From positions 3,224,001-3,288,000 of the forward strand of contig NZ_CP062221.1 in the NCBI RefSeq assembly GCF_021590045.1: a stretch of 64,000 nt of DNA, written 5' to 3'. Numbering within the stretch: position 1 is the first letter of the stretch; each line of letters opens with the position of its first letter. Below the pieces are notes generated by a model. The model did no database searches. It was given only the letters and a program-made list of their open reading frames with translations, and had not been told where the DNA came from. A program made the translations under genes and the position numbers. Origin of the DNA: Cellulomonas palmilytica. GTDB taxonomy: Bacteria > Actinomycetota > Actinomycetes > Actinomycetales > Cellulomonadaceae. Shown in pieces: positions 1 to 64,000 of this stretch.

Positions 1-501
1 GGGGTCTCGGTCGACGGGCCCGTGCTCGCGGCCGTCCTCGTGGGCGCGGTGGCGGTCGCGCTGCTCGTCGCGTGGTGGGTCGCCGGACCCGTGCGCAGCG
101 GCCGGGCGTCGGCCGCGCGCTCCGTGCTGGACCACGACGACGCGCGGACCGCGGCGCAGCTGCGCGCCGCCGCCGACGCGGCAGCGCGGTCCGGCGACTG
201 GACCACCGCGGTGCTCGAGCGGTTCCGCGCCGTCGTGCGCGACCTCGAGGAGCGCGCGGTCCTCGACGAGCGTCCCGGGCGCACGGCGCACGAGGCGACG
301 CTCGACGCGGGTGCCCGCCTGCCCGACGTCGCCGCGGACCTCGTCGCGGGGGGCGCGCTGTTCGACGACGTCGCGTACGGCGGCCGGCCGGCGACGCAGC
401 CCGACGACGAGCGGTTGCGCGCGCTCGTCGCCGCCGTGTCCGCCGCCCGCCCGACCGCACCCGTCGGCCGGACCCCCGACGCCGTGGCGGTGCCGCGGTG
501 A
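1..501 (+). CDS. DUF4129 domain protein, 5' end missing
   Basis: The frame is open from the first base, so the gene begins before the window and its N-terminal part is not visible. The fragment opens with a membrane segment (about fragment residues 8-27, ending AWWVAG). A helical tail with the DUF4129 pattern follows: an Ala-rich stretch before RSGDW, then LEERAVLDERPGRTAHEAT and a late YGG. DUF4129 proteins sit beside MoxR and DUF58 genes in actinobacteria, as here, and are thought to be membrane parts of a MoxR-chaperoned system; the exact role is unknown. The stop codon overlaps the GTG start of the next gene, so the two are probably translated together. Confidence 0.85.
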   Translation, partial: GVSVDGPVLAAVLVGAVAVALLVAWWVAGPVRSGRASAARSVLDHDDARTAAQLRAAADAAARSGDWTTAVLERFRAVVRDLEERAVLDERPGRTAHEATLDAGARLPDVAADLVAGGALFDDVAYGGRPATQPDDERLRALVAAVSAARPTAPVGRTPDAVAVPR

Positions 502-1703
502 GCGCCACCGACGTGCACGCGGGCGCCCACCCGGCCGGGGTCGTGGGCGACGGGACGACGACGCGCTCGCGGGCCACGAGCCGCTGGCGGCGGCTGCGCG
601 TGCCGCTCGCGCTCGTCGCGACGCTCGTGGCGATCGGCCTGCTCGCCGCGCTGCCCGAGCCGCGCACGTCGACCACGCCGCTGGCCCCCGACAACCCCGG
701 ACCGGCCGGGGCCCGCGCGGTCGCGCAGGTCCTCGGGCGGCACGGGGTCGACGTGCGGTACACGCGCCGGTTCGCCGACGTCGTCGCGGCCGACGCGTCC
801 GGCGTCACGGTCGCGGTGCTCGGCGAGGCGTCCCTGACCGACGCGCAGGTCTCCGCGCTGCGCGACCTCGAGTCGGACCTCGTGCTCGTCGCCGCGCCGT
901 GGGCCGCGGAGCAGGTCGCCGGGATCCGCGGCGGGGCGGGCACCTCGGACGACGACCGGCGACCCGCCCGGTGCGACGACCCGGACGCGCTCGCCGCGGG
1001 CGCCGTCCAGACGGCCGGGTCCCTGGTCGCCGGGCCCGGCCAGGTCGCCTGCTTCCCCGTCTGGGGCGCGCCCGACTCCTCGGGCGGCGCGTACGTCGTC
1101 GCGCAGGTCGACGGCCGCCGCGTGGCGGCGCTCGGCAGCGGCGACCTGCTGATGAACGACCGCGTCGACCGCGCCGGCAACGCCGCGCTCGCGCTGCGCG
1201 TGCTCGGCCGCGGCGAGCAGCTCGTCTGGTACATCCCCTCGTGGGACGACCCGTGGGACGGCACCGCGCCCGACGACGAGGGGCTCGCGAGCACCATGCC
1301 GCCCTGGACGGAGCCCCTGCTGTGGATGCTCGCGCTCGTCGTCGTGGTCGCGGGCGTCTGGCGCGGCCGACGCTTCGGGCGGCTCGTCGTCGAGCCGCTG
1401 CCCGTCGTCGTCCGCGCGGGCGAGACGACGCGCGGACGCGGACGGCTCTACCGTCGGGGACGCGCGCACGGGCACGCGGCCGCCGCGCTGCGCGCCGCGA
1501 CGGCGAGCCGGTGCGCGGCACGGCTCGGCCTGCCACGGTCGGCCGCCGCGCCCGACGTGATCGACGCCGTCGCGCGCGCCACCGGCCGCGACGCGGCCGT
1601 CGTCGAGGACCTGCTGTACGGCCCGCCGCCGACCACCGACTCCGCGCTGGCCCGGCTGGCCGGCCGGCTCGACCACCTGGAGAGCGAGGTTCACCGATCG
1701 TGA
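498..1703 (+). CDS. DUF4350 domain membrane protein
   Basis: A 401-residue protein starting at a GTG that overlaps the stop of the DUF4129 gene by 4 bases. One membrane segment lies near residues 35-53 and a second near 271-290. The stretch between them (GPAGARAVAQVLGRHGVDV at its start, GSGDLLMNDRVDRAGNA later) matches the extracytoplasmic, GATase-like DUF4350 fold. After the second membrane helix comes an Arg-rich cytoplasmic tail. The family has no proven reaction. Its place between DUF4129 and MoxR suggests a part of the same membrane complex. Its own stop overlaps the next start by 4 bases. Confidence 0.85.
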   Translation: MSATDVHAGAHPAGVVGDGTTTRSRATSRWRRLRVPLALVATLVAIGLLAALPEPRTSTTPLAPDNPGPAGARAVAQVLGRHGVDVRYTRRFADVVAADASGVTVAVLGEASLTDAQVSALRDLESDLVLVAAPWAAEQVAGIRGGAGTSDDDRRPARCDDPDALAAGAVQTAGSLVAGPGQVACFPVWGAPDSSGGAYVVAQVDGRRVAALGSGDLLMNDRVDRAGNAALALRVLGRGEQLVWYIPSWDDPWDGTAPDDEGLASTMPPWTEPLLWMLALVVVVAGVWRGRRFGRLVVEPLPVVVRAGETTRGRGRLYRRGRAHGHAAAALRAATASRCAARLGLPRSAAAPDVIDAVARATGRDAAVVEDLLYGPPPTTDSALARLAGRLDHLESEVHRS

Positions 1704-2848
1704 CCGAGGACGCCACCGTGCCCCCGACCAGCGGACAGCCCGCCGCGGCGCCGACCCCGCCGCCTCCCGCACCCGCGGCGCCACCGGCACCCGCCGCACC
1801 TCCTGCGGCGGCACCCGCACCGGCACCCGCACCGGCACCGGCACCGGCACCCGCACCCGCACCCGCACCCGCACCCGCACCCGCAGGGTTCACGCCCAGC
1901 GCCGAGCTGCGCCAGGCGCTCGCCGACGTGCGCGCCGAGGTCGCGAAGGCCGTCGTGGCCCAGGACGCCGCCGTGTCCGGCCTCGTGATCGCGCTGCTGT
2001 GCCGCGGGCACGTGCTGCTCGAGGGTGTACCCGGCGTCGCCAAGACGCTCCTGGTGCGCACGCTGGCGGCGAGCCTCGAGCTCGACACCAAGCGCGTGCA
2101 GTTCACCCCGGACCTCATGCCGGGCGACGTCACGGGGTCGCTCGTGTACGACGCGCGCACCGCGCAGTTCTCGTTCCGCGCGGGCCCGGTCTTCACGAAC
2201 CTGCTGCTCGCCGACGAGATCAACCGCACGCCTCCCAAGACGCAGTCCTCGCTGCTCGAGGCGATGGAGGAGCGGCAGGTCTCGGTCGACGGCGAGCCGC
2301 GCCGCCTGCCCGACCCGTTCCTCGTGATCGCGACGCAGAACCCCGTCGAGTACGAGGGCACGTACCCGCTGCCGGAGGCGCAGCTCGACCGGTTCCTGCT
2401 CAAGCTCACGCTGCCGCTGCCGGAGCGCGAGGACGAGGTCGAGGTGCTCGCGCGGCACGCCGCGGGCTTCGACCCGCGCGACCTCGCGGCCGCGGGCGTG
2501 CGGCCCGTCGCCGACCGCGCGGTGCTCGAGCGCGCCCGGGCCGAGGTGCAGCGCGTGCAGGTCGCGCGCGAGGTCCTCGCGTACGCGGTCGACGTCTGCC
2601 GCGGGACCCGCCGGTCCCCGTCGCTCTCGCTCGGCGTCTCGCCGCGTGGCGCCACCGCGCTGCTCGCGACCGCCCGCGCGTGGGCGTGGCTCTCGGGCCG
2701 CGCGTACGTGACGCCCGACGACGTCAAGGCGCTCGCGCACCCGACGCTGCGGCACCGCGTGCAGCTGCGTGCCGAGGCCGAGCTCGAGGGCGTGACGGCG
2801 GAGAGCGTGCTCGACACGGTCCTCGCCTCGGTCCCCGTCCCCCGCTGA
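1700..2848 (+). CDS. moxR: MoxR-family AAA+ ATPase
   Basis: A 382-residue AAA+ ATPase of the MoxR type, a family of chaperone-like ATPases that work with DUF58 (von Willebrand-like) proteins. Walker A is GVPGVAKT (about residues 107-114) and Walker B is LLLADEINR (about 170). The sensor-1 region reads IATQNPVEYEGTYPLPEAQ, typical of MoxR. The first 60 or so residues are an unusual Pro/Ala-only tail encoded by a hexanucleotide repeat. The GTG start overlaps the stop of the DUF4350 gene by 4 bases. A start inside the tail is possible, but this overlap matches the pattern of the neighbouring genes. Confidence 0.93.
   Translation: MTEDATVPPTSGQPAAAPTPPPPAPAAPPAPAAPPAAAPAPAPAPAPAPAPAPAPAPAPAPAGFTPSAELRQALADVRAEVAKAVVAQDAAVSGLVIALLCRGHVLLEGVPGVAKTLLVRTLAASLELDTKRVQFTPDLMPGDVTGSLVYDARTAQFSFRAGPVFTNLLLADEINRTPPKTQSSLLEAMEERQVSVDGEPRRLPDPFLVIATQNPVEYEGTYPLPEAQLDRFLLKLTLPLPEREDEVEVLARHAAGFDPRDLAAAGVRPVADRAVLERARAEVQRVQVAREVLAYAVDVCRGTRRSPSLSLGVSPRGATALLATARAWAWLSGRAYVTPDDVKALAHPTLRHRVQLRAEAELEGVTAESVLDTVLASVPVPR
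1808..1884 (+). repeat. Pro-Ala coding hexanucleotide repeat
   Basis: About twelve consecutive copies of a six-base unit (cacccg or caccgg in the same register) encode alternating Pro and Ala in the N-terminal tail of MoxR. The unit keeps the reading frame whatever the copy number, so slippage would only lengthen or shorten the tail. Confidence 0.85.
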
Positions 2849-2857
2849 CGGTCCGCC

Positions 2858-4198
2858 GTGGCGTTGACCTGGCGGGCCGTGCTGCTCGCCGCGCTCGGGA
2901 TCCCCGTGGTCCTGCTCCTCCCGGCGACCGGGACGGTGCTCGTGTGGGGCGCGTTCGTCGTGCTCGCGTGCGCCGTGGACGCGCTGCTCGCGGCCTCCCC
3001 GCGCGAGGTCGCGGTGCGCCGTGAGGTGCCCGCGTCGGTGCGGCTCGGCGAGCCCGTCCGGTCGACCGTCACGCTCACGCACGTGGGTCGGCGGCGACGC
3101 CTGCGGGCGCACGTGCGCGACGCCTGGCCGCCGTCGGCCGGTGCGTCGCCGGGCGGCGACCCCGGCACGGGTGGGCGCGACGCTCAGGCGCACCCCGACC
3201 GCCACGCCGTCGACCTCGCACCGGGCGACGCGAGGCGCGTACGCACGGTGCTCGTGCCGACGCGACGCGGCGACCTGCACGGCGACCGCGTGACGATCCG
3301 CGCGTGGGGCCCGCTGGGCCTCGCCGGGCGGCAGGCGTCGGTGGACGTGCCGACGCGGCTGCGGGTGCTCCCCGCGTTCCGGTCCCGCCGCCACCTGGCG
3401 TCGCGGCTCGCCCGGCTGCGCGAGCTCGACGGGCGTGCCGCGGTGCAGATCCGCGGCGCGGGCACGGAGTTCGACTCGCTGCGCGAGTACGTGATCGGCG
3501 ACGACGTGCGATCGATCGACTGGCGCGCGTCCGCGCGACGCGCCGACGTCGTGGTCCGCACGTGGCGTCCCGAGCGGGACCGGCGCGTGATGATCGTGCT
3601 CGACACGGGCCGCACGTCGGCCGTGCGCGTGCAGGACGAGCCACGGCTGGACGCGGGCGTCGAGGCCGCGCTGCTGCTGTCGGCGCTCGCGCAGCACGCG
3701 GGCGACCGGGTCGAGCTGCTCGCCTACGACCGGCGCGTGCGGGCCCGCGTCGCCGGGACGTCCGGGCCACGGCTGATGCCCGCGCTGGCCGACCAGCTCG
3801 CGGGAGTGACGCCCACGCTCGTCGAGACGGACTGGCCCGGGGTCGTGGCACAGGTGCGCGCCCGCATGTCGCAGCGCGCGCTCGTCGTGCTGCTGACGAC
3901 GCTCGAGCCCGTGGTCGTGGAGCACGGCCTGCTGGACGTGGTCGCCGGGCTCACCGACCGGCACCAGGTGGTCGTGGCGTCCGTCGCCGACCCGGAGGTC
4001 GCGGAGCTCGCACGAGGGCGGGAGGACGCGACCGCGGTGTTCGACGCGGCCGCGGCCGAGCGGGCGGGGCTCGAGCGCGCCGCCGTCGCGGTGCGGCTGC
4101 GCCAGCGCGGCGCCGAGGTGGTGGAGGGGCTGCCCGACGACCTCGCGCCGCGGCTCGCGGACACGTACCTGGCGCTCAAGGCGGCCGGCCGGCTCTGA
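2858..4198 (+). CDS. DUF58 domain membrane protein
   Basis: A 446-residue partner of MoxR. Two adjacent membrane helices occupy about residues 7-22 and 26-45. A variable domain follows, then the DUF58 signature REYVIGDDVRSIDWRASAR near residue 209 and MIVLDTGRT, the start of a von Willebrand A-like fold. MoxR-DUF58 pairs are widespread and are thought to help assemble or remodel membrane or secreted complexes; the substrate here is unknown. The gene starts at GTG nine bases after the moxR stop and ends the rightward operon, facing the SpoIIM gene. Confidence 0.92.
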   Translation: MALTWRAVLLAALGIPVVLLLPATGTVLVWGAFVVLACAVDALLAASPREVAVRREVPASVRLGEPVRSTVTLTHVGRRRRLRAHVRDAWPPSAGASPGGDPGTGGRDAQAHPDRHAVDLAPGDARRVRTVLVPTRRGDLHGDRVTIRAWGPLGLAGRQASVDVPTRLRVLPAFRSRRHLASRLARLRELDGRAAVQIRGAGTEFDSLREYVIGDDVRSIDWRASARRADVVVRTWRPERDRRVMIVLDTGRTSAVRVQDEPRLDAGVEAALLLSALAQHAGDRVELLAYDRRVRARVAGTSGPRLMPALADQLAGVTPTLVETDWPGVVAQVRARMSQRALVVLLTTLEPVVVEHGLLDVVAGLTDRHQVVVASVADPEVAELARGREDATAVFDAAAAERAGLERAAVAVRLRQRGAEVVEGLPDDLAPRLADTYLALKAAGRL

Positions 4199-4199
4199 C

Positions 4200-4219
4200 C
4201 CCCGGAGGGTTCACCGGGG
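4200..4219. terminator. Hairpin between convergent genes
   Basis: A 6-base stem (ccccgg / ccgggg) with an 8-base loop lies in the 43-base gap between the convergent DUF58 and SpoIIM genes. No U-run follows, as is usual in such GC-rich DNA, so this is only a likely bidirectional terminator. Confidence 0.45.
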
Positions 4220-4241
4220 CCTGCCGAGGGGCGACGACCCG

Positions 4242-5231
4242 TCAGCCCGCGGTCGCGAGCGCGTACCCCGCGCGGTCGTCGGTGAGGTCGCCCGTCTCCC
4301 CCGCCCGCACGGCCCGCCCGCCGAGCACGATCGTGTACGTCCAGAACGCCGCGAGCGCGAGCGCGCCGATAGCGATCTTCACCCACCACCACAGTCCCGA
4401 GCCGGTGACGAAGCCCTCGACGAGCCCCGACACCCCCAGCACGCCGACCAGGCCGACCGCCGCGGTGAACAGCGCGCGGGCCTCCTGCGACAGCGCACGC
4501 CCGCGGGTGCGGGGCCCCGGTGCGACCCACGCCCAGAACACCTTGAGCCCGGCCGCACCGGCCACGAACACGGCCGTGAGCTCGAGCAGCCCGTGGGGTG
4601 CGATGAGGGTGAGGAACACGTCCAGCGCACCGTGCGCGGACATCATGCCGCCGATGTTGCCGATCGACACCGCGTTGGACCACAGGAAGTACACCGGACC
4701 GATGCCCGTGACGCCCGTGCCCACGCAGATCGCCGCGAGCAGCGCGTTGTGGGTCCACACGGTCGCCGCGAAGCCCACGCCCGGGTCGTAGTAGGACGCG
4801 AACGCGCTGTCGACGTACTCCTGCCGGTCCGCGGGCGAGCCCATCGCCGCGAGCGCGTCCGGGTTCGTCGCGACCCACACGCCCGCGACCACCGCGACGG
4901 CGACGAACGCGACCATCACGGCGACCGTCCACCACCGCAGGCGGTAGAACGCGGCGGGCACGGTCACGACCGCGAAGCGCACGACCTCGCGCCACGACGG
5001 CTCGTGCGTGCCCGCGACCGCCGCGCGCGCCCGGGCGACGAGCTGCGACAGCTGCGCGACCGCCTCCGGGTCGGGCGCGGCCGAGCGGATGGTCGACAGG
5101 TCGGTCGCGGCGGCCTGGTACAGCCGCACGAGCTCGTCGGACTCGGCGCCCGTGCGTCGGCGCGTGCGCGTGAGCTGATCCAGCCGCTGCCAGGACGCGG
5201 CGTGCACCGCCTGGTAGGCGTCGAGGTCCAT
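4242..5231 (-). CDS. SpoIIM/DUF95-family membrane protein
   Basis: A 329-residue integral membrane protein. The first 95 residues are helical and cytoplasmic (MDLDAYQAVHAASWQRLDQL at the start). Several membrane segments follow, beginning near residue 107 (WTVAVMVAFVAVAVVAGVW). The central motif with NAVSIGNIGG and APHGLLEL matches the stage II sporulation protein M family, whose signature is a conserved HG-E in a membrane loop. No spore genes are present; in actinobacteria this family habitually sits opposite an RDD gene and beside MoxR/DUF58, as here. The role is unknown. The ATG directly follows a -10-like box, so the mRNA may be leaderless. Confidence 0.9.
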   Translation of the reverse strand: MDLDAYQAVHAASWQRLDQLTRTRRRTGAESDELVRLYQAAATDLSTIRSAAPDPEAVAQLSQLVARARAAVAGTHEPSWREVVRFAVVTVPAAFYRLRWWTVAVMVAFVAVAVVAGVWVATNPDALAAMGSPADRQEYVDSAFASYYDPGVGFAATVWTHNALLAAICVGTGVTGIGPVYFLWSNAVSIGNIGGMMSAHGALDVFLTLIAPHGLLELTAVFVAGAAGLKVFWAWVAPGPRTRGRALSQEARALFTAAVGLVGVLGVSGLVEGFVTGSGLWWWVKIAIGALALAAFWTYTIVLGGRAVRAGETGDLTDDRAGYALATAG

Positions 5232-5238
5232 GCGGGAC

Positions 5239-5244
5239 AGCCTG
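5239..5244 (-). promoter_or_regulatory. -10 box for the SpoIIM-type gene
   Basis: CAGGCT on the minus strand lies seven bases before the ATG of the SpoIIM-type gene. The spacing matches the leaderless starts elsewhere in this window, although the first base departs from TANNNT. Confidence 0.4.
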
Positions 5245-5262
5245 CCATCCCGTCCGACCCGC

Positions 5263-5268
5263 TAGGGT
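5263..5268 (+). promoter_or_regulatory. -10 box for the RDD gene
   Basis: TAGGGT on the plus strand lies about 65 bases before the RDD gene start. It fits a TANNNT -10 box giving a leader that carries a strong ribosome site (aggagg at 5324-5329). Confidence 0.45.
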
Positions 5269-5334
5269 GCGGACGCGACGAGCGACGCGCCACGCGGCGG
5301 GTGCCCGTCGCCGGACCGGGCGCAGGAGGTGGGC

Positions 5335-6153
5335 GTGGACACGATCGTCATCGGCGAGGCCGTCGAGCTCGACGCACGCCCCGCGTCCGCCCTCTCGCGG
5401 ATGCTCGGTGCGCTCATCGACCTCGCGGTGCTGGCCGTGGTCGTCATCGCCGCGATGCTCCTGCTCGCGAACGTCGTCCGCGTCACCGCTTCCGAGGCCG
5501 TCGCGAGCGTCGGCGGGACCGTGATGATCGCGTTCCTGCTGATCGGGTTGCCCACCCTCGTCGACACGCTCACGCGCGGCCGCTCGCTCGGCAAGCTGGC
5601 CGTCGGGATCCGCGTCGTGCGCGACGACGGCGGCCCGATCGTGTTCCGGCAGGGGCTGGTGCGCGCGCTCGTCGGCGTGGTCGAGCTGTGGCTCACGTTC
5701 GGGTCGGTCGCGCTGATCACGTCGATGGTCCACCCGCGCGGCAAGCGCGTCGGCGACGTGCTCGCGGGCACGTACGCGGTGCGCGTGCGCGGCGGGTCGC
5801 GGACGCGCGCGCCGCTCGTCATGCCGCCGCACCTGGCGGCGTGGGCGCGCAGCGCGGACGTCGCGCGTCTGCCCGACGGGCTCGCGCTCTCGACGCGCCA
5901 GTTCCTGGGGCGCGCGCCGCGCCTGCACGTGGGCTCGCGCGTCGAGCTCGGGACCCGCCTCACGCAGGAGGTGCAGCGCTACGTGCACCCCCTGCCGCCC
6001 GCGGGCACGCACCCCGAGGCGTTCCTCGCGGCCGTCCTGGCGGAGCGGCGGGACCGCGAGCTGCTCGCGGAGCACCGCGCGGCCGAGCGCCGCGACCAGG
6101 AGGCCGCCCTCCTGCACCGCCTGCCGCACGGCGTGCCGGACCCGCAGTCCTGA
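5335..6153 (+). CDS. RDD-family membrane protein
   Basis: A 272-residue protein whose first half is an RDD domain: an Arg in ALSRMLGALIDLAVLAV followed by an Asp, then GRSLGKLAVGIRVVRDDG, the usual second signature. Three or four membrane helices lie within about residues 20-130. The second half is a soluble, charged tail ending with Arg/Glu-rich helices. The GTG at 5335 is chosen because aggagg ends five bases before it; a GTG six bases upstream would overlap that site. RDD proteins are of mostly unknown function, though some act in ion or osmolyte transport. It is divergent from the SpoIIM-type gene. Confidence 0.88.
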   Translation: MDTIVIGEAVELDARPASALSRMLGALIDLAVLAVVVIAAMLLLANVVRVTASEAVASVGGTVMIAFLLIGLPTLVDTLTRGRSLGKLAVGIRVVRDDGGPIVFRQGLVRALVGVVELWLTFGSVALITSMVHPRGKRVGDVLAGTYAVRVRGGSRTRAPLVMPPHLAAWARSADVARLPDGLALSTRQFLGRAPRLHVGSRVELGTRLTQEVQRYVHPLPPAGTHPEAFLAAVLAERRDRELLAEHRAAERRDQEAALLHRLPHGVPDPQS

Positions 6154-6201
6154 CACCCCCGCCGTCGGGGCGGCCCGGGCGCCCGCGACCGTCCCGCGGC
6201 G

Positions 6202-7464
6202 TCAGAGCGCGGCGGCGATCCGGTCGAGCCAGTACGGCGCGAGCGTCCGGCTCATCGTCGCGGACAGGTGGTGGCGGTCCCGGTAGGCCATGACGTGCCC
6301 GACGACCGGCCGGCAGGCCGACGGCGTGCACATGAGCGACGTCGTGTCGACGAGCACGCTCCCCGGCACCAGGTTGTGCGTCCTGCGCAGCGGGTCGGGC
6401 GTCGCGAGCGCGACGTCGCGCGGCGTGCGGCACGCGAGGGCGGCCCGCACCGTGCGGGCGCTCGTCGCGCACGTCAGGGACGACTCGCTCATCGTCGGGT
6501 TGTCCGAGATCGCGACGACGAGCGTGCCCGCCTCCTGCAGCCGGCGCCACGCCACGGCCATGGCGTCGGGCGTCGCGCCCGTCTCGCGGTAGCCCGTCAC
6601 GACGACGACGTCGTACCGGCCCGCGACGAGCCGGCGCAGCAGATCCTTGCGGCGCTCGTGGCACACGTGGTCCTTCGGGCCGGGGTCCGCGAGCAGGCAG
6701 CCCATCGCGACGTACGTGTCGAGGCGCCAGTTCAGCCGCCCCGCCGCGTCCCGCAGGCCGGGCAGCGACATCGCGCCGTGCGAGTCCCCCGTGACGGCGA
6801 CGCGCAGCGCGTCCTTCGAGCGGGAGCCGTACCTGCACGAGCGCACGCGCTCGTCGGCCCCGCCCACGTAGCAGGAGAACGCACCGCCCGTGTCCTTCTT
6901 CCACCCGGTGCGGCGCGGGTCGGGACGGATCGTGCCCGACAGGTCGGGGTTGCTGCACGGCTGGTCGCGCGGGTCCATCGCGGCCGCACCGAGGCACGGC
7001 ACGCCCGCGAGGACGCGCGTGAGGTCCCCGTACGCGCCCTCGTCGAGCACCCGGCTCGCGACCCACGGCCGCCCGTACCAGGCGGGGGCGACGACCCGGT
7101 ACTGGCGGTTGCCGAGCGCGTCCGGACGCGCGCGCAGCTCGAACCCGCCGCCGGCGCTCGTGCGCGAGCGGGCGACGGCGACCCACGAGCCCGCGGTCCA
7201 ACGCTGCAGGACGACGGGCGCCTGGTCGGCGGCCGGCAGCACGCGACCGGAGAAGACGCGCAGCGTCCCCGGACCGCCCGAGCCGCGCACGGCGAAGCCG
7301 GTGACGCGCCGGGACGACGCGAACGCGGTGTCCGCGGTTCGCTCGTCGGCCCGCGCGTCGACGGCCGTCCCGGCCTGCGCCGCCGGCGTGGGCAGCCCGA
7401 CCGCGAGCAGCGCGACGAGGGCCACCAGCACGCCGAGCAGGCGCGTGCGGCGGGAAGCGGTCAT
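6202..7464 (-). CDS. Secreted SGNH-domain protein
   Basis: A 420-residue protein with a signal peptide (about residues 1-30, ending PAAQA). A beta-rich module follows, then an SGNH hydrolase-like domain. The nucleophile block VTGDSHGAM lies near residue 227 and the acid-base block YRDRHHLSAT near 394, giving a Ser and a D-x-H pair. The C-terminal half resembles the SGNH domain of OafA-type acyltransferases, including the one at 54607-56790. It could be a stand-alone extracytoplasmic acyl esterase or acyltransferase acting on surface glycan; this is inferred from family only. The ATG has an excellent ribosome site (aggagg, five bases away). Its upstream neighbour is a paralogue. Confidence 0.85.
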   Translation of the reverse strand: MTASRRTRLLGVLVALVALLAVGLPTPAAQAGTAVDARADERTADTAFASSRRVTGFAVRGSGGPGTLRVFSGRVLPAADQAPVVLQRWTAGSWVAVARSRTSAGGGFELRARPDALGNRQYRVVAPAWYGRPWVASRVLDEGAYGDLTRVLAGVPCLGAAAMDPRDQPCSNPDLSGTIRPDPRRTGWKKDTGGAFSCYVGGADERVRSCRYGSRSKDALRVAVTGDSHGAMSLPGLRDAAGRLNWRLDTYVAMGCLLADPGPKDHVCHERRKDLLRRLVAGRYDVVVVTGYRETGATPDAMAVAWRRLQEAGTLVVAISDNPTMSESSLTCATSARTVRAALACRTPRDVALATPDPLRRTHNLVPGSVLVDTTSLMCTPSACRPVVGHVMAYRDRHHLSATMSRTLAPYWLDRIAAAL

Positions 7465-7513
7465 GGCGTCCTCCTGGGACGTGCGAGGTGCGAGGGGCGT
7501 GACGAGGGCGGCC

Positions 7514-9037
7514 TCATCCGACGATGCCGCGCTCACCCGCGGCCCGCTCGTCGAGCGCCGCCACCACCGGGCCCAGACGGTACGCGAGGATCGAGCGCCC
7601 GAACGTCGCCGACAGGTGGTGCAGGTCGCGGTACGCCATGACGTGCCCGACGACGGGCCGGCACTCGTCCGACGAGCACATGAGGTCGACCGTGTCGACC
7701 AGCAGCGTCCCGGGCGCCTGCGCGTGCGCCTCGAGGAGCGGGTCGGGCGGCTGCAGCGCCGCGGCGCGCGGCATGCCGCACGCGACCACCTGAGCAGCCG
7801 TGGCGGTCCGGGTCGTCGCGCACGCGAGCGTGGCCTCGTCGAGCTTGGGCCCGTCGCCGAGGACCGCGACCACCGCACCGGTGCCGAGCAGGCGCCGCAG
7901 CGCGAGCGCGATCGCGTCGGGCGCCGCCGCGGTCTGCCGGTAGCCGGTCAGGATCACGACGTCGTACCGGCCGCCGAGGAGGCGGCGCAGCAGGTCGCCC
8001 CGCCGGAAGTGGCACTCGTCCTCGACGGGGCCGGGGTCCGCGAGCAGGCAGCGCGCCGCCGCGTAGCTGTGCAGCTCCCAGTTGAGCCGCTCGGCGGTGT
8101 CACGCAGCCCCGGCAGGACCATCGCGGCGTGCGAGTCGCCGACGAGCGCGACGCGCAGCGCGTCGCCGCGCGTCGACCCGTAGTCGCACCGCTCGACGGG
8201 CACGTCGGTCTCGCCGTGGAAGCACTTGAACGCGCCGTGGGTGTCGTGGTGCCAGTCGTCGCCGCGCCGCGGGTCCGGGATGATCCGGCCCGCGAGCTCG
8301 GGGTTCTCGCAGCCCGGCTCGGCGAACGCGACCGCGCCCTGGCACGCCTCGTCGGGCGGCAGCGCCTCGCGCAGGTCGCCGTAGGCGCCCACGTCGAGCG
8401 CGTCGGTCGCGGCGCGCGGCTGCCCGAGAAACCGCGGCGCGACGACGCGGTACTGCGCGTTGCCGAAGCCGCTCGTCACGAGTCGCAGCGCGAACGCCCC
8501 GTCGGCCCGCGTGCGGGCCGCGTCGACGGTGCGCCAGCCCGCCGGGGCCCAGTGCTGCAGCTCGACGGGTGCGCCGGACGCGGCGGGCCGCACGAGGCCG
8601 GTGACGTCGCGTGCGCTCCCCGGCCCGCCCGTCCCGGTCACGGCGACGTCGGCCACGAACCGTCCGGTGCCGGTGGCGATCGACCGGAACGGCTCGGCGA
8701 CGGCCCACGGGCCGGCCGTGGTCGGCGCACCGACGCCTCCCGGCACGCCTGCGACCTGCATGCCGGCTCCACCCGACAGCGTGACGACCGTCGTCGGCAG
8801 CGCCACCTCGCGTGCGCGGGCCGCGCGGGACGCGTCGGCCCGGTCGGTCGCAGCTCCTCGCGAGCCCGTCGCGCTGGGGACCACCAGCACGGTGGCCGCG
8901 AGCGCCACGGTGAGCGCCGTCGCGGCCACCCGGACGAACGACCGGGCGAACGACCGGACGGACGGCCGGACGGACGACGAGGCGGTCGACGGGACGGACG
9001 ACGAGGCCCTGGGAGTCGTCACGCGGTGCGCGCGCAC
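7514..9037 (-). CDS. Secreted SGNH-domain protein, paralogue
   Basis: A 507-residue paralogue of the protein encoded just downstream, with the same order: N-terminal signal or anchor (hydrophobic stretch near residues 36-54), beta-rich module, then SGNH domain. VGDSHAAMVLPGL is near residue 300 and YRDLHHLSATFG near 474. The two share long blocks, such as LLADPG and RPVVGHVMAYRD, so they arose by tandem duplication. The first 35 residues are Ser/Arg/Val-rich and encoded by degenerate short repeats. The start is uncertain: GTG at 9037 or GTG at 9022, neither with a clear ribosome site. The probable role is acyl transfer to or removal from wall glycan. Confidence 0.82.
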   Translation of the reverse strand: MRAHRVTTPRASSSVPSTASSSVRPSVRSFARSFVRVAATALTVALAATVLVVPSATGSRGAATDRADASRAARAREVALPTTVVTLSGGAGMQVAGVPGGVGAPTTAGPWAVAEPFRSIATGTGRFVADVAVTGTGGPGSARDVTGLVRPAASGAPVELQHWAPAGWRTVDAARTRADGAFALRLVTSGFGNAQYRVVAPRFLGQPRAATDALDVGAYGDLREALPPDEACQGAVAFAEPGCENPELAGRIIPDPRRGDDWHHDTHGAFKCFHGETDVPVERCDYGSTRGDALRVALVGDSHAAMVLPGLRDTAERLNWELHSYAAARCLLADPGPVEDECHFRRGDLLRRLLGGRYDVVILTGYRQTAAAPDAIALALRRLLGTGAVVAVLGDGPKLDEATLACATTRTATAAQVVACGMPRAAALQPPDPLLEAHAQAPGTLLVDTVDLMCSSDECRPVVGHVMAYRDLHHLSATFGRSILAYRLGPVVAALDERAAGERGIVG

Positions 9038-9047
9038 GGCGCGCGGC

Positions 9048-9266
9048 TCAGCGCGGCGTGAGGGGCGTGGCGGCGGACTCCAGCAGGACGGGGATGCCGT
9101 CGCGCACGGGGTACCGCAGCGGCCGCTGCGGGTCCGTGGAGTCCAGGCACGGCGCGCCCTCCGCGTCCGTCGCGTCCACGAGCGTCGCGCCCGTCACCGG
9201 GCAGCGCAGCAGGTCGCGTGCCCACGCCTCGAGCCCGCCGCTCGCGGCGGTCAGGTCGGCGCTCAC
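9048..9266 (-). CDS. Trm112-family small protein
   Basis: A 72-residue protein of the Trm112/YcaR type. The first Cys lies in LLRCPVTGATL, and the C-terminal part RYPVRDGIPVLL is the typical Trm112 end. The family's usual four-Cys zinc site is reduced here to two Cys. In eukaryotes Trm112 activates methyltransferases; in actinobacteria it sits after manB and its role is unknown. The GTG start overlaps the manB stop by 4 bases, so it is coupled to manB. An upstream in-frame extension is rejected because it would lie inside manB. Confidence 0.88.
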   Translation of the reverse strand: MSADLTAASGGLEAWARDLLRCPVTGATLVDATDAEGAPCLDSTDPQRPLRYPVRDGIPVLLESAATPLTPR

Positions 9267-10741
9267 GCCTCGCCGCCCGCGTAGGCCGGCTCGCCCTGAC
9301 GCACGAGCGCGAGCACGTCGTCGCGGACCTTCTCCATGATGTCCGCGTCCGCCGCCTCGACGTTCAGCCGCAGGAGGGGCTCGGTGTTGGAGGCACGCAG
9401 GTTGAACCACCAGCGCGGGTGGGCGTCCCAGTGCGAGACGGTCAGGCCGTCGAGCTCGTCGACGGTGACGGGGCCGGCACCCTGCTGCGTCACGTACGCG
9501 TCGACGACGCGCGCCCGCGCGTCCGGCACGGACACGACGCGAGAGTTGATCTCGCCGGACGCGACGTACGGCTGGTAGGAGTCCGCGAGCGCGGACAGCG
9601 GGTGCGGCTGGCCACCGAGCGCCGCGAGCACGTGCAGCGCGGCGAGCATTCCCGTGTCGGCGAAGAAGAAGTCGCGGAAGTAGTAGTGCGCGCTGTGCTC
9701 GCCGCCGAACACGGCCTCGTGCTCGGCCATCTGGGCCTTGATGAACGAGTGGCCGACGCGCGTGCGCACGGTGCGCGCGCCCGCCGCCTGCAGCAGGTCG
9801 GGGACGACCTGCGACGTGATGAGGTTGTGGATCACGGTCGACTCGCGGCCCGCGGCCTTCTCGCGCTCGACCTCGCGCAGCCCGACGAGCGCGGTGATCG
9901 CGGACGGCGAGACCGGGTCGCCGTTCTCGTCGACGACGAAGCAGCGGTCGGCGTCGCCGTCGAACGCGAGCCCGATGTCCGCGCCGTGCTCGACGACCGC
10001 CTTCTGCAGGTCGACGAGGTTCGCGGGCTCGAGGGGGTTCGCCTCGTGGTTGGGGAACGTGCCGTCGAGCTCGAAGTACAGCGGCACGACGTCGAGCGGC
10101 AGCTCGGGCAGGCCGGCACCCGTGCCGAGCACCGCGGGCGCCGTGTACCCGCCCATGCCGTTGCCCGCGTCAACCACGACCTTCAGCGGCCGGATGCCGG
10201 ACAGGTCGACGAGCGAGCGCAGGAACGCCGCGTAGTCGGCCAGCATCTCCCGCTCGGTCACCGTGCCGCGCTCGTCGTCGGCGACCTGCGGGACCTCGCC
10301 TCCCAGGTAGTCCCCCGCGAGGTCGCGCACCGCCGCGAGGCCCGTGTCCTGGCCCACCGGGCGCGCACCGGCACGGCACAGCTTGATGCCGTTGTACTGC
10401 GCGGGGTTGTGGCTCGCGGTGAACATCGCACCGGGCACGCCCAGGCTGCCCGACGCGAAGTACAGGCCGTCGGTCGAGCACAGCCCGATCGTCACGACGT
10501 CCACGCCGCGACCTGCGAGTCCGTCGGCGAAGCCCGCCACGAGCTCGGGGCCCGAGGGGCGCATGTCGTTGCCCACGACCACGGTCGGCCGGGCCCCCGC
10601 CGGCGTCTCGGGGATCACCACGACGTCGGCGAACGCCGCGCCGATGGCACGCGTGACGCGCGCGTCGAGCTCGTCGGGGACGACCCCCCGCACGTCGTAC
10701 GCCTTGATGAACGCGGACAGGTCGACTCGTTCGGCACTCAC
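9263..10741 (-). CDS. manB: Phosphomannomutase/phosphoglucomutase
   Basis: A 492-residue alpha-D-phosphohexomutase that interconverts hexose 6- and 1-phosphates. It would supply mannose 1-phosphate for GDP-mannose, and so mannosylated lipids and wall glycans. The phosphoserine is in MFTASHNPAQYNG (Ser about 110), the metal loop is FDGDADRCF, the sugar loop is GGEHSAHYYF, and the phosphate loop near the C-terminus is RASNTEPLLRLNVE. All four active-site loops are intact. The GTG at 10741 (VSAERVDLSAFIKAYDVRG) is chosen by likeness to actinobacterial ManB; the frame is open further upstream. It lies downstream of DUF3499 and the zinc-ribbon gene and is coupled to trm112, the usual actinobacterial order. 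Confidence 0.95.
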   Translation of the reverse strand: MSAERVDLSAFIKAYDVRGVVPDELDARVTRAIGAAFADVVVIPETPAGARPTVVVGNDMRPSGPELVAGFADGLAGRGVDVVTIGLCSTDGLYFASGSLGVPGAMFTASHNPAQYNGIKLCRAGARPVGQDTGLAAVRDLAGDYLGGEVPQVADDERGTVTEREMLADYAAFLRSLVDLSGIRPLKVVVDAGNGMGGYTAPAVLGTGAGLPELPLDVVPLYFELDGTFPNHEANPLEPANLVDLQKAVVEHGADIGLAFDGDADRCFVVDENGDPVSPSAITALVGLREVEREKAAGRESTVIHNLITSQVVPDLLQAAGARTVRTRVGHSFIKAQMAEHEAVFGGEHSAHYYFRDFFFADTGMLAALHVLAALGGQPHPLSALADSYQPYVASGEINSRVVSVPDARARVVDAYVTQQGAGPVTVDELDGLTVSHWDAHPRWWFNLRASNTEPLLRLNVEAADADIMEKVRDDVLALVRQGEPAYAGGEA

Positions 10742-10811
10742 CCGGGCATCGTATCCGGCAACGGTCGAACCGCCGGACGTCGGACGCGCCGCGGGCACGC
10801 CTCGGCGGGAC

Positions 10812-11084
10812 TCACGCGCCGCCCGTCACCTCGTCGCGGGACAGCGGCGTTCCGTCACCCTCCAGGGCGAACCAGTTGGTCACCTCGCACGACGGGCACG
10901 ACACGAACGTCGCCTGCCGCCCGTCGGGCAGCGCCATCCGGATGCGTGTGAGCCGTGTCTCACCGCACGACACGCACGCCTCCGTCCCGGGAGGGAGCAC
11001 ACCCTGGGGCTGGCTGATCGAGCCCAACGGCTCCGTCGGCGCGGCCGCGCGCGCGCGTGCGGCGTCCCCCTTGCGGCGCGCCAC
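10812..11084 (-). CDS. Small zinc-ribbon protein
   Basis: A 90-residue protein with two Cys pairs, CVSCGETRL (about residues 37-40) and CPSCEVTNW (about 63-66), a spacing that makes a four-Cys zinc ribbon. A Lys/Arg/Ala-rich N-terminal 15 residues precede it. The GTG start lies two bases after the DUF3499 stop, so the gene is part of the DUF3499-manB-trm112 operon. No named function is recognised. Zinc ribbons of this size can bind nucleic acid or protein; nothing here decides which. Confidence 0.75.
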   Translation of the reverse strand: MARRKGDAARARAAAPTEPLGSISQPQGVLPPGTEACVSCGETRLTRIRMALPDGRQATFVSCPSCEVTNWFALEGDGTPLSRDEVTGGA

Positions 11085-11086
11085 CC

Positions 11087-11479
11087 CTAGACCGTCCCCT
11101 CGCCCGGGTCCGCCCCCGCCCCGCGCAGCACCCGCAGGTGTCCTCGGCGCGGCGCGTCCGCGAGCGCTGCGGGCTCGGGCGCGCTCGGCGCCGCGACCGG
11201 CTCGGGCGCGCGACCGGCCTCGCGCACCGCGTCCGCGAGCGCGAGGAGGTCGTCCCGGCTCGGTGCGAGCGGCTCGAACTCGGGGAGCAGGCGGACGACC
11301 TCCCACCCGCGCGGCGCGGTCAGACGCTCGGCGTGCGGCACGCACAGGTCGTAGGAGTGCGGCTCGGCGTGCTGGGCGAGCGGGCCGAGCACGGCGGTCG
11401 AGTCCGCGTACACGTAGGTCAGCGTCGCGACGGCCGGGCGGCCGCACGCGGTGCGCGAGCACTGCCGGACGGATCTCAC
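11087..11479 (-). CDS. DUF3499 family protein
   Basis: A 130-residue protein of the actinobacterial DUF3499 family. The conserved N-terminal half carries CSRTACGRPAVATLTYVYA, then HSYDLCVPHAERLTAPRGWE: Cys and His residues likely to bind zinc. The C-terminal 50 residues are Ala/Pro-rich and poorly conserved. Mycobacterium keeps the homologue next to manB and opposite the metallopeptidase-like gene, exactly as here. The function is unknown. The GTG follows a TAGGTT box by six bases, which points to a leaderless mRNA and supports this start. Confidence 0.9.
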   Translation of the reverse strand: MRSVRQCSRTACGRPAVATLTYVYADSTAVLGPLAQHAEPHSYDLCVPHAERLTAPRGWEVVRLLPEFEPLAPSRDDLLALADAVREAGRAPEPVAAPSAPEPAALADAPRRGHLRVLRGAGADPGEGTV

Positions 11480-11485
11480 GGGGCG

Positions 11486-11491
11486 AACCTA
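11486..11491 (-). promoter_or_regulatory. -10 box, leaderless DUF3499 operon
   Basis: TAGGTT on the minus strand is six bases before the GTG of DUF3499. The hexamer fits TANNNT, and transcription would begin at or next to the start codon. Confidence 0.55.
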
Positions 11492-11633
11492 CCCCCACGC
11501 GTGCGGGGCGTCGCGCGCCCACGCCGCTCGTCGGCGCGCGGCCACCCGCACGCGACGCGCCTGCATCCCGCCGGCATCCCGCCACCGCTCGCGCCCGACG
11601 CGCCACGAGACGCTCGCGCGCGCCAGCAGCGAC

Positions 11634-11639
11634 TATCGT
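11634..11639 (+). promoter_or_regulatory. -10 box, leaderless metallopeptidase-like gene
   Basis: TATCGT lies seven bases before the GTG at 11647. This supports the long start for the metallopeptidase-like protein and a leaderless mRNA. Confidence 0.55.
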
Positions 11640-11646
11640 GCGGACG

Positions 11647-12132
11647 GTGAGCCCGTCCTTGCCCGACCGCGCCGGACGCCGCGCGCTCGGCCCGCGCGAG
11701 GCGGCCCCGGTCCAGCCCGTGCGCCGCCGCGACCGCCGTGGTCGCGGGCTGCGCGGACCCCTCATGCCGAGCACGATGCCCGCCTACCGCACGCGTGCCC
11801 AGCGGTTCGACGACCTCGTGCTCGACGCGGTCGAGCACCTCGAGCGGCGCTGGGCGCGCCAGCTCGAGGGCACCGAGTTCGCCGTCGAGGACGTCCCGCC
11901 GTCGAACCCCGCGCCGTGGGAGCACGGCGGCGTCCCGCTCGGCCGCTACTTCCCCGCCGACGCCGGGCTGCCCGCGCGCGTCGTCGTGTACCGCCGGCCC
12001 GTGGAGGGTCGCGCGCACGACCCGCTGGACCTCGCCGACCTGGTCCGCGACGTCGTCGTGGAGCAGGTCGCGCACATGCTGGGCCGCTCACCCGAGGACG
12101 TCGACCCGACGTACGGCGACGACCCGCGCTGA
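11647..12132 (+). CDS. Zincin-like metallopeptidase family protein
   Basis: A 161-residue member of the small zincin-like family found beside whiB2 and manB in actinobacteria. The Arg-rich N-terminus (RRRDRRGRGLRGPLMP) leads into RTRAQRFDDLVLDAVEHLE and the family core RVVVYRRPVE. The place where the family has HExxH reads VVEQVAHMLGR, so the first His and the catalytic Glu are replaced by Glu and Gln and only the second His remains. A zinc protease activity is therefore doubtful. The GTG at 11647 is supported by a -10 box seven bases upstream; a later ATG at 11764 would cut off the conserved Arg-rich part. Confidence 0.85.
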   Translation: MSPSLPDRAGRRALGPREAAPVQPVRRRDRRGRGLRGPLMPSTMPAYRTRAQRFDDLVLDAVEHLERRWARQLEGTEFAVEDVPPSNPAPWEHGGVPLGRYFPADAGLPARVVVYRRPVEGRAHDPLDLADLVRDVVVEQVAHMLGRSPEDVDPTYGDDPR

Positions 12133-12143
12133 CGCCTCAGCGC
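12126..12143. terminator. 18-base hairpin holding two stop codons
   Basis: A perfect 7-base stem (gcgctga / tcagcgc) with a 4-base loop spans the point where the metallopeptidase-like and DUF5719 genes converge. Both stop codons lie in the stem arms and only four bases separate the genes. It is likely a compact bidirectional terminator, without a U-run. Confidence 0.5.
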
Positions 12144-13729
12144 GTCCCGAGCCGCGGGTCCTCGCGGACCTCGGTCGCGCCCGCCACGAGGTCTCCCGGG
12201 ACCGGGACGAGCACCGACAGCAGCGTCCCGTCGGGCCGGTCCGCCTGCGCGACGAGGGCGCCCGCGAGCCACGCGCCGTCGTCCGGCACGACCTGCACGC
12301 CCCGCACGCGCGTCCCCGCGGGCACGAGGTCCGTCAGGTCCCACGCGGCCGTGCGGCCGAGCTCGAGCTCGACCCGCTCGCGCGCGACCGGCTCGCCGTC
12401 CGCGCCGAGCACGCGTACCTGCGCGGTCGCCGTGCCGTCGCCGTCGAGCGCGCCCGACGTCGCCACGGCGCCGAGCACGAGCGTGCCGGTCGCACGGTCG
12501 GGCACGGCCACGACCTGCGTGTCCGTCGCCGCGGCGGCGTCCGCGGGGGCGACCGACGGGACCCAGGCGCGCTCACGCGTCGGGACGTCCGGGTCCTGCG
12601 CGGTCGGGTCCCCCGGCCGGGCGAGCATCGCGCTCGCGACGACGGCGCGGTCCGCCTCGACGACGAGCGTGTACGCACCCGCGGGCAGCCCGCCGAGCGG
12701 GACGTCGGTCACGACCCCGGGGTCGAGCCGCAGCTCGCCCGCGCCCGGCAGGTCCTCGACACCGTCGGGTCCCAGCAGCCGCACGCGCGCCGTCGTGGCC
12801 GCGGTGCCGGGCGCCAGCAGCCGCAGCACGCCCGCGTCCGGGTCGTCGACGTCGGTCGCGAGCAGCACCACGCCGGGCACGACCTGCCGGCGCGACGGCG
12901 CCGCGCTCGCGACGACGAGGTCCGTGCCGGTCGGCGTGAAGCCGTCGAGCGTCGAGTCCTGCACGTGCGCCGTGACGCGGCCGCCGCTCGCGGTCACGTG
13001 CACCGCGACCCTGCGCTCCTCGGGTGCGAGGCCGCCCAGCACGACGACGCGCTCGGCGCCCGGTGCGACGAGGTACTGCTCGGTGGCGAGGTCGACCGGA
13101 CCCGTGGCGCCGTACACGTCGAGGTGCACGACCGCCGCCGTCGACCCCGCGTTCTGCAGGACGAGCAGCGCGGTCGCGCCCAGCTCGGTCGAGCCGCCGA
13201 CGAGCCACGCGTCCGTCGTCGGCGCCTGGCACGACGCGGCGGCGAGCCCACGCAGGTCGCCCGCCGTCACGTAGGAGGACGTCGCGGCAGCGACGGTGGC
13301 GGGGTCGTCGGTCGGCTCGGCCTGCACGACGAGCGCGTCGGTGACCCAGCGCCGCGTCGTCGCGGTCGCGCCCGCGCCGAGGCGCTCGACGACCACGCCC
13401 CCCGCGAGGTCGGTCACCGTGCCGCCACCGCTCGACGTGACGGCCGCGACGAGCGAGGTGAGCGGTGCGACGGGCACCGGGTCGAACGCGTCGTCCGCGT
13501 CCCGCTCCTGCGGGAGGACGAGCGGCGCCGCGCACACGAGGCGCGTGGGCGAGAACGGCACGTCGACGAGCGCGCCCGGGACCGTGACCTCGTCGGTCGC
13601 CGGGGACGGCAGCCGCGCGCCGAGCACGGCGACGCCCGCGACCAGCGCCGCCACGGCGACCCCGGACACGACCCGCACCGCGGCGACCTTCACGGCGGGC
13701 GCGCCCGCCGCCGTCGTGCTCGCGCTCAT
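12137..13729 (-). CDS. DUF5719 exported protein
   Basis: A 530-residue protein with one N-terminal membrane anchor (about residues 17-40, VSGVAVAALVAGVAVLG) and a large, beta-rich exported part with many Val/Thr/Ala strands and no obvious catalytic motif. It matches the actinobacterial DUF5719 family, which is always encoded right after the giant membrane glycosyltransferase near whiB2. The ATG overlaps that gene's stop by 4 bases, so they are translated together and may form one envelope complex. Function unknown; a scaffold or lid for the glycosyltransferase is a reasonable guess. Confidence 0.85.
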   Translation of the reverse strand: MSASTTAAGAPAVKVAAVRVVSGVAVAALVAGVAVLGARLPSPATDEVTVPGALVDVPFSPTRLVCAAPLVLPQERDADDAFDPVPVAPLTSLVAAVTSSGGGTVTDLAGGVVVERLGAGATATTRRWVTDALVVQAEPTDDPATVAAATSSYVTAGDLRGLAAASCQAPTTDAWLVGGSTELGATALLVLQNAGSTAAVVHLDVYGATGPVDLATEQYLVAPGAERVVVLGGLAPEERRVAVHVTASGGRVTAHVQDSTLDGFTPTGTDLVVASAAPSRRQVVPGVVLLATDVDDPDAGVLRLLAPGTAATTARVRLLGPDGVEDLPGAGELRLDPGVVTDVPLGGLPAGAYTLVVEADRAVVASAMLARPGDPTAQDPDVPTRERAWVPSVAPADAAAATDTQVVAVPDRATGTLVLGAVATSGALDGDGTATAQVRVLGADGEPVARERVELELGRTAAWDLTDLVPAGTRVRGVQVVPDDGAWLAGALVAQADRPDGTLLSVLVPVPGDLVAGATEVREDPRLGTR

Positions 13730-16700
13730 CGGCCCGCCCTCCGTCGTCGTACCGGCATCGCCAGCAGCACCGTCAGGCCGAGGACGACCGCGTCGACGAC
13801 GAGCCACGTCGTGCGCTGCGGCGCGTCGTGCCCGACCACGAGGTGCCCGCCCGACGGACCGAGCTCGAACGTCTGCCGCCAGCCGTTGTCGACCGAGCGC
13901 AGCGCGACCCCGTCGAGCGTCGCGTGCCAGTGCGGGTCGGCGCGCTCGGCGAGCACCAGCAGACGTCCCGGCGCACCCTTCCCGACGCGCGTGTCGACCG
14001 AGCGTCCGCGCGCGTCCACCGCGACGGCGTCCGTCGCGACGTCCCGCACGTCGCCGCCGGGCACGACACGCGCCCACGCGGTGACCACGTCGGGCGCCTC
14101 GCCGCCGCCCACCGGCGCCGCGGGCTGCACGCGCCACAGGATGCCCGACGCGTTCTGCGTGACGCGCTCGAGGCCGGCGGTCGAGTCGAGCTCGGCGACG
14201 AGCGCGTCCCGCTCGCGGTCGGCCGCCGCTTCGTCCTCCTCGGACAGGCCGTCGGGCAGGACGGGGACGAGCACGTCGCCGACCGCGAGCGCCCCGAGCG
14301 GGCCGGCGACGTCGCCGCTCGCGCCGGCGGCGAGCCGCGCGACGAGCGCGTCGACCTCCTGCGTCGCGGCGTCGGCGTCGGCGCCGTGGGGCGCGTCCGC
14401 GGGTCCCTCGACGGCGCGCGTCGCGACCGCGGCGGCGACGTCCACGAGCTGCGGACCGTCCGCACGCAGGAGCTGCCAGGTCACGGTGCCGTCGGCGTCA
14501 CGCGCGAGCGCGAGCACGCGCGACGCGTTCGCCGACCCCTGTGCCTGCCGCCCGACGGCGGGCACGACCGTGCGCTCGGACGCGGTGACGGCCAGCGCGG
14601 CGCCGTCGCGTGCCTGCACACCCCACCCGGCGAGCCACGCCACGGGGACGGCGAGCGCGACGACCGCGACGACCCCGACCCCGGCCTGCCGCCAGCCGAA
14701 CGCGTGGCGCGAGAGCCGGCGCAGCACGCCGTCGGCACCCAGCAACGCGGCCATGAGGAGGCCGAGCAGCGCGAGCGAGAGCGCAGGGCCGGTCCAGCCG
14801 TACGCGACCACCCCGTCCTGCACGCCCACGGGGAGCAGGGACACGAGCGTCGCGGCCGCGAGCGCGACCGCCGCGACGGCCCAGCCGAGCCGCACGCCGC
14901 GCGCGACCGCGCCGCGCAGGAGCGCGAGCGCCGCGAGACCGAGCACGACCGCGCCGAGCGCGAGCGGCCACGCGCGGGTGACCACCCCGTCCGGGACGCT
15001 CTCCGGGACGAGCGCACCCGCCGCGCCCGGCAGGCCGAGCAGGCGCTCGAACGCGCCCTCGGGCCGGGTCGCGACGCTCAGGCCGGGGTCGGCGACCAGC
15101 AGCCGCACGCCCGTCGCGCCGCGCGAGAACGCCTCGACGAGCAGCGGGCCCGCGACGACGAGCGCAGGGACGACGACGAGTGCGACCCGCCGCCGGTACC
15201 GCGGCGCGCACGCCGCCGCGACGAGGACCGCGAGCACCCCGGGCAGCAGCAGCGCCGGCGCGCCCGCGACCACACCCGCGAACGCGAGGGCGGCGGCGGC
15301 CGCGGCGGTCACCGAGCCGGTCGGCCGGGCCGCGCCCACCCAGTCGGTCTCGGTGGCGGTGACGCCCGCCGCGCGGGCACGTTCGGCGCGTGCCGCGACG
15401 CGCTCGTCGCGCCGGGAGCGGCGCGTCTCGGCCGCGGCGGCGCGCGCGTCGGCGGCGGCCCGCTGCGAGTCGGTCGTCTCGTCGGCGCCGTCGTCGGCAG
15501 CACCGTCCTCGGCAGCACCGTCGTCAGCAGCACTGTCGTCGGCAGCACCGTCGTCAGCAGCACCGTCGTCAGCAGCACCGTCGTCAGCAGCGCCGTCGTC
15601 GGAAGGCGCTGAGGTACCCGGCTCGTCCGGAGCGTGCCGCTCGGGCGCGCGGCGCGGCTCGTCGTCGCGTCGGCGCGCGGTCGCGACGCCGGACAGGACG
15701 AGGTCCACGCGCTGCACCCCGACCGCGCGCGCGATCCCGAGCGCGACCCACGGCAGCAGGACGTGCGCGAGGACCGGCCCCAGGCGGCCGTCGCCGACCG
15801 CGAGCAGCAGCGCGGGCGCACCGGCCCACACGACCGCGGCCCACGCGCGGGACGTCACGGCGCGCGTCGCGGCACCCGCCGCGGCCCACGCCCCGAGGCC
15901 CGCGAGCACCACCGAGCCGAGCACGACGAGCGCGACGGCGACCGACGGGCGTCCGCCCGCGAGCGTCGTCGGGACGACGAGCGCGCCGAGCAGCGCGTCC
16001 ACGGGGCCGGGTCCGCCGAGCCCGCCGGACACCCAGCTCGACGTCGCGGCGGCCCACAGGTCACCGAGCCCGTCCGCGAGCGGCAGCAGCCCGCCGCCGA
16101 CGAGCCGGGCGCCGCGTCCGACCGCCGCGACGAGCGGGCCGAACGCGACCGCGGAGACCGCGACGAGCGCGACGAGAACGGTCGCGAGCCCGGCCCGGCG
16201 CCGCGACGCGAGCGCGGCGAGCTCGCGCAGCTCGAGCTCGGAGGGCGCCTGGACCACGCGCCTCGCCTCGCGGCGCGCGAGCCGACGGTCGCGCGCCTGG
16301 CGCCAGACGTCGCGCCACGTCGCCTGCAGCGGTCGCAGGGCGCGTCGAGGGAGCCGGCGGGTGCGACGGGCGCGGCGGCGCGCGGCGGCGACGGCACCGG
16401 GGCGGGCGAGCGCCTCGAGGGGTCCGCGCAGCTCGTCGACCGCGAGGCCCGGCTGCTTGGCGGCGACCTGCACGAGGCAGCGCACGACCGCGCTCACGAG
16501 CGCGAGCACCACGACGAACGGGACGAACGGCAGCGGGGCGGTGGACAGGCGCTGATGCGTCAGCGCGCGGCGGCGGGCCGCGAACGAGCGGCGCGGGTCG
16601 GCGCTGTCGTCCTCGCCGTCGCCGTCCGCGTCGAGGCCCGAGGGCCCCGCGCCCCGCAGCCCCAGGTAGGAGGCCTGCGCGTGCCGGACCACGGCGCTCG

Positions 16701-17502
16701 GCACGACGACGACCCGGTGCCCGGCGAGCCGGGCGCGCCGCGACAGGTCGAGCCCGTCGCCGAACGGGCCCAGCGCGGGGTCGGGGCCGCCGAGCTCGTC
16801 CCACGCGTCGCGGCGCACGAGCGCTCCCGCGGTCCCGACACCCAGCACGTCGTCGCGCGCGTCGTGCTGGCCCTGGTCGAGCTCGCCCGGCTCGACGTCC
16901 GTCATGCGCCGCCCGGAGCGGTCCGTGCGCACGCCCAGCTCGAGCAGGCGGACGGGGTCGGTCCACGTGTGCTGCTTGGCGCCCGCGACCACCACGGACG
17001 GCGCACGGGCCACGGCGCGAGCGAGCTCGGCGAGCGCGGTCGGTGCGGGCGCGCTGTCGTCGTGCAGGAGCCACAGCCAGGTGGTGCGCGCGCCGTCGTC
17101 GGACGCGAGCGCGTCGCGCACCGCCTGGCCGAAGGTGCGCGCGTGCGGTGCCTGCAGCACCCGCACCTCGGGCAGCGGCCCGGTGTGCGCGGACGCGGCC
17201 ACGGCGAACGCACGCTCCACCGTGAGCGGCAACGGGCCCTCGGGGTCGTCGGTGCGCGGGGCGACGTCGACGACGAGCACGCGCGACGGACGGCGGGACT
17301 GGCCCGCGAGCGCGTCGAGCGTGGTCGCGAGGTACGGGGTCCGCCCGCGGGTGACGAGGACCGCGGTGACCGACGTCGTCGTCGGGACGGGTGCGGTCGC
17401 CGGACCCCCGAGGTCGACGACGGGCGCGCCCAGGCCGGTCGTCGGGTCAGGCGTCGTCGCGGGGTTCGCCGCGGGGTCGTGCGGCGGGCGGGTGGAGTTC
17501 AT
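13726..17502 (-). CDS. Giant GT2 glycosyltransferase with membrane domain
   Basis: A 1,258-residue two-part protein. Residues about 40-330 are a GT2 (GT-A fold) glycosyltransferase: TAVLVTRGRTPYLATTLDAL at the start, a metal-binding LLHDDSAP near 140, and GDGLDLSRRARLAGHRVVV later. From about 345 onward there are many hydrophobic segments, with a basic loop near 390-430 and a soluble exported part near the C-terminus (PDEEDEAAADRERD-like acidic stretch). A low-complexity acidic insert of DDGAA units lies at about 633-673. Actinobacteria keep this gene between whiB2 and DUF5719; the sugar donor is unknown. The ATG at 17502 is chosen; a GTG 18 bases upstream is possible. Confidence 0.88.
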   Translation of the reverse strand: MNSTRPPHDPAANPATTPDPTTGLGAPVVDLGGPATAPVPTTTSVTAVLVTRGRTPYLATTLDALAGQSRRPSRVLVVDVAPRTDDPEGPLPLTVERAFAVAASAHTGPLPEVRVLQAPHARTFGQAVRDALASDDGARTTWLWLLHDDSAPAPTALAELARAVARAPSVVVAGAKQHTWTDPVRLLELGVRTDRSGRRMTDVEPGELDQGQHDARDDVLGVGTAGALVRRDAWDELGGPDPALGPFGDGLDLSRRARLAGHRVVVVPSAVVRHAQASYLGLRGAGPSGLDADGDGEDDSADPRRSFAARRRALTHQRLSTAPLPFVPFVVVLALVSAVVRCLVQVAAKQPGLAVDELRGPLEALARPGAVAAARRRARRTRRLPRRALRPLQATWRDVWRQARDRRLARREARRVVQAPSELELRELAALASRRRAGLATVLVALVAVSAVAFGPLVAAVGRGARLVGGGLLPLADGLGDLWAAATSSWVSGGLGGPGPVDALLGALVVPTTLAGGRPSVAVALVVLGSVVLAGLGAWAAAGAATRAVTSRAWAAVVWAGAPALLLAVGDGRLGPVLAHVLLPWVALGIARAVGVQRVDLVLSGVATARRRDDEPRRAPERHAPDEPGTSAPSDDGAADDGAADDGAADDGAADDSAADDGAAEDGAADDGADETTDSQRAAADARAAAAETRRSRRDERVAARAERARAAGVTATETDWVGAARPTGSVTAAAAAALAFAGVVAGAPALLLPGVLAVLVAAACAPRYRRRVALVVVPALVVAGPLLVEAFSRGATGVRLLVADPGLSVATRPEGAFERLLGLPGAAGALVPESVPDGVVTRAWPLALGAVVLGLAALALLRGAVARGVRLGWAVAAVALAAATLVSLLPVGVQDGVVAYGWTGPALSLALLGLLMAALLGADGVLRRLSRHAFGWRQAGVGVVAVVALAVPVAWLAGWGVQARDGAALAVTASERTVVPAVGRQAQGSANASRVLALARDADGTVTWQLLRADGPQLVDVAAAVATRAVEGPADAPHGADADAATQEVDALVARLAAGASGDVAGPLGALAVGDVLVPVLPDGLSEEDEAAADRERDALVAELDSTAGLERVTQNASGILWRVQPAAPVGGGEAPDVVTAWARVVPGGDVRDVATDAVAVDARGRSVDTRVGKGAPGRLLVLAERADPHWHATLDGVALRSVDNGWRQTFELGPSGGHLVVGHDAPQRTTWLVVDAVVLGLTVLLAMPVRRRRAGR
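15483..15602 (-). repeat. 15-base coding repeat, DDGAA units
   Basis: Eight tandem copies of a 15-base unit (gcagcaccgtcgtca as read on the plus strand, with few changes) encode Asp-Asp-Gly-Ala-Ala repeats in the giant glycosyltransferase. The unit is a multiple of three, so copy changes stay in frame. It forms an acidic, flexible cytoplasmic or exported loop between membrane segments. Confidence 0.85.
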
Positions 17503-17589
17503 GCTCGGGCCATGATGCACGCCGGGGCCGTGGGCGCCGGGACCGACTCGCCACGCTCCCCCGACCGGCGGCGGACGGCGCCTCGGACG

Positions 17590-17928
17590 TCAGACGACGC
17601 GGCGCTTGAGCTTGCGGCGCTCGCGCTCGGACAGCCCGCCCCAGATGCCGAAGCGCTCGTCGTTCGCCAGGGCGTACTCGAGGCACTCCGCGCGGACGTC
17701 GCAGCCCGAGCACACCTTCTTGGCCTCGCGCGTCGAACCGCCCTTCTCCGGGAAGAACGCCTCGGGGTCGGTCTGGGCGCACAGAGCGCGCTCCTGCCAG
17801 CCCATCGGGCCGTCGTCGTCCGGCGTGCCGAACAGCGACAGGACGTTCGACGCCGCGACGGGCGCCTGGCGGTGCGCGTCGGAGGGGAACTCGGACGTGG
17901 CCCCGTCATCGTCGAGCAGGTTCCACAT
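17590..17928 (-). CDS. whiB2: WhiB-family iron-sulfur regulator, WhiB2-like
   Basis: A 112-residue WhiB protein, a 4Fe-4S transcription factor that acts with the primary sigma factor. WhiB2/WhmD-type members control septation and cell division. Cluster ligands are Cys50 (ERALCAQTD), Cys73, Cys76 and Cys82 (CSGCDVRAEC). The GIWGG turn is at 94-98 and a basic tail RERRKLKRRVV ends the protein, so all family parts are intact. WhiB2 identity rests on gene context: opposite TIGR03089 and near manB-DUF3499, as in Mycobacterium. The ATG has a ggagg site six bases upstream. Confidence 0.93.
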   Translation of the reverse strand: MWNLLDDDGATSEFPSDAHRQAPVAASNVLSLFGTPDDDGPMGWQERALCAQTDPEAFFPEKGGSTREAKKVCSGCDVRAECLEYALANDERFGIWGGLSERERRKLKRRVV

Positions 17929-18061
17929 GCGTGCCTCCGGTGGTGCTTGGATCTGATGATCGACTGGTCGAGGCTCGACCTGTGCGGCCCCTGCGACGCC
18001 CCGCCGTCGGCGGGCCGGAGACCAGGGTGCTGCGACAGTTGGTTCTCGGACAATCCGAATT

Positions 18062-18114
18062 ACACGCGTGTCGTTCCGGGCCGTCAACCGGGGGCGTGGT
18101 AGTTGTCCCGGTTT
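18062..18114. promoter_or_regulatory. Palindromes upstream of whiB2
   Basis: The 262-base gap between whiB2 and TIGR03089 holds a perfect 10-base palindrome (acacgcgtgt, 18062-18071), and a split inverted repeat caaccgg/ccggttt at about 18085-18114. This is one of the few AT-containing stretches in the region. They are candidate operators or promoter parts for whiB2; no regulator can be named. Confidence 0.3.
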
Positions 18115-18177
18115 GTCGGGTGAACTTTCACATCTTGGCCACGCGGTCGGCGCGCCGCGGCCCGCGAGGCCCCCCTC

Positions 18178-18183
18178 TAGGGT
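18178..18183 (+). promoter_or_regulatory. -10 box, leaderless TIGR03089 gene
   Basis: TAGGGT lies exactly seven bases before the ATG at 18191, with no ribosome site between. This predicts a leaderless mRNA. Confidence 0.6.
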
Positions 18184-18190
18184 GAAGCCC

Positions 18191-19033
18191 ATGCCCTCCG
18201 ACACCCCCGCGGACGCCCCCGAGCGGGCCCCCGAGCAGCCCCCGGTCCCGCGCGACACGGCCGGTCTCCTGCAGCTCCTGACCGCCGACCCGGGCCGCCC
18301 ACGTCTCACCTGGTACGGCGACGACGGCGAGCGGGTCGAGCTGTCGGGCGCGGTGCTCGCGAACTGGGTCGCCAAGACCACCAACCTGCTCGTCGAGGAG
18401 CTCGACGCGGGCCCCGGCACCCGGGTCGGCAGCGACCTGCCGCCGCACTGGCGCACCGTGCTGTGGGCGCTGGCGACGTGGCGCGCGGGCGCGACGCTCG
18501 TCGTCCCCGCCGCGGCGCCCGACGAGGTGCCCGGCGAGGTGCCCGACGACCTGCCCGACGAGGTGCCCGACGACGTCGACGTGCTCGTCACGACGAGCGC
18601 CCCCGCCGCCCCGACCCGCGCCGCGCTCGTCGTCGTGACGCTCGCCGCGCTCGCGCGCCGCGCGGACGGGCCGCTTCCCGCCGGGGCGGTCGACGCCGCG
18701 GCCGCGGTCATGACGTACGCGGACCAGCTCGGCTGGGTACCGCCGGGCGAGCCCGCGCGTGCGGCCCTCACGACGACGCCCGAGGACCCGACCTCCCCCG
18801 TGTCGCACGCGGACCTCGCGACCTGGTGGTCCGGCGAGGACGCGCCGCGCGCCCGCGTGCTGCTCGCGCCGCGCACCGGCGTCGCCGGCTGGCTGCGCGA
18901 CGTCGCGCGCGTGCTCGCGGCGGACGGCTCGCTCGTCCTGCTCTCCCCCGCACGTGCCGCGCGGCTCGCGCAGGACGACGCCGAGCGCGAGCGCCTCGTG
19001 ACGACCGAGCGGGTCACGCGCACCGCGCTGTGA
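18191..19033 (+). CDS. TIGR03089 family protein
   Basis: A 280-residue protein of the actinobacterial TIGR03089 family, a short relative of AMP-forming acyl-CoA synthetases that lacks the full adenylation core. The opening DTAGLLQLLTADPGRPRLTW and the following block ERVELSGAVLANWVAKTTNL are typical. An Asp/Glu/Pro/Val-rich repeat (PDEVPGEVPDDLPDEVPDD) sits near residue 112. In Mycobacterium the homologue adjoins an LCP-family gene; here 24 kb of glycan genes lie between the two. No function is established. The leaderless ATG start is well supported by the -10 box. Confidence 0.88.
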   Translation: MPSDTPADAPERAPEQPPVPRDTAGLLQLLTADPGRPRLTWYGDDGERVELSGAVLANWVAKTTNLLVEELDAGPGTRVGSDLPPHWRTVLWALATWRAGATLVVPAAAPDEVPGEVPDDLPDEVPDDVDVLVTTSAPAAPTRAALVVVTLAALARRADGPLPAGAVDAAAAVMTYADQLGWVPPGEPARAALTTTPEDPTSPVSHADLATWWSGEDAPRARVLLAPRTGVAGWLRDVARVLAADGSLVLLSPARAARLAQDDAERERLVTTERVTRTAL

Positions 19034-19084
19034 ACGCCCGTCGGACGTGGGACCTCCCGTCCCCGACAGGCCGCGACGCGTCGG

Positions 19085-19126
19085 TAGGCTGTGCGGGGTC
19101 CCGGCGCCAGCCGGGATCGTCCCCGC
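19085..19126 (+). promoter_or_regulatory. Promoter and structured leader of the wbpD operon
   Basis: TAGGCT (19085-19090) is a likely -10 box. Right after it comes a nested hairpin: inner perfect 7-base stem tcccggc/gccggga (19099-19116) and outer gcgggg/ccccgc (19093-19098 with 19121-19126) with a 4-base bulge. It ends 25 bases before the wbpD start and could be an attenuator, or simply the terminator of the TIGR03089 gene. Confidence 0.4.
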
Positions 19127-19151
19127 CCGCAGCCGACCGGAGAACTGCCTG

Positions 19152-19769
19152 GTGAACGTGCGCATCGTGGCGTCCGCTGACGTCGATCCCACCGCGACGA
19201 TCGGCGACGGGACGTCCGTCTGGCACCTCGCGCAGGTCCGTGACGGCGCGACGCTCGGCGAGGGCTGCGTCGTCGGCCGCGGCGCCTACATCGGCTCCGG
19301 TGTGCGGGTCGGCGACCACTGCAAGATCCAGAACTACGCGCTCGTGTACGAGCCCGCGGTCCTCGAGGACGGCGTGTTCGTCGGGCCCGCGGCGGTGCTG
19401 ACCAACGACGAGTTCCCGCGTGCGGTCAACCCCGACGGCTCGGCCAAGAGCGCGCACGACTGGACCGCGGTCGGCGTCACGCTGCGCGAGGGGGCGTCGG
19501 TCGGCGCGCGCGCGGTGTGCGTCGCACCCGTGACGGTCGGACGCTGGGCCACGGTCGCCGCGGGCGCGGTCGTGACGAAGGACGTGCCGGACCACGCGCT
19601 CGTCGCGGGCGTCCCGGCGCGCCGGCTCAAGTGGGTCGGTCGCGCGGGGGTGCCGCTCGAGGACGCCGGCGGCGGCGTGTTCCGCTGCCCCGTCACGGGC
19701 GAGGTCTACGACGAGCACGACGGCGTGCTGACGCGACGCGCGTCGGCGGACGAGGAGCAGGACGCATGA
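19152..19769 (+). CDS. wbpD: WbpD-like left-handed beta-helix N-acetyltransferase
   Basis: A 205-residue hexapeptide-repeat acyltransferase. The repeats (VDPTATIGDG, VRDGATLGEG, VGRGAYIGSG) run over about residues 11-60 and 108-150. KIQNYALVYEPAVLEDGVF and the late WVGRAG...CPVTGE match WbpD, which acetylates the 3-amino group of a UDP-2-acetamido-3-amino-glucuronic acid using acetyl-CoA. GVPARRLKWVG closes the helix. It is the first gene of an operon with an aminotransferase and an oxidoreductase, the other two enzymes needed to make that 3-amino group. The start is GTG 19152, with a ggag site 11 bases upstream. Confidence 0.85.
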   Translation: MNVRIVASADVDPTATIGDGTSVWHLAQVRDGATLGEGCVVGRGAYIGSGVRVGDHCKIQNYALVYEPAVLEDGVFVGPAAVLTNDEFPRAVNPDGSAKSAHDWTAVGVTLREGASVGARAVCVAPVTVGRWATVAAGAVVTKDVPDHALVAGVPARRLKWVGRAGVPLEDAGGGVFRCPVTGEVYDEHDGVLTRRASADEEQDA

Positions 19770-20866
19770 GCGGAACGACGCCCACCACGATCCCGGCGGC
19801 CAAGCCGCTGATCGGTGACGAGGAGCGCGCCGCGGTCGACCGCGTGCTGCGCTCCGGGATGATCGCGCAGGGACCCGAGGTCGCCGCGTTCGAGAAGGAG
19901 TTCGGCGACGCGCTCGTCGGCGGGCGCGCGTGCGTGGCCGTCAGCTCGGGCACCACGGGCCTGCACCTCGGTCTGCTCGCCGCGGGCATCGGCCCGGGCG
20001 ACGAGGTGATCGTCCCGTCGTTCACGTTCGCTGCGACCGCCAACTCGGTCGCGCTCACGGGCGCGACGCCCGTGTTCGCTGACATCGACCCGCTGACCTA
20101 CTGCCTCGACCCCGCGTCGGTCGAGGCCGCGATCACGGACCGCACCGCGGCGATCATGCCCGTGCACCTGTACGGCCACCCCGCGGACGTCACGGCGCTC
20201 GGCGCCCTCGCGCAGGCTCACGGGCTGCAGCTGTTCGAGGACGCCGCGCAGGCGCACGGCGCGACGTGGCAGGGCGAGCCCGTCGGATCGTTCGGCACGT
20301 TCGCGATGTTCTCCCTGTACCCGACCAAGAACATGACGTCCGGCGAGGGCGGCATGGTCTCGTGCGCGACCCCCGAGGTCGTCCGCCAGGTCCAGCTCCT
20401 GCGCAACCAGGGCATGGAGCGCCGGTACGAGAACGAGGTCGTCGGGTTCAACGCGCGCATGACCGACGTGCACGCCGCGATCGGCCGCGTGCAGCTCGGC
20501 AAGCTGCCCGCGTGGACCGCGCAGCGCCAGGCGAACGCCACGTTCCTGTCCGAGAACCTCGAGGGCATCGGCGTCCCGCACGTGGCCCCGGGCGCGACGC
20601 ACGTGTGGCACCAGTACACGATCCGCGTGCCGCAGGACCGCGACGGGTTCGCCAAGGCGCTGCTCGCCGAGCACGGCGTCGGCTCGGGCGTCTACTACCC
20701 GATCCCGAACCACCAGCTCCCCTCGTTCGGCCTCGAGTTCGACCTTCCGGTGACGCGCGAGGCGTGCGAGCAGGTCCTGTCCCTGCCGGTGCACCCCGCC
20801 CTGAGCACCGACGACCTCGAGCGCGTCGTCGCGGGCGTCAACGCGGTCGCGAAGGCGGGTGCGTGA
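19766..20866 (+). CDS. DegT/DnrJ-type sugar aminotransferase
   Basis: A 366-residue PLP enzyme that aminates a keto-sugar nucleotide with glutamate as donor. The PLP-binding Lys is about residue 188 in FSLYPTKNMTSGEGG. EDAAQAHGATW gives the aspartate and glutamine that hold the cofactor, and SSGTTGLHLGLLA is the phosphate cup. Between a WbpD-like and a Gfo/Idh gene, the likely substrate is UDP-2-acetamido-3-keto-glucuronic acid, as for WbpE; this is inference from context. The ATG overlaps the stop of the acetyltransferase gene by 4 bases. Confidence 0.9.
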   Translation: MSGTTPTTIPAAKPLIGDEERAAVDRVLRSGMIAQGPEVAAFEKEFGDALVGGRACVAVSSGTTGLHLGLLAAGIGPGDEVIVPSFTFAATANSVALTGATPVFADIDPLTYCLDPASVEAAITDRTAAIMPVHLYGHPADVTALGALAQAHGLQLFEDAAQAHGATWQGEPVGSFGTFAMFSLYPTKNMTSGEGGMVSCATPEVVRQVQLLRNQGMERRYENEVVGFNARMTDVHAAIGRVQLGKLPAWTAQRQANATFLSENLEGIGVPHVAPGATHVWHQYTIRVPQDRDGFAKALLAEHGVGSGVYYPIPNHQLPSFGLEFDLPVTREACEQVLSLPVHPALSTDDLERVVAGVNAVAKAGA

Positions 20867-21855
20867 TGGCGAACCTGCGCGCCGGGCTCATCGGCCTGGG
20901 GATGATGGGGCGCCACCACGCGCGCGTGCTGCGCTCGCTGGACGGCGTCGACCTGGTCGCGGTCGCGGACCCGAGCGGCGACCGGCACGGCGTCGCGGGC
21001 GGTCTGCCCGTGGGTCGCTCGGTCGAGGACCTCATCGCCGCGGGGGTGGACTACGTGACCGCGGCGGTCCCGACGACCCTGCACGAGCAGGTCGCGATCA
21101 CGCTCGCCGAGGCGGGCGTGCACTGCCTCGTGGAGAAGCCGCTCGCCCCCGACACCGAGTCGGCGCAGCGCGTCGCGGACGCGTTCGCGTCGCGCGGGCT
21201 CGTCGGCGCGGTCGGGCACATCGAGCGCTACAACCCCTCCCTGCAGCACCTGCGTGAGCGGCTCGCCTCGGGCGAGCTCGGCGACGTGTACCAGGTGGTC
21301 ACGCGCCGCCAGGGGCCGTTCCCGGCCCGCATCGCCGACGTGGGCGTGGTCAAGGACCTCGCGACGCACGACATCGACCTCACGGCGTGGGTCACGCAGT
21401 CGCGGTTCGTGTCCGTCGCGGCGCAGACCTCGCTCCAGAGCGGTCGCGAGCACGAGGACCTCGTCGCGGTCGTCGGCACGCTCGCCGACGGGACCGTCAC
21501 GAGCCACCTCGTGAACTGGCTGTCGCCGTTCAAGGAGCGCGTCACGGTCGTGACCGGTGAGCGCGGTGCGTTCGTGGCCGACACGCTCACCGCCGACCTG
21601 ACGTTCTACGCCAACGGCACGGTCCCGACGACGTGGGAGTCGATCGCCAAGTTCCGCGGCGTGAGCGAGGGCGACGTGGTCCGTTACGCCATCCCGAAGC
21701 CCGAGCCGCTGCGCACCGAGCACGAGGCGTTCCGCGACGCGGTGCTCGGCAAGGACGTGGACATCGTCACGATGCAGGACGGTCTGGCGACCGTACGCGT
21801 CGCGGAGGCCGTGCTGCGCTCGGCCGCGACGGGCACCACGCAGCTGCTCGACTGA
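20866..21855 (+). CDS. Gfo/Idh/MocA sugar-nucleotide oxidoreductase
   Basis: A 329-residue NAD(P)-dependent oxidoreductase. The dinucleotide site is GLIGLGMMGRHH (residues 7-18), VEKPLA with the catalytic Lys is at 89-94, and VVKDLATHDIDL carries the active-site His. In the neighbouring pathway this would be the C3 oxidation step (WbpB/WlbA role) that feeds the aminotransferase. The sequence is closer to generic MviM-like enzymes than to WbpB of Pseudomonas, so that assignment rests on context. The ATG overlaps the previous stop by one base; a GTG directly before it is also possible. This gene ends the operon. Confidence 0.85.
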   Translation: MANLRAGLIGLGMMGRHHARVLRSLDGVDLVAVADPSGDRHGVAGGLPVGRSVEDLIAAGVDYVTAAVPTTLHEQVAITLAEAGVHCLVEKPLAPDTESAQRVADAFASRGLVGAVGHIERYNPSLQHLRERLASGELGDVYQVVTRRQGPFPARIADVGVVKDLATHDIDLTAWVTQSRFVSVAAQTSLQSGREHEDLVAVVGTLADGTVTSHLVNWLSPFKERVTVVTGERGAFVADTLTADLTFYANGTVPTTWESIAKFRGVSEGDVVRYAIPKPEPLRTEHEAFRDAVLGKDVDIVTMQDGLATVRVAEAVLRSAATGTTQLLD

Positions 21856-21880
21856 GGCACCCGGCCCCCGCACAGGCGCA

Positions 21881-21918
21881 CGCAGGGCGCTGCCCCCTCC
21901 GGGGAGCCGCGCCCTGCG
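21881..21918. terminator. Bidirectional hairpin, end of two operons
   Basis: A perfect 9-base stem (cgcagggcg / cgccctgcg) encloses an inner cccc/gggg pairing. It lies between the rightward sugar operon and the leftward SpoIID gene, so it can end both transcripts. Confidence 0.6.
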
Positions 21919-21961
21919 TCGTGCTGTCGTCGTGCTGTCGTCGTGCTGTCGTCGTGCCCGT
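21918..21961 (+). repeat. 11-base tandem repeat, 3.6 copies
   Basis: Three exact copies of gtcgtgctgtc and one partial copy follow the terminator hairpin, in the gap between convergent operons. The unit is not a multiple of three and is not translated. Other 11-base repeats lie at 36892 and 43410. Confidence 0.85.
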
Positions 21962-21970
21962 CGTCGGGCG

Positions 21971-23335
21971 CTACGACGCGACCTTGACGGTGAACAGCGT
22001 CGAGCGCAGGCCGAGCGCGCTGCGGAACGCGTCGCCCGTGAGCGTCTTGCTCCCGCCGGTGCCCGTGACCGTCACGCTCGTCGCGCGGCCCCCGTGCGCG
22101 CCCTTGCCGTCGCGCGTGACGGTGACCTGCGTGACCCGCCCGACGCCGAAGACGCTCTCGGCCGTCGCGCGGCTGACCGTCACCTGCCACGCGGGGTACG
22201 CGTCGTACGTGTCCGCGTTCGCCTTCAGGTACGGCTGCGAGCCCTTGACGCTGTAGCCGCCGTTCGACGCACTGAACTGCGTGAACGCGGGCTTGCCGTC
22301 ATAGGTGCGGATCTGGCCGGCGGTCGCCTTGACGGCGGTCGTGGTGCTCGACGCGGTGAACGTCGCGAGCCTGGTGCCCTTGAGGTCGTACTCCGCGAGC
22401 CCCTGGAAGACCTGGCACGCGGTGGTGTCGCACGTGTCGTACCACCAGGGGCGGTACCCGCTCGCGGCCTCGTACGCGGCGTACGTCCGCGCCGCGACGG
22501 CCTGCGCGCGCAGCGCCTGCTGGTGCCAGTACGACGGCATCTCGGACGGGACGACCGAGATGAGGTACGACGTGTAGCTGGTGCTCGCGGTGATCTGCAC
22601 CGAGCTCGCGCCCGACCCGGTGAGGTTCGTCGAGAGGCTGCCCCGGTACTCGCGCGCCTTGGAGCCGTTGACGTTGCGCACGGTGTTGTCCCCGGTCCGC
22701 AGCGTCACCTTCGACGCCCCGGCGAGCGTGGTGCGCACCCGCGTGCTCGAGTAGGGGTACCAGGTGCCGTTCGCCTTGGCCTGCACGGCCCACGACGAGC
22801 CCGAGCGACGCACCTGCCAGAACGTCACCGTCAGGCGCTTGCCGTTCTGCACGATCGTCTCGGGCAGCGGCGTCGCGGCGTTCGACCGTCCCTTCACGGG
22901 GTTGCTGCCCGCGATCGTCATGCCCTTCTCGGCGACGACGGTCAGCAGGCGGTCGGTGTCGTTGCGCAGCCACACCTTGAGCGAGCGCGAGTCCGAGAGC
23001 GTCTTCGACGACGTCCCGCGGTAGTAGAACGCGAGGATCGTGCTGGCCGCGCGGCCGGCCTCGGCCTGACCCTTCGCGCCGTACTGCGAGAGCCCGATGC
23101 CGTGGCCGAACCCGCGACCGTCGATCGTGAGGTCGCCCGCCGCGGCGGCCCGGTCACCCGCGAGCGGCGCGGCGGTGGCGGCCGCGACCGCGGTGTCCGC
23201 GGTGCCGCCCAGCACGCCCGGACGCTCGAGGCCGTCGTCGTCGGCCCACGCGCCGGGCGCCGACGCGCCGACGAGCACGCCCGTGACGAGCGCCGCCACC
23301 AGGCCACGGCGCACCCGGCGCTCGCGCGCGCTCAT
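21971..23335 (-). CDS. Secreted SpoIID/LytB-domain protein
   Basis: A 454-residue exported protein with a signal peptide (about residues 1-31). GFGHGIGLSQYGAKGQ (75-90) is the conserved SpoIID/LytB glycine-His motif. The SpoIID core with SEMPSYWHQQALRAQA lies near 264; its Glu is the catalytic residue in SpoIID lytic transglycosylases. In Bacillus SpoIID the GHG motif follows the core, so the order here looks permuted. Members cut stem-peptide-free peptidoglycan glycan strands. It carries no CWB2 repeats, unlike its paralogue upstream. The ATG overlaps the epimerase stop by 4 bases, so it is the last of four coupled genes. Confidence 0.88.
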   Translation of the reverse strand: MSARERRVRRGLVAALVTGVLVGASAPGAWADDDGLERPGVLGGTADTAVAAATAAPLAGDRAAAAGDLTIDGRGFGHGIGLSQYGAKGQAEAGRAASTILAFYYRGTSSKTLSDSRSLKVWLRNDTDRLLTVVAEKGMTIAGSNPVKGRSNAATPLPETIVQNGKRLTVTFWQVRRSGSSWAVQAKANGTWYPYSSTRVRTTLAGASKVTLRTGDNTVRNVNGSKAREYRGSLSTNLTGSGASSVQITASTSYTSYLISVVPSEMPSYWHQQALRAQAVAARTYAAYEAASGYRPWWYDTCDTTACQVFQGLAEYDLKGTRLATFTASSTTTAVKATAGQIRTYDGKPAFTQFSASNGGYSVKGSQPYLKANADTYDAYPAWQVTVSRATAESVFGVGRVTQVTVTRDGKGAHGGRATSVTVTGTGGSKTLTGDAFRSALGLRSTLFTVKVAS

Positions 23336-24408
23336 GACCGGGCCGCCAGCGCGTCCTGCAGGACCCGCACCACGCGGTCGGCGGCGTCGCCCGACCCGTA
23401 CGGCGTGGCCTGCGGCAGCGCACCGGGCCCGCGCAGCGCGACCTGGGAGAGCCGCGCGAGGTCCGCCTCGTCCGGAAGCAGCACGTTCCATCCCCCTTCG
23501 AGCGTCTCCACCCACTCCGTCTCGGTACGCAGTGTCGTGCACGCGCGCCCCAGGAGGAAGGCCTCCTTCTGCAGACCTCCCGAGTCCGTGACCACGCCCA
23601 CCGAGCCGAGCACGGCCGCGACCATCTCGGGGTAGGGCAGCGGGTCCGCGACGACGACCGACCCCTGCTCGAGGTCGATGCCGTGCTCGGCGCAGCGCGC
23701 GCGCAGGCGCGGGTGCGCGAGCAGCACGAGCGGCACCGGGAGCGCGGCGAGCGCCTCGACGATCGCGCGCAGGCGCGCCGGGTCGTCGGTGTTCTCCGCG
23801 CGGTGGATCGTCGCGACGAGGTAGTCGCCGTCGGGCACGCCCGCCGGACGCGTCCCGGATGCGGCGACCGCGTCGCGCACGCGGAAGCACACGTCGGTCA
23901 TGACGTCGCCGACGAGCACCGACCGCGGCGCGAGACCCTCGTGCGCGAGGTGGTCCATCGCGACCTGGGTGGGTGCGAGCAGCAGGTCCGCGGCGTGGTC
24001 GGTGAGCACGCGGTTGTGCTCCTCGGGCATGCGCCGGTTGAACGAGCGCAGCCCGGCCTCGAGGTGCGCGAGCGGCAGGTGGATCTTCACCGCGGCGACC
24101 GCGGCCGCGAGCGTGGAGTTCGTGTCGCCGTAGACCAGCACCCAGTCGGGCCGGTGGGCCTGCATGACCTGCTCGAGCGGACCGAGCATCGCGCCCGTCT
24201 GTGCGCCGTGCGAGCCGGACCCGACCGCGAGGTGCACGTCGGGCGCGGGGATGCGCAGGTCGGCGAAGAACACGTCCGACATCCCCGGGTCGTAGTGCTG
24301 ACCGGTGTGCACGATGACGTGCTCCGCACCCGCGCGGCCCAGGGCCTCGGCGATCGGGGCGAGCTTGACGAACTGCGGGCGAGCGCCGACGACGCTCAGG
24401 ACCTTCAA
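23332..24408 (-). CDS. wbpI: UDP-sugar 2-epimerase, WbpI type
   Basis: A 358-residue non-hydrolysing UDP-N-acetylaminosugar 2-epimerase. GARPQF (8-13), VHTGQHYD (33-40), GSGSHGAQT (63-71), YGDTNSTL (93-100), EAGLRSFNRRMPEEHNR (117-133) and a late DSGGLQKEA are all present. The GARPQF and RSFN..MPEE forms mark the WbpI branch, which acts on UDP-GlcNAc(3NAc)A, rather than the WecB/MnaA branch, which has GTRPE and a different loop. The product would be the manno-configured uronic acid. The start is a TTG overlapping the previous stop as TTGA, with ggagg seven bases upstream. It lies inside a wall-hydrolase operon. Confidence 0.88.
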   Translation of the reverse strand: MKVLSVVGARPQFVKLAPIAEALGRAGAEHVIVHTGQHYDPGMSDVFFADLRIPAPDVHLAVGSGSHGAQTGAMLGPLEQVMQAHRPDWVLVYGDTNSTLAAAVAAVKIHLPLAHLEAGLRSFNRRMPEEHNRVLTDHAADLLLAPTQVAMDHLAHEGLAPRSVLVGDVMTDVCFRVRDAVAASGTRPAGVPDGDYLVATIHRAENTDDPARLRAIVEALAALPVPLVLLAHPRLRARCAEHGIDLEQGSVVVADPLPYPEMVAAVLGSVGVVTDSGGLQKEAFLLGRACTTLRTETEWVETLEGGWNVLLPDEADLARLSQVALRGPGALPQATPYGSGDAADRVVRVLQDALAARS

Positions 24409-26630
24409 CGCACTGCCTCCACCGCGGAGTCCGGGACCGCGCCGGTGCCGCCGAGCACCTGCAGCAGCGACACCTCCCGCGCGGCGAACCAACGGTCGGT
24501 CACGGCGGGGACGCCCGCACCCGCGGTGAGCAGGGTCAGTCGACCCAGCACGCCGCCCGTGAGGGAGTCGACGAGGTTCGCGTCCAGTCCGGACGCGAGG
24601 ACCACCGTACCGGCCTTGACGGAGCCCTCGTACGCGGTCGCGACCGCCGCGGCCGTCGCGTAGCGGTCGGCGCCGGACAGCCGGGCGAGCTTCAGACCGT
24701 CGGCCCGCAGCACGTCCGTGACGTCGGTCGTCACCACACCGGTGCCGCCGACGACGGTCGCGCTGCGCGCCCCGAGGGCCTTGATGGTGTCGCGCGTGCC
24801 CGCGGGGACGCTCGAGCGCGGCACGAGCAGCACCGGCTGACCCGACGCGGCGGCCGGTCCGCCCGCGGCGGCGGCGTCGACGAGGTTGGCGGTGACGCCG
24901 GACGCGACGACCACGGAGCTCGCGGAGCCGAACGCGCGCGCGACCGCGGCCGCGGTCGCGTACCGGTCCGCACCCGACAGGCGCGTGACCGACAGGCCGG
25001 CGGCGCGCAGCTGCGCGGACACGTCGGTCGTGAGGACGCCGGTCCCGCCGACGAGCACGGCCTTCGTGGCGCCCCGTCGCGTGATCTCGGCCATCGACGC
25101 CGGTGGCACGGCGGTGCGCGTCGAGAGGAGCACCGGAGCCTTGATCGAGCGCGCGTACGGTGCGGCGACGAGGCCGTCGACGAGCGAGGCCTGCTGGCCG
25201 GAGACGATCACGACGGTGCCGCCCGCGGGGAACGCGGCCCGCCCGATGGCCGCGGCCGTCGCGAACCGGTCGTCGCCCGACAGGCGCTCGACGTCCGACC
25301 TCGGGTCCGGCGCCGGGGGCGTGTCGAGGGAGAAGTACGCGGACATGATGCCGAGGCGTGAGCCCAGGGTGGTGCGCACGCCGTCCGTGGTGGGCTTCGC
25401 CAGGAGGTACTGCACCGAGCCCGCCGAGGACGTCGCCTTGAGCTGCATGACCGCGCCGGAGCTGGCGCGCTGGGAGACCTCGAGGCGCGCGACGTCGGAC
25501 AGGCGCGGGAACTTGGCCTTCATCTGCGCCTGCGTGATCGTCGTGGTCCACGACGCGTACGGGTTCTTCACCCGCGGGTCGACCGACCAGTGGTCGTCGC
25601 GGCTGCGCAGGTAGGCGATCGTCGCGCTCCCCCACACGTCCTCGGAGTTCGTGGTCTTGCCGCCCGTCGACGACGAGTAGTACGTCTCGGCGAGCTTGCC
25701 GTCGGGCGCCTGGATGACGCGCGCCTTGCCGGACGTGCGCGTGGCGTCGACCGCCGCGACCCAGTACTTGCCGTACCCGGCCTCGGCCTCCTTGTTGTAC
25801 GCCGTGTACTTCTGGTCGGTCGTCTCGTCGGTGATGTGCGCGTCGATCGACGAGCGCACGCCGGCCTGGTACTTGCGGTAGGCGTAGGTGCGCGCGGCGA
25901 TCGCCTGCGCCTGCAGCGCCGACGCGGGCCACGACGAGGGCATCTCCGCGATGCCGTACAGGTACTCGCTGTTGAGCTTCACGACGCTGACGGTGTTGAC
26001 GCCGCCGCTGAGCGGGCCGAACGCGAGGCTGCCGCGCTTGTAGCGCACCGAGCCCGTGCCGCCGTTGGCTCCGGGCACCGTGACGACGCCGTTCTTCCAC
26101 GTGAGCGTGAGCTCGGGCCACGTGGACGGGTTCGTGCGGTACTGCGTGCCGTCGATGGTCGTCGAGACGCGGGCCGTGCCGCTCGCCGTGGAGTACGTGA
26201 ACGTGATCGACGAGGCGGCCACGGACACGGTGGTGCCGGGCGCGGTGCCGAGCGTCCAGGTCGTGCCCGACTCCCGGCTGACGGTGACCGACGTGACCCC
26301 GCTGCGGACCTGGACCCGGATCGTCGGGTCGTCCGTGCGGGTCGTGACCTTCGCGGGCGCGTAGTAGTGCTCGAGGATGTTCGTCGCCGAGCGCCCGTCG
26401 AGCGCCATGCCGTACGCGCCGTACTGCGACATCCCGAGGCCGTGGCCCCAGCCGCTGCCGTGCACCGTGAACGACGCGGGCGCGGCGGCCGGCAGGACGA
26501 CCGACGCGGCGGCCCGTTCGGTGGGACCGCTCGCGGTCGGGGCCACGGGCGTGTCCATCGCGGCGGCGGGCGTGGCGACGAGCGCGCCGGCGACGAGCGC
26601 CGCGACGACGGGGAGGAGGATCCTGCGCAT
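24405..26630 (-). CDS. SpoIID-domain protein with CWB2 wall-binding repeats
   Basis: A 741-residue exported protein with a signal peptide (1-24, ending PAAA). SGWGHGLGMSQYGAYGMA (about 59-76) is followed by the SpoIID core with AEMPSSWPASALQAQA near 228. From about 443 to the end come three cell-wall-binding type-2 (CWB2) repeats. Each contains a block like RLSGDDRFATAAAIG or RLSGADRYATAAAVA and a VLVGGTGVLTTDV-like turn. CWB2 modules hold proteins non-covalently to anionic wall polymers in Clostridium. A lytic transglycosylase bound to the surface glycan is the likely role. The gene overlaps the amidase stop by one base and the epimerase start by four. Confidence 0.9.
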   Translation of the reverse strand: MRRILLPVVAALVAGALVATPAAAMDTPVAPTASGPTERAAASVVLPAAAPASFTVHGSGWGHGLGMSQYGAYGMALDGRSATNILEHYYAPAKVTTRTDDPTIRVQVRSGVTSVTVSRESGTTWTLGTAPGTTVSVAASSITFTYSTASGTARVSTTIDGTQYRTNPSTWPELTLTWKNGVVTVPGANGGTGSVRYKRGSLAFGPLSGGVNTVSVVKLNSEYLYGIAEMPSSWPASALQAQAIAARTYAYRKYQAGVRSSIDAHITDETTDQKYTAYNKEAEAGYGKYWVAAVDATRTSGKARVIQAPDGKLAETYYSSSTGGKTTNSEDVWGSATIAYLRSRDDHWSVDPRVKNPYASWTTTITQAQMKAKFPRLSDVARLEVSQRASSGAVMQLKATSSAGSVQYLLAKPTTDGVRTTLGSRLGIMSAYFSLDTPPAPDPRSDVERLSGDDRFATAAAIGRAAFPAGGTVVIVSGQQASLVDGLVAAPYARSIKAPVLLSTRTAVPPASMAEITRRGATKAVLVGGTGVLTTDVSAQLRAAGLSVTRLSGADRYATAAAVARAFGSASSVVVASGVTANLVDAAAAGGPAAASGQPVLLVPRSSVPAGTRDTIKALGARSATVVGGTGVVTTDVTDVLRADGLKLARLSGADRYATAAAVATAYEGSVKAGTVVLASGLDANLVDSLTGGVLGRLTLLTAGAGVPAVTDRWFAAREVSLLQVLGGTGAVPDSAVEAVR

Positions 26631-29140
26631 CAGATCGCCGCCACCAGGCTCCGCAGCGCACCGGGCGTCACCGCACCCGCACCGCCCGCGACGTCGAGCC
26701 GGTCCGTCCCGACCCTCTTGAGCCACGTCTGCACGCCTCCGTGGCTCGCCGCCCCCGGGACCAGGACGACGAGGCGCGCGAGGGCGCCGGCCGTGACCGA
26801 GTCGATCAGGTGGTCGTCGGACCCGGCCGCGACGACGACACGCGACGTCCCGACCCTCGACGCGAACCCCTTGGCGACCGCGAGCGCGGTCGCGTAGCGG
26901 TCGTCACCTCCGTACCGCACGACCTGTCCCTTCGTCACGGTGCGCACCGACGAGGTGACGGCGAGCGACACGGCACCCGTGCCGCCCACCACCGTCGTCG
27001 TGCGCACTCCTCGAGCCTGCATGGCGTTCTTCGTCGCGGTCGGCAGCGTGCCCGGTGCCGTGAGCAGCACGGGCTGCCCGGTCGCGGCCGCGGCCCCGCC
27101 CGCTGCGGCGGCGTCGACGAGGTTGGCCTGCGCGCCGGACGCGAGCACCACCGAGCGTCCCGCGGGCATCCGCGCGGCGACCGCCGCCGCGGTGCCGTAC
27201 CGGTCGGACCCGGCCAGCCGCCGCACGTCGTCGACGCCGAGCGCTGCGAGCTGCTTCTCGACGGCGCGTCCGAGCACGCCGGTCCCGCCGACGAGCCACA
27301 CGCGCTTCGGGGCACGGTGGCGGAGCTCGGTGGTGGTCGCCTCGGGCAGCCCGTCGACCGCGCCGAGCAGCACGGGTGCGTCGAGCGACGCCGCGAACGG
27401 ACCCGCGACGAGGCCGTCGACGATCGAGGACTGCGTGCCCGCGACGAGGACCACGTCGTCGACCTGCCCGGCGCCCCCGGTCGCGGCGCGGCCGAGCGCG
27501 ACCGCGGTCGCGTACCGGTCGGGTCCGCCCCAGCGCGAGATCCCGCACGACTCGTCGCCGTAGCCGCCCTTGGGCAGCGCCTCGACGTACACCGTGTCGG
27601 TCAGCCCGTGCCGGGTCGTCGTCACCGAGTACAGCCCGGGCCGCGCGGCGGAGCCGTCCGCGAGCTTCTGGTTCCATCGCACCGGCATCCAGCCGCGGCT
27701 CTTGCCCGTCAGCGTCGCGACGACCTGGCCGGTGCACACCGACCGCACCGAGGCGCGCCACGTCGACCACGACCGCGCGTACGCCTCCGCCGTGACGTTG
27801 CGGCCGGGTGTGTTCGCGGGCGTCGCGACGCGCGACGCCACTCGGTCGACCTGGTCGGCGGCGTAGGAGCGGATCGTCGCGAGCCGGTTGTAGACCATCT
27901 GACCCGGGCACGCCGTCGACGCGACGTCGCGGTGGCCCATGACCACGGGCAGCGACCCGCGCCAGCCGGGCTTGCGCTTCGGGTGCGTGCTGCCGCTGCG
28001 CGCCGTGAGCACCGTGGTGCCGAGGGGGTCGCGTCCGTACGACGCGAGCTTCCACGAGGCGACCTGGGCGACGGCGCGCAGGATCGTCGTCGAGGGGACC
28101 TTGCTGGTGAACTCGCCGATGATCGCGATGCCGATGGTGTTGGTGTTGAAGCCGCCCGAGTGGACGCCGAGCGGCACCTTGTCGAGCGAGCCCTTGCGCC
28201 CCTCGTACACCGTGCCGAACCGGTCGACGAGGAAGTGGTAGCCGACGTCGCTCCAGCCGCGACCCTTGATGTGGTACTCGTAGATGCCGCGCACGAGCGC
28301 CGGTGCCTGCGCTCGCGAGTAGTCGTTGGCGTTCACCGTGTGGTGGACGACGGCCGCCTGGATGGTCGAGCTCCAGTCGATCGGCTTGCGCAGCCGCTCG
28401 TTCGCGCGCCACTGCGCGCGCGTCACGATCGCGGGCCGCAGCGCGGCGGGGCTCACGCCCGCGACGGCGTTCGCCGTGTCGAGCGCCTGCCCGCCGGTCG
28501 CCGCGCGACCTGCGGCGGCGTCCGCGACCTGCGTGACGGCCGCGTCCGCGAGGTCGTCGACCCCTGCGTCGACGAGCGTCGCCGACAGGTCGGCCGGCGC
28601 GGCGCCCGTCGCCGTCTCGAGCCGGACCTGCAGCCCGTCCGAGCCCGTGTCGACGAGCGGCGCGGTCCCGCCGCGGGCTCCGGCGGCCTCCGCGGTGCCC
28701 TCCTCGGGCGTCGCCGGGTCGACCTCGAGCTCCTGCCACGACGACCAGGTCCCTGCGTGCCGCGTACGCACGAGCACGCGCGTGACCTGCGCCCCCTGCG
28801 CCCACGTCACGCCGACGAGGTCGAAGTCCGCGGTGCCGCGCGCGGGGGTCAGCACCGCGAGGCTCGAGGCTGCCGGCACGTCGTGGTCGTGGTCCGCCTC
28901 GACCGGCAGGTCGAGCGTGCGCCTGCTCGGGCCGTCGACGCCGCCGGCGAGCGGCACGGTCGTCGTCCGGACCGGGGCGTCGGGGGCGACGGGCACGCTC
29001 GTCGCACCGACGTCGGTCCCCGAAGCTGCCGCCGCGCCGACGACCCCGTCACGTGCGGGCGCCGCCGCGGCCGGAGCGGCCGTGACGGCCAGCGACCCGG
29101 CGAGGGCGCACGCGAGCGCGAGGTGTCGGCGTCGTCGCAT
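26630..29140 (-). CDS. N-acetylmuramoyl-L-alanine amidase with CWB2 repeats
   Basis: An 836-residue secreted enzyme. It has a signal peptide (1-27) and a beta-rich N-terminal region. A type-2 amidase/PGRP domain spans about 240-440, with zinc ligands in AVVHHTVN (near 263) and MGHRDVASTACPG (near 398). A linker follows, then three CWB2 repeats from about 532 to the end (RWGGPDRYATAVALG, RLAGSDRYGTAAAVA, RYGGDDRYATALAVA). It would cut the bond between MurNAc and the stem peptide, giving the naked strands that SpoIID-type enzymes prefer, which suits the next gene. It is first in a four-gene coupled operon. Confidence 0.93.
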   Translation of the reverse strand: MRRRRHLALACALAGSLAVTAAPAAAAPARDGVVGAAAASGTDVGATSVPVAPDAPVRTTTVPLAGGVDGPSRRTLDLPVEADHDHDVPAASSLAVLTPARGTADFDLVGVTWAQGAQVTRVLVRTRHAGTWSSWQELEVDPATPEEGTAEAAGARGGTAPLVDTGSDGLQVRLETATGAAPADLSATLVDAGVDDLADAAVTQVADAAAGRAATGGQALDTANAVAGVSPAALRPAIVTRAQWRANERLRKPIDWSSTIQAAVVHHTVNANDYSRAQAPALVRGIYEYHIKGRGWSDVGYHFLVDRFGTVYEGRKGSLDKVPLGVHSGGFNTNTIGIAIIGEFTSKVPSTTILRAVAQVASWKLASYGRDPLGTTVLTARSGSTHPKRKPGWRGSLPVVMGHRDVASTACPGQMVYNRLATIRSYAADQVDRVASRVATPANTPGRNVTAEAYARSWSTWRASVRSVCTGQVVATLTGKSRGWMPVRWNQKLADGSAARPGLYSVTTTRHGLTDTVYVEALPKGGYGDESCGISRWGGPDRYATAVALGRAATGGAGQVDDVVLVAGTQSSIVDGLVAGPFAASLDAPVLLGAVDGLPEATTTELRHRAPKRVWLVGGTGVLGRAVEKQLAALGVDDVRRLAGSDRYGTAAAVAARMPAGRSVVLASGAQANLVDAAAAGGAAAATGQPVLLTAPGTLPTATKNAMQARGVRTTTVVGGTGAVSLAVTSSVRTVTKGQVVRYGGDDRYATALAVAKGFASRVGTSRVVVAAGSDDHLIDSVTAGALARLVVLVPGAASHGGVQTWLKRVGTDRLDVAGGAGAVTPGALRSLVAAI

Positions 29141-29176
29141 GGTGGTGCCCCTCGCTGCTCGCGGTCCAGACCGCGG

Positions 29177-29200
29177 TCACAGTAATTCACACCTGTCACA
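29177..29200 (-). promoter_or_regulatory. Three TGTGA direct repeats before the amidase operon
   Basis: On the minus strand TGTGA occurs three times with spacings of 9 and 10 bases, about 37-60 bases before the amidase ATG, in a rare AT-containing patch. Phased direct repeats suggest a two-component response-regulator site overlapping the promoter. No regulator can be named. Confidence 0.4.
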
Positions 29201-29261
29201 CATGCACGGAGGCCGAGGACGGCGGCGGGGCGTGGCGGTGCCGGGCCCGTCGCGCGGCGCG

Positions 29262-31055
29262 TCAGTCGGTGTCGCGCGTGCCCCGTGCGCCCTGCGCGCC
29301 GCCGAGCACGTCGACGACCACGTCGTGGTGCGCGGTCCGCACGACGAGCGCGTCGGGGTTCGCCCGCGCGATCCGCGTCGCCAGCGGGATGCCGCGCGGG
29401 TCGCCCCACGTCACCAGGACCGGGTCGACGAGCAGGTCACCCCACGCGCGCTCGACGTACCCCGCGAGCACGAGGGGGTCGACGTGCGCGTGCACCGCCT
29501 TCTCCCCCAGGTTGCGCTTGAGCCACGCGCTCGCACCCTGCTGCCGCTCGGCGAGCGCGTCGACGGTCGCCTCCCGGCCCACGGCACGGGCGAGCGGCCG
29601 CGCCGCGCCGAGCAGGACGCGCGGCACGCCGTCCACCGTCCACCGCTCGAGACGGTGCGTGACCACCCGGTAGCGCGCGGGCGACACGTCCAGCACCGTC
29701 ACCCGGTCGTCCACGTCGACCGCGTGCGGGCCGTCCGTGACGAGGTACGCGCGCGCCCCGCGCCGCGCCGCGTCCCGCACGATGCGCGCCGCACCGGGCA
29801 CGACCGCGCGGTGCAGGGCGATCGCGACGACGACGGGCGCGTCGGACGGGATCTCGGGCTCGGGCTCGCCGCGCAGCGTGCGGCCGAGCGTCGCGGCGAT
29901 CGTCCCGGGTCCGAACCGCAGCGCGAGGTCCTCGCGCACGAGTGCGGGACGGGCCGAGCGGTGCCGTGCCTCGAGGCCCTCGACCGCGGCCAGCACGTCG
30001 TCCACCTGGTCGCCGATCTCGACGAGCCACGCCATCCACAGGTCCTGCGCGACGTCGAGGTTGCGCTGGGCGCCGCGTGTCGCGGTCGCGACGACCGGCA
30101 GCCCGGTCGCGAGCGCCTCGACCGCCGTCAGCCCGAACGTCTCCGACACCGACAGGTGCACGAGCACGTCCGCGTCGCGGTAGACCGCGCCGATCTGCGC
30201 CGGGTCGACGCGGCCGAGGAACCGGACCGCGTCCGTCACCCCGAGCTCGTCCGCGAGCGCGACGGCTCGCGCGGTGTCGGCCCCGCCACCGGCGACCGTG
30301 AGCGTGGCGTCCGGGCGCCGCTCGCGCCACGCGGCGAACGCGCGCACGAGCCGCAGCACGCCCTTCGACTCGAGCACGTTGCCGACGTACAGCCACCGGT
30401 CGAGCCGGTGGGGCGTCTCCTCGCGCGGCTCGAACCGCGCGACGTCGACCGGGTTGGGCACCGTGTGGACCCGGTCCGCGACGTCGGGGTACCGGCGGCG
30501 CACGGCCTGCGCGGTGTCCTCGCCGACGGTCGTGAACCGCGCCGCACCACGCACGGTGTCCGCGTACATCGCGGACGTGCGCTCGTCGGCCCACAGGCGG
30601 TTGAGGTAGGACGCGTGCTCGCTCACGACGACGCGCGTGCGCTCCCCCACGAGGTCGACGACGGCCCACCCGGTCGGCATGCCGACGTGCACGTGGACCA
30701 CCTGGGCGGCCGCGAGCTCGTCGGCGTACGGCGCGAGCGCCTCGCGCGTGAGCTCGGCGACGCGTGCCCGGGGCGTGGTCGGGTCCGCGACGAACGGCAC
30801 GCGCAGCACCTCGAGCCCGTCGACGACGTCGCGGGTCGTCGCGACCTCGGGGGCGTCCGGGACGCGCGCCTCGACGTGCACGACGAGCGGGTCGGGGAAC
30901 TGCTCGAGGAGCGCGAGCGTCGTCTCGCGCACGAATGCGCCCCAGTACGGGTGCTCGGGCGTCGGGTACCAGGGCGTGACGACGACGAGCCGGTCCGGCC
31001 GGCTGCTCGTCGTGAACGGGCGCTCCTGCTCGGCTCCCTGCGTGGTCTCAGGCAC
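29262..31055 (-). CDS. GT4 glycosyltransferase with extra C-terminal domain
   Basis: A 597-residue GT-B glycosyltransferase. It opens with RLVVVTPWYPTPEHPYWGAF and VVHVHVGMPTGWAV. The donor-binding half has YVGNVLESKGV and SVSETFGLTAVEALATGLPV, the E-x7-E motif of GT4. Residues from about 400 form an additional Rossmann-like domain not usual in GT4; a matching domain occurs in the GT4 at 33839 and alone at 38322. The GTG start overlaps the upstream gene's stop by eight bases and has ggagg six bases before it. The sugar and acceptor are unknown. Confidence 0.88.
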   Translation of the reverse strand: MPETTQGAEQERPFTTSSRPDRLVVVTPWYPTPEHPYWGAFVRETTLALLEQFPDPLVVHVEARVPDAPEVATTRDVVDGLEVLRVPFVADPTTPRARVAELTREALAPYADELAAAQVVHVHVGMPTGWAVVDLVGERTRVVVSEHASYLNRLWADERTSAMYADTVRGAARFTTVGEDTAQAVRRRYPDVADRVHTVPNPVDVARFEPREETPHRLDRWLYVGNVLESKGVLRLVRAFAAWRERRPDATLTVAGGGADTARAVALADELGVTDAVRFLGRVDPAQIGAVYRDADVLVHLSVSETFGLTAVEALATGLPVVATATRGAQRNLDVAQDLWMAWLVEIGDQVDDVLAAVEGLEARHRSARPALVREDLALRFGPGTIAATLGRTLRGEPEPEIPSDAPVVVAIALHRAVVPGAARIVRDAARRGARAYLVTDGPHAVDVDDRVTVLDVSPARYRVVTHRLERWTVDGVPRVLLGAARPLARAVGREATVDALAERQQGASAWLKRNLGEKAVHAHVDPLVLAGYVERAWGDLLVDPVLVTWGDPRGIPLATRIARANPDALVVRTAHHDVVVDVLGGAQGARGTRDTD

Positions 31056-32367
31056 CGGCCACCTCCGCGACCTCGGCGACGAACGGCTCGAGCAGCGCGT
31101 CGCGCCGGTAGGTGCGCGCGTGCACGAGCGCCTCGACGTGCTGACCCGCGGTCTGCTCGCGCGCGCCGCGCGCCGTGGCGACGAGCGCGTCGGCGACGCC
31201 CTGCGGTGTGAGCTCGGCGGCCGACCACGCGAGCGGGTAGCCCGCGAGCGGCTCGGCGATCGCGGTGGTCGGCGAGAACACGCCGGTGATCGGCTTGCCC
31301 GACGCCATGCACTCGAAGACCTTGCCCGACGTCACGTACCGCGAGTCCGCGGCCATGAGCAGGATCGCGTCGAGGTCGTCGTAGACCTTGCCGATCGTCG
31401 CCTTCGAGACCGGGCCCTCGTACGTCACGCCCACGCCCTCCTCGAGCGGCAGCAGCGCCCGGATGCGGTCCGCCTGCCCCGCGAAGAAACCCAGGTGCCC
31501 GTACACGTGCGCCGTCGCCCCGGCCATCGCCGGGTCACGGCGGGCGAGCTTCCAGCCCTCCCACATCGCCTCGTGCGGGTGCCGGTCGGTGACCGTGCCG
31601 ATGAACCCGAACCGCAGCGGTGCCCCGGGTTCCGGGGCCCGGAACCCGGGCTCGCCGAGCAGGTCCGCGTCGTAGCCGTTGGGCAGCACGCGCATGCGGT
31701 CGGCCGCCGCCGGGTAGCGCTGCGCGTGCCAGTGCCGCAGCGCCTCGTTGACGAACGTGACGCGCGCGGCCGAGCCGATGAGCCGGGACTCCCAGCGCCG
31801 CGCGAGGTGCCCGGGCGGGAACGCGTCGGTCTCCTCGAACAGGTCGAGGGTCCACGAGTCGCGGTAGTCCACGACGTACGGGATGCGGTGCCGCACGTGC
31901 GCGGCGTAGGCCGCCGCGAAGTCGGACCAGGGGTTGCCGGTCGCGACGACGACGTCGACCGGGTGGTGGCGGTGCACGCGGCCGATCTCGCCGGCGACGG
32001 GCAGGATCCACGAGCCGTACTGCTCGGGGAACACGTACTTCTGCCCCGCGATCGTCAGCGCGCGGTGCACGAACGGCAGCGTCGTCGCGAGCCGCCCGCG
32101 GTGGCGCAGGTCCGGGTCCAGGTGCGACATGGGCAGCGGCACGCGCACGACGTGCACGCGCGGGTCGATCGTCGCGAGCAGCGAGTCGTCGCGCGAGCCG
32201 ACGACCCGGTCGAAGAAGTCCTCGGTGACGGTCACGACCGTGACGTCCCAGCCCGCCGCGGCGAAGTGGTTCGCCATGGCCAGCGGCCGGAACACGCCGC
32301 TCGCACGCGACGGCGGGTAGTACAGCGCGACCAGCAGGACGTGCGGGCGTCGCCCGTCGTGGACCAC
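31048..32367 (-). CDS. GT4-like glycosyltransferase
   Basis: A 439-residue GT-B enzyme. It opens with LLVALYYPPSRASGVFRP, has VDYRDSWTLDLFEE near the domain boundary, FVNEALRHWHAQRYP, and a donor site with SSGKVFECMASGKPI-like residues (VTSGKVFECMASGKPI). It is a close paralogue of the product of 37006-38325, sharing the YRD-W-LD-F and FVNE--R-WH-QRYP blocks. It is the first gene of a leftward pair with the GT4 at 29262, starting at GTG with an aggagg site. The -10 box overlaps that of the divergent dehydrogenase gene, so both may respond to one regulator. Confidence 0.85.
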   Translation of the reverse strand: MVHDGRRPHVLLVALYYPPSRASGVFRPLAMANHFAAAGWDVTVVTVTEDFFDRVVGSRDDSLLATIDPRVHVVRVPLPMSHLDPDLRHRGRLATTLPFVHRALTIAGQKYVFPEQYGSWILPVAGEIGRVHRHHPVDVVVATGNPWSDFAAAYAAHVRHRIPYVVDYRDSWTLDLFEETDAFPPGHLARRWESRLIGSAARVTFVNEALRHWHAQRYPAAADRMRVLPNGYDADLLGEPGFRAPEPGAPLRFGFIGTVTDRHPHEAMWEGWKLARRDPAMAGATAHVYGHLGFFAGQADRIRALLPLEEGVGVTYEGPVSKATIGKVYDDLDAILLMAADSRYVTSGKVFECMASGKPITGVFSPTTAIAEPLAGYPLAWSAAELTPQGVADALVATARGAREQTAGQHVEALVHARTYRRDALLEPFVAEVAEVAGA

Positions 32368-32467
32368 TCGACCTCCTCGGGAGACGCGGAGCGCGTCGCC
32401 ACGTCGACAAGGGAAGACCTCCGCGGGGGTCCCGGGAGCGTCCCGGGGACAGCGCGAAGGCCGTCGT

Positions 32468-32476
32468 TAGTATAGG
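32468..32476. promoter_or_regulatory. Overlapping divergent -10 boxes
   Basis: The plus strand reads TAGTAT (32468-32473) or TATAGG just after it. The minus strand reads TATACT over 32469-32474. The two -10 boxes share bases, so the glycosyltransferase pair on the left and the dehydrogenase operon on the right would compete for one site. Confidence 0.5.
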
Positions 32477-32540
32477 GACGCCGTTTCGCACGGTTCCTGT
32501 CGACGTCCCGCACGACCCACCCCGCACCCTCGAGGATCCT

Positions 32541-33842
32541 GTGAAGATCGCTGTCGTCGCCCTTGGCAAGATCGGCCTCCCGCTGGCCGTCCAGTTCGCG
32601 TCGAAGGGGCACGACGTCGTCGGTGTCGACGTGAACCCGCAGGTCGTGGAGCTGGTGAACGCGGCGACGGAGCCGTTCCCGGGCGAGGCGCACCTGCAGG
32701 AGAAGCTGACGGAGCTCGTGCCCGCGGGCCGGCTGCGCGCGACCACGGACTACGCCGACGCGATCGCCGGTGCGGACGCCGTGGTGCTCGTCGTGCCGCT
32801 GTTCGTCGACGACGAGACGTGGCAGCCGGACTTCGGCTGGATGGACGCCGCGACGCGCTCGCTCGGCGAGCACCTGACGCCGGGCACGCTGGTGTCGTAC
32901 GAGACGACGCTGCCCGTGGGCACCACGCGCAACCGCTGGAAGCCGCTGCTCGAGGAGGTCTCCGGGCTGACCGAGGGTGTGGACTTCGACCTCGTGTTCT
33001 CCCCCGAGCGCGTGCTGACGGGCCGCGTGTTCGCGGACCTGGGCCGCTACCCCAAGCTCGTCGGCGGCCTGTCGGAGCGCGGCGCGCAGCGCGCGGTCGC
33101 GTTCTACGAGCAGGTCCTCGACTTCGACGAGCGTCCCGACCTGGCCCGCCCGAACGGCGTGTGGGACCTCGGCTCGGCCGAGGCCTCGGAGCTCGCCAAG
33201 CTCGCCGAGACCACGTACCGCGACGTCAACATCGGCCTCGCGAACCAGTTCGGCCGGTTCGCGGAGAAGAACGGCATCGACGTGCACGCCGTGATCGAGG
33301 CGTCGAACTCGCAGCCGTACTCGCACATCCACCGGCCCGGCATCGCGGTCGGCGGGCACTGCATCCCGGTGTACCCGCGCCTGTACCTGTTCAACGACCC
33401 GGACGCGACGATCGTGCGCGCGGCGCGCGAGGCGAACGCCGCGATGCCGTCGCACGCGATCGACCTCGCGCGTGCCGCGGCGGGCGGCTCGCTGTCGGGC
33501 CTGCGCGTCGTGGTGCTCGGCGCCGCGTACCGCGGCGGGGTCAAGGAGACCGCGTTCTCGGGCGTGTTCGCGACGGTCGACGCCGCACGGGCCGCGGGCG
33601 CGCAGGTGCTCGTGCACGACCCGCTGTACTCCGACGAGGAGCTCGGCAAGCTCGGCTGGGACGCCTACCACGTGGGCGAGCCGGTCGACGTCGCCGTCGT
33701 CCAGGCCGACCACGGCGAGTACCGCACGCTCACCGCGGCCGAGCTGCCGGGCGTGCGCGTGCTGGTCGACGGCCGCCGCGTGACCGGCGAGGCCGGCTGG
33801 GACGGCGTGACGCGCATCGTGCTCGGCGCGGCCACGGCGTGA
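32541..33842 (+). CDS. UDP-GlcNAc/ManNAc 6-dehydrogenase family
   Basis: A 433-residue NAD-dependent nucleotide-sugar dehydrogenase that oxidises C6 of a UDP-hexosamine to the uronic acid. KIAVVALGKIGLPLAVQFA (2-20) is the NAD site, VPLFVDDE the family bend, ETTLPVGTT the second block, and the catalytic Cys is 274 in GGHCIPVYP. The length and blocks match WbpA/WecC enzymes rather than UDP-glucose dehydrogenase. With wbpI and the wbpD operon nearby it would supply the first step of a diacetamido-uronic acid. The GTG start has a gagga site. The next gene overlaps its stop by 4 bases. Confidence 0.88.
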   Translation: MKIAVVALGKIGLPLAVQFASKGHDVVGVDVNPQVVELVNAATEPFPGEAHLQEKLTELVPAGRLRATTDYADAIAGADAVVLVVPLFVDDETWQPDFGWMDAATRSLGEHLTPGTLVSYETTLPVGTTRNRWKPLLEEVSGLTEGVDFDLVFSPERVLTGRVFADLGRYPKLVGGLSERGAQRAVAFYEQVLDFDERPDLARPNGVWDLGSAEASELAKLAETTYRDVNIGLANQFGRFAEKNGIDVHAVIEASNSQPYSHIHRPGIAVGGHCIPVYPRLYLFNDPDATIVRAAREANAAMPSHAIDLARAAAGGSLSGLRVVVLGAAYRGGVKETAFSGVFATVDAARAAGAQVLVHDPLYSDEELGKLGWDAYHVGEPVDVAVVQADHGEYRTLTAAELPGVRVLVDGRRVTGEAGWDGVTRIVLGAATA

Positions 33843-35599
33843 CGCGACCCGCGGACGGCGAGCCCCGGCTCGTCGTGCTGACGCCGTGGTACCCCACGGC
33901 CGAGGCGCCCTACCACGGCTCGTTCGTCGAGCAGTCGGTCGCCGCGCTCGCGCACCCCGCGGACGCGACGACGATCGTGCAGGTCACGTCCGTGGACCCC
34001 GCCGAGGCCCCCGCGCTCACGCGCGAGGGCACCCCGCTCGGGACGGTCGTGCGCATGCGCGTGCCGCTCGACCCGATGACGCCGCGCGTCGCGACGGGGC
34101 TCGCGCACCGCGAGGCGATCGCCGCCGCGCAGGCCGCGGGCGACCTGCCCGAGCTCGCCGCGGCGGACGTCGTGCACGCGCACGTCGGCATGCCGTCGGG
34201 CTTCGCGGTCGCGCCGCTGCTGCGGCCCGGGCAGCGGCTCGTGACGACCGAGCACGCGACGTACCTCGAGACGATCCTGCGCACGCCCGACGGGCTCGCG
34301 GCGTACCGCTCGATGCTCGAGCGCGCGCACGTGCACCTCACGGTGTCCCGCGCGCAGGCACGCGACCTGCGCCGCCGCGTTCCCGACCTGCGGGACAAGG
34401 TCGACGTCATCGGCAACCCCGTGGACGACGCCCGGTTCGTGCCCGTGCCCGCGCCGGACGGCCCGCTGCTGCGCTGGGTCTACGTGGGCAACCTCGTCGA
34501 GCGCAAGAACGTGCGCACGGTGCTCGAGGCGCTCGCCGTCGCCGACCCGCGCGCACGGCTCACGCTCGTCGGGGACGGCCCGCAGCGCGACGAGCTGGGG
34601 GCGCTCGCCGACCGGCTCGGCGTCGCCGGCCGCGTGACCTGGCACGGTCCGGCGCGGCCCGACGAGCTGCCCGGGCTGCTCGCGGCGGCCGACGTGCTCG
34701 TGCACCTGTCCGACTACGAGACGTTCGGGCTCACGGTCGTCGAGGCCGCGATGGCCGGCCTGCCCGTCGTCGTGACCCGCAGCGCGGGCCCGCCCGAGAC
34801 GCTGTCCGACGCGGCCGAGCAGGGGCTCGTCGCGTTCGTGCGCGTGCGACCGTCGCCGCACGAGGTCGTCGCCGCGGTGACGGCGCTCGGCGCACGCGCC
34901 GCGACGTGCGACCGTGCCGCGGTGCGGGACGTGCTCGTCGCGCGCTACGGGACCGCGGCGTACCGCGCCGCGCTGCGCCACCACCTGGTCGACGCGGCCC
35001 TGCCGACCGGCCCGTCGACGGCGCGGGTCGTGCTGCTCGCGACGAGCGAGGCGGGCGCCGCGGCCCTCGTGCCCGTGCAGGCCGAGGCCGTGCGGTCCGG
35101 CGCGCGTGTCCGGCTCGTGACGCAGCTGTCCACCGAGGCCGTGGCCGCCGAACCCGGCGTCGACGTCGTGGACCTGTCCCCGGGCGTCGCGCGGCAGCCG
35201 TGGCGCGTGGCGTGGCGCGGCCTCGAGCTCGCGCCCGAGCTCGTGCTGCGGACCGTGCGGCGTGCGTGCGCGCTCGTGGCTCGCGTTCCCGGTCCCGTGT
35301 CCCCGCTCGCGGCGCGCGGCGAACGCGCGACCAGCGCGGTGCTCGCGCGCTGGCGCGGCGCGGCGACGCGCGCGCGGCGTGCGGCGGACCGCGCGCTGTT
35401 CGCGCGGCTCGAAGGTCGGGTCCTGCCCGGGGCCGCCGACCGGCTCGCGCCGGGCTGGTCGGACGAGCCCGCCGACGTCGTCGTGCTGGGCGACCGCAGC
35501 GCCAACGCGCTCGCCGCGGTGCTGCGCGAGCGGCACCCGGACGCGCGCGTCGTCCGACCGCCGGGGGACGCGACGCTGCGCCGGCTCGTCGGGGCCTGA
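33839..35599 (+). CDS. GT4 glycosyltransferase with extra C-terminal domain
   Basis: A 586-residue GT4 enzyme paralogous to the product at 29262: RLVVLTPWYPTAEAPYHGSF at the start, VVHAHVGMPSGFAVAPLL, YVGNLVERKNV, and SDYETFGLTVVEAAMAGLPV with the E-x7-E pair. After residue 393 a separate Rossmann-like domain begins (ARVVLLATSEAGAAALV), ending with ADVVVLGDRSANALAAVL. That domain matches the C-terminal part of the 29262 product and the free-standing 118-residue protein at 38322. The GTG overlaps the dehydrogenase stop by four bases, so both form one operon. Confidence 0.88.
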   Translation: MTRPADGEPRLVVLTPWYPTAEAPYHGSFVEQSVAALAHPADATTIVQVTSVDPAEAPALTREGTPLGTVVRMRVPLDPMTPRVATGLAHREAIAAAQAAGDLPELAAADVVHAHVGMPSGFAVAPLLRPGQRLVTTEHATYLETILRTPDGLAAYRSMLERAHVHLTVSRAQARDLRRRVPDLRDKVDVIGNPVDDARFVPVPAPDGPLLRWVYVGNLVERKNVRTVLEALAVADPRARLTLVGDGPQRDELGALADRLGVAGRVTWHGPARPDELPGLLAAADVLVHLSDYETFGLTVVEAAMAGLPVVVTRSAGPPETLSDAAEQGLVAFVRVRPSPHEVVAAVTALGARAATCDRAAVRDVLVARYGTAAYRAALRHHLVDAALPTGPSTARVVLLATSEAGAAALVPVQAEAVRSGARVRLVTQLSTEAVAAEPGVDVVDLSPGVARQPWRVAWRGLELAPELVLRTVRRACALVARVPGPVSPLAARGERATSAVLARWRGAATRARRAADRALFARLEGRVLPGAADRLAPGWSDEPADVVVLGDRSANALAAVLRERHPDARVVRPPGDATLRRLVGA

Positions 35600-35623
35600 C
35601 GACCCGGACGTCCTGCCCCGCGA

Positions 35624-35639
35624 CCGGTCCGACGACCGG
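35624..35639. terminator. Hairpin between convergent glycosyltransferase genes
   Basis: A 6-base stem ccggtc/gaccgg with a 4-base loop lies in the 52-base gap between convergent genes. An outer ccgcg/cgcgg pairing adds weight. No U-run follows. Confidence 0.45.
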
Positions 35640-35651
35640 CCCTCACGCGGC

Positions 35652-36878
35652 TCAGCCGTCGAGCAGCACGCGCCGCAGGACCTCGGCGCTGCGGCGCCCG
35701 TCGTGCAGCTCGGCCACGAGCGCGGGACCCTGGGCGGCGATCGCGCGCGCGGCGTCCCGGGCGTCGAACGCCGCGCGCAACGTCACGCCCAGCGTGTCGC
35801 CCGTCGCCTCGACCACGGGCAGCTCGCGCCCGGTCGCGGCCCGCACCTCGTCGCGCACCTGCGCGTCGACGTGGCTCACGACGAGCCGGCCCGCGGCCAT
35901 CGCCTCGCACGCCGCGACACCGTAGATCCCGAGCCGGAACTGGTCGAGCACGACGTCCGCGCCGCGGTACAGCGCGCGCACCTCGTCGGCCGGCACGCCC
36001 GCGACGACGCGGCGCTGGATCACGCCGTCGAGGACGAGCGGCGCGAGCGCGCGCCCGACGCGGTCGGCGCCCTTGAGCACGGGGTTGCTCGGGGCGAACA
36101 CGACGAGGGGCGCCGCACGCTCGAGCACGGGGGCGTCGCTCGCCCACGCCGCGGCGTCGACGACCACGGGGCACCACACCGCTCCCGGCCACCCGGGCAG
36201 CAGGTCGGGCGTCGAGACGAGCACGGGGCCGTCGAACCCCGCCGCGCGGCGCCGGTTGCGCAGCGCGACCGACTCGAGCGCGCGCGTGCGGGGGTCCCCG
36301 TCCGGCCCCGGCCGGAACGGCGAGTCCGGATGCGTCGCGGCGTGCGCGCTCGGGACGCGGACGTCCGTGCCGTGCCACAGCAGCGCGACCCGCACGCCCC
36401 GGGCCCGCAGCGCGTGCGCCTCGGCCACGGGGTCGAACCCGTGCAGGCGTCCGAACAGCGGCCGCCCCGCCTCGATCACGACGGCCTCCACGGTCGAGGC
36501 GACCGCGTCGAACACCCGCTGCTGGTACGCCCGCGACGCGCGGTGCACCGCGCCCAGCGGCGCGACGTGGTCGGCGCCGTACCGGAACGTCGGGTCCGCC
36601 GTGAACGCCCACGCCACGGCGGGCACGCCCGCCCGGTCGAGCGCCGTGGCCCACGCGAGCCCCTGCCCCGCGAAGTTCGCCGGCCCGACGAGCACGCGTG
36701 CGGGCTCGCCCGAGCGGGGCGAGACGAGCGTCGGCACCCCCTCCGGGTCGGTCGTCCACGGCGCGCGCGCCCACTTGGCCGCGTCGAGCGCGCGGTCCAC
36801 GGCGGGCGGGAGCACGTGGCGCCTCGTCGTCAGGACGGACGCCGCTCGAGCGGCGAGCGCACGGGCTCGTCGTGCCAC
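35652..36878 (-). CDS. GT-B glycosyltransferase-like protein
   Basis: A 408-residue protein with the outline of a GT-B enzyme. It has a GPANFAGQGLAWATAL loop near the N-terminus, ALLWHGTDVRVP in the middle, and a donor half with FAPSNPVLKGADRVGRAL and QFRLGIYGVAACEAMAAGR (E-x-M in place of the usual E-x7-E). It belongs to no family I can name more closely. The GTG at 36878 is chosen for an aggagg site six bases upstream; the open frame before it is only 11-base repeat DNA. It is divergent from the glycosyltransferase at 37006. Confidence 0.8.
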   Translation of the reverse strand: MARRARALAARAASVLTTRRHVLPPAVDRALDAAKWARAPWTTDPEGVPTLVSPRSGEPARVLVGPANFAGQGLAWATALDRAGVPAVAWAFTADPTFRYGADHVAPLGAVHRASRAYQQRVFDAVASTVEAVVIEAGRPLFGRLHGFDPVAEAHALRARGVRVALLWHGTDVRVPSAHAATHPDSPFRPGPDGDPRTRALESVALRNRRRAAGFDGPVLVSTPDLLPGWPGAVWCPVVVDAAAWASDAPVLERAAPLVVFAPSNPVLKGADRVGRALAPLVLDGVIQRRVVAGVPADEVRALYRGADVVLDQFRLGIYGVAACEAMAAGRLVVSHVDAQVRDEVRAATGRELPVVEATGDTLGVTLRAAFDARDAARAIAAQGPALVAELHDGRRSAEVLRRVLLDG

Positions 36879-36891
36879 GGTCGTCCTCCTG

Positions 36892-36935
36892 GTCCGCGCC
36901 TCGTCCGCGCCTCGTCCGCGCCTCGTCCGCGCCTG
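36892..36935. repeat. 11-base tandem repeat, four copies
   Basis: Four copies of gtccgcgcctc (the last ends in g) lie between divergent glycosyltransferase genes, just upstream of the leftward ribosome site. The unit length equals that of the repeats at 21918 and 43410, though the sequence differs. Confidence 0.85.
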
Positions 36936-36965
36936 TGTGGCGCACCGCCCCATTCTGTCGTCCCG

Positions 36966-36971
36966 TACCCT
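36966..36971 (+). promoter_or_regulatory. -10 box for the gene at 37006
   Basis: TACCCT fits the TANNNT form seen before other genes in the window. It predicts a leader of about 28 bases with a weak gaggga site before the ATG. Confidence 0.45.
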
Positions 36972-37005
36972 CGGGGACGGCCCGCACGCGCTCACCCGAG
37001 GGACG

Positions 37006-38325
37006 ATGAGACCACCGAAGCACCTGCTCTACCTCGCGTGGGGCTTCCCGCCGTCGCGCGCGGGCGGCGTGTACCGCGCGCTCGCGACCGTCAACGCGTT
37101 CGCCGCTGCGGGCTGGGACGTCACGGTCGTCACCGCGAGCCGCGAGACGTTCGAGCGGTACACGGGCGCCGACACCTCGCTCGAGGCGCTCGTCGACCCC
37201 CGCGTCACGGTGCGGCGCATCGGGTTCGACTGGCCCGCGCAGGACACGGACATCCGCCGGTACCCGGCGCTGCGCGTCGCGCTGCCTCCCGTGTGGGCGC
37301 GGCTGCGCCGCCTCGCCGACGAGGTCCCGTTCCCCGAGGCGTCGTACGGGCCGTGGCGCGCGCCCCTGGCCGCGGCCGCGCGCGCGGTGCACGACGAGCA
37401 CGCGGTGGACCTGACCCTCGCGACCGCGAACCCCCACGTGACGTTCGCCGCGGCGCACGACCTGTTCCGCACCGCGGGCGTCCCGTACGTCATGGACTAC
37501 CGCGACGCGTGGCGGCTCGACGTGTTCTCGGGCGCGACGACCGCGTCGCCGCGTTCCCGGGTCGGCCGGTGGGAGCGCCGGCTGGTCGCCGACGCTCGCG
37601 AGGTGTGGTTCGTCAACGAGCCGATCCGCGCGTGGCACCAGGAGCGCTACCCGGACGCCGCGGCCCGCATGCACGTCGTCGCGAACGGCTGGGACCCCGG
37701 GCTGCTCGAGGTGCCCCTCGCGCGCACGCCCCACCCGGGCCCCGGCCTGCGGCTCGCGTACCTCGGCACGGTGACGCCCAAGGTGCCGCTGACCGAGCTG
37801 CTCGCGGGCTGGCGCCTCGCCCTGGCCGACGGCCGCCTGCCGGCGGGGTCCACACTCACGCTCGGCGGCCACCTCGGGTACTTCGCCGTGCCGCAGGGCA
37901 CGCTCGCGCAGGCCGTCGCCGACGCCGCGGCCGACGGCGTGCGCTACGTCGGGCCCGTCGCGAAGGCCGAGGTCTCGCGGTTCTACGCGGACGCGGACGC
38001 GCTCGTGCTCGCGCTCGGGTCCGGGCGGTACGTCTCCAGCGGGAAGGTCTACGAGTACGTCGCCGCCGGACGGCCGGTCGTCGCGGTCCACGACCCGCGC
38101 AACGCGACCACCGACGTCCTCGCCGAGCACCCGCTGGTCGCGCGCGTCGCCGCGGTCACGCCCGACGAGGTCGCGCGCGCGCTCGGCGAGGTCCCCGCGC
38201 TCGTCGCGGCGGCCCCGGCCCACGCCGACGAGCTCGCGCGCCTGGCGCTCGCGTACCGCCGCGACGCCCAGCTCGCCCCGCGCGTCACCGCGCTCGGCGC
38301 CGCCGTCGGGCAGGAGGTCGCATGA
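37006..38325 (+). CDS. GT4-like glycosyltransferase
   Basis: A 439-residue paralogue of the glycosyltransferase at 31048. It opens with LLYLAWGFPPSRAGGVYRAL, followed by PYVMDYRDAWRLDVFSG, WFVNEPIRAWHQERYP, GPGLRLAYLGTVTPKVPL, and a donor site with VSSGKVYEYVAAGRPVVAV. The identical length and co-linear blocks show duplication. It starts at ATG 37006 and ends in an ATGA overlap with a small gene that resembles the accessory domain of the other duplicated pair. Substrates are unknown. Confidence 0.86.
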   Translation: MRPPKHLLYLAWGFPPSRAGGVYRALATVNAFAAAGWDVTVVTASRETFERYTGADTSLEALVDPRVTVRRIGFDWPAQDTDIRRYPALRVALPPVWARLRRLADEVPFPEASYGPWRAPLAAAARAVHDEHAVDLTLATANPHVTFAAAHDLFRTAGVPYVMDYRDAWRLDVFSGATTASPRSRVGRWERRLVADAREVWFVNEPIRAWHQERYPDAAARMHVVANGWDPGLLEVPLARTPHPGPGLRLAYLGTVTPKVPLTELLAGWRLALADGRLPAGSTLTLGGHLGYFAVPQGTLAQAVADAAADGVRYVGPVAKAEVSRFYADADALVLALGSGRYVSSGKVYEYVAAGRPVVAVHDPRNATTDVLAEHPLVARVAAVTPDEVARALGEVPALVAAAPAHADELARLALAYRRDAQLAPRVTALGAAVGQEVA

Positions 38326-38678
38326 GCACGCGCACCGTCCTCGTGGTCGCCGCCGCCGGGACCTCGGACCAGGCGGTCGACTCCCTGGCCGCTCCCCTGC
38401 GGGACGCGGGCGCCGAGCTCACGGTCGTCGACCTGCGCCCGCGACGGGGTGCCGCCGCGGGCGGACGCGTCGCCCGCGCGCTGGCGGCCACCACGGCGTC
38501 CTGGGCCGCGGCCCGCCGCGTCTCGGCGTCCGACCGGGCCGCGCTGCGCGACGCCGCGCTCGTCGTCGCCGCCGACCGCGAGGCGGTCCCCGCGGTGTGG
38601 CGCGCGCGCCGCACCAACCGCACCGCGCAGCTCGTCAACGGCCTGCCCGCGGCGCTGCGCTCCCTCGGCGCCACCTGA
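38322..38678 (+). CDS. Free-standing accessory domain of glycosyltransferases
   Basis: A 118-residue protein without a named family. It opens with a hydrophobic strand and glycine turn (TVLVVAAAGTSDQAVDSL), then RDAGAELTVVDLRP, and later ALVVAADREAVPAVWRA. The same order of blocks occurs at the C-terminus of the GT4 enzymes at 33839 (ARVVLLATSEAG, VDVVDLSP, ADVVVLGDRSANALAAVL) and 29262. I read it as that domain encoded alone. Its ATG overlaps the stop of the preceding glycosyltransferase by four bases and has a strong aggagg site. The role is unknown; a partner subunit of the 37006 product is likely. Confidence 0.7.
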   Translation: MSTRTVLVVAAAGTSDQAVDSLAAPLRDAGAELTVVDLRPRRGAAAGGRVARALAATTASWAAARRVSASDRAALRDAALVVAADREAVPAVWRARRTNRTAQLVNGLPAALRSLGAT

Positions 38679-38705
38679 CGTCGGACCGAGGGAGCCCAGC
38701 GCGCG

Positions 38706-39020
38706 TCAGAACTGCGCCTTGGTGTACGCGAGCGTGTAGTCGCCGATCGGGACGATGAGGTCCAGCACATAGGTCGTGGGAAGCACCTGGTCGAGGATGT
38801 AGCCCTTGAACGTCAGCCGCGCCTTCGCGGGTGCGCCCTTCGCCGCGACCGGCTTGGTGATCGACAGCTTCTTGTCGTGAACCCCGTACACGCCGCCGAT
38901 CTGCGCGTTCGACACCTTCGTGATCGACGCCGACCTGACCCAGGGGTCCGACAGCGAGGCATAGGTGTACTGCACAAGAATGCAGGTGCCCGTTCCGGGA
39001 GTCGCGCGTCGAAGCCGCAC
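38706..39020 (-). CDS. Orphan small protein or gene remnant
   Basis: A frame of up to 104 residues (GTG 39020; a second GTG at 38975 gives 89). The protein is unlike its neighbours: rich in Lys, Thr, Tyr, Val and Ile, poor in Arg, with alternating hydrophobic residues as in a beta-sandwich (SITKVSNAQIGGVYGVHD, RLTFKGYILDQVL). The DNA is visibly less GC-rich than the surrounding genes. It has no signal peptide and no ribosome site, so it may be the C-terminal remnant of a larger exported protein brought in by transfer. No family is recognised. Confidence 0.4.
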   Translation of the reverse strand: MRLRRATPGTGTCILVQYTYASLSDPWVRSASITKVSNAQIGGVYGVHDKKLSITKPVAAKGAPAKARLTFKGYILDQVLPTTYVLDLIVPIGDYTLAYTKAQF

Positions 39021-39064
39021 CGCGTCTCACGAACAGCAGCCCAGAGCCCGCGGTCTGCACGGGC

Positions 39065-40174
39065 TTACTTCGCGACGGCCGCGGGTGCGCTCTTGAGCAG
39101 GCTCGCGATCGCGTCGGCGAACGCCGCCAGGTCGTCCTCCGCGACGTAGGACCGACCCGCGGTCTCCGCCGCCGCGCGGGCACGGGCGAACAGGTGGGCA
39201 TCGGACTCCCAGGCCCGCAGCGCGTCGGCCGCCCCGGCCGCGTCGTCGACCACGACACCCGCGCCGCTCCCGCGCACGACGCGCGAGCTGCGCGGCAGGT
39301 CCGTCGCGACGACCGCGAGACCGCACGCGAGGTACTCGTAGAGCTTGCTGGGGATCGCGTCGCGGAACGCCGGCGTCTGGTCGAGCAGCAGCAGCCCGAC
39401 CCACGCGCCGCGCGCGAGCGTCCACGCCTCCCGCGGAGGCTGACGGCCGTGCCACCGCACGCGGTCCGCGAGCACGGGCGAGGCGAGCCGCTCGAGGAAC
39501 GCCTCACGGTCCGCGGGGGCGATCGGCCCGACGAGGTCGAGCTCCCACCCGGGCGCCGCCTCGAGCGCGTCGAGCATCGCGAACAGCCCACGGCTGCGCC
39601 GCAGGTCCCCGACGTACAGCGCGCGCGGCGTGGGCCCGGGCGGCGTGGGCCCGGGCAGCATCGACGTGTCGGCGAGGTTGCGCACGACGAGGCGCCGGTC
39701 GACGTCCGTCATGAGGTGCTGGTCGGCGACGACGAGCAGGTCCGCGCGCCGCGCGGCGCGGATGCCGAGGCGCGCCCAGACCGACGCGAGCGCACCGCGC
39801 ACGCCGGACGCCCACGGCCGGTCCTGCAGCAGCAGCTCGTAGTCCTCGTGCACGTCGGTGACGATCGCGATCCGGCGGCCCGTGAGCCGGCGGACGCCGC
39901 GCGCGAACCACACGCCCGCCGCGGAGTCCGGGTCGAGCGCGACGACCACGTCGCCTCTGGCCCGCAACGGCAGCGTGAGCGCGTGCCACGACCGGCGCAG
40001 TCCCCCGCCGCGACGCCACGAGCGCGTGGCGGCCTCGGGCGGCCCGGCGACGGCCCGGCCCAGGCCGAGCACCTCGACCTCGAGACCGCGGCGGCTGAGC
40101 GCCGCGACCTCGCGGTGCAGGCGCGCGTCCGCGACGTCGTGGCCCGACGTCACGATGCTCACCTGCGGCCTCAT
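39065..40174 (-). CDS. GT4-type glycosyltransferase
   Basis: A 369-residue GT-B enzyme. QVSIVTSGHDVADARLHREV opens it, IVTDVHEDYELLL follows, and the donor half has ALYVGDLRRSRGLFAMLDAL and IPSKLYEYLACGLAVVATDL, the usual GT4 donor-phosphate block. It is the last gene of a leftward operon with the ABC exporter and a GT2 enzyme. It therefore probably adds a sugar to the exported polymer before transport. The start is uncertain: ATG 40174 is used, GTG 40183 is in frame; neither has a clear ribosome site. Confidence 0.87.
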   Translation of the reverse strand: MRPQVSIVTSGHDVADARLHREVAALSRRGLEVEVLGLGRAVAGPPEAATRSWRRGGGLRRSWHALTLPLRARGDVVVALDPDSAAGVWFARGVRRLTGRRIAIVTDVHEDYELLLQDRPWASGVRGALASVWARLGIRAARRADLLVVADQHLMTDVDRRLVVRNLADTSMLPGPTPPGPTPRALYVGDLRRSRGLFAMLDALEAAPGWELDLVGPIAPADREAFLERLASPVLADRVRWHGRQPPREAWTLARGAWVGLLLLDQTPAFRDAIPSKLYEYLACGLAVVATDLPRSSRVVRGSGAGVVVDDAAGAADALRAWESDAHLFARARAAAETAGRSYVAEDDLAAFADAIASLLKSAPAAVAK

Positions 40175-40187
40175 CGCGCGCACCCGC

Positions 40188-41297
40188 TCAGAAGTCTTCG
40201 AGCGTGAACGCGGTCTCGCCGACCTCGAGGAACTTCGTGTACGCGGCGCCGCACTCCTCCGGGGTGCCGCGCATCATGAGCTTGCCCTTGTGGATCCAGA
40301 TCGCGTCGTTGCACAGCTGGCGGATCGAGCCGAGCGAGTGCGAGACGAGGAACATCGCGCGCGCCGAGGACATGAGCTCGTCCATCTTCGCGGCGGCCTT
40401 GTTCTTGAACTTCGCGTCACCCGCGGACAGCGCCTCGTCGATCAGCAGGATGTCGGGCTCCATGTGGACCGACACCGCGAACGCGAGCCGCTGGGACATG
40501 CCCGACGAGTACGTGCGCATCGGCATGTCCATGAACTCGCCGATCTCGGCGAAGTCGGCGATCTCGTCCGCCCGCTCCGCGACCTGCTCGCGTGTCAGCC
40601 CCTGCGCGAGCCCGCCGAGCACGACGTTCTCGCGCCCGGTGAGCGCGGAGTTGAAGCCGACGCCGAGCGACAGCAGCGAGCTGATCTTGCCGCGCACCTC
40701 GATGCGGCCCGACGTGGGCGGCAGGACACCTGCGAGGGCCCGCATGAGCGTCGACTTGCCCGCGCCGTTCGCGCCGAGGATGCCGAGCGCCGTGCCGACC
40801 GGGACGTCGAACGACATGTTCTGGATCGCCTCGACCTCGCGCACCGCGCGCTCGCCGCGGCCGAACCGGACCAGGGCGCTCTTGAGCGTCGGGACCTTCT
40901 CGAACGTCGTGCGGTACGTGATCGACACGTCCTGCACGCTGACCGCGGGCGGGACGCTCATGTCGACCTGGTACTTGCGCTCAATGCGCGGCTCCGTCTT
41001 GGCCGCCGGCTTCTTGGGTGCGGGCTTCTTGGCGGCCTTGGGCTTCGCAGCGGGCTTGGCGGCGGGCTGGGCGGCGGGCTCGTCGGCAGCGGGTGCGTCG
41101 GCCACGGCCTTCCCGGTGGCTGCGGCCTCCTGCGCCGTACCCTCCTGCGCGGGCGCGTCGGGGGCGGACGGCGCCGCGGGCGCGTCGGGCTGCTGCGGGG
41201 CAGCCGGCTGCGCGGGCGCGGTCGCGCCCGTCCCGGTGCCGGACGGTCGTCGGGAGTCGCCCGACGTGCTCACCTCAGAGGCGGACAGCGAACTCAC
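40188..41297 (-). CDS. Polysaccharide exporter ATPase, Wzt/TagH type
   Basis: A 369-residue ABC ATPase. Walker A is GANGAGKST (175-183), the signature is TYSSGMSQRLAFAVS, Walker B is PDILLIDEALSAGD, and the switch His is in FLVSHSLGS. These features match exporters of O-antigen or teichoic acid. It lacks the C-terminal glycan-recognition domain of some Wzt proteins. Instead it carries a 105-residue N-terminal tail: Ala/Pro-rich, then Lys-rich (KPAAKPKAAKKPAPKKPAAK), like a histone H1 tail. The GTG at 41297 overlaps the permease by 23 bases; a GTG at 41273, just after the permease stop, is an alternative. Confidence 0.92.
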   Translation of the reverse strand: MSSLSASEVSTSGDSRRPSGTGTGATAPAQPAAPQQPDAPAAPSAPDAPAQEGTAQEAAATGKAVADAPAADEPAAQPAAKPAAKPKAAKKPAPKKPAAKTEPRIERKYQVDMSVPPAVSVQDVSITYRTTFEKVPTLKSALVRFGRGERAVREVEAIQNMSFDVPVGTALGILGANGAGKSTLMRALAGVLPPTSGRIEVRGKISSLLSLGVGFNSALTGRENVVLGGLAQGLTREQVAERADEIADFAEIGEFMDMPMRTYSSGMSQRLAFAVSVHMEPDILLIDEALSAGDAKFKNKAAAKMDELMSSARAMFLVSHSLGSIRQLCNDAIWIHKGKLMMRGTPEECGAAYTKFLEVGETAFTLEDF

Positions 41298-42144
41298 GCT
41301 CCCTCGACATGAAGAACAGGCTCCCGACGACGGCGATGCCCACGGACCAGCAGGCCGAGACGACCCAGAACGTCGGGGAGGGGATCGTCCCCTCGAGGAC
41401 CAGCTCGGTCCATCCGCCGACCATCGTGAACAGCGGGTTGCCGTACAGCAGGAGGTCGGCGAACCTCTCGAACTTGCCGGTCTGGACGCTGTCGACGGTC
41501 CAGATGATCGGCGACATGTACAGCCAGATGCGCGTGAAGAACGGCAGGAAGCTCGACGTGTCGCGGAAGTAGACCTGGAGCGTGGCGAGGATCGACGCGA
41601 TGCCGATCGAGAAGATCACCATGAAGCCCAGGAAGACGAGGCCGAGGAGCATCTGCGGCCCCCACTCCTCGTCCGTGAAGGCCTTCATGACGAGGACCAC
41701 CGGCAGCGTCGGCAGGAACCGGAAGAACGCGGTGCGCACCGCGGACATCGGCATGAGCAGGCGCGGGAACGCCATGTTCATGATGAGCCGGCCGCCGCCC
41801 GTCACCGAGCTCGCACCTGCCGACATCGAGCCCGACACGAGGTGGAAGACGAACAGCCCGCTGACGATGTGCGCGAGCACGTCGATGCCGCCCCTGCCGC
41901 CGATGATGACGACGAGCAGGAAGTACACGAACGACATGAGCAGCGGGTTGATGATCAGCCAGAGCTGCCCGAACACCGTCTGCGAGTGCGCCGCGCGGAT
42001 GCTGGCCTTCGACGACTCGGCCGCGAACGGCAGTCGCGCGCGCAGGTCGCGGAAGTACGGTCCGAACCTCGGCAGGCCCGCCCGGTGGGGCGAGTAGACC
42101 TGCAGGTCCGCGTCGGCGTCGCGCACGACGTCCTTGGTCGACAT
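41275..42144 (-). CDS. Polysaccharide ABC exporter permease, Wzm/TagG type
   Basis: A 289-residue ABC-2 permease with six predicted membrane segments. An amphipathic N-terminal helix carries SIRAAHSQTVFGQLWLIINP, the hallmark of the Wzm/TagG group, and YMSPIIWTVDSV lies in the last third. With the next gene it forms the exporter that flips lipid-linked glycan or teichoic-like polymer across the membrane. The ATG lies seven bases after the GT2 stop. This is the only polymer exporter in the window. Confidence 0.93.
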   Translation of the reverse strand: MSTKDVVRDADADLQVYSPHRAGLPRFGPYFRDLRARLPFAAESSKASIRAAHSQTVFGQLWLIINPLLMSFVYFLLVVIIGGRGGIDVLAHIVSGLFVFHLVSGSMSAGASSVTGGGRLIMNMAFPRLLMPMSAVRTAFFRFLPTLPVVLVMKAFTDEEWGPQMLLGLVFLGFMVIFSIGIASILATLQVYFRDTSSFLPFFTRIWLYMSPIIWTVDSVQTGKFERFADLLLYGNPLFTMVGGWTELVLEGTIPSPTFWVVSACWSVGIAVVGSLFFMSREREFAVRL

Positions 42145-42151
42145 GTGGTGG

Positions 42152-43318
42152 TCAGTCCTCCGTCACGTGACGGTCAGGCCCCGGGCCGTCGGTCCGGGCC
42201 GGACGGGGCGCATTCGCCGCAACAGGATAGACGACACCCGTCGTCGTCCCCGACGGAGCGGACGAGTCGCCCACCGCACGCGGGGGCGTCGGCGCCGCCC
42301 CGCGCGGCAGGCCGCGCAGGAAGCCGGAGCCCCACGCGAGGTGCATGGTCGCGACCACGCCGGGCAGCCGCCGGCGTGCGGCCGGGGGCAGGTCACGGCC
42401 GACGAGCGCGGCGCCGGCGACCACGGCCGCGGCGTACCCCACGGGTGCCGCGGCGCCGACGAGGAGCCAGCGCGGGCCGGTGGTCGCGCCGACGACCGCG
42501 AGCACGGTGCCCAGCGCGATCCCTGCGACCGCGGCGGGCGGTGCGAGGTAGCGCAGCCCCGCGGTCTGCGGGTGGTGCCTCATCACCTGACGTCGCCACT
42601 GGCCCGTGCGGAAGAACTGCCGCGCGAGCGCGCGCACGTCCCCGCGCGGCCGGTAGGTCACGCCGAGGTCGGGCACGAACCACACGACCTCGCCGGCCTC
42701 GCGCAGCCGGTGGTTGAGCTCCCAGTCCTGCGCACGCACGAAGTGCTCGTCGTACCCGCCGACGCGCTCGAGCGCGTCGCGCCGGAACACCCCCAGGTAC
42801 ACGGTCGGCGCGGGCCCGGGCTCACCGCCGGTGTGGAACGCGGCCGAGCCGATGCCGAGCGGGCTGCTCATCGCGCGCGCGACCGCCTCCTCGAACGGCG
42901 TGGTCCCGACCGGGACCATGCGCCCGCCGACGTTCGCGGCCCCCGTCTCGACCAGCGCGTGCACCGCGCGTCGCACGTAGTCGGGCTCGAGCTCGCTGTG
43001 CCCGTCGACGCGTACGAGCACGTCGTGCCGCGCGGCGGCGACCGCGAGGTTGAGCCCGTCGGGCGTGCGGCCGGTCGGGTTGTCGATCACGCGGACGCGC
43101 GCGTCCCGCCGCGCGAGCGCGTGGGCGATCTCCAGCGTGCGGTCGTGGCTCGGCCCGACGGCGAGGACGACCTCGAGCTCGCCCGCGTAGTCCTGGCCCA
43201 GGACCCGCTCGATCGCGGCCGCCAGGTGCCGTTCCTCGTCGCGGACCGTGAGGAACACGGAGACCGGAGGCAGGTGGCTGGTGCCGTCGGGCTCCGACGG
43301 GCTCATCGCGGGGGACAT
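42152..43318 (-). CDS. GT2 glycosyltransferase, ExoA-like
   Basis: A 388-residue membrane-linked GT2 enzyme. VSVFLTVRDEERHLAAAIE (19-37) begins the GT-A fold, the metal-binding DGH is at 105-107, GVFRRDALERVGGYDEHF marks the acceptor side, and QDWELNHRL the catalytic loop. Two or three hydrophobic segments follow near 270-330, then a Pro/Ala-rich tail. It matches the ExoA/succinoglycan-type family. The ATG at 43318 lies eight bases after TAGCCT, so a leaderless start is preferred over ATG 43306. It is the first gene of the exporter operon. Confidence 0.88.
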   Translation of the reverse strand: MSPAMSPSEPDGTSHLPPVSVFLTVRDEERHLAAAIERVLGQDYAGELEVVLAVGPSHDRTLEIAHALARRDARVRVIDNPTGRTPDGLNLAVAAARHDVLVRVDGHSELEPDYVRRAVHALVETGAANVGGRMVPVGTTPFEEAVARAMSSPLGIGSAAFHTGGEPGPAPTVYLGVFRRDALERVGGYDEHFVRAQDWELNHRLREAGEVVWFVPDLGVTYRPRGDVRALARQFFRTGQWRRQVMRHHPQTAGLRYLAPPAAVAGIALGTVLAVVGATTGPRWLLVGAAAPVGYAAAVVAGAALVGRDLPPAARRRLPGVVATMHLAWGSGFLRGLPRGAAPTPPRAVGDSSAPSGTTTGVVYPVAANAPRPARTDGPGPDRHVTED

Positions 43319-43326
43319 CGCCGACA

Positions 43327-43332
43327 AGGCTA
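43327..43332 (-). promoter_or_regulatory. -10 box, leaderless exporter operon
   Basis: TAGCCT on the minus strand is eight bases before the ATG of the GT2 gene. The same hexamer and spacing occur before cysC at 54559. Confidence 0.5.
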
Positions 43333-43409
43333 GCCCAGGCAACGATGTGGGAAGGCTCGCGCGGCGTCCACGACAGGGCGATGCGCGTCGGTTGCCCGCG
43401 CGCGCCGTG

Positions 43410-43497
43410 CCGGTCGTCGGCCGGTCGTCGGCCGGTCGTCGGCCGGTAGTCGGCCGGTCGTCGGCAGGTCGTCGGACGGTCGTCGGACGGCCGTCCG
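43410..43497. repeat. 11-base tandem repeat, seven to eight copies
   Basis: Seven copies of ccggtcgtcgg (first base c or a, one internal tcg to tag change, one cc to ca) and a degenerate eighth fill part of the 372-base gap between the exporter operon and the LCP gene. Beyond this repeat and two promoters I see nothing else in the gap. Confidence 0.88.
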
Positions 43498-43677
43498 GGG
43501 CGCGGTTCGCCGGCAGCTCGCGAACCCGCGGCGACGGTCGGCCCGGGCACTCGTCGCGGACCCCGGTTCCAGCGCTGTGACCTGCGATGTCACCCGTTCA
43601 CAGCGCGTGCGGCTTTCTCCACAATCTCTCCACCGGGCGCCTGCGAGCGCTCCCCCTCTCACGCCGAGGTGGCTCCC

Positions 43678-43683
43678 TAGGAT
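43678..43683 (+). promoter_or_regulatory. -10 box, leaderless LCP gene
   Basis: TAGGAT lies exactly seven bases before the GTG at 43691. It sets the start of the first LCP gene and predicts a leaderless mRNA. Confidence 0.6.
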
Positions 43684-43690
43684 CAACCGC

Positions 43691-44950
43691 GTGACCAGCA
43701 ACCCTGCCTCCTCGGCCCGCCACGCCTCCGCGGCGCGCCCGACGACCGTGCGCCACGCCCGTCACCACCGCACCGCCCGCATCCTGCGCGGTACCGCGCT
43801 GGTGACGGTGGGTCTCCTCGCGTTCGGCGGCACCGCCGCCTACGCCGTCTACGCCCGTCTCAACGGGAACATCAACCACGTCGACGTGTCGGGCCTCATC
43901 GGCCCGCGCCCGACCGGCGGCACCGAGGTCGGCGAGGACCCGAACGCCGGCAAGGACGTCAACGTCCTCCTGATCGGCTCGGACTCGCGCGAGGGCGTCA
44001 ACGGCGAGATCGGCGGTGACGTCGCGGGCGGCATGCGCTCCGACACGACGATCGTCATGCACATCTCGGCGGACCGGGACCGGGTGGAGATGGTCTCCAT
44101 CCCGCGCGACTCGATGGTCGAGATCCCCACGTGCCAGACCACGAAGGGCGAGACGCGCTCGAGCAGCTACGCGATGTTCAACGAGTCGTTCGCGCGCGGC
44201 TGGGACACCGGCCTGGACCTGGAGTCGGCGGCCGCGTGCACGTGGCGGACGGTCGAGGCGAACACGGGCATCACGATCGACGACTTCATGCTGGTCGACT
44301 TCGCGGGCTTCCAGACGATGGTCGACGCGATCGGCGGCGTCCAGATCTGCATCCCGCAGGACATGGACGACCGCAAGGCGAAGCTGCACGTCACGGCCGG
44401 CGAGAAGACGCTGGACGGCAAGACCGCGCTCGCGTTCGCACGCTCGCGGCACAGCCAGGCGAGCGACGGCTCGGACATCGGCCGCATCGGCAACCAGCAG
44501 CGCCTGCTCGCCGCGATGGCCTCGCAGACGCTGTCGAAGAACGTCCTGACCGACTGGACGGACCTGCTCGGCCTGCTCAACGCCGCGACCAAGTCGCTCA
44601 CGACGTCGATGCGGACTCCCGACATGGCCGGGCTCGCCTACAGCGCTCGGAGCATCCGCACTGGCAACATCACCTTCATGACGATCCCGTGGGGTGCGGC
44701 ACCCGACGACAAGAACCGCGTGGTGTGGACCGACGAGGCCGACATCATCTGGTCGAACATCGCCTCGGACACGCCGCTGCTCACGGGCACGTCGCAGGAC
44801 CCCGGCGCCAAGGCGACCCAGGAGCCGACCGCGACCGCGACGCCCACGCAGGGCGAGTCCGCGAAGCCGACGAAGGCGCCGACGCCGAAGGCCACCCGCA
44901 AGGCCGGCCGTGAGGCGTTCACCCTCGACGACAACACGGGCAGCTGCTGA
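43691..44950 (+). CDS. LCP-family glycan-peptidoglycan ligase
   Basis: A 419-residue LytR-CpsA-Psr protein. One membrane anchor is near residues 36-56 (GTALVTVGLLAFGGTAAYAV). The LCP domain carries NVLLIGSDSRE, RSDTTIVMHIS, EMVSIPRDSMVEIP with the catalytic Arg, and ALAFARSRHS with the two Arg that hold the pyrophosphate. A Thr/Pro/Ala/Lys-rich tail ends it. LCP enzymes move lipid-linked glycans onto peptidoglycan. It comes right after the exporter operon and before a second LCP gene, two bases apart, so the pair probably attaches the exported polymer. Confidence 0.93.
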   Translation: MTSNPASSARHASAARPTTVRHARHHRTARILRGTALVTVGLLAFGGTAAYAVYARLNGNINHVDVSGLIGPRPTGGTEVGEDPNAGKDVNVLLIGSDSREGVNGEIGGDVAGGMRSDTTIVMHISADRDRVEMVSIPRDSMVEIPTCQTTKGETRSSSYAMFNESFARGWDTGLDLESAAACTWRTVEANTGITIDDFMLVDFAGFQTMVDAIGGVQICIPQDMDDRKAKLHVTAGEKTLDGKTALAFARSRHSQASDGSDIGRIGNQQRLLAAMASQTLSKNVLTDWTDLLGLLNAATKSLTTSMRTPDMAGLAYSARSIRTGNITFMTIPWGAAPDDKNRVVWTDEADIIWSNIASDTPLLTGTSQDPGAKATQEPTATATPTQGESAKPTKAPTPKATRKAGREAFTLDDNTGSC

Positions 44951-44952
44951 GC

Positions 44953-46290
44953 ATGGCGCGCGACGAGCGGGGGACGCCACCCAGCTTCGCCCCGGGGGCC
45001 GGCGGGAGCCGGCCCTCGGGCGAGGACGCGGTCGTCGTCGGCTCGTCGAGGAAGCCCGGTGCGGCTCCCCGCGCTGCGAGCAGCACACGTCCGACCACCC
45101 CGCGGGGCGGGGGCGCTCCCCCGTCGTTCACCCCCGGCGACGAGATCGCGGGCGCCGCGGCGCCGCGGCGCACGACGGGGCAGCCCCTGGGCGCGGCGAC
45201 GCGCTCCGCGACGTCGGCCGGCCGGCCGGCGGCGGGTCGACCCACCGCGCGCCCGCCGGCCCGGCCCTCGGGTGCGGGGGGTCGTGGTCCGGGCGGTCCC
45301 GCTCGTCCGGCCGGAGCCACGGTCGACGGCGACGACCGGGCGTCTGCCCGGCCGCGCCGCCGCCGGCGGATCGCCCTCGCCGTCGTCGCGCTCGTGCTGG
45401 TCCTCCTGCTCGCGTGGCCCATCGGCCTGCTCGTGTGGGCGAACGGCAATATCCAGCGGACCGAGGCGCTCTCGGGTGCGGACGGCACGCCGGGCACCAC
45501 CTACCTCATCACCGGCTCCGACTCGCGCGCCGACGGCGGCGTCAAGGACGACGGCACGCAGGGTCAGCGCTCGGACACGATCCTCGTGCTGCACGTGCCC
45601 GACAGCGGCCCGACCGCGCTCATCTCGCTGCCGCGCGACACGTACGTCGAGATCCCGGGACACGACCCGAACAAGATCAACGCGGCGTTCGCGTTCGGCG
45701 GCGCGCCGCTGCTCGTCGAGACGGTCGAGCAGCTCACGGGGCTCACGGTCGACCACTACGCCGAGATCGGCATGGCGGGCGTCAAGGACGTCGTCGACGC
45801 GGTCGGCGGCGTGCGCCTGTGCTACGACCGCGACGTCGACGACCGCGACTCGCACATGAAGTGGTCCGCGGGCTGCCACTCCGTCGGCGGCCAGAAGGCG
45901 CTCCAGTTCGCCCGCATGCGCAAGGCGGACCCGCTCGGCGACATCGGCCGCGCGCAACGTCAGCGCCAGCTCGTCGGCGCGGTGCTCGAGAAGGTCGACC
46001 CGAAGTCGCTCGCGCTGCACCCCTCGCAGCAGGTCTCGCTCGCGTCCGCCGCGACGGGCGCGCTGACGGTCGACGAGTCGAGCGACATCGTCGACCTCGC
46101 GCGGCTGGCCCTCGCGTTCAAGGCCGCCAACGGCAAGGGTGGCATCACGGGGACGCCGCCCATCGCGAGCATGGACTACCGCCCCGGCGGGGTCGGGTCG
46201 ACGGTCCAGCTCGACCCGGACAAGACCCCCGCGTTCTGGGTCGCGATCCGCGACGGGAAGCTGGAGCCCGGGACCGTCGGGGACGACTGA
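44953..46290 (+). CDS. LCP-family glycan-peptidoglycan ligase, long N-terminus
   Basis: A 445-residue LCP protein. A cytoplasmic N-terminal extension of about 135 residues is rich in Pro, Gly, Arg and Ala. It is followed by a basic stop (RPRRRRR) and the membrane helix. The LCP domain has YLITGSDSRADGG, RSDTILVLHVP, ALISLPRDTYVEIPG, and ALQFARMRKADPLGDIGR. The extension is longer than in most LCP enzymes and of unknown use. The ATG follows the first LCP gene's stop by two bases. Both may use different acceptors or polymers. Confidence 0.92.
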   Translation: MARDERGTPPSFAPGAGGSRPSGEDAVVVGSSRKPGAAPRAASSTRPTTPRGGGAPPSFTPGDEIAGAAAPRRTTGQPLGAATRSATSAGRPAAGRPTARPPARPSGAGGRGPGGPARPAGATVDGDDRASARPRRRRRIALAVVALVLVLLLAWPIGLLVWANGNIQRTEALSGADGTPGTTYLITGSDSRADGGVKDDGTQGQRSDTILVLHVPDSGPTALISLPRDTYVEIPGHDPNKINAAFAFGGAPLLVETVEQLTGLTVDHYAEIGMAGVKDVVDAVGGVRLCYDRDVDDRDSHMKWSAGCHSVGGQKALQFARMRKADPLGDIGRAQRQRQLVGAVLEKVDPKSLALHPSQQVSLASAATGALTVDESSDIVDLARLALAFKAANGKGGITGTPPIASMDYRPGGVGSTVQLDPDKTPAFWVAIRDGKLEPGTVGDD

Positions 46291-46295
46291 CCCGA

Positions 46296-46319
46296 GCGCC
46301 CTACCGGGACCGTGGGCGC
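46296..46319. terminator. Weak hairpin between LCP and cysN genes
   Basis: A 6-base stem gcgccc/gggcgc with a 12-base loop fills the 30-base gap between convergent genes. It is a plausible but weak terminator. Confidence 0.3.
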
Positions 46320-46320
46320 G

Positions 46321-47580
46321 TCAGTCGCGGGCCGCGGTCACGATGCCGGCACCGACGGTGCGCAGCGTCGACTCGTCCACCAGGATGAACGACCCGGTCT
46401 CGCGGTTGAGCTCGTACTGGTCCACGAGCACGGGCGCGGCGGTGCGCAGCCGCACCCGACCGATGTCGTTGAGCTCCAGGCTCTCGGCGCCCGGGTCGCG
46501 GTGCAGCGTGTTGATGTCGATGCGGTAGTCGACGCCCGTGACCTTCGCGCGCGTCGAGCGCGTCGTGTGCTTGAGCCCGTAGACCACGCCGGGCCGCAGC
46601 GGTGCGCTCTCGTCCATCCAGCACACCTGCACGTCGAGGTCCTGCGTCGCGTGAGGCGTGTTCGCGGGGCGGCACAGCATGTCGCCGCGGCTGATGTCGA
46701 GCTCGTCGGCGAGCCGCACGACGACCGACATGGGCGGGAACGCGACGTCCACGGGCTCACCGGCCTGCTCGATCGACGCGATCGTCGAGGTGAACCCGCT
46801 GGGCAGCACGACGACGGGGTCGCCCGCCCGCAGGACGCCGCTCGCGACCCGACCCGCGTACCCGCGGTAGTCCCGCGCGGAGGTCGACTGCGGGCGGATG
46901 ACGTACTGCACGGGGAAGCGCACGTCGATGAGGTTGCGGTCGCTCGCGACGTGCAGGTGCTCGAGGTGGCCGAGCAGGGTCGCGCCGTCGTACCAGGGCG
47001 TGTGGACGCTGCGGTCGACGACGTTGTCGCCGAGCAGCGCGGACACCGGGATGAACGTCAGGTCGTGCGTGCGCAGGCGCGCCGCGAAGTCCGCGAAGTC
47101 GGCGCGGATCTCGTCGAACACGTCCTGCGACCAGTCGACGAGGTCCATCTTGTTGACGCACACGACGAGGTGCGGCACGCCCAGCAGGGTCGCGAGGAAC
47201 GCGTGCCGGCGGCTCTGCTCCGTCATGCCCTTGCGCGCGTCGACGAGGATGAGCGCCGCGTCCGCGGTCGACGCGCCCGTGACCATGTTCCGCGTGTACT
47301 GGATGTGCCCCGGGGTGTCCGCGATGATGAACTTGCGCCGCGGCGTGGAGAAGTAGCGGTACGCGACGTCGATCGTGATGCCCTGCTCGCGCTCGGCCCG
47401 CAGGCCGTCGGTGAGCAGCGCGAGGTCGGTGTAGTCGTCGCCCCGGTCGGCGCTGACGCGCTCGACCGCCTCCACCTGGTCGGTGAACAGCGACTTGCTG
47501 TCGTACAGCAGGCGGCCGATCAGCGTCGACTTGCCGTCGTCGACCGAGCCGGCCGTCGCGAACCTCAGCAGATCGCTCAT
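46321..47580 (-). CDS. cysN: Sulfate adenylyltransferase GTPase subunit
   Basis: A 419-residue EF-Tu-like GTPase that drives the ATP sulfurylase CysD. G1 is GSVDDGKST (11-19), G3 is DTPGH (88-92), G4 is NKMD (143-146), and EQGITIDVAYRYFST is the switch region. It has no C-terminal APS kinase fusion, unlike many actinobacterial CysN proteins; the kinase is encoded separately at 53249. With CysD it makes adenylyl sulfate from ATP and sulfate. It is the last gene in a coupled operon that also encodes a sulfotransferase, so its APS probably ends as PAPS for sulfation. Confidence 0.95.
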   Translation of the reverse strand: MSDLLRFATAGSVDDGKSTLIGRLLYDSKSLFTDQVEAVERVSADRGDDYTDLALLTDGLRAEREQGITIDVAYRYFSTPRRKFIIADTPGHIQYTRNMVTGASTADAALILVDARKGMTEQSRRHAFLATLLGVPHLVVCVNKMDLVDWSQDVFDEIRADFADFAARLRTHDLTFIPVSALLGDNVVDRSVHTPWYDGATLLGHLEHLHVASDRNLIDVRFPVQYVIRPQSTSARDYRGYAGRVASGVLRAGDPVVVLPSGFTSTIASIEQAGEPVDVAFPPMSVVVRLADELDISRGDMLCRPANTPHATQDLDVQVCWMDESAPLRPGVVYGLKHTTRSTRAKVTGVDYRIDINTLHRDPGAESLELNDIGRVRLRTAAPVLVDQYELNRETGSFILVDESTLRTVGAGIVTAARD

Positions 47581-47582
47581 GT

Positions 47583-48497
47583 CTAGAAGTACCCCTCGCG
47601 CTTGCGGTCCTCCATCGCGGCCTCGCTCACCCGGTCGTCGCCGCGCGTGGCGCCGCGCTCGGTGAGCCGGGCGGCCGCGATCTCGTCGATCACGTCCTGC
47701 ACCGTCGCGGCGGTCGACTCGACCGCCGCGGTGAGGTTCGCGTCGCCCATCGTGCGGTAGCGCACGCTACGACGCGTGACCGTCTCCCCCGGTCGGGGCT
47801 CGACGAACGCGTTGACGGCGTAGAGCATCCCGTCGCGCTCGACGACGTCCCGCTGCGCGGCGAGGTAGAGATCGGGGATCTCGATGTCCTCCGCGCCGAT
47901 GTACGACCAGATGTCGAGCTCGGTCCAGTTGGACAGCGGGAACACCCGGATCGACTCCCCCGGGTGCACGCGGCCGTTGTAGAGCGACCACAGCTCGGGA
48001 CGCTGGTTCTTCGGGTCCCACTGGCCGAACTCGTCGCGGAACGAGAACACGCGCTCCTTGGCCCGCGCCTTCTCCTCGTCGCGCCGCGCGCCGCCGAACA
48101 GCGCGTCGAAGCCGTTGCGCTCCGCGGCCTCGAGCAGGACCGGCGTCTGGATGCGGTTGCGCGAGCCGCCCTTCTCCTCGCGGACGAGCCCGCGGTCGAT
48201 CGCGTCCTGCACGGACGCGACGACGAGGCGCAGGCCGAGCCGCTCGACGGTCGCGTCGCGGAACGCGACGACCTCGTCGAAGTTCAGGCCCGTGTCGACG
48301 TGCATCACGGGGAACGGGATCCGCGCGGGCGCGAACGCCTTCACCGCCAGGTGCAGCATGACGATCGAGTCCTTGCCGCCCGAGAACAGCAGGCAGGGCT
48401 TGCGCATCTCGGCCGCGACCTCGCGCATCACGTGGATGCTCTCGGACTCGAGAGCCTCGAGGTGGCTCAGCTGGTACTGCGGTCGGGTCGTGGTCAC
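47583..48497 (-). CDS. cysD: Sulfate adenylyltransferase catalytic subunit
   Basis: A 304-residue ATP sulfurylase subunit of the PAPS-reductase-like fold. The PP-loop SGGKDSIVML is at 39-48, MHVDTGLNFDEV lies further on, and GGARRDEEKARAKER and GRVHPGESIRVFPLSNWTE carry the sulfate and CysN contacts. Its length is normal for CysD. The GTG overlaps the cysQ stop by four bases, and the cysN start is two bases after its stop. No PAPS reductase (cysH) or sulfite reductase gene is visible in the window. Confidence 0.95.
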   Translation of the reverse strand: MTTTRPQYQLSHLEALESESIHVMREVAAEMRKPCLLFSGGKDSIVMLHLAVKAFAPARIPFPVMHVDTGLNFDEVVAFRDATVERLGLRLVVASVQDAIDRGLVREEKGGSRNRIQTPVLLEAAERNGFDALFGGARRDEEKARAKERVFSFRDEFGQWDPKNQRPELWSLYNGRVHPGESIRVFPLSNWTELDIWSYIGAEDIEIPDLYLAAQRDVVERDGMLYAVNAFVEPRPGETVTRRSVRYRTMGDANLTAAVESTAATVQDVIDEIAAARLTERGATRGDDRVSEAAMEDRKREGYF

Positions 48498-49300
48498 GAG
48501 ACCCCATCCTCCCGGGTCGACGCCTGGGGGCGTGCATCCGCCGCGACGAGCGCCTGCGCCTTCGCGACGAGGTCCAGCAGCTCGGCGCTGCGTCCGGGCT
48601 CGCACACCAGCAGGTCGGGCAGCCACGGGTCGCGCCGGTTGTACTCGAGCGCGCGGCCGTCCACGCGCGAGCAGTGCAGCCCCGCGGCGGTCGCGACCGC
48701 GACCGGCGCGGCCGAGTCCCACTCGTACTGGCCGCCCGCGTGGACGTACGCGTCGGTCTCGCCCGTCACGACGGACGCGACCTTGACGCCCGCCGAGCCC
48801 ATGGGCACGAGCTCCACGTCCGCCAGGGTCGCGAGCGCGCCGACGAGCGCCGGCGGACGCGACCTGCTGACGGCGAGCCGCAGCGGGCCGTCGTGCCGGG
48901 CGGGCCGTGCGGCGGGTGCGTCGGTCCGCAGCACGACGCCTCGGCCGGGCAGCGCGACCGCGCCCGCGACGAGCCCGTGGCCCCGCTGCCAGAGCGCGAC
49001 GTGCACCGCCCAGTCGTCGCGCCACGAGCCGTCGTCGTGCCGCTCGGCGTACTCGCGCGTGCCGTCGAGCGGGTCGACGACCCACACGCGCTCCGCGTCC
49101 AGCCGGGCGAGGTCGTCGGCCGCCTCCTCCGACAGCACCGCGTCGTACGGCCGCAGGCGCGCGAGCTCGCGCGCGAGGTGGGTCTGGGCCACGGCGTCGC
49201 CGCGCGCGCGCAGGTCGGCGACGTCGCCTCGCTCGCGCTCGGCGAGCAGCACCTCGCCCGCTCCCGCCGCGAGCGCGGCGGCCAGCTCGTGGTCGGTCAT
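48494..49300 (-). CDS. cysQ: 3'(2'),5'-bisphosphate nucleotidase
   Basis: A 268-residue inositol-monophosphatase-fold enzyme that removes the 3' phosphate from PAP, the by-product of every sulfotransferase reaction. Metal-binding motifs are SEEAADD (about 57-63), WVVDPLDGTREY (73-84) and YEWDSAAPVAVA (about 195). Some members also cut PAPS or inositol phosphates. It lies between the sulfotransferase and cysD, overlapping the neighbours by four bases on each side, which strongly favours PAP recycling as its job. Confidence 0.92.
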   Translation of the reverse strand: MTDHELAAALAAGAGEVLLAERERGDVADLRARGDAVAQTHLARELARLRPYDAVLSEEAADDLARLDAERVWVVDPLDGTREYAERHDDGSWRDDWAVHVALWQRGHGLVAGAVALPGRGVVLRTDAPAARPARHDGPLRLAVSRSRPPALVGALATLADVELVPMGSAGVKVASVVTGETDAYVHAGGQYEWDSAAPVAVATAAGLHCSRVDGRALEYNRRDPWLPDLLVCEPGRSAELLDLVAKAQALVAADARPQASTREDGVS

Positions 49301-51258
49301 GCGTCGTCCCTCCGGGAGGTCAGCGTCGTGCGCAGGAGTCGGGCCGCGCCCACGAGCCGCGGCCAGGGTGCGTCGACGACGTCGCCGGGCTCGGCGGTGC
49401 GCGGGGGCCGGAGCACGGTCGTCGGCCTGCCGACGACGGCGGCACCCGAGTCCTCGACCCGCTGGACGAGCAGCTCGGCCAGCGCCGCGACCTGCGGCTG
49501 CAGGTCCTCCGGGACGCCGAGCGGGACCTCGTCGGGACCCGTGACCCAGCGCGCGAGCGCGGTCCGCACCTGCGCGGGCGTGAGGCCGGACGCGCGGCGG
49601 CCGAGCGCGCCGGAGTTGCGCAGGCGGAGCACCGCGGCCTCGCGGTCGCTCAGGGGGCGCGGCGCACGGCCGACGCGGACCACGCCGGTCGGCAGGTCCA
49701 GCATGCGCGCGGGCGCGTCGACGAGCAGCGCGCCGTCGGACGGCCGCGGCACGAGGACCGTGACGTCGCCCGCGCCCACGCGGCGCGACCAGACGCCGAG
49801 CAGGTCCTCGCCGTCCGCCGCCGCGACCGGCACGCTCCCCGGCCCGCCCGCGGCGAGCGCCGCCGCGAGCCAGGACCGCAGCGTCCGCGTCCCGCCCGCG
49901 AGCAGGTGGTCGGCGTAGCAGCCGAGCAGCACGTCGCCCAGCGGGCGCAGCGTCACCAGCACGCGCGCTCCGCGCAGGTCCGCGTCGCGCACCGCGCCCG
50001 GGTCCAGCGCCCAGGCGTCGTCGCTCACGAACGTGCGTCGACCCGCGGCGGGCTCGTCGGACGTGAGGTCCACCCCGTGGGCGCGCAGCACGTCGGCGGA
50101 CCGGGCGAACGCGGCGCGCAGGCGCTGCCCGCCCGCGTGCGGCGGCCCGACGTGGACGAGGCGACCGGACTCGGGCACGAGCCGCACCCCGTCGAGCCGG
50201 TGGCGGCGCTCACGGCCCGCCTGCGCGTCGGCGACGACCGTCTCCGCGCGCTCGAGCAGGCTCGCGAGCGCGATCGCGGCGACGTCCATCGGGACGCTCG
50301 CCGTCGTGTTCGACGCGGGCAGGTCCGACGGCACGCGCGACAGCTCGTCGAGCGATCCGACGACGCGCACGCCGGACGCGCGGACCTCGTCCGCGACGCG
50401 GCGGCCGAGCTCGGCGACGCCCTCGGCGAGCGGCGCCGGGACCGTCGGGCGCGGCGTGCCGGCGGGCGGCACCCAGTCGTGCAGCATGCGCGTCACGGGG
50501 CCGCGGTAGAGCAGGGCACGACGGCGCGCGGCGGGCACGCGCATGCCGCGCGTGCGGACGTTGAGCCGCCGCACGACCTCGCTCTCGGGCAGGGTCATGC
50601 CGCGGTTGCGCTCGCTCACCGCGAGAGTCCCCGCCGGGATCGCGAGCAGCTGCTCGAACACCGAGAACAGGCGCTCCGGTGCGGAGCGCTGCAGCACCAC
50701 CACCGTGACGTCCTCCGGCCCGAAGACCTGCGCCCACCGGTGCGTGAGCCAGGAGCCGTCCGTGCGGTGGAACGTGCGCACACGCTCCGGCCGGCGCAGG
50801 CGCGCCGCGAGCCAGTCGTCGAACGCCGTGGGCTCGCCGTTGCGGACGGCCTGCTGCCACATCGACGGCAGGAACCCGCCCATGTCGCGCAGCGTGAGGA
50901 CGACGTGCGAGCGCGGGCCGACGAGCTCGCGCACGCGTCGCGCCTCGTCGAGGTCGGCCCACGTGAGCTCCTCCGAGCTCAGCAGCACGCGGCTCGTCGT
51001 GTCCGCCTCGAGCGCCGCCCGCAGGTCGCCGAGCCGGTGCTGCCCGGCCGACTGCGTCTCGGCGCTCGCCCACCCGAACAGCGCGCGGAACGCGAGCGCG
51101 TGGTTGACGTCCGTGCCCGGGTACTGCACGCCGCACGCCTGCAGCTGCTCACGCTGGTCGTGGAACGCGCCCTGCACCGACGAGGTGCCCGTCTTGTGCG
51201 CACCGATGTGCACGAGCCGCGTGCCCTCCGGCAGCGGCTCGAGGGTGAGGTCAGCCAC
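49297..51258 (-). CDS. Tandem sulfotransferase-like protein
   Basis: A 653-residue protein made of two copies of a sulfotransferase fold. In the first (about 14-355) RLVHIGAHKTGTSSVQGAF gives the PAPS 5'-phosphate loop (KTGTSS 22-27), and SHVVLTLRDMGGFLPSMWQQ the 3'-phosphate strand. The second (about 365-653) repeats the order, but its loop is VHVGPPHAGGQRLR, without Lys-x-Gly-Thr, so it cannot bind PAPS in the usual way. No signal peptide is seen; it would act in the cytoplasm on lipid-linked or nucleotide-linked sugar. The GTG has ggagg six bases upstream and overlaps the previous gene by eight bases; cysQ follows with a 4-base overlap. Confidence 0.8.
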   Translation of the reverse strand: MADLTLEPLPEGTRLVHIGAHKTGTSSVQGAFHDQREQLQACGVQYPGTDVNHALAFRALFGWASAETQSAGQHRLGDLRAALEADTTSRVLLSSEELTWADLDEARRVRELVGPRSHVVLTLRDMGGFLPSMWQQAVRNGEPTAFDDWLAARLRRPERVRTFHRTDGSWLTHRWAQVFGPEDVTVVVLQRSAPERLFSVFEQLLAIPAGTLAVSERNRGMTLPESEVVRRLNVRTRGMRVPAARRRALLYRGPVTRMLHDWVPPAGTPRPTVPAPLAEGVAELGRRVADEVRASGVRVVGSLDELSRVPSDLPASNTTASVPMDVAAIALASLLERAETVVADAQAGRERRHRLDGVRLVPESGRLVHVGPPHAGGQRLRAAFARSADVLRAHGVDLTSDEPAAGRRTFVSDDAWALDPGAVRDADLRGARVLVTLRPLGDVLLGCYADHLLAGGTRTLRSWLAAALAAGGPGSVPVAAADGEDLLGVWSRRVGAGDVTVLVPRPSDGALLVDAPARMLDLPTGVVRVGRAPRPLSDREAAVLRLRNSGALGRRASGLTPAQVRTALARWVTGPDEVPLGVPEDLQPQVAALAELLVQRVEDSGAAVVGRPTTVLRPPRTAEPGDVVDAPWPRLVGAARLLRTTLTSRRDDA

Positions 51259-51808
51259 GGGCCACCTCCGCGCGGGCCTCGTCGACGAGCGCGATCGCGC
51301 GCTCGAACACCCCCGCGAGCAGGTCACCGACGAGCGCGGCGTCGACCTCGTCGGTCGCGCCCGTCGCGGCGGGGTCGCGCGGCGCGAGCCGCAGCACGTC
51401 GGCGACGACGTCCGCGCGGAGCCGCTCACGCAACGAGCCGGGCTCGCCCACGGGGAGCGCCTGGTTGACGCGGCGGACGAGCTCGAGCGCGGGTGCCGAC
51501 GCCGGGAGGTCGTCGGACGCGACGTCGTCGGAGGTGACACAGGCCTCCCCGACCGACCCCGCCGACCCGACCGACCCGGAGGACCACGCCTCGAACGTGC
51601 GCGCCTCGCCGGCGAGCACGGCACGCACCCAGGCGCGGCGGGCCACGGACTCCTCCGCGAGGGCCTCGCCGGCGACCGGGTCCACCGCGACGGGCTCCTC
51701 GGTGAGCCGCGCGGCGCCCTTCGCGTCGTCGTGCTGGTGGTGACCTGCGGTGATGTCAGAACGTTCGGGGGACGTCAGTGCACTGCCTCTCGTCACGGCC
51801 CGGCGCAC
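51251..51808 (-). CDS. Unrecognised first gene of the sulfation operon
   Basis: A protein of up to 185 residues with no family I recognise. It is acidic and Ala/Glu/Asp/Val-rich, with a Ser/Gly/Val patch (SSGSVGSAGSVG), a likely helical middle (ALELVRRVNQALP), and a final helix VFERAIALVDEARAEVARG. There is no membrane segment or zinc motif. It overlaps the sulfotransferase start by eight bases, so the two are made together. The start is unsure: GTG 51808 or GTG 51796, with a leader of 60-70 bases from the divergent promoter. It may be an adaptor or regulator of the sulfotransferase. Confidence 0.65.
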   Translation of the reverse strand: MRRAVTRGSALTSPERSDITAGHHQHDDAKGAARLTEEPVAVDPVAGEALAEESVARRAWVRAVLAGEARTFEAWSSGSVGSAGSVGEACVTSDDVASDDLPASAPALELVRRVNQALPVGEPGSLRERLRADVVADVLRLAPRDPAATGATDEVDAALVGDLLAGVFERAIALVDEARAEVARG

Positions 51809-51872
51809 GCGGACCGATGTGCTCGCGGCACCCTCGGGGGACGCCGGTGGACCGGCAGCGGGTACCGACCCA

Positions 51873-51879
51873 TACGGTA
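51873..51879. promoter_or_regulatory. Overlapping divergent -10 boxes
   Basis: The plus strand reads TACGGT (51873-51878) and the minus strand TACCGT over 51874-51879. The pyruvyl-transferase gene and the sulfation operon would share this site and could not easily be transcribed at the same moment. Confidence 0.5.
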
Positions 51880-51951
51880 GCGTTCAGCCTCGGCCGGGCC
51901 GCGCCACGTCTCGTCGTGCCCGGGACCGAAATCCTCAGGAGGACATCCCCC

Positions 51952-53211
51952 ATGGGTCGACTGCGATCGACAGCTGGCCGCGCCAAGCGCTCCCTCAAGC
52001 GGAGGGTGCGCAACGTCGTCGCGCCGGGCGTCGCCTCGGACGCCAAGAAGGCCAGCAAGGCCGCGCGCGACGCCGCGGCCTCCGCCGACCTCGCGGAGAG
52101 CGCGCTCGCCGAGGTGCGCCGCATCGCGGGCGGCCTGCCCGGCGGCGTCGCCGCCGCGGCTGCCCGCCCCACGACCGCGAAGGTCGCGGGCCGCAAGCCC
52201 GTCGTCGGGCTCGCCGGGTTCTTCGGCGACGGCAACTACGGCGACGAGCTGTTCCTCGAGGTGTTCAAGCAGCACCTCGGCCCGCACTTCGAGCTCAAGG
52301 TCCTCGCGGACCTGCCGACCTCGCCGTACTTCTCGCGGGACGTCAAGGACGTCGTCGCGGACGTGGACGCGATCGTCATCGGCGGCGGCGACATCCTGCA
52401 GCCGTGGAACCAGGACCCGCGCTACTTCAACCACGCGTTCCTGGCCAAGCCGGTGTTCGTCGTCGGCATCGGCGTGCCCCAGTACACGGGCCCCAACGCG
52501 CCCGAGGAGAAGGAGCACATCGTCGCGCGGCACCGCCGGTTCATGGCGCACCCGAACGTGCGCCGCATCGGTGTGCGTGACGACCAGGCCGCGCTGTGGA
52601 TCCGCGAGCGGCTCGACCCGCCGGGCGAGATCCTCGTGGCGCCGGACATCGTCTCGAGCCTCGACCTGCCGCCCGCGACGAAGCCCGAGGGCGCGCCGAT
52701 CCTCGGCGTCGTGACGCGCTTCCGCCCCAACCGCGCGAAGCCCGACGACTACTCCGAGGTCGTCAAGCTCGCGCAGCACGTGTCCGAGCAGGGCTGGCGC
52801 GTGCGCCAGATCATCCTGGGCACGAACAACGTAGGCAAGCGCGACCTGGCGAACGCCGAGGACTTCGTGTTCGAGGGCAAGGAGGTCGTCTACTCCGAGG
52901 ACCTCGACGACCTGTCGCGCGCGATCGGCGAGTGCACGACGCTCGCGTCGATGAAGTTCCACGGCACGGTGGTCGCGACGATGTACGGCGTGCCGTCGAT
53001 CGTCATGATCCCGACGAACAAGAACATCAACTTCATGCACCGCATCGGGCTCGACGCGCTCGTCTCGAGCTTCGACTCCCCGAAGCTGATCGAGAAGTTC
53101 GAGGGCCGGCCGGAGGTCGCCCCCGCGGACCTCGCGCGGATCCGCCGTCAGGCGACCGAGCACATGCGCGGCCTCGCGAACGCGATCGCCGAGGCGGTCG
53201 TCGCGCGCTGA
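51952..53211 (+). CDS. Polysaccharide pyruvyl transferase family protein
   Basis: A 419-residue protein with the polysaccharide pyruvyl transferase fold. GFFGDGNYGDELFLEVF (near 84) is the N-terminal signature, AIVIGGGDILQPW the second, and a C-terminal half has TTLASMKFHGTVVATMYGVP, which holds the conserved His. Members move pyruvate from phosphoenolpyruvate onto sugars as a negatively charged ketal. A basic, Ala/Lys-rich N-terminal 75 residues (AKKASKAARDAAASADLAES) look like a helical or coiled-coil tail. The ATG has aggagg nine bases upstream. It shares a promoter region with the sulfation operon. Confidence 0.88.
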   Translation: MGRLRSTAGRAKRSLKRRVRNVVAPGVASDAKKASKAARDAAASADLAESALAEVRRIAGGLPGGVAAAAARPTTAKVAGRKPVVGLAGFFGDGNYGDELFLEVFKQHLGPHFELKVLADLPTSPYFSRDVKDVVADVDAIVIGGGDILQPWNQDPRYFNHAFLAKPVFVVGIGVPQYTGPNAPEEKEHIVARHRRFMAHPNVRRIGVRDDQAALWIRERLDPPGEILVAPDIVSSLDLPPATKPEGAPILGVVTRFRPNRAKPDDYSEVVKLAQHVSEQGWRVRQIILGTNNVGKRDLANAEDFVFEGKEVVYSEDLDDLSRAIGECTTLASMKFHGTVVATMYGVPSIVMIPTNKNINFMHRIGLDALVSSFDSPKLIEKFEGRPEVAPADLARIRRQATEHMRGLANAIAEAVVAR

Positions 53212-53230
53212 CGCCCGCACCCGCAACCCC

Positions 53231-53272
53231 GCAGCGGGGGTCGACGCCTCAGAGGCCGTCGACCCCCGCTGC
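53231..53272. terminator. Perfect 16-base-pair hairpin over the cysC stop
   Basis: Arms 53231-53246 and 53257-53272 are perfectly complementary (gcagcgggggtcgacg and its reverse complement) with a 10-base loop. The right arm and the loop contain the last codons and stop of cysC. Lying between convergent genes, it is a strong bidirectional terminator and the best hairpin in the window. Confidence 0.75.
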
Positions 53273-54550
53273 GCGTACCGCCTCCAGCACCGTGTCGACG
53301 GCGCGGCCGATGTCGTCGTGCGACGTGTCCAGCACGACGTCGGCGTCCTGCGGGACCTCGTACGGCGAGGAGACGCCCGTGAACTCGGGCAGGTCTCCCG
53401 CCCGGGCGCGGGCGTACAGGTGCTTGCGGTCCCGCGCCTCGCAGACCTCGAGCGGCGTCGCGACGTGCACGAGCACGAACCCCGCGACGGCCTCGGTGCG
53501 GCGGCGCACGTCGGCGCGGTCCTCCTCGAACGGCGCGATCGCCGCGACGAGCACGATGCCGCCCGCGCCCGCGACGAGCGAGGCGACGTAGCCGATGCGC
53601 CGCACGTTCTGCGAGCGCGACTCGCGGTCGAAGCCGAGGCCCGCGGACAGCATGTGCCGCACCTCGTCGCCGTCGAGCACGGTGACCTGACGCGACACGG
53701 ACGCCTGCAGGCGCTGCGCGACGGCCTTGGCGACCGTCGACTTCCCCGAGCCGGACAGGCCCGTGAAGAGCACCACGGCGCCGGGGCCCGAGCCCGAGTC
53801 GCGCGTCGAGGCGAGCTCGCGCGCCGCCGCGGGCGGGAACTGCGCCTCGAGCACGGCCGCACGGCGCTGCTCGGCCTCGACGTACGCCGCGCGTGCCGCG
53901 CTGGGCGCCTGCGTGAGGTCGAGGACGTCGGTCGCGCCGTACGCGCGCGCGAGCTCGTCGAGCGCGGGCTCGCCGGCCGGCCACGCGAGGCGCTCGAGGC
54001 GCGCGTCGTGCGCCCACGGGACGGCCACGACGTCGACCGGGACGGCCGTCCGGCCCGAGCGCGTGAGCTCGTCCCGCACCGCGGTGGCGGCGCGCACGAC
54101 GCCCGCCGCGGTCACGTCGAGCGCGTGCGCGGGGCGCGGCGGCGCGACGAGGCACAGCAGCAGCACCGCCCCGGCGCCCGCGGCCCGCTCGACGAGCGCG
54201 TCGACCTGGTGGAGACCGAGGACGTCGTCGACGAGCACGCCCAGCACCGGTCCCGGCGCCAGGCGGTCCCGCACGTCGCGCGCGGCCAGGCGCGCCCGCG
54301 GGTCCGCGTCCTCGCCGCCGCGCAGCCCGCGCGGCCGCAGGGGCGCCAACGCCTCACCGCCGCGCTCCCGGACCGCGACCGGGGTGTTCTCGTCGTCGAG
54401 CAGCACGACCGCGCCGTCCGGCGCCGCCGCGACCACGGGGTGCCGCTCGGGCGGGATCGCCCCGCCCAGTGCGAGCTCCACCGCGTCGGCGTCCGTCGCG
54501 CCGAGGACCAGCTGGGGTAGGCCGCTCCAGCGGGTCCACTCGTCGCTCAT
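53249..54550 (-). CDS. cysC: APS kinase with decayed sulfurylase-like N-terminus
   Basis: A 433-residue protein, twice the length of a normal APS kinase. The kinase is the C-terminal 180 residues: Walker A GLSGSGKST (about 262-270), LDGDEVRHMLSAGLGF, RRIGYVASLV, and ATPLEVCEARDRKHLYARA, all intact. It makes PAPS. The N-terminal 250 residues keep the outline of ATP sulfurylase (VLLLCLVAPPRP, VVAVPWAHDARLE, YGATDVLDL) but lack the HxGH and GRD motifs needed for catalysis, so this part is presumably structural or regulatory. The ATG lies eight bases after TAGCCT, a leaderless start. CysDN provides the missing first step. Confidence 0.9.
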   Translation of the reverse strand: MSDEWTRWSGLPQLVLGATDADAVELALGGAIPPERHPVVAAAPDGAVVLLDDENTPVAVRERGGEALAPLRPRGLRGGEDADPRARLAARDVRDRLAPGPVLGVLVDDVLGLHQVDALVERAAGAGAVLLLCLVAPPRPAHALDVTAAGVVRAATAVRDELTRSGRTAVPVDVVAVPWAHDARLERLAWPAGEPALDELARAYGATDVLDLTQAPSAARAAYVEAEQRRAAVLEAQFPPAAARELASTRDSGSGPGAVVLFTGLSGSGKSTVAKAVAQRLQASVSRQVTVLDGDEVRHMLSAGLGFDRESRSQNVRRIGYVASLVAGAGGIVLVAAIAPFEEDRADVRRRTEAVAGFVLVHVATPLEVCEARDRKHLYARARAGDLPEFTGVSSPYEVPQDADVVLDTSHDDIGRAVDTVLEAVRAAGVDGL

Positions 54551-54558
54551 GATCGCCC

Positions 54559-54564
54559 AGGCTA
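54559..54564 (-). promoter_or_regulatory. -10 box, leaderless cysC
   Basis: TAGCCT on the minus strand lies eight bases before the cysC ATG. Hexamer and spacing equal those of the exporter operon at 43327. Confidence 0.5.
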
Positions 54565-54606
54565 TCTCGACCCCGTGGCTCGACTACGCCACCGCGGCCG
54601 GCGTCG

Positions 54607-56790
54607 TCACCCGTCCGCGGACGCGGTGCTGGGCAGCGGGTCGGGCGTCGTCGTGGTGTCTCGCCCGCCATCGGACGTGCTCGCAGGCGTGCTCGCAGGC
54701 GTGCGAGTGGGCTCGTCGTCGGCTCGCTCGTCGAGGCCCGTGGCCGCGAGGATGCGGTCGACGACGAGCGGGCCGAGCGAGCGCGAGTACGTGGCGGTGA
54801 TGTGCCCCGCGGTGTCGCGGTACGCGAGCACCCCGCCGATGACCACGGGGCACCCGGTGTCCGTGCAGTACAGGTCCTGGATGTCGACGTAACGCGCCCG
54901 CGGCACGCGCTCGACGGCGAGCTCGAGCAGGTCGACGACGGCGAAGCCCTCGTTCAGGTCGATGGTGCAGCCCGCCGGGTCCTGCCCGATGCGCGCGACG
55001 CACGCGAGCGCCGCCTCGCTGACGATCGGGCCGTCGGAGACCGCGACGACCTTCGACCCGCGGCGTGCGACGTCGCGGATCATCTTCTCCATGCCCGGCA
55101 CGCGCGAGAGCTTGTCGGCGCCGATCGCCGACCGGCTGCCGGACGTGATCACCAGGTCGTACGGCTCTCCCTCGAGCAGCTTCGACCGGATCTCCGCGGA
55201 CGTCTCGACGCAGTTGTCGTTGACGTCGCGGCTGAGCGAGCACCCGTTGCCGACCATGACGGTGACGCGCCAGCCACGCTGGTCGGCCTGCTCGAGCAGC
55301 CCGGGCAGGAGCGCCGCGGCGTGCGAGTTCCCGACCACCGCGACGCGCAGGGAGCCGTCCGGGTCGCCGTCCTCGCACGTGCGCGCGCCGGACGTGGGCG
55401 TCGAGTAGCAGTCGTAGGCACGCTCGGTGTCGCGCTCGGCATCCTGCGGGCTCGGGACCATGCCGGCGAACGTGACGCCCGCGCACGCCTCGCGGTGCTC
55501 GAGCGAGAGCGCGCCGCGGCAGTCGGCCTGCACGGCGGGCGGCGCGGTGACGGTCGGCGTGGCGCGCTCCTCGAGCGCGCGCACCGCCGTCGCCGAGCCC
55601 GCGACCACGAGCACCGTGATCGCGGTCGCCGCGACGAGCGGCGTGCGCAGCCGCTGCAGCGTCGCGCGCGGGGGCAGCCCGCCCACGTGCCGGACGGGGT
55701 TCTCGACGAAGTGGTACGCGGGCAGCGCGAGCGCGACGCCCGCGGCGAGCGCCACGGGCACGAACCACGGCGACTCCTCGGCGAGCAGCGCGGGCAGCAG
55801 CACGACGACCGGCCAGTGCCACAGGTACAGCGAGTACGACGCGTCGCCCACGTAGTTCGCGAACCGGTTGGTCAGGGGCCACGGCCCGCGCACGCCCGGG
55901 CCCTCGCCCGCGGCGATGACGAGCGCCGTCGAGAGCACCGGCAGGACCGCCCACGGCGCGGGGAAGCCCGCGTCCTCCCGCACGACGAGCAGCGAGACGA
56001 CGATGCCGGCGAGCCCCACCCACGCGAGGACCGGCCGCGCGCGTCCCAGCGTCATGCCCAGGCGCGCGGCGGCGATCGCGACGAGCGCGCCGATCCCCAG
56101 CTCCCACACGCGGGTCAGCGTCGAGAAGAACGCGTACGTCGGCTGCGCGGACGTCTGCACGACCGCCCACACGAACGACGCGCACACGACCGCGCTCATC
56201 GCGGCGAACAGCGCCCGACCGTGCCGCGCGTTGCGGTCCCGACCCGCCGCGCGGCGCGCCGTGAGCACCAGGAGGCCGAGCATGAGCCACGGCCAGACGA
56301 AGTAGAACTGCTCCTCGACCGACAGCGACCAGAAGTGCTGCACGGGCGAGGGCGGCAGGCCCTGGGCGAAGTAGTCCGTGCCCTCGCGGGCGAACCGCCA
56401 GTTCACGACCGTGAGCGCCGCGGCGATCGCGTCGCGCACCGTGCTCGCGAGGCGGCTGCCGCCCACGAGCACCGCGGTGAGCCCCACCGTCACGGCGAGC
56501 GTGAGGAGCGCGTTGGGCAGGATGCGGCGCACGCGGCGCGCGTAGAAGCCGCGGAACGAGATGGTGCCGCTGCGCCGGTGCTCGCGCAGCAGGAGCCCTG
56601 TGATGAGGTACCCGCTGATGACGAAGAACACGTCGACGCCGACGAACCCGCCGTGCGGCCACCCGATCACGTGGTCGGCCATCACGGCGAGCACGGCCAC
56701 CGCGCGCAGCCCCTGGACGTCCCGCCGGCGCGCCGCCGGGGTCGGTCGCTCGGCCGAGGCGGCCACGGCCTCCGCGGTCGCCGACGTCAT
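54607..56790 (-). CDS. OafA-type acyltransferase with SGNH domain
   Basis: A 727-residue membrane acyltransferase. RRDVQGLRAVAVLAVMADH opens the acyltransferase-3 part with its conserved Arg and His. FVGVDVFFVISGYLITGLLL, FYARRVRRILPNAL and SVEEQFYFVWP follow. About ten membrane segments fill residues 20-400. The C-terminal part is an extracytoplasmic SGNH domain: VVGNSHAAALLPG near 483 and YRDTAGHITATYS near 655. OafA-like enzymes transfer acetyl groups from inside the cell to surface polysaccharide. The ATG at 56790 has gagg five bases upstream; a longer frame before it holds the leader hairpin and is rejected. Confidence 0.92.
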   Translation of the reverse strand: MTSATAEAVAASAERPTPAARRRDVQGLRAVAVLAVMADHVIGWPHGGFVGVDVFFVISGYLITGLLLREHRRSGTISFRGFYARRVRRILPNALLTLAVTVGLTAVLVGGSRLASTVRDAIAAALTVVNWRFAREGTDYFAQGLPPSPVQHFWSLSVEEQFYFVWPWLMLGLLVLTARRAAGRDRNARHGRALFAAMSAVVCASFVWAVVQTSAQPTYAFFSTLTRVWELGIGALVAIAAARLGMTLGRARPVLAWVGLAGIVVSLLVVREDAGFPAPWAVLPVLSTALVIAAGEGPGVRGPWPLTNRFANYVGDASYSLYLWHWPVVVLLPALLAEESPWFVPVALAAGVALALPAYHFVENPVRHVGGLPPRATLQRLRTPLVAATAITVLVVAGSATAVRALEERATPTVTAPPAVQADCRGALSLEHREACAGVTFAGMVPSPQDAERDTERAYDCYSTPTSGARTCEDGDPDGSLRVAVVGNSHAAALLPGLLEQADQRGWRVTVMVGNGCSLSRDVNDNCVETSAEIRSKLLEGEPYDLVITSGSRSAIGADKLSRVPGMEKMIRDVARRGSKVVAVSDGPIVSEAALACVARIGQDPAGCTIDLNEGFAVVDLLELAVERVPRARYVDIQDLYCTDTGCPVVIGGVLAYRDTAGHITATYSRSLGPLVVDRILAATGLDERADDEPTRTPASTPASTSDGGRDTTTTPDPLPSTASADG

Positions 56791-56837
56791 GCGGCCTCGT
56801 TCGTCGTGGCCATCGTCCTGGGGGCTCCCTCCCGCAC

Positions 56838-56860
56838 GGCCCGCCTCCTGACGGCGGGCC
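56838..56860 (-). other. Leader hairpin upstream of the acyltransferase
   Basis: A perfect 8-base stem (ggcccgcc/ggcgggcc) with a 7-base loop lies between the promoter and the start of the acyltransferase gene on the minus strand. It is a candidate leader structure; nothing shows that it regulates. Confidence 0.35.
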
Positions 56861-56873
56861 TGAGCGCTCCGGA

Positions 56874-56879
56874 AAGATA
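56874..56879 (-). promoter_or_regulatory. -10 box of the acyltransferase gene
   Basis: TATCTT on the minus strand, in a short AT-containing patch, about 85 bases before the ATG. Confidence 0.4.
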
Positions 56880-56962
56880 CCGCCAAGTAAGCAGCACCTC
56901 ATGACGACGCAGGTGGGCGGGCGTCGTCCGGCACGCGCGCACGGCGGCGGTCCGCGCTCCGG

Positions 56963-56968
56963 TACCCT
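56963..56968 (+). promoter_or_regulatory. -10 box, leaderless pyruvyl-transferase gene
   Basis: TACCCT lies exactly seven bases before the GTG at 56976. It fixes the start of the gene and predicts a leaderless mRNA. Confidence 0.55.
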
Positions 56969-56975
56969 CGGCCCG

Positions 56976-58757
56976 GTGGACGAGGCTGGCGACTACCTGC
57001 GGCGCGTCGGTGGCGTGCACGCGTTCCAGTGGAACCCGCTGCGCGAGATCGACGGCGAGCCGCAGCTGCTGAACAACTTCGGCGACCTGCTCGGCCCCCT
57101 CGTGGTCGAGCTCGTGCTCGAGTCGATCGCGCCGGGCACCCGGCTGGACGAGACCCCCGAGCGGCGCGTCGTGTCCGTCGGCTCGGTCATGCACTTCGCG
57201 CGCCCGCGCGACGTGGTGTGGGGCACGGGCATCAACGGCAAGGTGACGAACGCGCGCGTGCACGGCGAGCGCAAGCTCGACGTCCGCGCGGTGCGCGGCC
57301 CGCTGTCCGCGGCCTACATGACCGCGCGCGGCATCGAGGTGCCCGAGGTCTACGGCGACCCGGCGATGCTCCTGCCGATGCTCATGCCCGAGCTCGCGCG
57401 CTGGGCGCGCCACCCGGTGACCGACCTGCTCGTCGCCCCGAACCTCAACGACCTCCGCTCGGCCGACCTCCCCGGCTCGACCCCCGCGTGGCCCGTGGAC
57501 CGCGAGGCCGGTCAGCGCCTGCTCGTCCCCACCGACCCGGTGCGCACGGTGCTGCGCACCATCGCACAGTCCCGCTTCGTGGTCGGGTCGTCCCTGCACG
57601 CCGTGATCATCGCGGACGCGCTCGGCATCCCCGCGCGGTTCGTCGCGTCCGCGCACGAGTCCGTGTTCAAGTACCGCGACTACCTCGCGGGCACCGGCCG
57701 TCCCCTCACCCGCATCGCGGGCTCGGTCGAGCAGGCGCTCGAGCTCGGCCCGCACGAGCCCCCGGTGATCGACCTCGAGCGGCTGCTCGCGGCGTTCCCG
57801 CGCGACGTGTGGGCGCTCGGCTCGCGGCCGACCGGCTGGGCGGGGCGCGAGCTCGGCGTCGCGCGCTTCCCGGGCGTCGTCACGAGCGACCTGCTGCGCA
57901 TGACGCGCGACCAGCTGTCGGCCGACGACCTGCGCGCGCGGTGGCTCGACCAGCTCGTGCCGCGTGCCGTGGCCGCCGCGACCGGCGAGGAGGTCGCCCC
58001 GTTCGTCCTCGACCCGACCGACCGCCCCGCGGGAGCACCGCCGGCCGCGGCCGAGCCCGACGACGCCCCCACCGACGAGGCGGAGCCCGACGAGCCACCC
58101 GCCGACCCGGCCGACGACGAGGTGCCCGGCGCGGGCCCGTCCGACGAGGAGGGACTCGACGAGGACGCACCCGAGGAGGCCCCCGAGGACCCGCTCGAGG
58201 TCGCTGCGACCTACCGCGAGCTCGTCGTGCCCGGGCTCGACACCACGACGCTCGACGACGGCCTGCGCGACCTCGCGGAGCTCGTGCAGCGCCGCGACGC
58301 GGCACGGCTCGCGGTCGCGGCGCGCCTGCACGGCCGCCCGGCGGCCGCCGAGCTGCGCGCGCACCGCCCGGCCGCGGGCGGGTGGGTCGTGAGCCTCACC
58401 GTGCAGGTGCCGCACGTGCGCGGCGGGATCGACGAGCTCGCGCTCGTGCTGCGCGCGCAGGGCTCGGACGCGACCGTCGTCGTGCCCGTACCGCGCTCGC
58501 CGTTCCACGCCCGGCAGTGGCACCTCGACGTCGACGTCCTCGTGCCGAGGCACGCGCTCGAGTCCGCGGCCGCGAGCGCGCCCGGCAGCGACCGCTGGGA
58601 CGTGCACGTCCTGCTCGTCGAGGGCCACGGCGCACGCTCCGAGGTCCCGCTCGCGCCGCGCGGGACGCTCGGCCTGGTCATGTCCGGCGCGGGCGGCGAG
58701 ACCCCGCCCCCGACCGCCTGGACGCTCGTCGTCGACCCGACCGCCGTCCCGGCGTGA
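56976..58757 (+). CDS. Polysaccharide pyruvyl transferase-like protein, extended
   Basis: A 593-residue protein whose first 310 residues are a pyruvyl transferase fold: FQWNPLREIDGEPQLLNNFG, RRVVSVGSVMHFARPRDVVW, VRGPLSAAYMTARGIEVPEV, and SRFVVGSSLHAVIIADALGIP with the conserved His. A strongly acidic linker (about 350-410, rich in Asp, Glu, Pro) joins it to a C-terminal beta-rich domain of about 180 residues that is not part of the family. The same kind of beta domain ends the glycosyltransferase at 59928. The GTG 56976 is supported by the -10 box; the next gene is 15 bases downstream. Confidence 0.85.
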   Translation: MDEAGDYLRRVGGVHAFQWNPLREIDGEPQLLNNFGDLLGPLVVELVLESIAPGTRLDETPERRVVSVGSVMHFARPRDVVWGTGINGKVTNARVHGERKLDVRAVRGPLSAAYMTARGIEVPEVYGDPAMLLPMLMPELARWARHPVTDLLVAPNLNDLRSADLPGSTPAWPVDREAGQRLLVPTDPVRTVLRTIAQSRFVVGSSLHAVIIADALGIPARFVASAHESVFKYRDYLAGTGRPLTRIAGSVEQALELGPHEPPVIDLERLLAAFPRDVWALGSRPTGWAGRELGVARFPGVVTSDLLRMTRDQLSADDLRARWLDQLVPRAVAAATGEEVAPFVLDPTDRPAGAPPAAAEPDDAPTDEAEPDEPPADPADDEVPGAGPSDEEGLDEDAPEEAPEDPLEVAATYRELVVPGLDTTTLDDGLRDLAELVQRRDAARLAVAARLHGRPAAAELRAHRPAAGGWVVSLTVQVPHVRGGIDELALVLRAQGSDATVVVPVPRSPFHARQWHLDVDVLVPRHALESAAASAPGSDRWDVHVLLVEGHGARSEVPLAPRGTLGLVMSGAGGETPPPTAWTLVVDPTAVPA

Positions 58758-58772
58758 GCTGAGAGGATCCGC

Positions 58773-59864
58773 ATGCCCACGGTGCTGGCGTTCCCCGCCT
58801 GGCGCGACAACCCGTACCTCAACCTGCTGTACCTCGCGACCCGCGGCGCCGGCTGGGACGTGCAGGGCACCACCGCGTTCGACGAGCTCGTGCGCCGCAC
58901 GCGCGGCCTCGGCTCAGGCGACGTGCTGCACGTGCACTGGACGTCCCCGATCTGCCAGGCCGCGCCGGACGCGAGGACGGCGCGCGAGCGGCTCGACACG
59001 TTCGTCGCGACGGTCCGCGCCGCGCGCGCGTCCGGCGTGCGGCTCGTGTGGACGGTGCACAACAAGCTGCCGCACGAGGTCGCGTACCGCGACCTGGAGC
59101 TCGAGCTCGCGCAGCACCTGACCGAGCTGGCCGACGTGGTGATCCAGCTCAACGGGCACACGGTCGAGGCCGTCGCCGACGAGTACACGCTCCCCGTGGA
59201 GAAGGTCGTCACGCTCCCCCACGCGTCCTACCTCGGCGTCTACCCCGACTCGATGACGCAGGCGCAGGCGCGCACGCGGCTGGACGTGCCGCTGACGTCC
59301 CCGACCATCGGCTTCGTCGGCCAGATCCGCCCCTACAAGGGCATCACGACGCTCCTGTCCGCCGCGGGTCGCGTGGCGCAGGAGGTCGAGGACCTCACGC
59401 TCCTGCTGGCCGGCAAGACGCGCGAGGACGTGCTGCCGCAGGTGGACGCGGCACTGCCGCGCGGCGTGCGCACGGTCCGGTTCCACGACTTCGTCGCCGA
59501 CGCGGACATGCAGACGTGGTTCCGCGCCGCGGACGTCATGGTCTTCCCGTACGAGCGCGTCCTGAACTCGGGCTCGGTGCTGCTGTCCGCGACGCTCGGG
59601 CGCCCGTGCGTGCTTCCCCGCGAGGCGCACCTCGTCGCGGAGCTCGGCGACGAGCCCTGGGTGACGTTCTACCGCCCGGGCGGGGACGTGGTCGACAACC
59701 TGGCTCGCGCGATCCGGGGTGCGCTGCGCTCGGCGCGGCGCACCGCGCACGACGCGGCCGCGTACGCGCTGCGCTACCCGCCGTACGCGATGAGCCGCGA
59801 CTTCCTGCGGATCCTCGACGGCCAGGCGCCCGTGGGCCCGGCACCGCGCGCACTCGCGGGCTGA
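58773..59864 (+). CDS. GT-B glycosyltransferase
   Basis: A 363-residue GT-B enzyme. PTVLAFPAWRDNPYLNLLY opens it. VLHVHWTSPICQ and RLVWTVHNKLPHE are typical of a small family related to capsule and xanthan-type mannosyl or glucuronosyltransferases. The donor half has IGFVGQIRPYKGITTLL and PYERVLNSGSVLLSATLGRP. The ATG has a gagagg site. It is in an operon with the pyruvyl-transferase-like gene, so its product sugar may be the one that is modified. No exact substrate can be read. Confidence 0.85.
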   Translation: MPTVLAFPAWRDNPYLNLLYLATRGAGWDVQGTTAFDELVRRTRGLGSGDVLHVHWTSPICQAAPDARTARERLDTFVATVRAARASGVRLVWTVHNKLPHEVAYRDLELELAQHLTELADVVIQLNGHTVEAVADEYTLPVEKVVTLPHASYLGVYPDSMTQAQARTRLDVPLTSPTIGFVGQIRPYKGITTLLSAAGRVAQEVEDLTLLLAGKTREDVLPQVDAALPRGVRTVRFHDFVADADMQTWFRAADVMVFPYERVLNSGSVLLSATLGRPCVLPREAHLVAELGDEPWVTFYRPGGDVVDNLARAIRGALRSARRTAHDAAAYALRYPPYAMSRDFLRILDGQAPVGPAPRALAG

Positions 59865-59927
59865 CCCGACCGGACCCGACGTCCCGACCCGACCGACGTC
59901 CCGGCCGGGCGACGCTGCGTTGGCCGC

Positions 59928-61652
59928 TCAGCGGCGACGGCGCAGCGCGCGCACCACGCGGCGGACCACCGACGGGCGGCGGAACAGCGTCGCGGGCACC
60001 GTGCCCGTGCCCTTGCCGCGCACCGTGAGGCGGCCGAGCCGCCCGCCCTGCAGGCGCACCGCGGACCGCTGCACGACGAGCGGCACCTGCACCTCGCCGT
60101 CGGGCGCGGTCACGAGCAGCTCCAGCGCCCACGTGCCCTCGCTCGGCAGCGCGCGCGCACCGACGCGCGCGCGCCAGCGGTCGCCGTCCTGCCGGACCCG
60201 GCCCACGCTGCGCTGCGTCTCGGGACGCCCGGGCTTGTACGCGCGCAGCTCCAGTGACGCGCCGGTCGCGAGGTCCGCGCGCGGCCGCAGCTCCAGCTCG
60301 GCCGAGGTCCGCCCCACGACGACCGCGTCGACGACCTGCGCCTCGCCGCCGAGCGACGCGTCGCGCAGCGCGCGGGTGTCACCGGAGACGAGCGCGGCAC
60401 GCACCAGGCGGTCCTGCGGCCGCTCGACGGGCGCCACGGACGAGGCGAACCAGTCCGCGTGCGGTGCGGCGAGCGCGACGAGCTCGTCGGCGGCGTCCTG
60501 GTCCAGCGGCGTGCTGCGCCCCGCGACGTTCTCGACGACGAGCGCGTACGCGAGCCCACGCTGCGCCCGCTCGTCGAGCAGACCCGTGCCCGCGGCGGCC
60601 TGCGTGGCACGCATCGCGCGCACGGGGTCCATGGGCACCGGGTCGGAGCCGCCGTCGCCGATCGCGTCGAGCACCTCGCGCGCGAGGTCGACCTCGCCGA
60701 GCGTGCCGAGCGCGTAGACGGCCTGCTTCTCCGGACGCAGGCGCGAGAACGTGTACGCCCGGCGCAGCGACAGCAGCTCGGTGAGCAGGTGCGGGACGGC
60801 CGACGCCTCGCCGGGTGTCTGGACGCCGCGCGCGTAGCGGCGCAGGTGCACCCAGCCGTCGGCGTTGAGCACCATCTGCCAGTAGGTCGCGGCGAGCTGG
60901 TCGTCCTCCAGCGAGCCGAGCAGGCGCGCGCACAGCAGCTCCTGCGTGAGGTAGGACGCGACCGCCGCGTCGGCGCCGGCCTGCGCGGTCATGGACGTGC
61001 CGCCGGGGCGCTCGCGGTAGAGGTAGACGATGTCCGGCACGACGTCGATCGTGCGGGCCGCGACGAGCGCGGTGACCATCGGGACGATGTCGTTCGACCG
61101 CGGGACCGACGGGTACGCGATGGCCTGCTCGCGCCAGAACCGCGTGCGGAACAGCCGGTTCCAGCACGCGCGGTTGCGCACGAGCTGCGGGCGGTCCGTG
61201 AGCGACAGCCCCTGGGCCCGGTCGGCGAAGCCCGTCCAGCGCTCGGTGGGGCGCCAGGTCGCGAGCGCGGAGAACTTCAGGAAGTCCCCGACGACCATGT
61301 CGGAGCCCGACGAGCGGGCCGACGCGAGCATCGCGGCGTACGCGCCGCGCGGCACCAGGTCGTCGCCGTCGGCGAACGCGAGGAACTCCCCGCGCGCCTG
61401 CTCGACGCCGAAGTTGCGGGCCTGGCCGCCGCCCACGCCGGGCGCGCGGAACGCCCGCACGCGCGGGTCGGCCGCGGCGCGCGCCGCGACACGCTCCCAG
61501 GTGCCGTCACGCGAGTCGTCGTCGACGACGATCACCTCGAGATCCACGTCCTGGTCGTCCAGCATGCTGGTCAGGCAGTCGTCGACCCACTCGACCACGT
61601 CGTGCGTCGGCACCACGACCGAGATCGCGGGCGTGCGCTCGCCGTCCGTCAA
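59928..61652 (-). CDS. GT2 glycosyltransferase with beta-rich tail
   Basis: A 574-residue GT2 enzyme. AISVVVPTHDVVEWVDDCLT opens it, VVDDDS is at 42-47, and FADGDD with the metal site at 93-98. LFRTRFWREQ and IVYLYRERPGGTS follow. After about 330 there is a helical region and then a beta-rich C-terminal domain of about 110 residues. Teichoic-acid-type polymerases and capsule enzymes often have this design. The TTG at 61652 is chosen because a ggaggaggag site lies just upstream and it overlaps the previous stop as TTGA; a GTG five codons earlier is possible. It faces the gene at 58773. Confidence 0.88.
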   Translation of the reverse strand: MTDGERTPAISVVVPTHDVVEWVDDCLTSMLDDQDVDLEVIVVDDDSRDGTWERVAARAAADPRVRAFRAPGVGGGQARNFGVEQARGEFLAFADGDDLVPRGAYAAMLASARSSGSDMVVGDFLKFSALATWRPTERWTGFADRAQGLSLTDRPQLVRNRACWNRLFRTRFWREQAIAYPSVPRSNDIVPMVTALVAARTIDVVPDIVYLYRERPGGTSMTAQAGADAAVASYLTQELLCARLLGSLEDDQLAATYWQMVLNADGWVHLRRYARGVQTPGEASAVPHLLTELLSLRRAYTFSRLRPEKQAVYALGTLGEVDLAREVLDAIGDGGSDPVPMDPVRAMRATQAAAGTGLLDERAQRGLAYALVVENVAGRSTPLDQDAADELVALAAPHADWFASSVAPVERPQDRLVRAALVSGDTRALRDASLGGEAQVVDAVVVGRTSAELELRPRADLATGASLELRAYKPGRPETQRSVGRVRQDGDRWRARVGARALPSEGTWALELLVTAPDGEVQVPLVVQRSAVRLQGGRLGRLTVRGKGTGTVPATLFRRPSVVRRVVRALRRRR

Positions 61653-62347
61653 CGTCTCCTCCTCCACCCGGGCGTGGCCGCCACGGCCCGCGCCAGCATA
61701 GGCGTCCCGTCGGCGTCGCCCTGCGCGCGCAGCGCGACGAGGTCGCGCGTGGCCCGGGCGAGCACGCGTCGCTCCCACCACGGCCGCAGCGCGCGCTCGA
61801 CGCGTCGGCGCAGCGCACCGGGGGCGCGACGCGCGGTGCGCAGCACGCGCCCGCGTGCGGCCTGCGCGCGTGCCGGGGTCGGGACGGCGCCGAGCCGGCC
61901 CGGCTCGGCGACGACCTCGCGTCCGTCGAGCACGCCGGTGCGCGCGTCGGGCAGGACGAGCGGGAGCACGGGCACCGGCCCCGGCGCGCACCGCACGACG
62001 CGATGCACGCCCGCGAGCGCGTCCCTCAGCGCGGGCGCGCCCGCGGCGAGGTCGCGCAGGTCCCAGACGGCCGGGTGCTGCGGTGCGACGAGCGCACCGA
62101 GGTCGAGCACGCGCGTGAACACGTCCGCGGCGCGCGCGGACAGGTCCGTCCCCGTGCTCGGTGCCGTGCCGTGGTGGCCGTCGCCGTCGCCGTCGCCCTC
62201 GAGCGGCGAGGGTGCCACCTCGGGCACCGGGGCGAGCGACGCGACGAGCAGCAGCACACCGTCGTCGTCGCGCAGCACCCCGGACGCGGCGGCGTCGCAC
62301 GCGCGCGCGACCTGCCCGGCGTCGGTCGCCAGGACGAGCGTGCTCAT
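61649..62347 (-). CDS. Unrecognised protein between two GT2 enzymes
   Basis: A 232-residue protein with no named family. It starts TLVLATDAGQVARACDAA, then LLLVASLAPVPEV, with a Gly/Asp/His-rich insert near 52-60 and a basic Arg/Ala-rich C-terminal third. The opening strands recall the accessory Rossmann-like domain of the glycosyltransferases at 29262 and 33839, but the match is weak. Its ATG overlaps the preceding GT2 stop by four bases and its stop overlaps the next GT2 as TTGA, so all three are made together. Possible partner subunit of either enzyme. Confidence 0.7.
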   Translation of the reverse strand: MSTLVLATDAGQVARACDAAASGVLRDDDGVLLLVASLAPVPEVAPSPLEGDGDGDGHHGTAPSTGTDLSARAADVFTRVLDLGALVAPQHPAVWDLRDLAAGAPALRDALAGVHRVVRCAPGPVPVLPLVLPDARTGVLDGREVVAEPGRLGAVPTPARAQAARGRVLRTARRAPGALRRRVERALRPWWERRVLARATRDLVALRAQGDADGTPMLARAVAATPGWRRRR

Positions 62348-63324
62348 GCGGCACCCGCCGCCCGGCCCGCGGCGCGCAGCCCGCGCAGCAGCCGCCGCCC
62401 GCCCGCCGGCGCGCCCGCGACCGCGACCTCGAACGCGTCGTCGCCACCGCGCGCGAGCAGCGCCGCCGCACCCGCCAGCAGCCGCCGCTGCAGCGCGCGC
62501 GAGAGCCGGTGCCGCTTCGACACGTGGAAGTCGACGATCCGGCACGCGCCGTACAGCGCGCGGCGCTCCACGGCCGGGTCGCCGTCGGCGAGCGCGAGGT
62601 CGAGCACCCGGTCGTACGCGAGGAGGAAGTCGAGCAGGCGGTCGGCACCCGCCTGCGTGAGCGAGCCCGAGCCCGCGGACCGCCGGTAGAAGTACCCGGG
62701 GCTGTCGACCACCGCGCACGTGAGGTCGTCCGCGAGGTGCAGGCGCCAGAACCACGGCCGGTCCGCGGCGGTGCGCAGGTCCTCGTGGAACCGCAGCAGG
62801 CGCGGCTCGACGAGCTCGCGGTCGAACGCCGCCGCCCACAGGTACGGGTAGTCGACGAGCGCGCGCCCGCCCGCGTCGCCGATGCCCTCGCGCGCCGCGA
62901 ACACGACGTCGCGCGGTCCGTCCCACGGCGCGGGCTCGGCGCTGCGGCGCAGGCCGTCGACGCGCACGTGGTCGGTGCGCACCATCGCGGCCTCCGTGCG
63001 CCGCACGGCGTCGAGCATCGCGGGCAGGTGGCCGGGGGCGCACCAGTCGTCGGCGTCCACGAACGTCACGTAGCGCGCGTCCGCGACGTCGAGCGCACGG
63101 TTGCGGCTCGCGGCGACGCCGCGGTTCTCGGGGTTGGTCAGCACCTCGAGCGGCAGGGCGCGCGCCGCGTCCGCGAGCAGCCGCGGCGTCTCGTCGGACG
63201 ACGCGTCGTCCACGACGAGGAACCGGATGCCGGGCGCGAGGTTGCGGCGCACGCTCGCGAGGAACGTCGGCAGGTGACGGGCGCCGTCGTGCACGGCGAC
63301 GACGACGTCCAGTCGGCCCGCCAT
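62344..63324 (-). CDS. GT2 glycosyltransferase
   Basis: A 326-residue GT2 enzyme. DVVVAVHDGARHLPTFLAS opens it, VVDDASSDET has the first Asp pair (39-40), RNRALDVADARYVTFVDADD has the metal-binding DADD (90-93), and RPWFWRLHL lies in the acceptor region. The C-terminal 60 residues are Arg/Ala/Gly-rich. It is first in a leftward trio of coupled genes, with a gggagg site six bases before the ATG, and diverges from the CMP-sugar synthetase gene. Confidence 0.88.
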   Translation of the reverse strand: MAGRLDVVVAVHDGARHLPTFLASVRRNLAPGIRFLVVDDASSDETPRLLADAARALPLEVLTNPENRGVAASRNRALDVADARYVTFVDADDWCAPGHLPAMLDAVRRTEAAMVRTDHVRVDGLRRSAEPAPWDGPRDVVFAAREGIGDAGGRALVDYPYLWAAAFDRELVEPRLLRFHEDLRTAADRPWFWRLHLADDLTCAVVDSPGYFYRRSAGSGSLTQAGADRLLDFLLAYDRVLDLALADGDPAVERRALYGACRIVDFHVSKRHRLSRALQRRLLAGAAALLARGGDDAFEVAVAGAPAGGRRLLRGLRAAGRAAGAA

Positions 63325-63436
63325 GTTCGCCTCCCGTGCCCTTCGACGACCGCGCGGCCGCTGCTCGGCCCGGGTCCTGCCCGGGGCCTCCCCCGGTCCG
63401 GCGACACGCCCGACGTCGACGGCACATGTCGGCGAC

Positions 63437-63446
63437 AGCATAGGAT
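63437..63446. promoter_or_regulatory. Overlapping divergent -10 boxes
   Basis: The plus strand reads TAGGAT (63441-63446) and the minus strand TATGCT over 63437-63442. This gives the cytidylyltransferase gene a leader of about 200 bases and the GT2 trio one of about 100. Confidence 0.45.
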
Positions 63447-63474
63447 GACCAGGCCGACGCGAGTGTCGGCACGG

Positions 63475-63512
63475 GCGGACACACACGAGCGGACACGCAC
63501 GAGCGGACGCAG
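63475..63512 (+). repeat. 14-base tandem repeat in a leader
   Basis: Two copies of gcggacac(a/g)cacga and a partial third lie in the 333-base gap between divergent genes. Apart from the promoters and this repeat I see nothing else in that gap. Confidence 0.7.
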
Positions 63513-63657
63513 CCGGTCACCAGCAGGACACCACCCGGCGCCCCGTCGGGCGGCTCACGCCGAGCGGCCCCGGCCCACGTCCGGCCACGCGGTGCGCCGA
63601 GCACGACGCCCCGCACCGAGCCCCCGCCGCCCGCGGACACGACATCGGAGGACGACC

Positions 63658-64000
63658 CTGGAGCGCAGCGTCGCGACGAGCCCGCGCTCGGTCGCCGTCA
63701 TCCCCGCCCGCGGCGGGTCGAAGGGCGTCCCGCTGAAGAACCTGCAGCCCGTCGGCGGGCGCTCGCTCGTCGCGCGCGCGGTCGAGGCCTGCCTGCCCGC
63801 CGTCGACCTGGTCGTCGTCAGCACCGACCACGAGCAGATCGCGGCCGAGGCCCGCGCCGCCGGGGCGCGCGTCGTCGAGCGCCCGGCCGCGCTGTCGGGC
63901 GACACCGCGACGTCCGAGTCCGCGGTGCTGCACGCGCTCGACACGCTGCTGCCCGAGGGAGTCGACCCGCAGGTCACCGTGCTCGTGCAGGCGACGTCCC
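63658..64000 (+). CDS. CMP-nonulosonate (NeuA-like) synthetase, 3' end missing
   Basis: The first 114 residues of a nucleotidyltransferase, cut off by the window end. SVAVIPARGGSKGVPLKNL (11-29) is the signature of acylneuraminate cytidylyltransferases, and LVVVSTDHEQIA and RPAALSGDTATSESAVLHAL follow the same family. It would activate a nonulosonic acid (sialic, legionaminic or pseudaminic type, or Kdo/Kdn-like) with CTP. There is no ATG, GTG or TTG in the right place; a CTG at 63658 has a perfect ggagg six bases upstream and is the probable start. An in-frame GTG at 63592 lies upstream of that ribosome site and is less likely. Confidence 0.82.
   Translation, partial: MERSVATSPRSVAVIPARGGSKGVPLKNLQPVGGRSLVARAVEACLPAVDLVVVSTDHEQIAAEARAAGARVVERPAALSGDTATSESAVLHALDTLLPEGVDPQVTVLVQATS

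Follow-up and report, generated by a model that had tools for sequence, protein, structure and literature searches.

A cassette in Cellulomonas palmilytica that probably serves the sulfation of a wall glycopolymer

The window analysed here, a stretch of 64,000 nucleotides from Cellulomonas palmilytica (contig NZ_CP062221.1), carries sulfate-activation genes packed against a sulfotransferase gene, and the question raised by this locus is whether the set serves assimilation of sulfate to cysteine or the sulfation of a polymer. Five minus-strand genes had been described in the first-pass annotation as overlapping or lying within two bases of each other, and this was confirmed from the coordinates and by reading the junctions from the DNA. 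The run (46321-51685) consists of cysN, cysD, cysQ, a tandem sulfotransferase gene and a small unknown gene, with an 8-bp overlap between the last two, 4-bp overlaps between the sulfotransferase gene and cysQ (ATGA) and between cysQ and cysD (GTGA), and a 2-bp gap between cysD and cysN. The features of the run and of the adjoining cysC region are as follows.

46321..47580, minus strand: cysN, GTPase subunit of ATP sulfurylase, cassette copy (GTP_EFTU, E 4.6e-42; TIGR02034 CysN, 549 bits, cut-off 336)
47583..48497, minus strand: cysD, catalytic subunit of ATP sulfurylase, cassette copy (TIGR02039, 450 bits, cut-off 397)
48494..49300, minus strand: cysQ, PAP phosphatase (Inositol_P, E 1.4e-27; solved PAP phosphatase 5djf, E 7e-64)
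49297..51258, minus strand: tandem sulfotransferase, both domains (motifs and modelled fold of domain 1)
49297..50223, minus strand: sulfotransferase domain 2, degenerate (alignment A1 shows no P-loop Lys and no 3'-phosphate-site Ser; low-confidence model)
50224..51258, minus strand: sulfotransferase domain 1 (PAPS-site motifs intact)
51251..51685, minus strand: unknown 144-residue protein, first gene of the operon (GTG start, or perhaps the upstream GTG at 51808)
51952..53211, plus strand: polysaccharide pyruvyltransferase 1, transcribed away from the operon (PF04230, E 4.2e-20)
53249..54550, minus strand: cysC, APS kinase extended at the N terminus by about 250 residues (PF01583 APS_kinase, E 7.1e-55)

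The cysC gene lies near the cassette, as first described, and on the same strand, but falls outside the operon because the pyruvyltransferase gene, convergent with cysC, intervenes. The N-terminal 250 residues of CysC matched no family, and the two alignments shown against solved structures start at residues 213 and 256; our impression is of a likeness to a worn ATP sulfurylase in this part. A CysN-CysC fusion of the mycobacterial kind was ruled out, being absent from the window in the Pfam domain search. CysQ scored 80 bits against the NCBIfam CysQ model, under its cut-off of 229. The 144-residue protein had no Pfam or NCBIfam match, and its relatives (at least five proteins, one of them near-identical; both of those with a named source are from Cellulomonas) give no function.

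Assimilation to cysteine had been considered the less likely purpose, since no cysH or sulfite reductase gene was visible in the locus. A tblastn search of the window, with the cysH and sir of this genome as queries, found neither gene; both lie 0.5 Mb away in an assimilatory sir-cysH-cysD-cysN cluster with its own cysDN, which favours a non-assimilatory role for the cassette copy. The genome search returned the window copy as the only full-length APS kinase match. The CysH of this genome carries CCxxRK and GCxxCT motifs, which we take to be an APS-reductase signature, and on this resemblance cysteine synthesis should not need PAPS; APS reduction requires neither CysC nor CysQ. Among Cellulomonas genomes with PF01507 genes, 48 of 55 were without CysC (E up to 1e-15, a threshold at which the CysC control recovered 6 of 14 known genomes; E 0.001 gave 11 of 14), so assimilation there should not need PAPS either. 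Cassette and assimilatory CysD separate in the tree, the cassette copies grouping in a clade of their own (support 100/100). Neither cysH nor sir was found within 10 kb of cysC in any of 54 family genomes (stretches of about 20 kb, some ended by contig ends or off-centre), and 14 assimilatory stretches gave no match to cysC, cysQ, the sulfotransferase, the exporter, LCP or NeuB. A role for the cassette in feeding cysteine synthesis, as a second set for assimilation or for scavenging sulfate, is thus hardly credible and was rejected on the separate sir-cysH cluster, the CysC-less assimilators, the lack of linkage in the 54 genomes and the CysD clades, even though CysDN also gives APS to reductases and one genome (G029) departs from the second-copy pattern: its sir-cysH has no cysDN of its own nearby, and the cassette cysD, being the sole cysD found, may also feed assimilation there. 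The earlier judgement against assimilation therefore holds, on the separate cysH-sir with its own cysDN and the distinct CysD clades.

Assignment of the sulfotransferase to a sequence family was attempted and nothing exceeded the cut-off (best Pfam PF17784, E 0.059, 13.6 bits, cut-off 22.8; no NCBIfam match); the protein is called a sulfotransferase on its motifs and on the fold modelled for domain 1. The protein relative searches scored the best 7993, 7995 and 7996 word-sharing candidates for the sulfotransferase, the 144-residue protein and the NeuB-side gene, respectively, one relatives search comprising the best 80 of 280 relatives; from at least 120 listed relatives of the sulfotransferase, alignments A1, A2, A3 and A4 took 16, 67, 20 and 66. 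K22, R124 and S132 of domain 1 are invariant in 67 alignment rows and belong to motifs that we read as the 5'-phosphosulfate P-loop and the R-x7-S 3'-phosphate site. The tandem architecture proposed earlier is a real internal duplication (27% identity between the domains over 304 residues, E 3e-9), with the amendment that one half looks catalytically dead: the PAPS-site motifs of domain 2, Lys and Ser included, are lost in 4/4 Cellulomonas-type tandems and retained in 7/7 other tandems (alignment A1), and by its sequence domain 2 is very likely to be without catalytic activity. In the domain tree, the degenerate domains sit on long branches, with neither firm placement nor a decision on one origin.

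Profile A3 gave two chance-level matches against solved-structure sequences and did not match the heparan sulfate enzymes. A model of both domains was discarded for its poor domain 2 and tangled PDB matches (none at E <=0.001, heparan sulfate N-sulfotransferase being first at 1.1e-3), and domain 1 was remodelled alone for fold comparison. The top Foldseek match of this model was 3rnl, a bacterial sulfotransferase without known substrate (E 1.7e-5), and only two matches reached E 0.001; in re-examined rows of Foldseek's own list, from which other families may be absent, the fold was nearest heparan sulfate sulfotransferases. As modelled, domain 1 has a sulfotransferase fold nearest glycan sulfotransferases, and a glycan is very probably the sulfate acceptor. 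The natural-product sulfotransferases StaL, Teg12 and curacin are also among the fold matches, and a second, unrelated sulfotransferase of the genome (PF13469, 51 bits in all), which could also be a PAPS user, is found at 847 kb, in a different cluster and among natural-product-like neighbours; both observations lend something to sulfation of a small molecule, glycolipid or natural product by the cassette, which we consider improbable. Loss of sulfotransferase activity, leaving the cassette a relict, would fit the degenerate domain 2 and the C. uda NBRC 3747 gene, which is frameshifted in the record, yet is very improbable given the intact motifs of domain 1, relatives in three other strains with 74-85% identity, and the intact open frames of cysC, cysD, cysN and cysQ.

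Comparison of neighbourhoods across relatives, as proposed at the outset, showed that the cassette recurs beside polysaccharide genes. The 24 genomes with the sulfotransferase all fall within the 55 with CysC among 221 family genomes, and none was among the other 166; at genus level, 6/25 have the sulfotransferase, all inside the 11/25 with CysC (Fisher p 0.003). These genome searches scored the best 5, 16 or 30 (profile search) candidates per genome, and absences hold at that sensitivity. Further, mostly weak sulfotransferase matches were found by profile search in 10/31 other CysC genomes vs 0/31 CysC-less genomes (a chosen set, many selected for having NeuB), and in 8 of these 10 a match lies <=8 kb from NeuB. 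Within 10 kb of cysC, the 54 other family genomes contained cysD in 45, cysN in 45, cysQ in 44 and Wzm with Wzt in 33. The polymer genes on either side of the cassette in the window, and their continuation past the window end, in coordinates of the stretch L213, are listed below.

40188..41297, minus strand: Wzt-type exporter ATPase (PF00005, E 1.8e-22)
41275..42144, minus strand: tentative Wzm-type exporter permease, adjoining the ATPase gene (NF050109 galactan_ABC_perm, E 1e-12, 48 bits, cut-off 380)
42152..43342, minus strand: glycosyltransferase family 2 (PF00535, E 1.1e-18)
43577..44950, plus strand: LCP ligase 1 (PF03816, E 4e-45)
44953..46290, plus strand: LCP ligase 2 (PF03816, E 1e-43)
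54607..56886, minus strand: acyltransferase-3 plus SGNH protein, glycan O-acylation (PF01757, PF19040)
56901..58757, plus strand: polysaccharide pyruvyltransferase 2 (PF04230, E 1e-12)
58773..59864, plus strand: glycosyltransferase (PF13692)
62344..63486, minus strand: glycosyltransferase family 2 (PF00535)
63679..64000, plus strand: start of a cytidylyltransferase-HAD phosphatase fusion, Kdn type (PF02348 and HAD domains); the gene runs past the window end
L213 9679-10914: the same fusion gene, start codon not settled
L213, about 10967-11863: NeuB, after the fusion gene (tblastn)

The glycosyltransferases, exporter and LCP ligases noted around the locus at first pass are thus present, with the permease tentative (no Pfam match), and the sulfated wall polymer read from them is a supported interpretation. 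Nonulosonic acid synthase and cytidylyltransferase genes stand at and just past the window end; this likely Kdn-type component is an addition to the first-pass annotation. The fusion scored 89.6 bits against the NF058599 KDN-9-phosphatase model (E 2e-25, cut-off 180) and 98 bits, above its KDN phosphatase score, against the KdsC model (cut-off 208). NeuB and the DUF6716 gene are separated by a gene that had no credible Pfam match and whose named relatives, among the matches listed, are called hypothetical or uncharacterized. NeuB lies <=20 kb from CysC in 31 of the 33 genomes with both on one contig, and a four-gene sugar-acid run occurs in 5/5 sulfotransferase-bearing genomes of the genus; a NeuB match was absent in 8/24 sulfotransferase genomes, so the Kdn link is not general. 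LCP genes adjoin the cassette in the same 5/5 genomes (window included). The LCP/Wzm/Wzt/glycosyltransferase block, 11-13 kb from cysC in the window, is present without cassette or NeuB in two genomes (G041 and G052) and may therefore serve another polymer. Instead of a Kdn polymer bound to the wall, the sulfated product might accordingly be a loose capsule, an exopolysaccharide or, from the Wzm/Wzt locus, a polymer of galactan type. The weak resemblance of the permease to galactan exporters points the same way, as do, in the available parts of the sources, the pyruvylated, acetylated galactan of Promicromonospora citrea, which fits the acyltransferase and pyruvyltransferases (PMC6801904), and the Vibrio and Cobetia sulfated capsules with the same cassette logic (PMC11641403, PMC11766843). 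Against the adjoining LCP genes and the tight NeuB-CysC linkage across genera, this alternative is rather unlikely.

Enzyme identities, the second, independent cysDN, the one full-length CysC, and co-occurrence and linkage were established by sequence comparison. With a spare sulfate-activation set and a sugar-type sulfotransferase beside acidic wall polymer genes, wall sulfation is probable, and the locus is best explained as a cassette dedicated to sulfating a wall glycopolymer, probably a sulfated teichulosonic acid. CysD and CysN would convert sulfate and ATP to APS and CysC would convert APS to PAPS, giving a presumed PAPS flux through the cassette; domain 1 of the sulfotransferase, with domain 2 as a dead partner, would sulfate a polymer on one of its sugar hydroxyls while this is lipid-linked in the cytoplasm, with CysQ clearing PAP. 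Export of the polymer, for which the Wzm/Wzt-type exporter next to the cassette is the simplest candidate, would be followed by its fixation to the wall through the LCP ligases; attachment of the sulfated polymer to the wall is likely, and the Kdn polymer is somewhat favoured as the sulfated one. It most likely includes a Kdn-type nonulosonic acid and, with pyruvate ketals and acyl groups as well, would be a sulfated teichulosonic acid like that of P. citrea.

A broader reading is put forward tentatively, at somewhat less than even chances: a family-wide, self-contained cassette for sulfate uptake, activation and PAP recycling, with its own CysDN lineage and bound to Kdn-polymer loci, would make sulfated teichulosonic acids, the C. 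uda-group sulfotransferase having fused to a catalytically dead sister domain and kept it, either to steer the binding of the chain or to regulate the half that is active. If true, this would be the first gene-level sulfated wall polymer pathway in Gram-positives, with a pseudo-sulfotransferase partner. At least one actinobacterial sulfated wall polymer has been reported chemically, and no genes assigned to it, the polymer of P. citrea, were found in the literature searched; the locus and its relatives thus offer a concrete candidate gene set, and CysC plus a second cysDN beside NeuB a genomic marker that would predict actinobacteria with sulfated walls. The locus would also supply bacterial sulfotransferases with a fold like that of heparan sulfate enzymes, and, as it suggests, the sulfate activation that serves sulfation can be kept separate from cysteine synthesis. 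No paper was found in a literature search joining sulfotransferase with LytR-CpsA-Psr.

Promicromonospora belongs to the order of Cellulomonas and is closely related to it, and Dmitrenok 2017 is reportedly the primary paper on the P. citrea 665T polymer. According to the available part of a review, the wall of strain 665T contains a sulfated, pyruvylated Kdn-teichulosonic acid, in which glucose bears the sulfate and Kdn the pyruvate, besides the galactan (PMC6801904); sulfated surface glycans had been called little known in Micrococcales, and with this polymer already reported the kind of product is not new to the order. The likeness lies in the sulfotransferase, pyruvyltransferases, NeuB, cytidylyltransferase-phosphatase and glycosyltransferases predicted from the locus; that polymer was reported from chemistry, the available text naming no genes for it (PMC6801904), whereas the polymer of the window's organism is predicted from genes. 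The clusters for sulfated capsules in Vibrio sp. KMM 8419 (second cysC, cysN and cysD; PMC11641403) and Cobetia marina KMM 1449 (cysNC, cysD, cysQ and a sulfate permease; PMC11766843), as described in the accessible portions, likewise bring together in a single polysaccharide locus a PAPS-making set, sulfotransferases and an ABC exporter, and differ in being marine capsules with kps transport and determined structures. The wps-1 cluster of Actinoplanes missouriensis is also a polysaccharide cluster of an actinomycete, in which two sulfotransferases are predicted and which a sulfate adenylyltransferase/APS kinase gene adjoins; it uses a Wzx/Wzy pathway for the sporangium matrix, its sulfate is a prediction not verified by its authors, and the available text mentions no second cysDN or LCP (PMC13390465). 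The SCO4873-SCO4882 teichulosonic acid locus of Streptomyces coelicolor likewise belongs to a Kdn-containing actinomycete wall polymer (PMC13011467, PMC7831098, in part), which consists of galactose and Kdn, sulfate going unmentioned in the portion available (PMC7831098). Heparan sulfate N- and 3-O-sulfotransferases are animal enzymes with 11-17% identity to domain 1, a likeness of fold only. Mycobacterial sulfation, as far as the available text goes, shares the division of APS for cysteine and PAPS for sulfotransferases; mycobacteria serve both branches with one CysDN with fused CysC, whereas the window has a second CysDN and a separate CysC (PMC4373884).

Bases 3224001-3288000 of a single contig of 3,834,012 bases (G+C 75.8%) make up the window, in which the genes for sulfate activation and transfer (hereafter the cassette) are arranged as follows, in order of transcription after cysC:

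54550-53249, minus strand: cysC, outside the operon, with a convergent pyruvyltransferase gene standing between
51685-51251, minus strand: 144-aa protein without assigned function, first
51258-49297, minus strand: tandem sulfotransferase, 653 aa, second
49300-48494, minus strand: cysQ, third
48497-47583, minus strand: cysD, fourth
47580-46321, minus strand: cysN, fifth and last

The junctions of the last five genes were read from the DNA as overlaps of 8, 4 and 4 bp and one gap of 2 bp, which bears out the first-pass annotation, where they were described as overlapping or lying within two bases of each other, and is as expected of one operon. The cassette is flanked on the left by two wall-polymer (LCP) ligases, one glycosyltransferase and a Wzm/Wzt-type exporter, and on the right by an acyltransferase-SGNH protein, a second pyruvyltransferase and glycosyltransferases. 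Residues 1-250 of CysC (window 53801-54550) gave no match in the family search, and some relatives likewise carry an N-terminal extension. Two SpoIID proteins and one Amidase_2 protein are encoded at window 21971-29140, two of the three carrying CWB2 wall-binding repeats.

Family-wide searches, in which 5 (sulfotransferase) and 16 (CysC) candidates per genome were scored, identified this sulfotransferase in 24 of 221 Cellulomonadaceae genomes (E ≤ 1e-10) and CysC in 55 (E ≤ 1e-15). All 24 lay within the 55 and none among the other 166 (Fisher p by genome 3e-17, inflated by relatedness); counted by genus, the sulfotransferase was present in 6 of 25, all within the 11 with CysC (Fisher p 0.003). 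A sulfotransferase profile search gave matches in 10 of the other 31 genomes with CysC and in 0 of 31 CysC-less genomes, the latter being chosen by us. In nine of these ten genomes the match was weak (best E between 1e-8 and 1e-18) and for the most part covered the P-loop half; in eight of the ten a sulfotransferase match lay within 8 kb of the nonulosonic acid synthase gene NeuB.

Degenerate sulfotransferase domains that have lost both PAPS-site residues (window 49297-50223; L038 10565-11644 and L039 9550-11385, stretches from relatives) persist next to intact domains: in the C. uda group the two are fused, in genomes G040 and G042 they stand apart. The sulfotransferase frame in the C. uda NBRC 3747 record (L037, ~10591) shifts near residue 62, through either assembly error or real damage. 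A second sulfotransferase (PF13469) is encoded in the window's genome at 847 kb (L196 8874-9965) next to a class-II DAHP synthase, an Ldh_2 dehydrogenase and an AMP-binding enzyme, a cluster that perhaps makes a sulfated natural product.

Linkage was counted in stretches of ~20 kb around CysC from 54 CysC genomes, the window's own excluded. Within 10 kb of CysC, cysD and cysN were present in 45, cysQ in 44, Wzm and Wzt together in 33 and the sulfotransferase in 9. Nine stretches were without cysDN: in five, CysC lies ~1.2 kb or less from a contig end, G010, G039 and G071 seem to be genuine exceptions, and G186 may belong to either kind. The stretches of G039 and G071 (L142, L143), two genomes of the window's genus, Cellulomonas, hold stand-alone CysC genes with no cysDN or sulfotransferase match. 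A TauE/SafE permease was matched in 30 of the 54, with Pfam agreeing in both stretches tried, where the gene lies between cysQ and cysC; examples beside cysC in other genera are:

L147 2844-4004: TauE/SafE permease gene
L171 11210-12304: TauE/SafE permease gene

Given this frequency, the cassette of other genera may include its own sulfate carrier, likely this permease, as has been described for Cobetia (PMC11766843). Comparison of sulfotransferase neighbourhoods across relatives, proposed with the first-pass annotation, returned one order (cysC, sulfotransferase(s), cysQ, cysD, cysN, LCP2, LCP1) in all five sulfotransferase genomes of the genus, the window included; in the window and in C. 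uda, cysC and the sulfotransferase are parted by a pyruvyltransferase gene and a small gene of the 144-aa type. Since G041 and G052, both without a CysC or sulfotransferase match, carry the glycosyltransferase-exporter-LCP block with no cassette gene, the cassette is an accessory next to that block.

Assimilation to cysteine had been considered the less likely purpose at first pass, and this judgement is supported by the absence of cysH and sir matches within 10 kb of CysC in all 54 stretches and by a separate cluster in the same genome. There, a search for cysH, sir and a second cysDN located all of them together at 2.775-2.780 Mb, away from the cassette, in the order sulfite reductase, cysH, cysD and cysN, followed by a siroheme-synthase-like frame. 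The control was a set of 14 assimilatory stretches of 10-20 kb; sir and cysH were present in all 14 and cysDN in 13, with no match to cysC, cysQ, sulfotransferase, exporter, LCP or NeuB in any. The CysH of the window's genome carries the cysteine pairs CCxxRK and GCxxCT, which we take to be the mark of APS reductases; NCBIfam does not separate the two readings, placing PRK02090 (PAPS reductase) and cysH over their cut-offs and APS_reductase under (218 vs 235 bits). Better evidence for PAPS-free assimilation than the motifs is the comparison across the genus: PF01507 genes occur in 55 of 81 genomes and CysC in 7 (E ≤ 1e-15), all within the 55, and the 48 with PF01507 but no CysC match therefore appear to assimilate without APS kinase. 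One full-length APS kinase, the window's cysC, was found in the window's genome, a second match covering model positions 2-41 only (22.4 bits, just above cut-off). With assimilation in the genus apparently independent of this enzyme, PAPS in the window's organism should be made only for transfer, unless another enzyme also makes it. In G029 (L141), sir and cysH were found with no cysDN in the 20-kb stretch. The search detected no cysD in that genome other than the cassette's, so a single set may there cover both roles.

In a CysD tree of 34 rows labelled by locus, one branch (support 100/100) separates 21 cassette copies, including three Chloroflexota and one Propionibacteriaceae genome, from 13 assimilatory copies, all of one genus. 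At 82% identity, the window's CysD is closer to a Chloroflexota cassette copy than to the assimilatory CysD of its own genome (69%). Among loci of named genomes (best 80 of 280 relatives), cysC was near the sulfotransferase in 10 of 80, namely C. uda, eight Chloroflexota and one Propionibacteriaceae, and in none of the Streptomyces loci among the 80.

In the proposed mechanism, PAPS would be made in the cytoplasm by CysDN and CysC, the sulfotransferase would act there on lipid-linked chains, CysQ would lift inhibition by PAP, and the sulfated chains would exit via an ABC exporter, for which the neighbouring Wzm/Wzt block, present in some genomes that lack the cassette, is a candidate. In ABC-dependent export chains are finished inside the cell, and for this reason such export would suit PAPS chemistry.

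For Promicromonospora citrea 665T, a review describes a wall polymer that is a Kdn-teichulosonic acid whose Kdn is 7,9-pyruvylated and whose glucose is 3-sulfated, accompanied by a pyruvylated, acetylated galactan (PMC6801904). NeuB was therefore looked for in the family and matched in 64 of 221 genomes, in the window's genome at 3289099-3289806, 1.1 kb beyond the window's end. CysC and NeuB are both present in 37 genomes, on the same contig in 33, where they lie 5.6-15.6 kb apart in all except G161 and G071 (31 of 33). Upstream of NeuB, aligned from ~window 63679, is a fusion of cytidylyltransferase and HAD phosphatase, whose phosphatase half resembles KdsC (98 bits) and KDN-9-phosphatase (90 bits), each with a score below cut-off. 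The run of cytidylyltransferase-phosphatase, NeuB, an uncharacterized gene and a DUF6716 putative glycosyltransferase was present in 5/5 sulfotransferase genomes of the genus and also in other genera, in C. uda on another contig than the cassette. The conserved gene between NeuB and DUF6716 (L213 11910-12881) is a candidate nonulosonic acid transferase; its relatives among the matches listed come from many other actinobacteria, Nonomuraea, Streptosporangium and Nocardiopsis included. The region brings together genes for making the sugar acid, for pyruvylation, for sulfation and for LCP ligation, a combination that fits a polymer like that of P. citrea. The family search gave no NeuB match in 8 of the 24 sulfotransferase genomes, and 27 NeuB genomes are without CysC, which counts against a strict tie; sulfation and the sugar acid are separable modules.

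A literature search, made mostly without subscription papers, found no gene assignment for a sulfated Gram-positive wall polymer among the papers listed. Sulfation is a prediction for the Actinoplanes cluster, whose authors state that bacterial sulfated polysaccharides were reported only from cyanobacteria (PMC13390465), a statement contradicted by what is described for P. citrea, Vibrio and Cobetia. The Vibrio (PMC11641403) and Cobetia (PMC11766843) capsules, for which sulfated structures were determined, share the gene logic of the window.
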